DNA of 28,651 bases, from positions 1-28,651 of the IMG/VR virus record IMGVR_UViG_3300006922_000129, one strand, 5' to 3'. Positions 1-28,651 of this stretch are shown here, piece after piece. The notes under the pieces were generated by a model. That model did not search any database, had not been told where the DNA came from, and saw only the letters and a program-made list of their open reading frames with translations. Made by a program: the position numbers and the translations under genes. The stretch comes from a virus. Each line of letters opens with the position of its first letter. The stretch's first letter is position 1.

Positions 1-573
1 AGTGTGTAATGCTTCATTGCCGTTACGTGCCGCCTCTGCTGGTATCTGTTCGCTCTTATATGCAACAGGGTCACTATTTTCAATCTCAGTAAACGCACTA
101 ACAGAGTATGTGTCCTTTGGACCTGGGAATGCCTCACCCTGTAATTCGATGGTACCAGTCATCTCAAAGTGGGTGTTAGCATATGTAATTACTTCACTGT
201 TGTCGCTGTCCTTGGTCAAGTATATTGTATATGTTAAGAACTGATCATCTAAGTTTAGCAAGTCGTTTGCAGTAATGCTAACTGTGAACTGTCCTTTGTA
301 GTTAGGTGTTGATGTTTCTTTAATTGTTCCTGTCTTAGTAAGCACTTGTGTCTTGCTATGATCGAACGCTGTAAAGTGTGGCGTATACGTGTTCAGTATG
401 CTTATAGGCTTACTGTCGTTGTTTTTAATTTCAAAGGTTAACACGTTGTCTATGCCTTTAAATATTTTTAAGTTTTTCTGGTACACTTGTCGTAACTCCG
501 TTGTTGTGCCCGTAGTCACATTTGCTACGAGATTGGTTTTGTCATTGACTAAATATCTGGGTATAAGTTGCAT
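1..573 (-). CDS. Putative virion structural protein, 3' end missing
   Basis: The frame is open from ATG at 573 to the window edge (191 codons, no stop), so the C-terminus lies outside. It begins MQLIPRYLVNDKTNLV. The visible part is beta-rich, with many Thr, Asn and Val and short alternating strands (for example LTFEIKNNDSKPISIL), and no membrane segment or signal peptide. This composition and the opening resemble N-terminal Ig-like or baseplate/fibre attachment domains of phage tail proteins, but I recognise no specific family. No clear ribosome binding site precedes the ATG. An AT-rich octamer, AATAAATA (7 of 8 match to the T4 late promoter TATAAATA), ends five bases before it. The gene is divergent from the next one. 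The coding call is strong; the structural role is an inference from composition. Confidence 0.7.
   Translation of the reverse strand, partial: MQLIPRYLVNDKTNLVANVTTGTTTELRQVYQKNLKIFKGIDNVLTFEIKNNDSKPISILNTYTPHFTAFDHSKTQVLTKTGTIKETSTPNYKGQFTVSITANDLLNLDDQFLTYTIYLTKDSDNSEVITYANTHFEMTGTIELQGEAFPGPKDTYSVSAFTEIENSDPVAYKSEQIPAEAARNGNEALHT
539..567 (+). promoter_or_regulatory. Candidate sigma70 promoter for the 592-960 gene
   Basis: TTGTCA at 539-544 and TATAAG at 562-567 are separated by exactly 17 bases, 10 of 12 consensus positions. Transcription would start near 574, leaving a leader of about 20 bases that contains AGAG before the tandem ATGs. The site lies inside the 5' part of the divergent structural gene. 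This is a pattern match only. Confidence 0.4.
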
Positions 574-591
574 ATAACTATTTATTAGAGA

Positions 592-960
592 ATGATGTTA
601 AGAAAAGACATAGAAGAAAAATTTCCGTTTTTAAGTGTTGTTACATATGGTGGCAATGAGTACGTCGGTATCGTTTGTAATCAAGATAACTTTATTACAA
701 GCATGTACGTTTACTCGGAGTTGCAAGATGGACATCAACCAGTGTTCTTAGAGATGGGTGAAACATGGTGGTGGGAAAGTAACCGCATGATCCCTATCAA
801 TATCTTTTTGAGAAAAGAGATGGACAAGTTTAGATACGCATTGGTTAACATGAACAGTAAAGACGTAAAGATCGTTCACGGGCCAACTGTGAACTTGAAG
901 AACCTTACACTCAAGAGAGTGAAAAGACGTTCTGTACAATTAGTAAAAAAGCCTAAATAA
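592..960 (+). CDS. Conserved-looking phage protein of unknown function
   Basis: The 122-residue product is basic and has no recognised domain. Residues about 55-75 carry a Trp-rich stretch (GETWWWESNRMIPINIFL) that suggests a folded core, and the C-terminus is highly basic (LKRVKRRSVQLVKKPK), which could contact nucleic acid. Two ATGs stand in tandem at 592 and 595; AGAG at 587-590 is better spaced for the second, so the protein may begin one residue later. It is one of only two plus-strand islands here. It is divergent from the structural gene and converges with the DnaE-like gene with no base between their stop codons. The coding call rests on frame length, a ribosome site and a promoter candidate; function is unknown. 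Confidence 0.7.
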   Translation: MMLRKDIEEKFPFLSVVTYGGNEYVGIVCNQDNFITSMYVYSELQDGHQPVFLEMGETWWWESNRMIPINIFLRKEMDKFRYALVNMNSKDVKIVHGPTVNLKNLTLKRVKRRSVQLVKKPK

Positions 961-1521
961 TTATTGTTGGATTTGCTCACAGAGCAAGTTCATGTGAACT
1001 ACGATTGCTTGGGCATATGCCATTGCATGTGCCTTCTTAAAGTAGTAGGAACCGTCTTCAGGTTTTACCCATACCTCTTGTAGTATCTGTTCCCAGCCAT
1101 GGTCTTGTAGATGTCTCTTTGCTGGTCTTATGATCGCCAGTACTGCCGCTAACTGCGGTATCGTTGTTGGCTTCAGTTTGCTTAGGAGGTAACTGTGTTC
1201 TCCTACGTGAAATAATTGTTTGCTGAATTCTGGAGCGGTTAGTAAATCCCATAATGGTTCCTTCTTCATGAGTCTAATAAGATGTGCTTCATCTTGTACA
1301 TCTTTATATATCGAAACGTTGAGGAAGTCTAATTTAAAATATCCTCGCTCTTCTGCAGTCTTGTGTTCGATTGTAGATAAGTTGTCCACAGGATTGTGTG
1401 GAACTTCAGTTGTGTATACACCTGTGTTATGTTTTTTGCCTGTGTCAAGTTTAGCGACACGATGCTTAATCTTATCAAGCACTACGTTTCTATCAGCAAA
1501 GTCTATATCAATATCAGGCAT
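961..1521 (-). CDS. Miniature DNA polymerase III alpha (DnaE)-like protein
   Basis: The 186-residue product matches scattered landmarks of the bacterial replicative polymerase alpha subunit. It opens with MPDIDIDFADR, like the DnaE palm motif PDFDVDF that holds two catalytic aspartates. Residues 47-68 (DNLSTIEHKTAEERG, then YFKLDFLN) resemble the later palm segment with the third aspartate (here D65). Residues 118-134 (PTTIPQLAAVLAIIRPA) resemble the P-x-L-A-A-x-A-L-x-RPG stretch. Residues 161-180 (FKKAHAMAYAQAIVVHMNLL) resemble the NKSHAAAYA motif. Family alpha subunits are about 1,000 residues or more; the PHP, most finger and clamp-binding regions are absent. The start is ATG 1521, where the motif begins, with GGAAGAG upstream; a GTG at 1584 is less likely. 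Role is unknown. Confidence 0.65.
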   Translation of the reverse strand: MPDIDIDFADRNVVLDKIKHRVAKLDTGKKHNTGVYTTEVPHNPVDNLSTIEHKTAEERGYFKLDFLNVSIYKDVQDEAHLIRLMKKEPLWDLLTAPEFSKQLFHVGEHSYLLSKLKPTTIPQLAAVLAIIRPAKRHLQDHGWEQILQEVWVKPEDGSYYFKKAHAMAYAQAIVVHMNLLCEQIQQ

Positions 1522-1608
1522 TTTATTTAGGCTCTTCCTTGTCCATGCACCATAGCATGAATACGGGTATTGCGTAACACACACATAGAAATATTATTCC
1601 GTATAGTA

Positions 1609-1743
1609 TTACCATTTAGGTTTGTACAATGTTTGTATTGTACCATCTCCTGGAATGTAGTATCCTTCGATTTCTCTTTTAGTCACTCGCTTTTTCGATA
1701 CTACTTTTTTCTTCTTCTTTTGTTTCTTTTGTTTCTGTTTCAT
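1609..1743 (-). CDS. Small Lys-rich protein overlapping the previous gene in another frame
   Basis: A 44-codon frame runs from ATG 1743 to TAA 1609. The N-terminus is almost entirely Lys and Gln (MKQKQKKQKKKKK), followed by VVSKKRVTKREIEGYYIPG and a C-terminus ending LYKPKW. The last 20 residues look like an ordinary folded segment. The first 65 bases overlap the acidic tail of the 124-codon gene in the +1 frame, and a GTG overlaps that gene's stop. No good ribosome site precedes the ATG, so it may start at the GTG, be reached by a frameshift, or not be made. It fills an otherwise unexplained gap before the DnaE-like gene. Confidence is moderate to low. Confidence 0.35.
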   Translation of the reverse strand: MKQKQKKQKKKKKVVSKKRVTKREIEGYYIPGDGTIQTLYKPKW

Positions 1744-2053
1744 TTGCTAAATTGTTTGGTTTAGTGATAGGCAAACCGCCTCTATTAAACCATCTATCAT
1801 CTTGTGTAACAAACACATGACTCTTAAATCGATTACCGTCTAAGCCTTTGACCATAGTCATTTTTTTAGTAATGGTTCCTTTATAGGTAGTGTAGTCTCT
1901 TTGAACCAATCTATACTTACCACTATTAGGGTCTCCATAGATTCTATCTACACTTTCTCCGTCAACACCAACATGGTTTGACACTATCATTTCATTATTG
2001 TTTTGTGTGTTCATAGTTATATTATACAGTTTTTCTTCGTCTTTGTCAATCAT
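1679..2053 (-). CDS. Hypothetical acidic-tailed protein
   Basis: The frame has 124 codons from ATG 2053; ATG 2014 (residue 14) is an equally good start. The core (residues about 28-100) contains VDGESVDRIYGDPNSG and DGNRFKSHVFVTQDDRWFN and looks like a small globular beta protein. The tail is low-complexity Glu/Thr/Lys (NETETKETKEEEK). No family is recognised. ATG 2053 overlaps the stop of the upstream zinc-finger gene as ATGA, which supports coupled translation. However, codons 2-11 coincide with a perfect sigma70 promoter whose predicted +1 is the A of ATG 2014, so a shorter leaderless form is possible. The downstream end overlaps the Lys-rich frame. Confidence 0.65.
   Translation of the reverse strand: MIDKDEEKLYNITMNTQNNNEMIVSNHVGVDGESVDRIYGDPNSGKYRLVQRDYTTYKGTITKKMTMVKGLDGNRFKSHVFVTQDDRWFNRGGLPITKPNNLANETETKETKEEEKSSIEKASD
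2021..2049 (-). promoter_or_regulatory. Perfect-consensus sigma70 promoter inside a gene start
   Basis: On the minus strand TTGACA (2049-2044), a 17-base spacer and TATAAT (2026-2021) match the consensus at 12 of 12 positions. The predicted start is base 2014, which is the A of the in-frame ATG for residue 14 of the overlapping gene. It would drive that gene, the Lys-rich frame and the DnaE-like gene. No functional data exist here. Confidence 0.65.
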
Positions 2054-2733
2054 AAGTTAGCCTTTTGTGCTATTTCTTTTACCAATTCTACGTCTGTTGG
2101 ACTACGTCTAAAACGTAATGCCCAATGCTGTGGATCCATTACAGCATATACAATCCCAAGTTGTTCATCATTAAATTTTGATAACATCTCTTTACCACTT
2201 GCACAGTTCAATACAAGCCATGCACTAATCTTACCATCACGTAAATGTTGTGTTACTCTGTTAAGACTTGCATATCTAAAATAATCATTCCATTGTGCTT
2301 CTTGATCATCTCCCCAATCCATCATAGTTTTGATTGAACGTTCTACTGCTGTTTCAACACCTTCTTTCTTTAAGATGCCAATTGCATATTTTTCATACAG
2401 TTCATCTCTGCACCAATGATCAAGTTTGACTCCGCTTGTTACTACATAGTCAATATACTTCTCTGGATACAACGGACGCACATTGTTTACAAATGATCCA
2501 AACTTTACAAATGCGTTGTAGTATGATGACTTACAAAATTCTTCATAAGTCTTTTCTTTCTTAATGTTCTGACACAGTACATAGAATCTTGTAAACGCAT
2601 AAAAGCCTAACTGTACATGTTTCTCGTTCTTCTGTAATGCTCTACGTTTTTGTTCGCACATATGCACCATAAGAGTTTTTTCTCTTGTATATGCTGTGTT
2701 GCAATATTGACATACGAACTTTTTATCTGACAC
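2050..2733 (-). CDS. Zinc-finger phage protein of unknown function
   Basis: The product has an N-terminal zinc-finger-like module, C-x2-C-x12-H-x-C (FVCQYCNTAYTREKTLMVHM then C), followed by a basic KRR. The remaining 170 or so residues are alpha/beta without a recognised domain; aromatic and charged residues dominate. Similar finger-led proteins occur in marine T4-like phages as conserved hypotheticals, to my recollection. I chose GTG 2733 as start: it lies one base after the stop of the SGNH gene (TAACGTG) and AAGGGG stands eight bases upstream. The longer frame from ATG 2811 would overlap the SGNH gene by 77 bases and adds a tail with no finger residues. DNA or RNA binding is inferred from the finger. 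Confidence 0.75.
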   Translation of the reverse strand: MSDKKFVCQYCNTAYTREKTLMVHMCEQKRRALQKNEKHVQLGFYAFTRFYVLCQNIKKEKTYEEFCKSSYYNAFVKFGSFVNNVRPLYPEKYIDYVVTSGVKLDHWCRDELYEKYAIGILKKEGVETAVERSIKTMMDWGDDQEAQWNDYFRYASLNRVTQHLRDGKISAWLVLNCASGKEMLSKFNDEQLGIVYAVMDPQHWALRFRRSPTDVELVKEIAQKANL

Positions 2734-2734
2734 G

Positions 2735-3547
2735 TTAGTAACCCCTTGCGTATCTTTTATTTGTATCGTAACCTGCTTCAAGAATTGCTTTTCCGATATC
2801 TTTGTAGTCATCTGTGTCCTCTAATACTTTCTGATATTTGCCTGCAAACTTTTTATCAATGCCTACACCTAACAATGGTGAAATGCGTTTCATTAAGAAT
2901 TCATAATACATCATTGGCGTTGGGTGATAATCTAATGTAGGTTCCTCATCTAAGTTACCTAACTTTGCACCTTTGAACGATATACGTTTATCATGCATCT
3001 GTACCATCCAGTTATATAAATCCTTTTCAATCCAATAACTGTTTTGTAAAATCTTTTTGTAAGGTGCCCAATACGGATCATGTAATAAATGTTCTCGCAT
3101 GTCTGTACCAAATATAAAAACTACTCTTGCTTTAATAGTTCTTGCAAGTGCTACTGCGGCGTGTATAGAGTTAAACGAGTGCATCATATACGAACGTTCG
3201 TCCCACAACTTATTCATTACAAAGCCTTTAATCTGATCTGCTTGATTATCAACAAATATGTTGCCGCCTGGATACCAACTCTCAGGTAAGTCTGGATCAC
3301 TCTTGTGATGATCAAATCTATGATAGTCAGTCCATTGTACAATAACTGTGTCCTCAGTTGTAAAGTCATGACGTAAACATGCTTCACTGAAGCGTTCCAT
3401 AATCTGTCTATTGCCAGCACCTCTGTTACCCCAGTTGTAAAATTCTTGATAACTTTGTCCTAAGATATCTGCCCATGTAGGCCAGTGATACCTTGTTAGG
3501 CTACAACCAAATGTAAACAGTCTTCCGTTCTTTTTAATTATGGCCAT
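2735..3547 (-). CDS. SGNH/GDSL hydrolase-like protein
   Basis: The 270-residue product begins with a block I-like motif, FTFGCSLTRY, placing the candidate nucleophile at S16. A Gly/Asn block II candidate follows at residues 38-48 (NWGNRGAGNRQ), and DYHPTP near residues 206-211 would supply the Asp/His pair of block V. The typical G-x-N-D block III is replaced by QWTDYHRF at 71-78, so activity is uncertain. Members of this fold remove acyl groups from sugars and lipids; in phages, related proteins are often of unknown target. It sits downstream of gp62 with a 14-base overlap, which suggests cotranscription rather than a shared task. Deacylation of a glycan would fit the sugar-rich neighbourhood, but that is inference. 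Confidence 0.65.
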   Translation of the reverse strand: MAIIKKNGRLFTFGCSLTRYHWPTWADILGQSYQEFYNWGNRGAGNRQIMERFSEACLRHDFTTEDTVIVQWTDYHRFDHHKSDPDLPESWYPGGNIFVDNQADQIKGFVMNKLWDERSYMMHSFNSIHAAVALARTIKARVVFIFGTDMREHLLHDPYWAPYKKILQNSYWIEKDLYNWMVQMHDKRISFKGAKLGNLDEEPTLDYHPTPMMYYEFLMKRISPLLGVGIDKKFAGKYQKVLEDTDDYKDIGKAILEAGYDTNKRYARGY

Positions 3548-3980
3548 TGAATTCCTCTATAAACTTTTCAATATCTTTTTTCTTATTCATACTAACTAAC
3601 ATTTGTATTTCATCTGCTTTCATGTTAGGAAATATCTTTTCAAGTTCTTTGCCTGATTTATTAGTAGCACCCTTTTTCTTTTTGTAACCTATCCATTCAT
3701 GATACTGAATAGACTTGTTTTCATTTGCTGTCATGCAAAGTAGTTGCCACAATAGTTTTTGATGTTTAGCAATGTTAAAATAGTTCTTGTTATAATATTC
3801 ATTAGTTTTGAATACTGCAAGTTCTTGTGCTTCACGTTTACCTTTAACTACACTACAATATCTATTAAGCAAAAAGAAACTAACAGACTTACGTTGTTCA
3901 TCAGTAAGTTCGTCCCATACTTCTTTTGCATTCATATCGATTGCACCGAGTATATCTTTTAAAGGTAATTTATCAGCCAT
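3534..3980 (-). CDS. 62: Clamp-loader small subunit, gp62-like
   Basis: The 148-residue product fits the pattern of marine T4-like gp62: an opening LKDILGAIDMNAKEVW, a central FLLNRYCS, then TNEYYNK, a helical stretch KHQKLLWQLL, a W-containing HEWIGYKKKK and a C-terminal run of helices. In T4 the gp44/gp62 complex loads the gp45 sliding clamp onto primed DNA. The homology is judged from remembered family pattern, not an alignment, and gp62 is one of the fastest-evolving replication proteins. Genes 44 and 45, usually adjacent, are absent from this window, which is odd. Start ATG 3980 overlaps the upstream oxygenase stop by eight bases; AGAGAC precedes it. A sigma70 candidate lies about 35 bases upstream. 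Confidence 0.65.
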   Translation of the reverse strand: MADKLPLKDILGAIDMNAKEVWDELTDEQRKSVSFFLLNRYCSVVKGKREAQELAVFKTNEYYNKNYFNIAKHQKLLWQLLCMTANENKSIQYHEWIGYKKKKGATNKSGKELEKIFPNMKADEIQMLVSMNKKKDIEKFIEEFNGHN

Positions 3981-4551
3981 TTAGTTTTGTCTCTATTGAA
4001 TATGTCATACCTATTGTAACACGAAACGGCACTGTGGTCAAGTCCATAGTGTGCCAATAGTGTGCAGGAAACAGTACACCATTTCCTCGTTTGTATCTTG
4101 TTCTTGTTAACTCTGTCTTGCCATCTTCTTCAAAGAAGACTGTATCACCGTCTGCATCATTTACATAATAAACAAACGTCCATAGTCCAGGCTCGTTGTT
4201 GCTTACGTCAGTGTGTGGACCATAGTAAACATTCTGTACAGTACCATTTAGTCTTGTACGTGTTACTTGATTAATCTCTGCGTCTGGTATTGTGTTAGGA
4301 ATAATATCACGTGTTAACGCAGTGTGTAATAACTTTGTAAGTTCTTTATGGTCATCAAGTATATTGCTTTGTGTACAAAACATAACATCAGTAAACAGTG
4401 CAGGAGTTCTGTACTTGTTGCCTTCTTCATGTTCTGGTGGTACACTTACAAACTGCCAATTAACATCTTTAGTTTGATCTTCGATATACTGTACTAACCA
4501 CTCTGGAAATGGATTTTCAATATTAAAAATATTTAATGGACTTACTTTCAT
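3973..4551 (-). CDS. 2OG-Fe(II) dioxygenase (prolyl 4-hydroxylase type)
   Basis: The 192-residue product shows the double-stranded beta-helix signature. H113 and D115 (GPHTDVS) form the H-x-D pair, H164 or H167 (FPAHYWHTMD) supplies the distal His, and R177 (PFRVTIG) is placed to bind 2-oxoglutarate. WTFVYYVND before the core loop and GNGVLF before the distal His are typical of the P4H-like branch. Such enzymes hydroxylate protein side chains, sugars or small molecules using iron, oxygen and 2-oxoglutarate. Target is unknown. The start ATG 4551 overlaps the stop of the coiled-coil gene (ATGA). A promoter candidate for gp62 lies near the 3' end of this gene. Confidence 0.85.
   Translation of the reverse strand: MKVSPLNIFNIENPFPEWLVQYIEDQTKDVNWQFVSVPPEHEEGNKYRTPALFTDVMFCTQSNILDDHKELTKLLHTALTRDIIPNTIPDAEINQVTRTRLNGTVQNVYYGPHTDVSNNEPGLWTFVYYVNDADGDTVFFEEDGKTELTRTRYKRGNGVLFPAHYWHTMDLTTVPFRVTIGMTYSIETKLNG
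4013..4041 (-). promoter_or_regulatory. Candidate sigma70 promoter upstream of gp62
   Basis: TTGACC (4041-4036) and TACAAT (4018-4013) are separated by 17 bases, 10 of 12 consensus matches. The predicted start near 4006 would give a leader of about 25 bases before ATG 3980 containing AGAGAC. It lies within the 3' coding part of the oxygenase gene. This is a pattern match only. Confidence 0.4.
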
Positions 4552-4739
4552 CTGTGCTTTCCTATAAACCTTTTAGCGGCATCAATTGGATTACGTAAGC
4601 CTTCATACGTCTTGTCAATAAAGCCGATATGGTTTTGGAGTTTGTTATCTAATGCTTCAATCGTTAACTGCAACTTGTCTACTTTTACATTTAACAATTC
4701 AATATCTCTTAAAAGTTTTTCTTCATTGCTTGGACTCAT
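4548..4739 (-). CDS. Small coiled-coil protein
   Basis: The 63-residue product has a heptad-like Leu/Ile/Val repeat over residues about 9-38 (LLRDIELLNVKVDKLQLTIE then ALDNKLQNH), which predicts a coiled coil, followed by a short basic tail (AAKRFIGKHR). No family is recognised. It is locked between two genes: its ATG abuts the stop of the DUF6065-like gene and its TGA overlaps the next ATG. The tight coupling and clear amphipathic helix support it as real. A role as a small oligomerising or adaptor protein is plausible but not shown. Confidence 0.7.
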   Translation of the reverse strand: MSPSNEEKLLRDIELLNVKVDKLQLTIEALDNKLQNHIGFIDKTYEGLRNPIDAAKRFIGKHR

Positions 4740-5452
4740 TATTTTCCCTTCCTTTTCATTCTATTCATAAAACGTGCATAACTTCCTATACCCATCATAA
4801 GACTGTTCATCTTGTTTAGTTCATCAGTTGAAACTAAATGTGTCTTAAGTTTAATTCTTTTTTCTGTTAGTGGCACTAAATGTAACCACGGATCACCTGG
4901 CTCTATGTTTAGTTCGGTATTGAACGGAACCATTATGTTAGTAATAGTTGCATGTTGATACTTGAACTCACTGATAGCAGGCACTGTCCAATACTCTATT
5001 GGATTTGTCATATGCCATTGAGGACTTGTCCATAACCATTTAGTTCCGCTTGTATCTCTTATCTGCCACGGACTCATAACCTTACCATGAAACATGTTTG
5101 GTTTGTGATGTGCATAGTCTTGCGGGTCATGTGGTATAACAGGACTGCCTTCTGGATACGTTTGTATCTCTGCATAGTCTGGTCTATCAAATGTTTTAAT
5201 TTTTAACTGCATCCAAGCAGGAAACATAACACCTGTTGTTAGCAATTCGTTTACATGTGGACAACGTTTGAGTGTAGCATTGTCTAAGCCTTGGTAACTG
5301 CGACTGTCAAACTTACGTGTTGCCGCCATCTTCTTCCACCAATCAGGCATTGTCTTTTCAGCAAGTTCAGGTTCATACGCTTCGTATATTACACGTTGAT
5401 CTGTAAAACAATCTAATGTTACTGTGCTGGGTTTGTTAAAAATACTAAACAT
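4739..5452 (-). CDS. DUF6065-like conserved phage protein
   Basis: The 237-residue product contains a motif series I associate with the DUF6065 family: an Asp/Glu-rich start, MPDWWKKM at residues 35-42, ATLKRCPHVNELLTTGVMFP around 60-80, and later WTSPQWHMTN and INIEPGDPWLHLVPL-type segments (here LNIEPGDPWLHLVPL). Members are of unknown function and are common in marine phages and some bacteria. No catalytic motif is obvious; conserved Trp, His and Pro are scattered. The C-terminus is basic (NRMKRKGK). The start overlaps the stop of the preceding oxygenase by eight bases, and its own stop abuts the coiled-coil gene. The family assignment is from memory. Confidence 0.6.
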   Translation of the reverse strand: MFSIFNKPSTVTLDCFTDQRVIYEAYEPELAEKTMPDWWKKMAATRKFDSRSYQGLDNATLKRCPHVNELLTTGVMFPAWMQLKIKTFDRPDYAEIQTYPEGSPVIPHDPQDYAHHKPNMFHGKVMSPWQIRDTSGTKWLWTSPQWHMTNPIEYWTVPAISEFKYQHATITNIMVPFNTELNIEPGDPWLHLVPLTEKRIKLKTHLVSTDELNKMNSLMMGIGSYARFMNRMKRKGK

Positions 5453-6080
5453 CTTGCCTCGTTATATGATCGTTGTCTAACTGTGGTGGGCGTTCTAAAG
5501 CACAATGCCAATTCATACCCATTACAATCCTACGTTGTTCGCTTTTGCTCTTATGACTCTTATGGCTTAACCAGCCTGGAAAGAACACAACGTCACCTTG
5601 TTTGACTTCAACCTCTGTAAAGTAGTTATGAAGTTTTGATTGATTTTGGGCGAAACGTGGATAGCCTGCAAACAGTTGTCTACCACTATTTTCAAAAGAT
5701 AAGTTGCCACCATTCTCTGGTTGCTGTATATACACACTACATACAAGATGGCTATCACCATGGTCGTGTATGTCAGTCCATGCATTTTTATAATGACTGT
5801 TTACCCAACTCTTTGATATACCAAACGTGTTGTAGTTCAAGTTCCAAGCGTCTAAAACTTTGTTTGCTTGTCCTTTTAACCAACCGTTCAGTAGTCTTGT
5901 TTCTTCCCATAAGTGTGGAGCATCAAGATGTCCTGTACTTGTAATACCGCCATCTTGTTCTACTTCGCCTGGATCAATAATAGTGTCTAACAGTTCAGCA
6001 CTACGTTTAGCAATAGGGGTTAAGTCTATTGGACATTCGACTTTGTATACCAAGTGTGGTGATATTAAAATAGGTTCCAT
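5445..6080 (-). CDS. 2OG-Fe(II) oxygenase, PF13759-like
   Basis: The 211-residue product follows the pattern of the phage-enriched 2OG-FeII_Oxy_5 family: SWVNSHYKNAWTDIHDHGDS at residues 91-110 with the metal-site histidines H105/H107, VCSVYIQQPENGGNLSFE as the core strand pair, QGDVVFFPGWLSHKS with the distal H173, and RRIVMGMNW with R183/R184 for the co-substrate. Members are abundant in marine T4-like phages; substrates are unproven. All expected residues are present, so it should be active. It begins at ATG 6080, which overlaps the cupin stop. A further gene of the window (15951-16544) has the same fold pattern but has lost these residues. Confidence 0.8.
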   Translation of the reverse strand: MEPILISPHLVYKVECPIDLTPIAKRSAELLDTIIDPGEVEQDGGITSTGHLDAPHLWEETRLLNGWLKGQANKVLDAWNLNYNTFGISKSWVNSHYKNAWTDIHDHGDSHLVCSVYIQQPENGGNLSFENSGRQLFAGYPRFAQNQSKLHNYFTEVEVKQGDVVFFPGWLSHKSHKSKSEQRRIVMGMNWHCALERPPQLDNDHITRQDV

Positions 6081-6415
6081 TACGTATATCTCTTTCCATC
6101 AAAAACACAAACGAAGTAACAGCCATTGTCGCCTGCTTCTACTTTGTGAAATACTCCGTCTTCAATTAATACCATTTGGCCTTCTCTAATTTGAAAACGT
6201 TTATCATCTAACCACATATGTCCGTCACCTTTTAAAAACATATAGACTTCTTCTTGTCCTTCATGCTTGTGACCTGACGTTGCTTTGTTAGGTTTTAATG
6301 TTGTACTACTTACAACTAAATTTTTTAATTCTGTATTATCTCTTACAAGATATCTATCATCTTCCTTTACTACGTGTCCGTCTATATTCTGTAGACTCAT
6401 TACTGGTTGATTCAT
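6080..6415 (-). CDS. Single-domain cupin protein
   Basis: The 111-residue product is one conserved cupin barrel. Motif 1 is GHKHEGQEEVYMFLKGDG with metal-binding candidates H49, H51 and E55 or E56; motif 2 ends with VLIEDGVFHKVEA carrying H90. Such small cupins include sugar isomerases, epimerases and metal-dependent oxygenases, so the exact reaction is open. The ATG overlaps the stop of the upstream methyltransferase (6412-6415). The setting, between a methyltransferase and a 2OG oxygenase, suggests small-molecule or sugar modification, which is inference. The fold call itself is firm. Confidence 0.8.
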   Translation of the reverse strand: MNQPVMSLQNIDGHVVKEDDRYLVRDNTELKNLVVSSTTLKPNKATSGHKHEGQEEVYMFLKGDGHMWLDDKRFQIREGQMVLIEDGVFHKVEAGDNGCYFVCVFDGKRYT

Positions 6416-6936
6416 TTGTCTATTACCATTAATATTTTTTGTTGCTTTTGAAATGCGTTTACAACTACATTTCCTTCTATGTTCTTAGTGACCTTTTCAG
6501 TCCACCAATCCTTACCTTCAATTATCAAATGTGCATTACGACCATCTGGTAATGTTTTGATTGCTTCTCTTGTATCAATTAACAAGAACGCACTCTTTCT
6601 AAACAATGTATTAATATGCTGTAACACATTGTCAATCATTTGTGGTTCAATGTGTTCAAGTACATCTGTACACATCAGCAAGTCTGTTGCGAACTCAGGT
6701 ATTTGTTTATACTCAACTACACCTGGATCATAACCTTGCAGTTCACACTCCGGATAACGTTTGCCAATTTCTTTCATGACGTTACCTTTGCCACAACCGT
6801 AATCAGTTAAACTCTGAGGCTTCCATTTATCAATCCATTCATTAAGTCCTTTGTACTTTCCAGCACTGCCAAAACTTGACTTGAGCTGGTGTAACTTTCT
6901 TAATTGGTTTTGATAATGTTCAGAGTACAACTTCAT
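6412..6936 (-). CDS. Class I SAM-dependent methyltransferase
   Basis: The 174-residue product carries motif I DYGCGKGN at residues 45-52, an acidic ribose-binding position D70 (LQGYDPG), and motif IV-like CTDVLEHIEP at 89-98, the standard order for a Rossmann methyltransferase. The LEHIEP signature is typical of small-molecule and UbiE/Coq5-like members. The C-terminal part (about 130-170) lacks a long cap domain, so the substrate pocket is small. Target is unknown. Its ATG overlaps the stop of the small upstream gene. Confidence 0.8.
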   Translation of the reverse strand: MKLYSEHYQNQLRKLHQLKSSFGSAGKYKGLNEWIDKWKPQSLTDYGCGKGNVMKEIGKRYPECELQGYDPGVVEYKQIPEFATDLLMCTDVLEHIEPQMIDNVLQHINTLFRKSAFLLIDTREAIKTLPDGRNAHLIIEGKDWWTEKVTKNIEGNVVVNAFQKQQKILMVIDK

Positions 6937-7115
6937 TCAGCAAAACCTCCTGGGGGTACTAAGTCAGGCGTAATACAATGTAGTGCTACGTATCCTGGAT
7001 ACAGATTGTTTGCTGTAGCAATACCTTGCTCACAGTTTGCGAACTCGCCCACCTTAACAATATCCCATGGCATATACGCCACGGTCATCCAAACATACAC
7101 TACAAATGCATTCAT
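6933..7115 (-). CDS. Small hypothetical protein with hydrophobic N-terminus
   Basis: The 60-residue product has a hydrophobic, aromatic start (MNAFVVYVWMTVAYMPWDIV) and a polar remainder with C28 and C47 (GYVALHCITP). It may be membrane-associated or simply a small beta protein; I do not recognise a family, although similar small YPGY...LHC proteins occur, to my recollection, in marine phages. It is held in place by ATGA-type overlap with the methyltransferase and by overlap of its ATG with the stop of the gene before it, which supports translation. Confidence 0.6.
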   Translation of the reverse strand: MNAFVVYVWMTVAYMPWDIVKVGEFANCEQGIATANNLYPGYVALHCITPDLVPPGGFAE

Positions 7116-7621
7116 TAAAATAATTCTCCATAGTCAATTGTTTCAATTTGTCTTGATACATCTTTAATAAAAAATGCACACAATGGATTAGGTCCATCTT
7201 CAATTGGTACACTTAATAATTGTCCGTTCTTAGTTTTAGGTACATGCCATTTAACATCATTGTAGAAGTTTGTAACTTTTAAACTTCCAAAGTCTGGCTT
7301 GTAACTCTTTAGTGGATTAAAAACAAATGCTTCAAATCCCCTGTCGTTAATACTTGTTAGTGGTAGAATCTCAAGATCGTTTCCAGTCTCAGAGTCTCCT
7401 ACTGCAATATGCCAGTCAAGTGGCATACTAATTTCTTTGCCGTTAATCTCCATAACAATCGCCGGCGAACTAAAACTTTCTAAAAATATTAGAGGTATAA
7501 AAAAGAAATCAGGATTTTGAGGATCGCTGTTATCTAATACACTGAATCTAATATCTTCTTCAATCTGTTCTGGCAGGTTGTTAAGTGAAAAGGCTTTGTT
7601 ATCTAATGTTAATATATTCAT
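7115..7621 (-). CDS. Conserved phage protein beside uvsW, function unknown
   Basis: The 168-residue product has a beta-rich, neutral-to-acidic sequence with FIPLIFLESFSSPAIVMEI at residues about 40-58, MPLDWHIAVGDSETGNDLEI at 66-85 and a C-terminus IDYGELF. No domain is recognised. The hydrophobic-acidic C-terminal tip is reminiscent of sliding-clamp-binding tails seen on T4 gp43, gp33 and gp55, but this is a weak resemblance. It lies 10 bases downstream of uvsW and has its own ATG overlapping the downstream stop, so it is probably in the same transcript as uvsW. Confidence 0.65.
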   Translation of the reverse strand: MNILTLDNKAFSLNNLPEQIEEDIRFSVLDNSDPQNPDFFFIPLIFLESFSSPAIVMEINGKEISMPLDWHIAVGDSETGNDLEILPLTSINDRGFEAFVFNPLKSYKPDFGSLKVTNFYNDVKWHVPKTKNGQLLSVPIEDGPNPLCAFFIKDVSRQIETIDYGELF

Positions 7622-7631
7622 GTAGTTTCCT

Positions 7632-9092
7632 TTATTTTTGCCAATCTACTTTCTCAATCGTAAACGGATATTCTGCTTCTTTGTAAAACTTCTTACGTGA
7701 TGTTAAGTGTCTCTTTGCATATTTGCATGTAGACGTAACGTCCCATATCTGTACAAAGTCCTTGTCTTGTGCCTTTCTTATGCCTCTGCCAATTGATTGA
7801 ATTACTCGGACAAAACTCTTGCCTGGCTCAAGTAATATTAAATTAAAGATACGTGGTATGTTAATACCCACAGCCGCAACACCATATGTTGCAATAATAA
7901 TTTTGTTTGTACCTTCTTTAATTTCATCGTATGCGTCTTTTCTATCTGCAAGTTTAACATCGCCTTTGACGAACACTGCCTCTGGAAGAAGACTTAATAA
8001 TTTTTCACCTGCTGATATTCTATCAACAAGTATTAGTGTGTTACCTGATTCTGAAACTGAATCTACCAACTTACCAATATATTCTAAACGACCTTCGTCT
8101 GTTGTTAGATACTTTAGTTCGCTTTGATAATCTCTGTGTGCTACTGTATCAATCATTTGTAATACATTAACATGACACTTACTCAATACACCTTTGTCTT
8201 GTAATTCTTTTGCACTGATGTTACCAATGACAGGACCTAAACTTGCAAGAATACTTTGAAACTCAAATTGTTCCTTAGGTATTGTTCCTGTTAGTCCCCA
8301 ACGTAACGGAGCATTCTTTAAATTTTGTGTTAGTAGTTTCTTAAGTACTTCTGCTTTTGCTTGGTGTACTTCGTCAATAATAATAGTTTTTACATCATCT
8401 AAAAACTCTGCAAGACTTAAAACACTTTGTCCATCTTTGTTACGTTTGTCAAGTATGTTTAAACTTTGCCAAGTACAAATAGTATGTGTTCTACCTAATT
8501 CTTTTCTATCACCAAAGTATACACCTACGTCTAATCCGCAGTTAACATAGTCTTCTTCTGTTTGTGTAACAAGTGATTTGTTAGGAACAATAACTAACGT
8601 CCGACCAAGTTTTTCTGTAATGTGTGATAGACATGCAGTAATGATTGTCTTACCTGCACCAGTTGCAACTTCTTGTAATGCTTGTGGATTATCTAAGAAG
8701 TTATTAATTGTTTCTACTTGATAGTCACGTAATACAATAGGTTCTCCTTCTGCAGGATGTCCTTTAGGCCAACTCTTTGCCGCAAAATAGTTTTCGTCAA
8801 TCTTACTAAATTTTAAATTATGTGTTTCTCTATTGTCTTTAATTTCTGCAACTTCAACACCTTGTTCAGTTAATACTTGTAGTACAACATCAAGATGATT
8901 AATGTAACCACTACCACCTAAGCCAAAGAATCCTACAGTTCCGTCCCAACGACCTAACTTGTATTGTGGCAAGTAACGTGCATACGGAACTTGAAACTTT
9001 AACTTGTTTGCAATCTTTCTACGTACATCAACAGACAAGTTTTCAACTTTAAAGTTAACTTCGTCGTGTATTACTATTCTACAACTGCTCAT
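7632..9092 (-). CDS. uvsW: UvsW-like SF2 DNA/RNA helicase
   Basis: The 486-residue product matches T4 UvsW in size and layout: an N-terminal DNA-binding region (about 1-110), then a helicase core with Q-motif-like LRDYQVETI, Walker A TGAGKT at 144-149, DEVH at 240-243, motif III LTGT at 267-270, and motif VI QSIGRGIRK at 432-440. UvsW unwinds branched recombination intermediates and R-loops and drives branch migration, helping the switch from origin to recombination-dependent replication. All core motifs are intact. Its ATG overlaps the stop of the upstream gene by four bases. Two promoter candidates lie upstream: one before that gene and one within it. Confidence 0.95.
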   Translation of the reverse strand: MSSCRIVIHDEVNFKVENLSVDVRRKIANKLKFQVPYARYLPQYKLGRWDGTVGFFGLGGSGYINHLDVVLQVLTEQGVEVAEIKDNRETHNLKFSKIDENYFAAKSWPKGHPAEGEPIVLRDYQVETINNFLDNPQALQEVATGAGKTIITACLSHITEKLGRTLVIVPNKSLVTQTEEDYVNCGLDVGVYFGDRKELGRTHTICTWQSLNILDKRNKDGQSVLSLAEFLDDVKTIIIDEVHQAKAEVLKKLLTQNLKNAPLRWGLTGTIPKEQFEFQSILASLGPVIGNISAKELQDKGVLSKCHVNVLQMIDTVAHRDYQSELKYLTTDEGRLEYIGKLVDSVSESGNTLILVDRISAGEKLLSLLPEAVFVKGDVKLADRKDAYDEIKEGTNKIIIATYGVAAVGINIPRIFNLILLEPGKSFVRVIQSIGRGIRKAQDKDFVQIWDVTSTCKYAKRHLTSRKKFYKEAEYPFTIEKVDWQK

Positions 9093-10354
9093 ATAGTCTG
9101 CACTCCCGTTGTGTATGTTGTGTCACGGTGTCTTGTGTATGTTGATATCATACTGTCTTCTACTGTCCAAAATAATTTCAAATCAAATCTTTCTACGTAT
9201 TCTCTTGCGTATGAGTGTGAACCTCTTGAGTCACCAAGTGATAGTACACATACTGGATCCCAATTAGACTTTATAATAGGCTTTGTTATTTTCTTTCGAT
9301 TAGCAACGACAAGTTTTGTCTTACTGCTTATATTATTATTTAATCCCTTGTCCCTGATGAATTGGTTAAATTCACCATTGTTCTTATTGTCCAATCTAAA
9401 CATAACGGATATTTCTTCGTTTGCCAAAAACCCATTACATGCATTATAAATCATACTCAAATGATCTGATGCCACTTCAGGATCAATAAGCATGATGCAT
9501 GGGAACCGGTTCAGTTCGTTTAAAGATTCTAATACTTGATTCAATGGCCATTCCGTTGATCTAATAAACACTGAACTATTTTTTCTATCCAATAACTTGT
9601 GTGTCAGTGTTGAAAGATCCTGCGGAAATGTAAAGTCTGGAAAACGATGTAGTCCATACAAATAGCGTCTATCCCAAAGTTCAAGTAGTGACTCGTTAGG
9701 ATTAGGATATCTTGCTGATAATTTTTCTACCAAACTAACATTCATATTTTCAAATTTGTTTTCATATATACCTGGAACAATCTTATCTTTGTTCATAGTA
9801 AATTCTACAAGTTCATTATAATATAATTGTACGTCTGTGTCAACATCAAACTGCTCTTTAAATTTATTTGCAACAGTTACAACCTTATAAACATTCTGTT
9901 CATTTGCTAAAAAGTTGTGTGTATGTTTTTCGTAAAAGTATTCATCTTTGCTTATTAGATCATTATTTTTAAGATCGTTGACGTGTTCAATAACTTGATT
10001 ACTAAATGGAAACCTAATGCTTACAAAGGTACCGTTTGGAGTTTCAACAAACTTAACCCAATGGCTTTTGTCTACTTTTCTATAAGGCTCTCTAATTTCA
10101 TCGACGTGTTTAGTAATATCAATACCTTGATCTGTAAACTGTTCAGTGTAATATTCGAGCAATAACTTTTTAACAAGTTCGTGTTGCTTTTGTGTTAAGG
10201 CAGAACCTTTGAACACTTGATGTCCAATACTGTTTAATACTTTTGAGTTATCAACATGTAATTGAAAGCATTTATCTTTCCAATGCTTACCCGGCAGGAC
10301 TGTTAATCCTACAAGTGCTTCTAATAAATCTTCAATTTTGTAATCGTGGTTCAT
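9089..10354 (-). CDS. Conserved DNA-metabolism-linked protein upstream of uvsW
   Basis: The 421-residue product has no complete known domain that I can name. Residues about 45-70 (VFKGSALTQKQHELVKKLLL) and 100-130 (SHWVKFVE and FVSIRFPFSNQVIEHVNDL) recall the N-terminal substrate-recognition segments that precede the motor in phage and HARP-type SF2 helicases. No Walker A or B is present. The C-terminal part (DPEVASDHLSMIYNACNGFL, later DPVCVLSLGDSRGSHS) could be a degenerate Rossmann-like lobe. It is translationally coupled to uvsW (ATGA). A partner or loading factor for UvsW is a fair guess. AGGAATC precedes ATG 10354. The coding call is firm. Confidence 0.7.
   Translation of the reverse strand: MNHDYKIEDLLEALVGLTVLPGKHWKDKCFQLHVDNSKVLNSIGHQVFKGSALTQKQHELVKKLLLEYYTEQFTDQGIDITKHVDEIREPYRKVDKSHWVKFVETPNGTFVSIRFPFSNQVIEHVNDLKNNDLISKDEYFYEKHTHNFLANEQNVYKVVTVANKFKEQFDVDTDVQLYYNELVEFTMNKDKIVPGIYENKFENMNVSLVEKLSARYPNPNESLLELWDRRYLYGLHRFPDFTFPQDLSTLTHKLLDRKNSSVFIRSTEWPLNQVLESLNELNRFPCIMLIDPEVASDHLSMIYNACNGFLANEEISVMFRLDNKNNGEFNQFIRDKGLNNNISSKTKLVVANRKKITKPIIKSNWDPVCVLSLGDSRGSHSYAREYVERFDLKLFWTVEDSMISTYTRHRDTTYTTGVQTI
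9815..9843 (-). promoter_or_regulatory. Perfect-consensus sigma70 promoter inside a coding sequence
   Basis: TTGACA (9843-9838), a 17-base spacer and TATAAT (9820-9815) match the consensus at all 12 positions within the 421-codon gene. The predicted start is near 9808. An in-frame ATG at 9796 follows by 12 bases, without a clear ribosome site. It could drive uvsW or a truncated product. Its function is untested. Confidence 0.5.
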
Positions 10355-10379
10355 TTGTGATTCCTAAACTTATAATAGC

Positions 10380-10408
10380 ATTATACAGTATTATAATTCA
10401 GAAGTCAA
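10380..10408 (-). promoter_or_regulatory. Strong sigma70 promoter for the uvsW operon
   Basis: TTGACT (10408-10403) and TATAAT (10385-10380) are separated by 17 bases, 11 of 12 consensus positions. The -35 box lies in the last codons of the upstream glycosyltransferase-like gene and the -10 in the 36-base gap. Predicted start is near 10373, giving a short leader with AGGAATC before ATG 10354. This is the only larger intergenic gap in this part of the map. Confidence 0.65.
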
Positions 10409-11221
10409 GTGTTTTATTGGGATTCCTTGAGATATTTCCGGCACACTCCATTCTGTGTATGCCAAATTGTTGAGCCACTGCGTTCTATCATGCAGTTTAG
10501 GATCGTTTATATTTTTTAAATCTTTTATACTAACGTCCCATGCAAGGCTACTTGGGCCAGTGTATACAGGTATGCCAGCCATTACTGCTTGAGTTGCAGG
10601 ATTACTTGACCAATTTACTACAGCATATACATCATCAAATTCTAAATCAAAATCATCATATGTGCCTGGTATTTGTTTTGGTGCTTGTACTGTTATGCCT
10701 GGAATGTTGATTTTACAACGTGGGTGTGGTCGGATAATTATTTCTTTGTCCGTATATGCTCGTATGGCGTTTACCATGTTACTTACCCATTGATTGATAG
10801 CAGGCATGTTAACCCATTGTTCGCTTTTATCATGCTGAGTACAAATTACAATCTTACTGCCGTCAGTGTTCCATGGTTTAAGTTCAAGTCCAAACTGTGT
10901 AGCACGGTCAGAATTATTATTGCCTTTAGGAAATGTAGCATCTCTGTTAATACCATTAATGCCTACCTTCCATGTAGTGCCTCTGAACAATGCACCTACT
11001 TCAAGTACAATAACTTTTTTATGTTGTTTTATAAATGTGTCCCACACGTTTTTGTTTGCTGACATTCTACCATGCCATAGTACACTCCATATAACAGCAA
11101 CATCGGCATTCATGTCATTGTACACAACTTCATGTCCTAAGTGTGCTACGCCATTAGCAAATGCTTCAAAGACAGGCTTTGAATTTAATGCACCATTGTG
11201 TGTAAACAAACCAAACTTCAC
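10391..11221 (-). CDS. Capsule-type GT-B glycosyltransferase-like protein, paralogue A
   Basis: The 276-residue product resembles the C-terminal nucleotide-sugar-binding half of capsule glycosyltransferases of the KpsC/KpsS type. Visible marks are IIIRPHPR (R164-P167), WSSNPATQAVMAGIPV (S205 to about 219), and a C-terminal WLNNLAYTEWSVPEI shared with three other genes in this window. It lacks a clear separate N-terminal Rossmann domain of usual length. It pairs most closely with the gene at 12224-13147 through a common KPW...CQ/CTQ...RxHP layout. The start is GTG 11221, overlapping the previous stop as GTGA, with GGAAAG seven bases upstream. Sugar donor and acceptor are unknown. Confidence 0.6.
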   Translation of the reverse strand: MKFGLFTHNGALNSKPVFEAFANGVAHLGHEVVYNDMNADVAVIWSVLWHGRMSANKNVWDTFIKQHKKVIVLEVGALFRGTTWKVGINGINRDATFPKGNNNSDRATQFGLELKPWNTDGSKIVICTQHDKSEQWVNMPAINQWVSNMVNAIRAYTDKEIIIRPHPRCKINIPGITVQAPKQIPGTYDDFDLEFDDVYAVVNWSSNPATQAVMAGIPVYTGPSSLAWDVSIKDLKNINDPKLHDRTQWLNNLAYTEWSVPEISQGIPIKHLTSEL

Positions 11222-12042
11222 TTGGCATCTTTCCAGTATTCTTCTTTGCGTACTCTAAATAAATCTTGAAGTTTACTTTTGCCTACTTGCTTACGAGCAC
11301 CTTTGAGATGATCAAAGTATGCACCAAGTTCTGTGTTAATCAAAGGATGTCCTTCACCTTTAACAAGATGTCCACTAAGGTCTGTAATGTTAGAGTGTTG
11401 TACTCTAATCTTCTTTAACACTTCGTCAAATACATAACTGTCATGCCATTCTTCCATTTTGAATATACCGTTGTCTGCATCTTCGTAGACACGTTCAAAC
11501 TCTTTAAGAAAATCAATAGCACCTTGTTGTTTGATATACAACGCATAGAAACCACACTCAGGCCATTTTCTACCACGTCCTAAATATGCTAACCAGTTTT
11601 GTTCTGGAAAGAAACTTACAAGTTTGTCTTGTGTAATAGGACTATGACAAACAGTATCGCCGTCAATCCATATTACTAAATCGTATTCTGTTTGCTTACA
11701 TGCATCATACACTGCATACACTTTGTTTGCAAATCTAATAGCGTCCCACTTAAACTTTTTATGCCAATCCTTTGGTCGTCTTGCTTTGATTTCTGGAGGA
11801 CATATACCATTTGCTTTAGGCTCGTCTTTCCATTTTTCTTTGAAAGCATTTAATTTTGGTAGCACTGCTTTTGCATCTACAATTTGTATTCTTTCAGGCT
11901 GTGGATTAGTAGGTGTACAATTTTCTGTGTACACAATTAAATCAATTTGCTTATCTACGTTTTGTGCAAACGTATCTATAAAACGCTGTCCATACAACTC
12001 CATACCTTCTTGATGGAATGTTGTTAATGCTAATATTTTCAT
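11218..12042 (-). CDS. GT-A type glycosyltransferase
   Basis: The 274-residue product starts with a Rossmann-like strand (MKILALTTF) and has a D-x-D metal motif in LVIWIDGDT (D127, D129), the hallmark of GT-A nucleotide-sugar transferases. The following ENWLAYLGRG and a conserved WHDSYVFDEV segment near residue 200 fit an acceptor/catalytic region. Similar proteins are common in marine T4-like phages. Family placement within GT-A is not certain. It lies between two capsule-type GT-B-like genes, and its stop is overlapped by the GTG of the next gene, so the two are probably coexpressed. Confidence 0.75.
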   Translation of the reverse strand: MKILALTTFHQEGMELYGQRFIDTFAQNVDKQIDLIVYTENCTPTNPQPERIQIVDAKAVLPKLNAFKEKWKDEPKANGICPPEIKARRPKDWHKKFKWDAIRFANKVYAVYDACKQTEYDLVIWIDGDTVCHSPITQDKLVSFFPEQNWLAYLGRGRKWPECGFYALYIKQQGAIDFLKEFERVYEDADNGIFKMEEWHDSYVFDEVLKKIRVQHSNITDLSGHLVKGEGHPLINTELGAYFDHLKGARKQVGKSKLQDLFRVRKEEYWKDAK

Positions 12043-12047
12043 TACTC

Positions 12048-12224
12048 TTAACCTTTATCTGTATTCTGTGTATATTTTAAAGCAGTTTTGCCTTTGTATC
12101 GTTTTCCACTATGAAATACATTTTCTCTTTGCCATGGCATTGCTTTATGATTTGGACACTTACATTGATATCTAAATGTAGCATCGCATTTTCTACAAAA
12201 TCTTGAATTAAGTCTACCATCCAT
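12048..12224 (-). CDS. Small zinc-ribbon-like protein
   Basis: The 58-residue product has a cluster of metal ligands, C10-x2-C13 and C21-x-C23-x2-H26 (FCRKCDATFRYQCKCPNH), then a basic tail. This could bind one zinc. The start is ATG 12224, which shares bases with the stop of the upstream gene as TAATG; a longer frame begins only at a TTG. GAGGAA lies about nine bases upstream. Function is unknown; nucleic-acid binding or a structural role are both possible. Confidence 0.6.
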   Translation of the reverse strand: MDGRLNSRFCRKCDATFRYQCKCPNHKAMPWQRENVFHSGKRYKGKTALKYTQNTDKG

Positions 12225-13147
12225 TATAAAAAATTCCTCATGTGTCTCCAACAACTACCGTCCTTTAGTTCTTGTAGTGTCCAATGGCATTGTGCAAGTT
12301 TCTCAAGCCATGGTCCTCTATCAAATTCTTCTGGTGTTGCAAGATATTTAAAATTATAGTTAGCAACATCTTTTGCTTGACTACGTCCTGGGTCTGTTAA
12401 GAAAATAGGAACACCTTGTATAGCGGCAATGATCGTTGGACTGCTGTTATGCCCAATACATAATCTTGCTCCTTGTAAATCATCAAATATAGATTTACTA
12501 TGACTAACGCCAACTTTTAGATCTCTTATCTGTGGCTCGTATGTGTCTTTGTGTTTGTCACCTGGATGGAATCTTACAATAATAGGAGCATCTATGTGTT
12601 CTCTAATACGTTCAACTGTTTGACGTAACCATTGTAATACATTTTGTCCTTGCATACTCCAACCGTTATTACGTTGACAACAAACTAAAATGTGTCCGTT
12701 GTTTTGTATTCTCCAAGGCTTAACTTCTATCTTTAATGCTGTTTTCATTTTCTGCCAACGCAATTTGTCGACATGTTCTGGGGAGTTACAGTACTCGCCT
12801 GTGTTGGCAAATATACCATCATAACTGTAACGGAGATATGTGTGACTGTTGTTCTTATCAAATGCAAGAAACAAATTACTGTCAACAATAATGCAACGCT
12901 TTCCACGTTTTAATTGATTGTCATAAACTTGTCTACGTAATTTTAAGTGTGGTGTTTGTTTACTGTTAGCATGTACAAAGCCTTGTATTACTGCAACGTC
13001 TGTGTCTATAGGATGATAAGAGTCAACAATTAATCCTCTGTCCCCTATAAGATTTACACCTTGAATAAAATTTTTAAGTAGTGCTGGCTTCTCTGGATTT
13101 GAATTCCCAGGAGGAATTACTTTCATATACGATGCAACTGTTAACAT
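12224..13147 (-). CDS. Capsule-type GT-B glycosyltransferase-like protein, paralogue B
   Basis: The 307-residue product is the longest of the four related genes. It shows VRFHPGDK (R192-P195), IGHNSSPTIIAAIQGVPIFL (about 231-250) and the shared C-terminal WLEKLAQCHWTLQELKDG. An early Rossmann-like segment TDVAVIQGFVHANSKQ is visible near 50-65. KPWR and CCQRNNGW mirror KPWN and CTQHDKSEQW in paralogue A, so A and B form one pair. GAGGAG precedes ATG 13147, which overlaps the stop of paralogue C. The donor is unknown; the RxHP and GxP motifs support a nucleotide-sugar-dependent transferase. Confidence 0.65.
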   Translation of the reverse strand: MLTVASYMKVIPPGNSNPEKPALLKNFIQGVNLIGDRGLIVDSYHPIDTDVAVIQGFVHANSKQTPHLKLRRQVYDNQLKRGKRCIIVDSNLFLAFDKNNSHTYLRYSYDGIFANTGEYCNSPEHVDKLRWQKMKTALKIEVKPWRIQNNGHILVCCQRNNGWSMQGQNVLQWLRQTVERIREHIDAPIIVRFHPGDKHKDTYEPQIRDLKVGVSHSKSIFDDLQGARLCIGHNSSPTIIAAIQGVPIFLTDPGRSQAKDVANYNFKYLATPEEFDRGPWLEKLAQCHWTLQELKDGSCWRHMRNFL

Positions 13148-13965
13148 AGATTAAACTCCTCTACAATATCTATTGCCCTGCCGTTACGCAGTTCTGTTGT
13201 TGTATAGTTACAATATGCTAACCAATTTTGCCACTGTAAAACTTTTTCTTCGTCTGCATAATAAGGATTTTCTATTTCAGCAATAGTCTTTGTACATAAC
13301 TCATCAGCCGCACCTGGTGCAAGTGCTACCGCAGGAACTCCTGTACTAATTGCTTCTGTTGCCGCAATACTATTGTATGTTACAACACAATGTATATTGT
13401 CGTTTATAAGTTGCATAGGTACACTAAATTCTCCTACACGTTCTCTACGTAATCCTTTATCACGAATAATAATTTCTCTGTCAGTATGTTTTTTAATCTC
13501 TTTTAATGTTTCATCTACCCATGTATCTCTATCAATGTTATAAAAATTACAAGGCTTTGCTGATGGAGTAACAACAAGGATAGGACCATCAGCCTTGCGC
13601 CAGCCTCGAAATCTAATATTGCTCATTGCCATAGGTATCTGTCTAAATCTATCATCTGGAAGATCATAACGTGGCGTCATGTGTTGCACGTTGTTCTTAA
13701 CTACACGATGATAGTCTTTGCGTTTGTTCAAGTTACCCATGTAACCTGTGTCAATATAAAAGTAATCACGCTTTTGCTTTTCACAAATGCGTATTGCTTT
13801 ACGTTCAGTCATACCTCTAATAACAAGGGGTGTTGTTGAGTTATCGTCCTTTAATACTTTGTGTCCTGTCGGCTCTACGTAGGTGAAAGATTCAGTTAGA
13901 CACTGAACAATCATATCGTCTGGATCAGTTACAAAGCACTTATCTCTTTTCTTAAATGTTACCAT
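13141..13965 (-). CDS. GT-B-like protein, paralogue C
   Basis: The 274-residue product keeps the family layout but has diverged in the basic motif: IIIRDKGL at 165-172 replaces the RPHP of paralogue A. VVTYNSIAATEAISTGVPAV at 194-213 corresponds to the donor-binding loop, and WQNWLAYCNYTTTELRNG to the common C-terminal motif. FYIDTGYMGNLNKRKDYHRV at about 69-88 is shared with paralogue D (FFHLDNGYIGNWNYKR), making C and D a second pair. AGGAG stands close to ATG 13965. Loss of the HP residues may change the donor or remove activity. It is separated from the upstream gene by 18 bases. Confidence 0.6.
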   Translation of the reverse strand: MVTFKKRDKCFVTDPDDMIVQCLTESFTYVEPTGHKVLKDDNSTTPLVIRGMTERKAIRICEKQKRDYFYIDTGYMGNLNKRKDYHRVVKNNVQHMTPRYDLPDDRFRQIPMAMSNIRFRGWRKADGPILVVTPSAKPCNFYNIDRDTWVDETLKEIKKHTDREIIIRDKGLRRERVGEFSVPMQLINDNIHCVVTYNSIAATEAISTGVPAVALAPGAADELCTKTIAEIENPYYADEEKVLQWQNWLAYCNYTTTELRNGRAIDIVEEFNLC

Positions 13966-13983
13966 ATGCTCCTGTTATTTTCC

Positions 13984-14451
13984 TTATAGTCTACTTCTTA
14001 ATGTTCTTCGTTTACTTACGTAATGGTTGAATTGGTCTTTATTATAGTTATTGTAGTAACCCTTCTTCTCTAACTCAAGACTGGCGTCATCAAGTTTTGT
14101 TATCTTTTGTATAAAGATCATTGTCCATTCATCATGAAATCCTAATAGCCAAATGTCTTTACCACGTTTGTTAAGACTATGATTCAATCCTTCAACAGCA
14201 CCTTCAAGATAATCTAATCCAAAAGGATTACGTACTGAATACACAATAACAACATCTTTCTCACCATCAAACTTTTCTATTTCTGTATTGACAATATCTA
14301 AAAACTCTGTATGGTCTGCTTCAACAAAAGACACCTTGTCATTAACAAATGTTGTTTTAGCATAAGGGCACGGAGATAAATTATTAAACTGTTCACTCAC
14401 TCTTGATAGTTGTCCGAATGCCCAGTCTTTAATTTTTTCCTGTATCGTCAT
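13984..14451 (-). CDS. DUF1415-like hypothetical protein
   Basis: The 155-residue product has a motif that recalls DUF1415: NNLSPCPYAKTTF near residues 23-35, then acidic VEADHTEFLDIV and DVVIVYSVRN, and WLLGFHDEW around 101-109. That family is uncharacterised. The resemblance is modest and from memory. The basic C-terminus (KRRTLRSRL) may touch nucleic acid or membranes. ATG 14451 lies 23 bases inside the end of the upstream glycosyltransferase gene, a typical coupled arrangement here. Confidence 0.5.
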   Translation of the reverse strand: MTIQEKIKDWAFGQLSRVSEQFNNLSPCPYAKTTFVNDKVSFVEADHTEFLDIVNTEIEKFDGEKDVVIVYSVRNPFGLDYLEGAVEGLNHSLNKRGKDIWLLGFHDEWTMIFIQKITKLDDASLELEKKGYYNNYNKDQFNHYVSKRRTLRSRL

Positions 14452-15130
14452 TTGTATACATCATGTCTGTTAAATATTTCTTCCATACATCATCGTATGA
14501 ACAATGTCTATAGTTTTCAAACCAAGGACCGCCTTCTGTGTAGTGCAGTGCCTTCGGGGTTCCGTCTTCAGGTTCTTGGTACCAATCAACAAGCCAGTTC
14601 CATTCGTGACTAATTTGTCCTACTTCCTCGTCCTTGAGCCAACTAAATCTATGAAAGTATTTTCCATCGTAGTTAGGATTGTTTACACTGTCAATTGTTA
14701 CTGCTTGGTTACTTGGGTGTCCGCAATTCCATAATACAACACTTGACCAGTTCTTGCGTGGGTATTGTGTTTGTACTTGTCCGTCCATCTTTGTTCCAGG
14801 CTTAGGTGTGTAATCGTGTTGGGCACACATAACAGCATACTTGTCGTCTGCAAGATCAAATAAGTTTTTTACATTTTCTGTAAACACAATGTCGCTGTCA
14901 ATAAACAATGCCCAGCCATTATAATTCATTAAGTGTGGAATAAGGAAACGTGTAAATGTAAATTCTGTTGAAGCAAGTTTGTCTTCACCTCTCCAATACA
15001 ACTTGTCATTTCTTAACTCGTTTTGTTTTAAAGGAATTACTTCTGCCGTTGGGCATAGTGACTCAATGCTGTGCCTACATACTTGGTAAGCAATATCTTC
15101 TCTGGTATCGTATCCTACAAAAATTTTCAT
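14429..15130 (-). CDS. GT8-like glycosyltransferase
   Basis: The 233-residue product opens with KIFVGYDTREDIAYQV, a nucleotide-binding start typical of GT8/GT-A proteins. It has the D-x-D motif in LFIDSDIVF (D78, D80) and a later LHYTEGGPWF (H196 onward), where the His could be the second metal ligand. This layout is common in bacterial and phage glycosyltransferases. The substrate is unknown. Its ATG overlaps the stop of the nucleotidyltransferase-cupin gene (TAATG), so the activated sugar made by that gene could be a donor; this is inference. Confidence 0.75.
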   Translation of the reverse strand: MKIFVGYDTREDIAYQVCRHSIESLCPTAEVIPLKQNELRNDKLYWRGEDKLASTEFTFTRFLIPHLMNYNGWALFIDSDIVFTENVKNLFDLADDKYAVMCAQHDYTPKPGTKMDGQVQTQYPRKNWSSVVLWNCGHPSNQAVTIDSVNNPNYDGKYFHRFSWLKDEEVGQISHEWNWLVDWYQEPEDGTPKALHYTEGGPWFENYRHCSYDDVWKKYLTDMMYTNDDTGKN

Positions 15131-15888
15131 TATTCTTTTCTTTCTATATCTTCTTCAATACATTTTTCGCCATACTGTACCTCAAGTATGTGACAATGTT
15201 CTTGCGTATTGTTAATACCTTTGTGCCACACATTTTCATTTATCGTATAAGAACGATTTGCATCTACTGTTACTTGGTCGTCTCTGTTATCATAGTTAGT
15301 CTCAATAACGCAGGTACCTTTTAACACATACCAGTTTTCTGATCTATGTTTATGTCGTTGCATTGACAAACTTTTGCCAGGCTCAATAACAAGTTCTTTA
15401 ACTTTGTAACCTGGTTTGTCGTCAAGCACTCTGTACCAACCCCAGTTACGTATTGTCTTGGGTGTCTTCCATTCGTCGAGTATCCAACTACTTGAATTCT
15501 TTTTATCTTCTCCACCTACACCAAATACAAATTCAACTTGCGGATGATCTCCGTAAATTTTGTATTCAGGAGTTGTAAAATCTGTCCTGTCACCACCGTT
15601 AGCAAATACTATTGTTCCTACTTCAGTTGACATAGTATGGAATATTGCATGACATGCAGTATCATCTTCGTCATCAAATCCTATAACTTTATCAACACAT
15701 TCAAGTTCTTTGATAATAGCAAGTCGTTCCTTGAACGGCATAAACGGTCGACCTTTCTTATTTGTCAACCATTCGTCTGAATTGATTCCTACTATAAGTT
15801 TATCTCCAAGTTTCTTTGCCTCTTTAAAGTACGCCAAATGACCTGAATGTAGTGGATCAAAGCCACCTGTAACTAATACACACTTCAT
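15130..15888 (-). CDS. Nucleotidyltransferase fused to an MPI-like cupin
   Basis: The 252-residue product has two domains. Residues 1-140 form a HIGH-type nucleotidyltransferase of the RfaE2/glycerol-3-phosphate cytidylyltransferase kind: GGFDPLHSGHLAYF with H14/H17, and KNSSSWI at 130-136 in place of the usual KxSSTxI. Residues 145-240 form a cupin like that of type II mannose-6-phosphate isomerase: RNWGWYRVL, then MQRHKHRSENWYVLKGTC with H179, H181 and E184, and VWHKG with H222. The pair would activate a sugar or polyol phosphate and isomerise or sense it. No ribosome site precedes ATG 15888. The gene begins a divergent pair. Exact substrates are not known. Confidence 0.85.
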   Translation of the reverse strand: MKCVLVTGGFDPLHSGHLAYFKEAKKLGDKLIVGINSDEWLTNKKGRPFMPFKERLAIIKELECVDKVIGFDDEDDTACHAIFHTMSTEVGTIVFANGGDRTDFTTPEYKIYGDHPQVEFVFGVGGEDKKNSSSWILDEWKTPKTIRNWGWYRVLDDKPGYKVKELVIEPGKSLSMQRHKHRSENWYVLKGTCVIETNYDNRDDQVTVDANRSYTINENVWHKGINNTQEHCHILEVQYGEKCIEEDIERKE

Positions 15889-15950
15889 AAATGTATTTAA
15901 TTTAGTGCCAGATAACTTTGTTTATTCCTGGTTGCTCAATAAGTAATTGC
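15889..15950. other. Divergent intergenic region
   Basis: This 62-base AT-rich gap separates divergent genes. On the minus strand ATTAAATA ends five bases before ATG 15888; on the plus strand AATAAGTA ends five bases before ATG 15951. Both resemble weak versions of the T4 late box TATAAATA, but the spacing would put the transcript start at the ATG. I see no strong sigma70 site and no hairpin. Confidence 0.3.
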
Positions 15951-16544
15951 ATGGACACATTAAATTTATTCGTTAACAGCATTAGTAGAGTTACATTTTC
16001 AAAGCACAAAGAAGTCAAAAAATTATTTGATAGAATTGTTGAAGATTACCAAAAGCAAACCAATAATACAAATATACAACATATTAATACTTGGCAGAGC
16101 AAAGATAACTTTCATACTAACAATGCGTTCAAACACATCAGTGAAAGCGACGATGTTAAGTCATTTGTCAAGGAGATTACTGAAAAGTTTGAAGTTAAAC
16201 AAGGACAGCACATTGCTATTACCAGAGCATACGTTCAAACAGTAATGCCGGGTGGTTGCTTGACTAAGACTAAAAAGACAGATAGTTTCTATTCAGGTAT
16301 GTACTTTGTAACCAGCGATCCAAAAAGCGGAGGACTTGTAGTAGACAATCCTGTAAGCGAATATTACTTTAGTAAGATTCCAGTAGAGAATAAAAATGCA
16401 TATAACAGTTGGCAAACATTCTTACCAATGCCAGAGGGAGAAATGTATTTTATTCCAGGCTATCTTGACCTAAGTACTACGCCTAATATGAGCGAGAAGC
16501 CGTTAGACATCATTACTTTCGATCTCGAAATAATCAAAAAATGA
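15951..16544 (+). CDS. Degenerate 2OG-oxygenase-like protein
   Basis: The 197-residue product follows the fold pattern of PF13759-type oxygenases but not its active site. The strand pair YSGMYFVTSDPKSGGLVVDN matches the family's sGvYYv..p..gG.l.f.dP, and MPEGEMYFIPGYLDLST matches p.eG.l.iFP.wL.H. The positions expected to hold metal histidines carry TKTKKTDS and DLST, and PLDIITFDLEI replaces the co-substrate Arg stretch. Loss of all ligands suggests a pseudoenzyme or ligand-binding protein. The start is ATG 15951; a longer frame begins only at TTG. Its stop overlaps the next ATG (ATGA). The plus-strand setting with a radical SAM gene suggests joint function. Confidence 0.6.
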   Translation: MDTLNLFVNSISRVTFSKHKEVKKLFDRIVEDYQKQTNNTNIQHINTWQSKDNFHTNNAFKHISESDDVKSFVKEITEKFEVKQGQHIAITRAYVQTVMPGGCLTKTKKTDSFYSGMYFVTSDPKSGGLVVDNPVSEYYFSKIPVENKNAYNSWQTFLPMPEGEMYFIPGYLDLSTTPNMSEKPLDIITFDLEIIKK

Positions 16545-16966
16545 CGCACGAAGAAGTCCGCAAACTTATAGAGGACGCAAACCAAAATAAATTTAGTAAC
16601 GTTTTGTTACTACCTTTAGGCGATTCAGTATTAGACAAGCACATAGAACAATGGTTATTGGAACGTGTAAACGTGGTTAAAATGCCCGTATATACCCCGG
16701 ATTCATTAGAGTATGCTGTTGCTCGTACAGACTATGCTTTGTGTACTGTAGACGCTTTAAAATGCGTCTTAGACGCCAGTATACCTATGTTTATCAACAT
16801 ACATGATAATGAGATTGACATAGTAAATAACGATAATAGATTTGTGTTTGATCCATTTAGAAATGAAGACAAAACCAAAATTGATTACACAAGTGTATTA
16901 GATTTAGCAACCAAATGTCTAAAGCAAGACTTGGATAAACATTGGATACCGTATTATGAAATGTAG
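16541..16966 (+). CDS. Hypothetical protein in the radical SAM operon
   Basis: The 141-residue product has a mixed alpha/beta composition with no recognised domain. LLLPLGDSVLD near 23-33 and an acidic NIHDNEIDIVNNDNRFVFD near 85-103 are its most distinctive parts. It is translationally coupled at both ends: its ATG overlaps the previous stop, and the next ATG lies 11 bases before its own stop. This places it between a degenerate oxygenase and a twitch-type radical SAM protein, so it may be a partner or substrate carrier, which is inference. Confidence 0.6.
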   Translation: MTHEEVRKLIEDANQNKFSNVLLLPLGDSVLDKHIEQWLLERVNVVKMPVYTPDSLEYAVARTDYALCTVDALKCVLDASIPMFINIHDNEIDIVNNDNRFVFDPFRNEDKTKIDYTSVLDLATKCLKQDLDKHWIPYYEM

Positions 16967-17891
16967 TGCATTTTGGAATCACACTAATATAAGAAGTGGC
17001 AACAGGGTCTATCCTTGTTGCAGATTCAAACGTTCTATTGACGTGTTTGACGGAGATGTTGACAATGTATTACACAGCGATGCATACAAAGACTTACGAG
17101 AGCAAAGTGCCAAAGGTGAGTTTATCAAAGGTTGTGAAAAGTGTTTCTATGAAGAAAAGATAGGACACAAAAGTTTACGTGAGGAGTTCAACGAGAAATA
17201 TACAATGGACAAAGTTGAACTAAAGTTTCTTGAAATTGGTTTTGATAACTTGTGTAATTTAACTTGTGATGGTTGTAATTCAGAATTCAGTACAAGTTGG
17301 ATTGTAAAAGAAAAAGAAATTTATGGTGCACCGAAACACAAGTTGATGGAAATTGATGACGTTACAAATGTACCAGAGGCACTTGAAAAGATATTGTTTC
17401 TTGGAGGCGAGCCGTTAATTACTAACAGACATTTGAAACTGTTACGTCAAGTAAAAAACAAAAACAATGTTGAGGTCATATACAATACTAACGGAACGTT
17501 TATACCTAATGATGAAGTTGTTGAAGAACTACAGCATTATAAGAAAGTAACTTTTATATTAAGCATTGACGGTATAGGTGAACTTGGAGAACGTGTACGT
17601 AGCGGAACTAAATGGCCTGATGTAGTTAAGTTTATTGACTGGGTGTACAACAACATGTACAGATTAGAATTCAATTCTGTGTTACACAAAAACAATTACA
17701 TGGGACTAAAAGACTTACACGACTTCTGTACAAGGTTTGAAGCACGTTGGTATATTAATGTTTTAACATTTCCATTTGATTTAGATATTAAAGGACTTGA
17801 CTTAAATGCAAGGAATGAAATTATCAACAACGCAAAAGAGTTGAACCTACCTAACAAAGATTTTATTATTAATCATTTACAAAAGAATTAA
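16956..17891 (+). CDS. Twitch/SPASM-type radical SAM protein
   Basis: The 311-residue product has an N-terminal Cys-rich auxiliary cluster region (C3, C21, C22, C60, C63; YPCCRF and GCEKCF) and then a radical SAM core with C100-x3-C104-x2-C107 (CNLTCDGC) and a GGEP motif in LFLGGEPLI near 149-157. This layout, auxiliary cluster before the core, is known from phage and bacterial twitch-domain radical SAM proteins. It would bind a catalytic [4Fe-4S] cluster and generate a 5'-deoxyadenosyl radical. Substrate is unknown. Its 3' end overlaps the convergent exostosin-like gene by 23 bases. Confidence 0.85.
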   Translation: MKCSAFWNHTNIRSGNRVYPCCRFKRSIDVFDGDVDNVLHSDAYKDLREQSAKGEFIKGCEKCFYEEKIGHKSLREEFNEKYTMDKVELKFLEIGFDNLCNLTCDGCNSEFSTSWIVKEKEIYGAPKHKLMEIDDVTNVPEALEKILFLGGEPLITNRHLKLLRQVKNKNNVEVIYNTNGTFIPNDEVVEELQHYKKVTFILSIDGIGELGERVRSGTKWPDVVKFIDWVYNNMYRLEFNSVLHKNNYMGLKDLHDFCTRFEARWYINVLTFPFDLDIKGLDLNARNEIINNAKELNLPNKDFIINHLQKN

Positions 17892-19026
17892 TCTTGTGTA
17901 ACAGTTCTACAGGCTGTTTCTGCCTAAACAAGTTTAAGTAATGTTCTCTATTATAATCTAATATATCATTAAGTTCATTGTACATGTTTTGCAGTTCATG
18001 TATGTTATAACTGTTTAGTTTGTCAACTTCAACCATTGCCATTGCAAGTCTTTTTGTAGGATCTTTTTCGTTGTCATACGATTCATCTATGAGTTGACTA
18101 AAGGTCATAAAGCCAAGTTCACGTAATAGTGCTAACGTTCCTTTCAACCCAACAACAATAAACGGGTGCTTGTACAAGAAGCACTTCAATGCTTTTTCTG
18201 TAAATGCTTGTCTATTGTCGTCCCAAAAGTCGCCTTCAGTAATAATACTAAAGTAACTTTCTTTGTAATATTCATCTGCACTTGGCAAACTTCTTGACAT
18301 GGATTTGTACGTAACTTCGTTTAAATCTAACTCAATAGGTAAGTTATCTTTTAGTAATCCTACAAAGTCATCTGACAGTTTCCATAGTCCATGTAAACCT
18401 TTGTCAAGATACTTTCTGTGTTCTTGTTGTGTGTTATTGCCATTGAACACATGCTCATATGCACCAAGTGGACAACTTAGGTATGTGTGTTTAGCAATGT
18501 CATTCTTTAGCAAGTGATGTGTTACTTGTAGTCTATGCATACGTTCTTGTCTATTCAAACACAAGAACTTTTTCTTACGTAGGTTACTGTTACCATTCCA
18601 ATCTTTGTTAAGATGATTGCGTATATCAATGCCATCATACCTATCAAGATGTAACTGTACGTTAAAATATATTTTGTTCTTTGTGTTAAGAAGTTTGTTG
18701 TTTGTTAGTATTACCCAGTCAACAATATAAGGATTGTCCTGTACAGTTTTTTCTACCAACGCAAGAAATGCGTTGTCTGTAAGTCCTTCGTATGAGTCAT
18801 CGATAACAAGAAAGGTTGGTATTTCATACGTTTTAAAAAAGTTAGTAAATGTTTCAAATGTGTAATCATTGTCCCCTACATATTCAAAGAATACTACAAG
18901 TTTATCTTGATCCTCGAGTACTTTATCATTGTGTCCTTCAAACTCAATAATACCTTTGAAGTTCTCAATAAACGTACCGAGACTTCTGGAATTACTGTCC
19001 ATTGTTATTAAAGGAATCTTTTTCAT
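17869..19026 (-). CDS. Exostosin-like putative glycosyltransferase
   Basis: The 385-residue product has motifs of the phage/bacterial exostosin-like (GT47-related) set: FLCLNRQERMHR at 154-165, YFSIITEGDF at 258-267, FTEKALKCFLYKHPFIVVG at 275-293, and LGFMTFSQLIDESYD at 304-318. The E-x-x-F and FTEK-HPF blocks fit a donor-binding lobe. The first 130 residues form a separate N-terminal lobe without clear motifs. Such genes are common in marine phage genomes, but sugar and acceptor are unknown. Its ATG overlaps the stop of the next radical SAM gene (ATGA). Confidence 0.65.
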   Translation of the reverse strand: MKKIPLITMDSNSRSLGTFIENFKGIIEFEGHNDKVLEDQDKLVVFFEYVGDNDYTFETFTNFFKTYEIPTFLVIDDSYEGLTDNAFLALVEKTVQDNPYIVDWVILTNNKLLNTKNKIYFNVQLHLDRYDGIDIRNHLNKDWNGNSNLRKKKFLCLNRQERMHRLQVTHHLLKNDIAKHTYLSCPLGAYEHVFNGNNTQQEHRKYLDKGLHGLWKLSDDFVGLLKDNLPIELDLNEVTYKSMSRSLPSADEYYKESYFSIITEGDFWDDNRQAFTEKALKCFLYKHPFIVVGLKGTLALLRELGFMTFSQLIDESYDNEKDPTKRLAMAMVEVDKLNSYNIHELQNMYNELNDILDYNREHYLNLFRQKQPVELLHKINSFVND

Positions 19027-19886
19027 ATTAATTTTACATTCTTAACCACTGCTTCTTCTTGTGGTTTTAGTTTTGGATTAGCAGGACACATTGCACAAAT
19101 ACTGTGTGGCTTGAAAATGTTTTTAACAAATTCTTCAAGTTCGCTTTCTTGTACATCAATGTTAAGTCCTTGGTAATCTACATATGGTTTCCAATCAACA
19201 TCGTCAAGTTGCTGTGCTTTACCTAAGTATGTACGCACCATACTAATAGGCGGACACTTGTATAACTGTCCTTTGTATATTATAGGATATATGTTTACAC
19301 CACATGCTTTATAACTTGCTTCAGGATCTTTGTCAGTCCAAGGTTTTAGTTTGCCGTTGATTGTTTGCCTATAATCATACCAGCCACCTTCTGTAGGATC
19401 AGTAACTTCTACTTCAACATCGTCTTGCTTGTGTGCAATATTACTAACCATTGTCCATTTGCCTTTGCTGTAAAAAGCATTCCATAAATTAGTTTCAATA
19501 AGTTCTCTAACCTTAGGATTTTTATTATGTAAACTACAACTAATCTTTGCTCTACCTATTTTCTTAAGGACCTTTAGTATGTCCGGACGCTTAGGTAATA
19601 GGAACCCGTTAGTATAAACTTCAATAACTGCATGATCAAATATACGTCTTGCTTCTTTTAGTATATCATATATGCGTGGGTGTAACAATGGTTCGCCACC
19701 AATGATAGTAACATGGTCTGGGTCAAGACGTTTGCCCCATGCTTCCATATTACTAACAATGCCATCAAATGATTCTACAAAAGGTAAGTTGTGATCAATG
19801 AACCTATCGCAACCTGGACATGCCAGATCACAACTTGTCGTGATCATGTATTCAAGATTTGGTATGTGATAACCGCGTTTACTCAA
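19023..19886 (-). CDS. Radical SAM protein with C-terminal Cys cluster
   Basis: The 287-residue product has the radical SAM triad C19-x3-C23-x2-C26 (SCDLACPGCDRF) and GGEP in TIIGGEPLLHP near 61-71. C-terminal cysteines (ACGVNI, YKCPPIS, and ICAMCPANP near residue 265) could ligate an auxiliary cluster in SPASM fashion. It differs from the twitch-type protein by having its extra cysteines after the core. I place the start at TTG 19886, since GGAAAG lies five bases upstream and the preceding residues NLEYMITT belong to the first strand; ATG 19847 would cut into the core. It overlaps the amidinotransferase stop by eight bases, linking the two genes. Confidence 0.85.
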   Translation of the reverse strand: MSKRGYHIPNLEYMITTSCDLACPGCDRFIDHNLPFVESFDGIVSNMEAWGKRLDPDHVTIIGGEPLLHPRIYDILKEARRIFDHAVIEVYTNGFLLPKRPDILKVLKKIGRAKISCSLHNKNPKVRELIETNLWNAFYSKGKWTMVSNIAHKQDDVEVEVTDPTEGGWYDYRQTINGKLKPWTDKDPEASYKACGVNIYPIIYKGQLYKCPPISMVRTYLGKAQQLDDVDWKPYVDYQGLNIDVQESELEEFVKNIFKPHSICAMCPANPKLKPQEEAVVKNVKLI

Positions 19887-20940
19887 AGTAACTTTCCAAT
19901 GTGCCTTTACGTTTCGTATCTAAAGTAACACAATGGAAACCACCACTCAATGTACGTGCTTGACGCATTGGTAATGCTATTGATTCAATTCCCCATTTAT
20001 CTAATTCTTTACGCAATGGTTCTTGATTCTCATCACAAATTACAAGTTTCTCATTAACACTCATAAAGTTCAAACCAATATACTTACTGCATGGCGAAAC
20101 GTTGTTCGGCAAGTTAGTACCAATATCATGTACCTTATCACCTGGGAAGAAAATCTTATCCCAGTCTTTAAAGATAGGTGGGTACCAGTCTTTGTTAATT
20201 CTATCTCCGTTAAACAACACAAGTCCAGGACGTAAAGGAATTACAGTACTGTCAAAATGTGAATAACTATAAAACTTTTCAGCAAGATGAATTTTATATC
20301 CTAATGGTTCTAATATAGTTTTTAACCATTGTCCACCAAGCAATGTACCTGAGTTACTAACTTGATATAATAAGTCTTTACCAAGACGCACAACATTAGG
20401 TGCATCAAATACAATCTCATTATTTTTAAGTGTAGGAATACTTAGGTCTTCAAGTTGATAAATGTCATCAAGCAGTCTTGGACGAGGCGCACTAATCCAT
20501 TGTGAACCGCCTGCCATTGCTTCATATAAAAATTCTCTGTATGCTGTTGTTTCGTATTGTCTTGCTCTCATTGCACCCGGACAATCAATAATAACATTGT
20601 TAAGTGGCAATAATAAATCTCGTGGACAGTATGTGTACCAGCCTGTAGTTTTCCAATCTGGCGATCCAAATTCTACGCTGTGATCAATTGATTCAGGTCG
20701 TCTAACTTTAACTCCAAGGTTAGTTAAAAGTTTAGCAAGACCGTCAAGATCTTCATTTGCTTCGTCAATTACCCACTTAGGACTTGGTCCTTCTAAGTCT
20801 TTGATGTGTTCGTATTTGCAATCTGCAAAGCCAAAACTATGTGTTGATTTATCTACTGTTGGTATTCTTGCGTGGTCTGCAATACCTACAAAACATTCTT
20901 CTAATGGATCCCAGTCGTTGTGACTGCTTACTACTGTCAT
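19879..20940 (-). CDS. Glycine-amidinotransferase-like enzyme
   Basis: The 353-residue product fits the amidinotransferase (guanidino-transferring pentein) fold. D179 in FDAPNVVRLGKD, H228 in YSHFDSTVIPLR and C337 in GGFHCVTLD line up as the catalytic Asp-His-Cys set. The family moves an amidino group from arginine to glycine, inosamine phosphates or lysine. Here the acceptor is unknown; an amino sugar would suit the neighbours. The size is close to bacterial StrB-type enzymes. AAGGAG precedes ATG 20940. A TTTAAATA box about 24 bases before the ATG could be a late-type promoter. The 3' end overlaps the radical SAM gene. Confidence 0.9.
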   Translation of the reverse strand: MTVVSSHNDWDPLEECFVGIADHARIPTVDKSTHSFGFADCKYEHIKDLEGPSPKWVIDEANEDLDGLAKLLTNLGVKVRRPESIDHSVEFGSPDWKTTGWYTYCPRDLLLPLNNVIIDCPGAMRARQYETTAYREFLYEAMAGGSQWISAPRPRLLDDIYQLEDLSIPTLKNNEIVFDAPNVVRLGKDLLYQVSNSGTLLGGQWLKTILEPLGYKIHLAEKFYSYSHFDSTVIPLRPGLVLFNGDRINKDWYPPIFKDWDKIFFPGDKVHDIGTNLPNNVSPCSKYIGLNFMSVNEKLVICDENQEPLRKELDKWGIESIALPMRQARTLSGGFHCVTLDTKRKGTLESYFE

Positions 20941-20964
20941 ATTAATCTCCTTGGTTAGTAGTCA

Positions 20965-20972
20965 TATTTAAA
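20965..20972 (-). promoter_or_regulatory. Possible T4-late-like promoter before the amidinotransferase
   Basis: The minus strand reads TTTAAATA, 7 of 8 positions of the T4 late box TATAAATA, in the 69-base gap between the PAAR and amidinotransferase genes. Predicted start is about six bases downstream, leaving a leader of about 18 bases with AAGGAG. A single short AT-rich match is weak evidence. Confidence 0.3.
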
Positions 20973-21009
20973 TGCCTACCCTAAGATTTACTGTCAGAAG
21001 TGGTTTGGT

Positions 21010-21300
21010 TTATCCGCCTGCGAAAACGTTAGAACTACCAGCCGCAACACTTGTGCAACCTGATATAGCATCGCCGACTCTGCCTGTTCCTACGTTGTTT
21101 GTGAATACTGTTGTTGACCCTACTGCTATTGGTGCAGAGTGTGATGGACAAGGTACACCTGGAAGTAAGTGTCCTGTGTTGTCATCGCCTTGTCTTGAAA
21201 CAGCAATGTTATTAGCAAATACATTACCAGAGCCTACTGCTCTTGTCATTCCGCTACAGTGAGCAACGTCTGCGTCACCTATTCGAGTTACTGCTGGCAT
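21010..21300 (-). CDS. PAAR-domain spike-tip protein
   Basis: The 96-residue product is a single PAAR domain: MPAVTRIGDADVAHCSG, then three related Gly-rich hairpins (GSGNVFANN, GSTTVFTNN, GSSNVFAGG). H14, C15, H44, C51, H54 and C82 are candidate zinc ligands. In T4 the corresponding gp5.4 caps the central spike of the baseplate and sharpens it for membrane piercing. Length and pattern agree well with the family. It starts at ATG 21300 with AGGGAGAA upstream, overlapping the small upstream gene by 26 bases. It is a structural gene placed among accessory enzyme genes. Confidence 0.92.
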   Translation of the reverse strand: MPAVTRIGDADVAHCSGMTRAVGSGNVFANNIAVSRQGDDNTGHLLPGVPCPSHSAPIAVGSTTVFTNNVGTGRVGDAISGCTSVAAGSSNVFAGG

Positions 21301-21496
21301 ATGAATTCTCCCTCTTTATTAATTCTTGTAACTTTATGTTCCAAGATTTCATTTCCTCATGTTGTTCATCAGAGTGTGGTGGCTCTGGAACTTCTGGTGC
21401 AAACTTAATTATATAATCAAACTTGTCTGGTATAGAATCAAACTCTGTGTACGTTTCTAATTTACCGTCTGTCTTAATTATAAATTCACTTGCCAT
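21275..21496 (-). CDS. Small hypothetical protein before PAAR
   Basis: The 73-residue product begins with a two-strand segment (MASEFIIKTDGKLETYTEFD), continues with DKFDYIIKFAPEVPEPPHSD, and ends in a helical, charged stretch. No family is recognised. It overlaps the PAAR gene by 26 bases and the aminotransferase-like gene by 11, so it is probably cotranscribed. A small baseplate or spike accessory role is possible by position only. Confidence 0.55.
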   Translation of the reverse strand: MASEFIIKTDGKLETYTEFDSIPDKFDYIIKFAPEVPEPPHSDEQHEEMKSWNIKLQELIKRENSYASSNSNR

Positions 21497-22352
21497 TAAC
21501 TATGTCACCAATTAGTTCGCTAATACAAACTCTGTTAACCTGACTGCCTCTGTTGTAATCTTTCCACTTATCGTCTCCGATTCCAAACATAATACAGTCT
21601 GTTGGTAACAAGTTTTTATCTTCAATTGCTTGGTTGTAAGCACTTGTATATTGTTGCCAATTCCAATCAACTGAAAACATTTGTATCAGGCTATATGCAA
21701 TACTTATGTCAATTCTGTTATTCATTTCTACTGAGTTAAACACATCAATACCGTCATCAGTGTCTATACGTTCGCAACGTACTCCTACACGTAAAAACTC
21801 AGCACCATAAAATGCTTTACTAATACTAAACGTAATAGTTTGTACACATTTCCATTGTGCTAAATCTACATTAATATTTTTTGTACAAGGGTAATATGCA
21901 AAGTCAAGTAGCACAGGAATTTCTAAAGTATTACATTGGTTTAAGTAGTACTCCATATCAACATGCTGTCTACCATGGTCGCTAAAAGGTACACTTATGA
22001 TTAATACGTCATCATGATCAAGTGGTTCGTCTTCAATGTATTCCCAATCACAACCATGTTTCAAACATGCACTGTGATACATAAATTCGCCTTTGAAAAA
22101 TCTAAAGCGTCTTGTTTTGTGTCTAAAATAAAAGTGATCAAATGCTTGTACAGTTCCACAAACTAACTTTTGACTTGGAAATAAATCAAGACCTGACAAT
22201 GTATTATTACCACTTGCACTAATCCAATCCATAAATGCTTTAATAAATGTTGATGGTAATTCTTCATTGTATAAATCACTTACAGGGTTAAGTCCTGTAA
22301 TAAACTTCTTAATTGCATTATCTGTTACGGGTTTAGCGCCTCTTAAATTCAT
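21486..22352 (-). CDS. PLP-dependent aminotransferase-like protein (fold type I)
   Basis: The 288-residue product carries the landmarks of class I/II aminotransferases: PVLLDFAYYP with D150 for the PLP ring nitrogen and Y153, then TFSISKAFYGAEFLRVG with K179 as the Schiff-base lysine and R188. An earlier LVCGTVQAFDHF (about 63-74) could supply the phosphate-binding loop. Full family members are 350-400 residues, so the small domain is shortened, notably at the C-terminus. The substrate may be a keto sugar or an amino acid. Its ATG lies 20 bases inside the end of the upstream oxygenase gene. Confidence 0.7.
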   Translation of the reverse strand: MNLRGAKPVTDNAIKKFITGLNPVSDLYNEELPSTFIKAFMDWISASGNNTLSGLDLFPSQKLVCGTVQAFDHFYFRHKTRRFRFFKGEFMYHSACLKHGCDWEYIEDEPLDHDDVLIISVPFSDHGRQHVDMEYYLNQCNTLEIPVLLDFAYYPCTKNINVDLAQWKCVQTITFSISKAFYGAEFLRVGVRCERIDTDDGIDVFNSVEMNNRIDISIAYSLIQMFSVDWNWQQYTSAYNQAIEDKNLLPTDCIMFGIGDDKWKDYNRGSQVNRVCISELIGDIVNGK

Positions 22353-22851
22353 TCTTTACTCCAGTTACTTGCATTGTGTACTTAGGCGACATTCCACTAT
22401 TAGAACTTAGATGTGGTTCATTTTTTTCGATAATAACAGCATCTCCACGTTTCCAATTTGTAATAGGAGTCTTGTTTATTTCAAAGTAATGTCCGCTTTG
22501 CCAATCCTCAAGGAATATATTAACACGGATACACCCATCAGGGTGAACATTGTTATGCTTGGCAAACATGTAAAATGTATCAACATGTTCTGGTAAAACT
22601 TGTCCTGGTGCTTGTTGCATTAGTGCTATTGTGCATCTATCAAACAACGTCTTACTAAAGTTTATAAAATTATAAGTTTCAGGAAATGCTTGTTTGTATT
22701 TTGTATTTTCTGTTGTGTAACCTGCAAGATGATATTTTTTATTTTGTGATTCAAAAGCAGTTGCTCTACCTTCATCTGTTACATTGTCTTTGTTTTCCCA
22801 AAGAACACTCTTATATGGTAGGTCGGGTATGTTTAATCTTATTTGGTCCAT
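22333..22851 (-). CDS. 2OG-Fe(II) oxygenase/Asp-hydroxylase-like protein
   Basis: The 172-residue product has a double-stranded beta-helix pattern: PGQVLPEHVDTFY with H89-x-D91, a core strand CIRVNIFLEDWQSGHYFEI, GDAVIIEKNEPHLSSN with the distal H147, and a basic K157 in MSPKYTMQV where an Arg would be expected. This fits aspartyl/asparaginyl beta-hydroxylase-like members of the 2OG family, with a Lys replacing the usual Arg. Substrate unknown. It overlaps the next 2OG oxygenase gene by 13 bases, so two oxygenases are made together. Confidence 0.7.
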   Translation of the reverse strand: MDQIRLNIPDLPYKSVLWENKDNVTDEGRATAFESQNKKYHLAGYTTENTKYKQAFPETYNFINFSKTLFDRCTIALMQQAPGQVLPEHVDTFYMFAKHNNVHPDGCIRVNIFLEDWQSGHYFEINKTPITNWKRGDAVIIEKNEPHLSSNSGMSPKYTMQVTGVKNEFKRR

Positions 22852-23585
22852 GGCTTATCGTAGGGTACCTTTTCTTTATCATCAAACCAGTACAGACTTC
22901 TGTGTGGCGGATGTTTATCATCATGTTTAGCATTACTAACATAATAAAACAAACGTAATGCTTTTCTACTTGTATTTTTTGGATTTGTCATTGGGTCTGG
23001 ATATCCATGAAATGCAAAGTTATCATAACTCCATATAACAGCGTTACCATTACCAACAGGAACTTTACTGTGTACAGTTTTTCTTTCTTTGTCGTAGAAC
23101 TGTAACTGTCCGCCCCATTCTTCTTTCCAATCATCATTAAGATATATTACTAAACTTAACATACGATGTAATCTTATTTGCTCGTTCCAATTGAAATCAC
23201 AGTGTACTTTTAAACTATCACCTGGAAGTGACTTTACATATCCTGCACCAATTAAGTGAGGATCAGGTATAAGGTCAACAGTGTCAGTAACTTCTTGTAA
23301 CCATTTAATAAATGTAGAACTGTGTAGTGCATCAATAACTGCATCTTGTACAGGTGTTTTTGTAACGTCATTATACTCGTACATACACGAACCTGCTCGT
23401 GTAAAATGTTTACAATCTTCAAGTGGAACATTGTCTAACTCTTTAGCCATTGCACTAACAATATCCTTAGGAATAAAATCCTCAAGTGTTAGTAAACTAT
23501 AACTTGGATGACTACGATATGTCTTTTGTAATTCGTATGGGTCAGTGAAGTTTTCTATAATATGTTTAACAAGTTGTTGTTTCAT
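22839..23585 (-). CDS. 2OG-Fe(II) oxygenase (prolyl 4-hydroxylase type)
   Basis: The 248-residue product has H128-x-D130 (KVHCDFN), the strand RMLSLVIYLNDDW, GGQLQFYD, GNGNAVIWSY with distal H193 (FHGYPDP), and R207 or R211 for 2-oxoglutarate. The YLN(D)DW and GG-L-FY pattern is diagnostic of the P4H-like 2OG-FeII_Oxy_3 branch. Residues 1-60 form a helical cap. It likely hydroxylates a peptide or glycan. Start ATG 23585 overlaps the stop of the methyltransferase-like gene (ATGA). Together with the genes at 3973, 5445 and 22333 this makes four apparently intact oxygenases. Confidence 0.88.
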   Translation of the reverse strand: MKQQLVKHIIENFTDPYELQKTYRSHPSYSLLTLEDFIPKDIVSAMAKELDNVPLEDCKHFTRAGSCMYEYNDVTKTPVQDAVIDALHSSTFIKWLQEVTDTVDLIPDPHLIGAGYVKSLPGDSLKVHCDFNWNEQIRLHRMLSLVIYLNDDWKEEWGGQLQFYDKERKTVHSKVPVGNGNAVIWSYDNFAFHGYPDPMTNPKNTSRKALRLFYYVSNAKHDDKHPPHRSLYWFDDKEKVPYDKPWTK

Positions 23586-24283
23586 TTTTTAATTAATTCA
23601 AAACCTTTTCTGTCTATTCCTAATTCTGCAATGTAGATATCAACGTACTTGTTAATTACTTCATTAATTCTTTCTTCAGTTGCGATGTCTTTTTTAATCA
23701 TAAACCCTGTCCACGAAGTTGCAGTCTTTAGCAAATACTCGTCGTGTGTTTCATATAATTTAGGTTCAAGTTTATCATAACCGTATGCTTCAGGCTTTTC
23801 TGCATCATGAAATATCATAACATCAGTTACACTTGTTAAGCAATCAACTGTTGATTTTCTACAAGAAGCAAAGCCGTCTGTAAAAATTAAACTTGACTTG
23901 TATGGCATTATTTCTATTTCAGTTGCAAGTGATTGATAGTAATTGTCAATAGCACTTTTCTGTGATTCGTTAAGTTGGCTTGGTAAAATTTTAATGCTTT
24001 CAATACCAAGTGGAGCAATGTCGTGATGTCTAAATTCACTCTTGCTTGTAATACCGTCTGCATTTTCTTTCTTAACTAAGTCTAACCAACCTTGTTCGCT
24101 TTCAATATGAATAATCTTTAGTGCAGGAAATTTAATAAACAACGGTGTTGAATAACGTCCAACTCCTAACTCAAGTATTAGTTCTGGATTAATTAATTCA
24201 ACCATTGCTCTAACTACAGGCTGATGCGTACTCCATCTGTAATGGAAGTTTTTACCTAATTTTTTTGCACTTTTAATTTTCAT
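23582..24283 (-). CDS. Class I SAM methyltransferase-like protein
   Basis: The 233-residue product has motif I-like LILELGVGRYSTPLF (E38 to about 49), an acidic position after the second strand (IIHIESE, E61), and a later SSLIFTDGFASC strand followed by VMIFHDAEKPEAYGY. The pattern fits Rossmann methyltransferases of the type that act on sugars or small molecules. Motif I has V in place of the typical C (GVG), which is tolerated in the family. Target unknown. Its ATG abuts the stop of the two-domain gene next to it. Confidence 0.65.
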   Translation of the reverse strand: MKIKSAKKLGKNFHYRWSTHQPVVRAMVELINPELILELGVGRYSTPLFIKFPALKIIHIESEQGWLDLVKKENADGITSKSEFRHHDIAPLGIESIKILPSQLNESQKSAIDNYYQSLATEIEIMPYKSSLIFTDGFASCRKSTVDCLTSVTDVMIFHDAEKPEAYGYDKLEPKLYETHDEYLLKTATSWTGFMIKKDIATEERINEVINKYVDIYIAELGIDRKGFELIKK

Positions 24284-25245
24284 TATCTGCTTTCCACTGT
24301 GTACACTTCTTTAACATTTGCAAAACTTTTGATTGAAGGTGAAATCAAAGGCTTTGATGGTTTACGTGATTGTCCAATTAAACTACCATTTGGTGTTACA
24401 AAAAACACTACGTCAACGTCTGGATAGTATTCCAAACCTCTGTAATCAAAAAGTACAAACCTATCCATATTATTTAAGTCCGACACTTGAATTCTGCCTG
24501 CATCTTGGCCGTTCTCCCAATACACAAGATCGTCTACAACATCAAACTTATGATCAAGTTTTTGTAGTTGTTCTCTAATAGTAGTCTTTCCTGCAAGTGA
24601 TTTGCCTACTACTGCAATCTTATCGTAGGGGCTGTTAGCAATGGCTTGTACTGCTTGTTCGCTTGTCATCTTCTCTCTTGTACATCTAAAGAAAGGTCTG
24701 CTTACAGGTGTATTACCCATGTATTTGATTTCTGTAAAGTCTGTATATTCAACAAGATTCTGCATATACTTGTTATATGTTTGTTTGCCGTGACCTTCAA
24801 AGTACATAACTTTATTAGTTTTACGACATGCTTTACTTAAAATTCCGTATCTATTTTCAAGTTCAATAGTATCTATAACTGCAAGAAACATAACAACATC
24901 AAAGTTGTCCATGCTTGTCCAAAGGAAGTTACTGTCTAAGTCATCTACAACAAACGTAACATTGTCAATGTTTAATTGATCCTTAATTTGATTTGCATTT
25001 AGTACGGCAGTTGAATCATACTCAATACCCATAACATGTTTTGCTCCCCATGCCTGTGCTTGAAAAGTCATTTGACCCATGTTACACCCTAAGTCAACTA
25101 CAGTAGAATTTTTGAAATCATCTTGATTATAGTGAGCGATTCTACTGTTAAGATCACGTTTACCTTTAATACCTAACTGTGGTATTTCGTGATAGTCATT
25201 GAACCAGTTATCTCTTTTTATTAAGTTTTTATTTTTCTTGCTCAC
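24283..25245 (-). CDS. Methyltransferase fused to a P-loop NTPase
   Basis: The 320-residue product has two parts. Residues about 45-185 are a class I SAM methyltransferase (VVDLGCNMGQMTFQ at 49-62, E75 after the second strand, a strand near FDVVMFLAVID). Residues about 205-320 hold a P-loop with AVVGKSLAGKTT (Walker A 214-221) and a possible Walker B in FVLFDYRG, like small kinases or nucleotide-binding domains. I do not know this combination from a named family. GTG 25245 is the start, with AGGAG six bases upstream, overlapping the GT25 gene's end. Phosphate and methyl transfer on one sugar or nucleotide substrate is a reasonable guess. Confidence 0.75.
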   Translation of the reverse strand: MSKKNKNLIKRDNWFNDYHEIPQLGIKGKRDLNSRIAHYNQDDFKNSTVVDLGCNMGQMTFQAQAWGAKHVMGIEYDSTAVLNANQIKDQLNIDNVTFVVDDLDSNFLWTSMDNFDVVMFLAVIDTIELENRYGILSKACRKTNKVMYFEGHGKQTYNKYMQNLVEYTDFTEIKYMGNTPVSRPFFRCTREKMTSEQAVQAIANSPYDKIAVVGKSLAGKTTIREQLQKLDHKFDVVDDLVYWENGQDAGRIQVSDLNNMDRFVLFDYRGLEYYPDVDVVFFVTPNGSLIGQSRKPSKPLISPSIKSFANVKEVYTVESR

Positions 25246-25942
25246 TCTTTGCTCCTAAATGCTGTGTTAAACTTTCTGAGTTTATGTTAATACCAATAGA
25301 GTAGAATGGGTGTAGTCGTGCCACTGGTACATTTGTTGATGATAGTTCTAATAACTTAGACCCAATTTGTTGATCAGCCGCTACAACATAACCGTGTTCA
25401 GCAACAAAGTCTAACAATTTTTGTGCGGCTTCTGGTTTAATAATGTAACTCCAAGCACCTCTAAAATAATTACCTACATACTTTAGAGTACGTTTACCTT
25501 TTGCATGTATGTTATGATATGGTCCTACTACAATATCTTCTTTCATGCTTTGTTCAACTGCGTTATTGTATGCACCACTGTAAGGATCATACTGATCTAA
25601 TTTACATACGTGCTTAAATTTTGTAAGTATATCTTCTGGCAATGGTCTAATAAAGTATCCGTCGTGTTCAAGAATAAGATAAGGTGTATTACTTTCAACA
25701 CATTCTTTCCATAGTCCGTAATGACTTAGAAAGCAACCAAGCACTCCTAAACGTCCTTTTTTAACTTTGCTTATAGATGTAATACCGTACTTTGCACAAG
25801 CAATGTTAAAGTCATTGCCGTTGACAGCATTGAACTGTTCTACTTTAATTCCAAACTTGTTTGCTTGTGCAACACACTCAGCGGCCATTTGTACACTGTG
25901 AGCGTTGTCCTGTAAACATATAATCTTTGCTTTATAATCCAT
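25229..25942 (-). CDS. GT25-family-like glycosyltransferase
   Basis: The 237-residue product resembles LPS-type GT25 enzymes: GCFLSHYGLWKECVE at 69-83, LILEHDGYFIRPLP near 89-103 where E92-x-D94 stands for the usual E-D-D motif, RGAWSYIIKPEAAQKLL at 162-178, and AADQQIG at 189-195. GT25 members transfer galactose or glucose in LPS or collagen-like glycosylation. The H93 in place of D is a mild change. It overlaps GT-B-like paralogue D by 11 bases, so both are made from one transcript. Confidence 0.8.
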   Translation of the reverse strand: MDYKAKIICLQDNAHSVQMAAECVAQANKFGIKVEQFNAVNGNDFNIACAKYGITSISKVKKGRLGVLGCFLSHYGLWKECVESNTPYLILEHDGYFIRPLPEDILTKFKHVCKLDQYDPYSGAYNNAVEQSMKEDIVVGPYHNIHAKGKRTLKYVGNYFRGAWSYIIKPEAAQKLLDFVAEHGYVVAADQQIGSKLLELSSTNVPVARLHPFYSIGININSESLTQHLGAKSEQEK

Positions 25943-26714
25943 TTGCTACCTGATAATTAAATGTTACTTCCCATGCCGTTCCATTTTCATATTCTTCTCT
26001 ACTAAATTGACTGTGTGCAATATGTTCAAGCATAGGTGTTCTATCAAATCCAAACTGTCCTTGCCAATGTTCAACTGCACTTTGTCCTAATACTTCAATT
26101 GGTTTGCCTAAACACAATGCTTCAACAACTGCCATACTATGATACGTAATAACCTTTTTAGCCTTATGCATCATTGGTATTATTTCAGCAAACCTGTGTC
26201 TACGTTTACCTGTCTTCTCTCTTATTACTAATGGCACATCTAAACTTTGATAATGTGCAATAGTTTGTTCACGCCATTCGTCGTAATCTTGTCCTAAGTA
26301 TTTAAAGATATTAGTGTTACGTGGCATCACTAATAGGTTATACTTACCCTTGTCATTCCAATCTTGATAACGATCGTCTAATTCAAGTGTGTGTATTCTA
26401 CTTTTTTTAATAGGTCCTGGTTTAGTGTTTTGTAGGGAATTGTAACTAATACGATAATACATAGGGCGTTTGTAATTCCAATTGCCTATGTAACCGTTAT
26501 CTAAATGGAAGAAATTTAATTCTTTGTTGTTTTGTAATGCATCAAACACCCAATCACAAAAAGGGTGACTAAATGTTAAAATTCTATCTTGTTCGATTTG
26601 ATCTTGTGACTCAATAATTGTTGTGTCAAAGTTATCAATAAGGTATGGAAATAATTGTCCGCGTAATTCAAATGATCTTTTTGGAATTTGAAACTTGGGT
26701 TTAAATTGATGCAT
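25932..26714 (-). CDS. GT-B-like protein, paralogue D
   Basis: The 260-residue product is the fourth member of the local family. VIREKTGKR at 163-171 replaces the RPHP motif, ITYHSMAVVEALCLGKPIEV at 189-208 is the donor loop, and EHIAHSQFSREEYENG resembles the shared C-terminal motif. FFHLDNGYIGNWNYKRP is close to paralogue C. It is separated from A-C by about 12 kb and sits next to the UvsY-like gene, which it overlaps by 14 bases. Divergence of the HP residues, as in C, suggests a changed or lost donor site. Confidence 0.6.
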   Translation of the reverse strand: MHQFKPKFQIPKRSFELRGQLFPYLIDNFDTTIIESQDQIEQDRILTFSHPFCDWVFDALQNNKELNFFHLDNGYIGNWNYKRPMYYRISYNSLQNTKPGPIKKSRIHTLELDDRYQDWNDKGKYNLLVMPRNTNIFKYLGQDYDEWREQTIAHYQSLDVPLVIREKTGKRRHRFAEIIPMMHKAKKVITYHSMAVVEALCLGKPIEVLGQSAVEHWQGQFGFDRTPMLEHIAHSQFSREEYENGTAWEVTFNYQVANGL

Positions 26715-27153
26715 CTTCCATACCAGCCACTCTTAACTTAACAATGTTAGTAATTTGCCATTGCTTCTGGTCTAAGCCTTTAGTAATGCCTAACCATTTG
26801 TTACGCATTAATGCAAATTCATTAATAATCTTTTCCATATCAACTACGTCTGCTTCGCCATCAACATACTTTTCACAGTCTCTACTGCTCAATGCTCGTT
26901 GATAATTTTCAAGATACTTCTTAAAAAATGTGCTACGCAATCTACGTAATTCTATATTAAGATATTCTAAAATTGCTTCAAGTTCTTGTAACTGATTGAA
27001 ACGTTGTTCGACAAGGCCGGGCATCTCTGCCGCGGCCTTCTCAAGACTTCCGAAAATACGGATCTCTTTTTTAGCCTGTAATAACTGATCGTTATAATAT
27101 TCTAACGCCTCAGGTATTTTACTAATATCTTTTGATATTTGGCTATACCACAT
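26701..27153 (-). CDS. UvsX-neighbour helical protein, UvsY-like candidate
   Basis: The 150-residue product is mostly helical, with long amphipathic stretches (residues about 8-90), a QLQELEAILEYLNIELRRLR run that could be coiled coil, and a C-terminal KQWQITNIVKLR. T4 UvsY is a similar-sized helical recombination mediator that loads UvsX onto gp32-coated ssDNA. Size, helicity and position near uvsX support this, but sequence similarity is not obvious and the call is tentative. The start is ATG 27153, two bases after the previous stop; the longer frame begins at a TTG. The gene overlaps paralogue D at its 3' end. Confidence 0.45.
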   Translation of the reverse strand: MWYSQISKDISKIPEALEYYNDQLLQAKKEIRIFGSLEKAAAEMPGLVEQRFNQLQELEAILEYLNIELRRLRSTFFKKYLENYQRALSSRDCEKYVDGEADVVDMEKIINEFALMRNKWLGITKGLDQKQWQITNIVKLRVAGMEDASI

Positions 27154-27155
27154 GT

Positions 27156-27389
27156 TTAATCCCAATCGTCATCGTCCGCAGTCAACTCATCATCAATATC
27201 AAGATAATAATTAATTGCCGCATCAAGATGATCATCAGTACCTAAACTCTCTTTTAATTGGTCATCACCTACACCATAATCAGCAAGTAAATCAACAAAC
27301 CTTTCGGCTAATGTTTCTACTTGTTTTTTATCTGTATGCTCTTTAAAAAGATTCCAGGTATCTACGATTTGTGAACTATCCATACTCAT
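27156..27389 (-). CDS. Small acidic protein downstream of uvsX
   Basis: The 77-residue product is strongly acidic, ending in DDELTADDDDWD, and is helical over residues 8-65 (TWNLFKEHTDKKQVETLAER, LDAAINYYLD). No family is recognised, though a small acidic gene at this position is, to my recollection, recurrent in marine T4-like phages. An acidic tail recalls partners of basic or ssDNA-binding proteins. AGGAAT precedes ATG 27389. Five bases separate it from uvsX, so it is in the same transcript. Confidence 0.65.
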   Translation of the reverse strand: MSMDSSQIVDTWNLFKEHTDKKQVETLAERFVDLLADYGVGDDQLKESLGTDDHLDAAINYYLDIDDELTADDDDWD

Positions 27390-27394
27390 ATAAT

Positions 27395-28480
27395 TTATTC
27401 CTCTGTGACTGTTTCGGTTGCTTCTGGAATTTCTTCCTCTTCAGTTGTAATTACCTCATCGGATACTTCACTGAACTCCATCATGACTCTGTCAAGTAAT
27501 GGACCGCCTGCTTCCCATGCCTTACGATATTCCTTAACTTCTTCTCCGTTTTTAGAATCGAATCTAAGTCTATTACCGTCTTTCTTTAGCATGTTCTTTT
27601 TCTCAAACAAATCAACAAGACCACTATATGGGTTCATACCTGTTTCGTATGGGATTTTAACTTGTACACCTTCGAACGGTTTTGCATAACGAGTTTTCAT
27701 TACTTTACAACCTGCTCTAATACCACGTACTTCGCTAATCTTATTACCTGCTTCGTCTTCTTTTAGTTTCAATTTTTTCATTGCTACTACAATAGATGAT
27801 GCATAGATAAATCCTTGTCCACCACTAATTTTATCATCAGGGTCAAACATATCTTGCGATGCGTATGTGTGGTTAGTACATACAAGTCCTACATTATGTG
27901 AACCAATCATGTTAACAGTATTACGTACAAGTGATGTAAGTGCCTTAGGTTTTCTACCCATGTCACCTTTCATATCACCCTTGTTAAACTGATCAACATC
28001 TGTTGGTGTTAGTAACATACCTAAACTGTCAACTACAAACATTACTTTAGGACGTTCTGCGTCATCCATTTCTTTGTAGTCTGCCATGAACGTTGAAATA
28101 GTTTTTGCTACATCATCAATCATTGACATGTTAAGTTTAAGTAGTTTATCTTCGCTTGTATCTACATCAAGTGCTTGTAACCAAGTTTCATCAAGTGCGT
28201 TCTCACTGTCAATTAGTACAACAAAGATACCTTGTTCTTGTGCCGCCTTTACAATGTTACCTGCACAGATATATGATTTACCTGCTCCTGATTCTCCTGC
28301 AAATACAGTTACCTTACCTAATGGAACGCCTTTATGAAAGTCGCCACTAATAAGATAGTTAAGGGCATAGTTTCCTGTACTAATCCAATCAGTAGGGTCA
28401 TTGAAACCACTACTCATACCCGAGATTGATTTAGTTAAGTTTTTACGAAACTTAGAAACGTCAAATGCTTTATTAGCCAT
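27395..28480 (-). CDS. uvsX: UvsX-like RecA-family recombinase
   Basis: The 361-residue product matches T4 UvsX in length and layout: Walker A GESGAGKS at 62-69, a Walker B-like VMFVVDSLGML near 145-155, and CTNHTY near 200, followed by KISGGQGFIYASS. UvsX forms filaments on ssDNA and promotes strand invasion in recombination-dependent replication. The acidic C-terminal tail (about 340-361, Glu-rich) is longer than needed for the core and may regulate filament or partner contacts. GGAG stands six bases before ATG 28480. The upstream gap contains a hairpin. Confidence 0.97.
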   Translation of the reverse strand: MANKAFDVSKFRKNLTKSISGMSSGFNDPTDWISTGNYALNYLISGDFHKGVPLGKVTVFAGESGAGKSYICAGNIVKAAQEQGIFVVLIDSENALDETWLQALDVDTSEDKLLKLNMSMIDDVAKTISTFMADYKEMDDAERPKVMFVVDSLGMLLTPTDVDQFNKGDMKGDMGRKPKALTSLVRNTVNMIGSHNVGLVCTNHTYASQDMFDPDDKISGGQGFIYASSIVVAMKKLKLKEDEAGNKISEVRGIRAGCKVMKTRYAKPFEGVQVKIPYETGMNPYSGLVDLFEKKNMLKKDGNRLRFDSKNGEEVKEYRKAWEAGGPLLDRVMMEFSEVSDEVITTEEEEIPEATETVTEE

Positions 28481-28503
28481 AGTATCTCCTTATTCAGATT
28501 ATC

Positions 28504-28529
28504 GTGTAGGGCCACTAAGGACCCTACAC
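28504..28529. terminator. Hairpin between uvsX and the upstream gene
   Basis: GTGTAGGG at 28504-28511 pairs with CCCTACAC at 28522-28529, an eight-base perfect stem; inner CC and GG can extend it with one bulge. It has no downstream T run on either strand, so a classical intrinsic terminator is unlikely. It may be an RNA-processing or partial-termination hairpin separating the gp32-like gene from uvsX. Confidence 0.45.
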
Positions 28530-28541
28530 TATAAAGCCGTA

Positions 28542-28651
28542 TTAGTTTTGACGTGAACGGATCATTGCTAAAATGTCTTCCGCACTATTGTCTGCTTTTG
28601 CTGGTTCAGCCGCCGGAGCCGTTGCAGTTGCTTCTACTACTGGAGCAGTTG
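28542..28651 (-). CDS. C-terminal tail of an upstream gene, possibly gp32
   Basis: Only the last 36 codons lie inside the window. They read as an Ala/Pro/Glu-rich linker (TAPVVEATATAPAAEPAKAD) ending in SAEDILAMIRSRQN and TAA. A flexible linker and short helical tip resembles the C-terminus of marine-phage gp32-type ssDNA-binding proteins, whose tail contacts partners, and gp32 works with UvsX. The call is a guess from a short fragment; other structural or replication proteins could end this way. Confidence 0.4.
   Translation of the reverse strand, partial: TAPVVEATATAPAAEPAKADNSAEDILAMIRSRQN

What the first reader, a model, noticed from the sequence alone, without database searches (positions are those of the whole stretch)
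15130..20940. Possible biosynthetic cassette of sugar, radical and amidino chemistry
In about 6 kb lie the nucleotidyltransferase-cupin, oxygenase-like protein, two radical SAM proteins, an exostosin-like transferase and an amidinotransferase. The radical SAM gene at 19023 overlaps the amidinotransferase. This mix resembles aminocyclitol or modified-sugar pathways and may make a guanidino-sugar for virion, surface or DNA modification.
Basis: inference. Interest (0 to 1): 0.7.

Follow-up and report, generated by a model that had tools for sequence, protein, structure and literature searches.

The report
Phage cassette for guanidino-sugar chemistry
A large marine phage carries a conserved set of enzymes that probably adds an amino group and then a guanidino group to a sugar-like building block, a chemistry best known from streptomycin-type pathways, but neither the product nor where the phage puts it has been shown.

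Summary
The genes are real and form a conserved viral module. 19879-20940 encodes an amidinotransferase whose best solved match is StrB1 of streptomycin biosynthesis (305 bits; AGAT 190). In 91 distinct viral pairs the two genes always share a strand, and in 58 the gap is -60 to +100 bases. Around them recur a small 2OG-Fe(II) hydroxylase (22333-22851), two radical SAM enzymes and a GT-B glycosyltransferase; all six genes show purifying selection. A sugar setting is supported: 50 of 59 aminotransferase clusters have a GT-B or nucleotide-sugar-type gene in the locus, and in a 356-kb phage contig the aminotransferase is followed directly by the same nucleotidyltransferase-cupin fusion as at 15130. 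Against it, 9 of 59 have none. Corrections: the 15918 'oxygenase' lacks its iron ligands in all 11 relatives aligned; 'exostosin-like' means only a GT-B fold. Best guess: oxidation, transamination, guanidinylation, glycosyl transfer. Product and target (virion, surface, DNA) are unproven. A radical SAM/amidinotransferase module in Campylobacter phages was described in 2010; the aminotransferase-centred form was not found in my literature searches.

The parts
22839..23585 (-). 2OG-Fe(II) oxygenase (PF13640); part of the operon in the nearer relatives
   Evidence: PF13640 E 1.3e-14; family in 16 of 51 representative loci
22333..22851 (-). small 2OG-Fe(II) hydroxylase of the Asp_Arg_Hydrox type, core of the module
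   Evidence: PF05118 E 1.6e-4, just under cut-off; H89, D91, H147 kept in 71 of 71 rows; family in 48 of 51 representative loci, within 5 kb of the amidinotransferase in 46 of 50
21486..22352 (-). short (288 aa) fold-type I PLP enzyme, aminotransferase-like; core of the module
   Evidence: model pLDDT 90.6; Foldseek best HisC E 9.8e-13; VIA Z 22.2 to 20.8 over the 50 rows; K179, D150, R188, R274 in 53 of 53 rows
21010..21300 (-). PAAR protein, lies between PLP enzyme and amidinotransferase in this phage group only (with ORF 21275-21496)
   Evidence: PF05488 E 2.1e-6; found in 6 of 61 first-seed viral loci
19879..20940 (-). StrB-type amidinotransferase (arginine amidino donor inferred)
   Evidence: 1BWD E 8.6e-90, 304.8 bits; triad D179 (94 D, 11 E), H228 (105), C337 (104, one gap) in 105 rows
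19023..19886 (-). radical SAM enzyme with four extra conserved C-terminal cysteines (one auxiliary cluster likely); 8-base overlap with the amidinotransferase gene
   Evidence: PF04055 52.7 bits; C19, C23, C26, C195, C211, C264, C267 in 40 of 40 rows
17869..19026 (-).
   Evidence: model pLDDT 87.5; VIA Z 12.8 with phage HY126 GT and H. pylori fucosyltransferase
16956..17891 (+). radical SAM enzyme with N-terminal twitch domain, opposite strand
   Evidence: NF033640 210.9 bits, cut-off 170; family in 37 of 51 representative loci
16541..16966 (+). 141-aa protein of unknown function between the radical SAM and the oxygenase-like gene
   Evidence: no convincing family match
15918..16544 (+). 2OG-oxygenase-like protein without iron ligands, probably not a standard oxygenase
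   Evidence: phrog_81 E 1.6e-11; ligands absent in 11 of 11
15130..15888 (-). nucleotidyltransferase (HldE C-terminal/cytidylyltransferase type) fused to a ManC-type cupin; likely sugar activation
   Evidence: PF01467 E 5.2e-17, PF01050 E 3.1e-21; same fusion directly after the PLP enzyme in L141
14429..15130 (-). GT8-like glycosyltransferase, neighbour
   Evidence: PF01501 31 bits, cut-off 24.3

Best explanation
A phage-encoded tailoring pathway that puts a guanidino group on a sugar or cyclitol and attaches the product to a larger molecule. Proposed order: the 2OG hydroxylase and/or a radical SAM enzyme oxidises a sugar-like substrate to a carbonyl; the PLP enzyme turns it into an amine; the StrB-type amidinotransferase moves the amidino group of arginine onto that amine; the GT-B enzyme (and other glycosyltransferases nearby) transfers the unit, which the nucleotidyltransferase-cupin may activate. 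Most likely acceptor: a glycan on the virion (tail) or the host surface. Shown: the genes, folds, conserved catalytic residues, linkage and purifying selection. Inferred: every substrate, the order of steps, the arginine donor, the acceptor and the benefit to the phage.
For: StrB1 is the best solved match by more than 100 bits; residues that face glycine in AGAT (N300/M302, numbering recalled) are replaced: position 225 is S/F/A/D and position 227 is A/S/G/T in 103 of 105 rows. PLP enzyme and amidinotransferase: 91 of 91 distinct viral pairs on one strand, 58 within -60..+100 bases, 89 with the PLP gene upstream within 5 kb. Core repeated across 51 representative loci that were chosen for holding both. 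Sugar setting: of 59 PLP-enzyme clusters 45 have the GT-B family, 16 an epimerase, 10 a carbamoyltransferase, 6 an HldE-like gene, 2 a UDP-sugar dehydrogenase, 50 at least one. In the 6 clusters without amidinotransferase in the locus the PLP enzyme still sits with GT-B plus epimerase, UDP-sugar dehydrogenase or the nucleotidyltransferase-cupin. Amidinotransferase paralogs in the 343-kb record lie beside a UDP-sugar dehydrogenase or a GT-B and carbamoyltransferase. dN/dS 0.06-0.24 in six genes, three comparisons each.
Against: 9 of 59 clusters have no sugar-type gene in the locus, among them compact operons (L029, L045, L262, L263) beside tail-fibre genes and the bare pair L140. The PLP enzyme is class I/II-like, not the DegT type that makes scyllo-inosamine in streptomycin (recalled), and its closest folds by VIA include arginine hydroxylases, tied within 1 Z with many others. 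No inositol or sugar-alcohol dehydrogenase or kinase was found among the 30 of 42 window ORFs scanned with Pfam. Radical SAM matches to aminocyclitol enzymes are weak (BtrN E 0.0048). The PLP enzyme occurs without amidinotransferase in several large records (5 of 16 searched have none). One genome contig (L299) has the two genes convergent.
Confidence: 0.5

Rival explanations
1. The module makes a non-protein guanidino amino acid or tailors a peptide or protein (capreomycidine/enduracididine-like arginine chemistry, or modification of tail-fibre residues): hydroxylase, PLP enzyme and amidinotransferase act on amino acids, radical SAM enzymes on peptides.
For: RohP and MppP arginine hydroxylases head or join the VIA list and GntC is in the Foldseek list; Asp_Arg_Hydrox-type oxygenases include amino-acid hydroxylases (recalled); the twitch radical SAM profile also touches peptide maturases; modules next to a T4 gp9/10-N tail-fibre protein (L029) and a Mtd_N-domain family in 12 of 51 loci.
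Against: Fold ties do not separate these enzymes; sugar-type genes in 50 of 59 clusters; StrB1 is the nearest solved amidinotransferase. No search for a precursor peptide was made.
Confidence: 0.17
2. DNA hypermodification: the pathway decorates a modified base with an amino or guanidino group or a sugar to evade restriction.
For: The GT-B model aligns with phage HY126 GT and T4 AGT/BGT (Z 12.8 to 11.2); Campylobacter phages with a comparable module have DNA that resists restriction enzymes (PMC2853527 passages).
Against: Thymidylate-synthase-family genes (which include the enzymes that make hydroxymethyl bases, recalled) in 3 of 16 large carrier records; the hydroxymethyl-uracil kinase family in 0 of 16, though the control was silent too; records are not known to be complete. 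Restriction resistance in some phages has another known cause, 7-deazaguanine (PMC6884629, listing and abstract start only).
Confidence: 0.12
3. Ordinary auxiliary metabolism: a glycine amidinotransferase that makes guanidinoacetate/creatine or ornithine for the infected cell.
For: Viral K00613/GAMT annotations exist (PMC11360552 and PMC8226683, passages).
Against: AGAT is a far weaker match than StrB1 (190 against 305 bits) and the glycine-side positions differ; the tight pairing with a PLP enzyme is not explained.
Confidence: 0.08
4. The product is a free small molecule, for example an antibiotic-like or signalling compound, not a decoration.
For: The enzyme set resembles natural-product tailoring; StrB1 makes an antibiotic precursor.
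Against: GT-B and other glycosyltransferases in the loci suggest transfer; exporters and assembly genes were not looked for specifically.
Confidence: 0.08

Closest known systems
Streptomycin (streptidine) pathway, amidinotransferase StrB1 with its aminotransferase StsC
   Same: Full-length match of the amidinotransferase to StrB1 (1BWD); an amine-forming PLP enzyme precedes guanidinylation; a Streptomyces plasmid relative (41% identity) sits beside a DegT aminotransferase and a streptomycin-biosynthesis gene.
   Different: The phage PLP enzyme is class I/II-like and short, not DegT; no cyclitol dehydrogenase or kinase seen; radical SAM and 2OG enzymes instead.
Interchangeable radical SAM / glycine amidinotransferase cluster of Campylobacter phages CP220 and CPt10 (Timms et al. 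2010, PMC2853527)
   Same: Amidinotransferase directly followed by a radical SAM gene, with sugar-nucleotide-transferase-like genes after it and a PAAR gene nearby.
   Different: Amidinotransferases 24-29% identical; the PLP family A1 was not found in the CP220 and WX1 stretches, although WX1 has another annotated class I/II aminotransferase.
Synechococcus phage S-SCSM2R amidinotransferase region
   Same: Amidinotransferase (39.7%), radical SAM (26.1%), 2OG oxygenase, glycosyltransferases and an annotated aminohydroxybenzoate-synthase-like PLP gene within a few kb.
   Different: PLP gene of another annotated type; family A1 not found there.
2-deoxystreptamine-type radical SAM dehydrogenase BtrN plus aminotransferase
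   Same: Logic of radical oxidation followed by transamination.
   Different: BtrN match is weak (E 0.0048); no evidence of the same substrate.

Membership tests
StrB / inosamine-phosphate amidinotransferase group | full-length homology with StrB closer than to AGAT | tested here: met
   304.8 bits StrB1; 202 HsvA; 195 SxtG; 190 AGAT
StrB / inosamine-phosphate amidinotransferase group | catalytic Asp-His-Cys | tested here: met
   D179 94 D and 11 E, H228 105 of 105, C337 104 of 105 with one gap
StrB / inosamine-phosphate amidinotransferase group | acts on an aminocyclitol phosphate | not testable with these tools
   needs an assay
Streptidine pathway | DegT-type aminotransferase plus cyclitol dehydrogenase and kinase alongside | tested here: inconclusive
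   PLP enzyme is class I/II-like; others not seen in 30 of 42 ORFs scanned, but the record is a fragment
Glycine amidinotransferase (AGAT) | Asn300/Met302 pair at the acceptor site (recalled) | tested here: not met
   225 is S and 227 is S in the window; Met at 227 in 1 of 105 rows, Asn at 227 in 1, none with Asn at 225
Fold-type I PLP enzymes, class I/II | fold, Schiff-base lysine, Asp to the ring nitrogen, phosphate and carboxylate arginines | tested here: met
   K179, D150, R188, R274 in 53 of 53; roles by analogy
Fold-type I PLP enzymes, class I/II | transaminase (not lyase or oxidase) activity | not testable with these tools
   fold matches tie across activities
Radical SAM superfamily (19023 and 16956) | CxxxCxxC | tested here: met
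   40 of 40 rows and 43 of 44 rows
Exostosin (GT47) | sequence family match | tested here: inconclusive
   no Pfam, NCBIfam, PHROG or PDB sequence match; fold GT-B only
2OG-Fe(II) oxygenase (ORF 15918) | HxD/H...H iron ligands | tested here: not met
   absent in 11 of 11
2OG-Fe(II) oxygenase (ORF 22333) | HxD...H iron ligands | tested here: met
   H89, D91, H147 in 71 of 71
Campylobacter-phage radical SAM / amidinotransferase module | amidinotransferase directly followed by a radical SAM gene | tested here: met
   window 8-base overlap; CP220 and WX1 annotation
Campylobacter-phage radical SAM / amidinotransferase module | shares the PLP family A1 | tested here: not met
   no A1 match at E 0.5 in L064 and L065 stretches

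The most novel reading that the evidence does not exclude
Jumbo phages of sea and fresh water run a virus-specific streptidine-like assembly line that makes positively charged guanidino-sugars and puts them on tail fibres or other virion parts, tuning receptor binding or shielding the virion; radical SAM and amidinotransferase paralogs within one genome give phage-specific variants.
Probability: 0.15. Interest if true: 0.87.

Novelty: new variant of a known kind. Interest (0 to 1): 0.62.

Why it matters
Phages decorate virions, surfaces and DNA, but guanidinylated sugars are not among the decorations that my searches turned up (open-licence PMC only). A conserved, selected enzyme pair found in at least hundreds of viral contigs (300 PLP-enzyme relatives, 509 amidinotransferase relatives before the list limits) makes the question directly testable: express two enzymes and look for a guanidinylated product. 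It also gives a function-bearing frame to the radical SAM/amidinotransferase cluster of Campylobacter phages, unexplained since 2010.

Tried and rejected
Chance neighbours in a hypervariable region: rejected by linkage and selection. Creatine-type metabolism: kept only as a rival. Exostosin as a specific assignment: not supported beyond the GT-B fold. Cyanophage host: psbA in 0 of 30 carrier records, most of them fragments; gp23 in 4 of 30; the recombinase at 27395 is closest to jumbo phages of 337-490 kb such as Phosso, Atu_ph07 and CBB. Specific substrate for radical SAM 19023: best PDB entry 7WZV carries only a domain name and no paper was found for it. Bacterial origin: pattern scan with the PLP family in genomes gave no relative, yet the amidinotransferase scan (5 loci) led to two genome contigs, L299 (filed as Bdellovibrionota) and L301 (filed as Synechococcus lacustris), that do hold the PLP family; both are short (13.7 and 3.7 kb) and may be phage sequence, which I did not test. 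So 'virus-specific' is likely but unproven. Biases: only the best 80 loci of each scan were kept; the three seed sets share many contigs; the PLP profile A1 came from amidinotransferase loci; the 51 representative loci were chosen for holding both genes; loci under 10-11 kb were dropped before the counts. Pieces of one gene can count twice. VIA list ties mean that families not listed are not excluded.
Full report
What the window is. The window is a 28,651-base virus record, 36% G+C. Its recombinase at 27395 is closest to jumbo phages, and 4 of 30 related viral records hold a T4-type major capsid gene. So it is very likely a fragment of a large T4-related phage; the host is unknown.

The observation. 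ORF 15918-16544 looks like a 2OG-Fe(II) oxygenase by profile, but all 11 aligned members of its family lack the iron ligands. ORF 17869-19026 has no sequence match to a known family; its model is a GT-B glycosyltransferase in which fucosyltransferase, phage DNA glucosyltransferases and exostosin align at Z 12.8 to 10.8, while Foldseek gives no clear match (best E 0.025). The radical SAM gene at 19023 overlaps the amidinotransferase gene by 8 bases, and that exact overlap recurs in 17 of 23 distinct relatives where the two are adjacent.

What was missed. Upstream of the amidinotransferase lie a PLP enzyme (21486-22352) and a small 2OG hydroxylase (22333-22851). The PLP enzyme has no Pfam or PHROG match and only a weak NCBIfam (E 0.0081) and PDB sequence match (E 0.076), but a 19-sequence alignment gave a confident model (pLDDT 90.6) with an aminotransferase fold (HisC E 9.8e-13; Z 22.2 to 20.8 over the 50 listed entries). 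The lysine, aspartate and arginines expected at the active site are invariant in 53 rows. In the window a PAAR gene and a 73-aa ORF sit between it and the amidinotransferase; PAAR is found in 6 of 61 first-seed loci, and in many others the two genes overlap.

Linkage. A scan with the amidinotransferase gave 61 viral loci: the PLP enzyme is in 57, the twitch radical SAM in 47 and radical SAM 19023 in 48 by tblastn. Three profile scans kept the best 80 loci each. PLP seed: 65 of 80 have the amidinotransferase (22 of 29 clusters). Amidinotransferase seed: 75 of 80 have the PLP enzyme (21 of 25). Twitch radical SAM seed: 73 of 80 have the amidinotransferase and 71 the PLP enzyme (26 and 25 of 30). 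Of 91 distinct pairs all share a strand, 89 have the PLP gene upstream within 5 kb and 58 lie within -60..+100 bases. In 51 representative loci picked for holding both genes, the 22333 hydroxylase family is in 48, twitch radical SAM in 37, radical SAM 19023 in 26, GT-B family 17869 in 23, and 35 if the homologous family f7 is added. Six genes compared three times each give dN/dS 0.06-0.24. The seed sets overlap and favour close relatives.

The amidinotransferase. Among solved structures it is nearest to StrB1 (305 bits), then HsvA (202), SxtG (195) and AGAT (190). Four bacterial relatives are 42-46% identical; among plasmids the best are annotated inosamine-phosphate amidinotransferase (45% and 41%), one of them in a streptomycin-like gene group, the other beside SIS-domain, SDR and aldehyde dehydrogenase genes. 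The catalytic residues are kept in viral proteins, with Glu in place of Asp179 in 11 of 105 rows.

Sugar setting. Of 59 PLP-enzyme clusters, 50 have at least one of GT-B, epimerase, carbamoyltransferase, HldE-like nucleotidyltransferase or UDP-sugar dehydrogenase in the locus, 32 if GT-B is left out; 9 have none. The six clusters without amidinotransferase all have GT-B plus another such gene. In the 356-kb contig L141 the PLP enzyme is followed directly by a 256-aa nucleotidyltransferase-cupin fusion like that at 15130. In the 343-kb record of L140 there are four amidinotransferase genes: one beside the bare PLP partner, one after a UDP-sugar dehydrogenase, one overlapped by a GT-B gene and near a carbamoyltransferase and four radical SAM genes, and one more without an assigned neighbour. 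No random-locus control for sugar genes was run, so enrichment is not measured.

Mechanism. I propose oxidation, transamination, guanidinylation, activation and transfer. Only the parts and their linkage are shown. The target is open. Hints for the virion: a Mtd_N-type family in 12 of 51 loci (one member scanned) and a 2,699-aa gp9/10-N tail-fibre protein beside the compact operon of L029. Hint for DNA: GT-B likeness to phage DNA glucosyltransferases; against it, thymidylate-synthase-family genes in 3 of 16 large records and no hydroxymethyl-uracil kinase family in 16, with a silent control.

Prior art. Timms et al. 2010 (PMC2853527, passages) described clusters of five radical SAM genes with a putative glycine amidinotransferase that are exchanged between Campylobacter phages CP220 and CPt10, and left their function open. 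The related paper PMC3322345 (passages) does not mention amidinotransferase. Viral glycine amidinotransferase or GAMT appear as annotations (PMC11360552, PMC8226683, PMC10259446; passages). My searches found no description of the PLP enzyme-amidinotransferase module; the library lacks most subscription papers and preprints.

Verdict. The finding is real, broader than reported and partly mis-assigned in detail. The guanidino-sugar reading is the best supported of several, at about even odds.

Noticed in passing
G031 (343,632-base viral record behind L140); L309, L310: Four amidinotransferase genes and about nine twitch radical SAM genes in one phage record, four of the latter in tandem.
   Followed up: partly
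L131:4241-4870, L128, L136, L143: A 209-aa thiamine-enzyme-like protein (E1_dh) follows the PLP enzyme directly where the amidinotransferase is missing from the locus, with an epimerase upstream.
   Followed up: partly
window 15918-16544: Oxygenase-fold family that has lost its iron ligands yet is kept across relatives.
   Followed up: partly
window 21010-21300: PAAR gene placed inside the operon between PLP enzyme and amidinotransferase in one phage group only.
   Followed up: partly
window 3973-6080 and 22839-23585: Several further 2OG-Fe(II) oxygenase genes and methyltransferases in the same window.
   Followed up: no
L299:1348-3412: Genome contig filed as Bdellovibrionota with amidinotransferase and PLP enzyme convergent, unlike the viral pairs.
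   Followed up: no
window 9089-10354, 10391-13965, 25932-26714: Several proteins of 260-421 aa with no family match; the sequence look of some suggests capsule-type glycosyltransferases.
   Followed up: no
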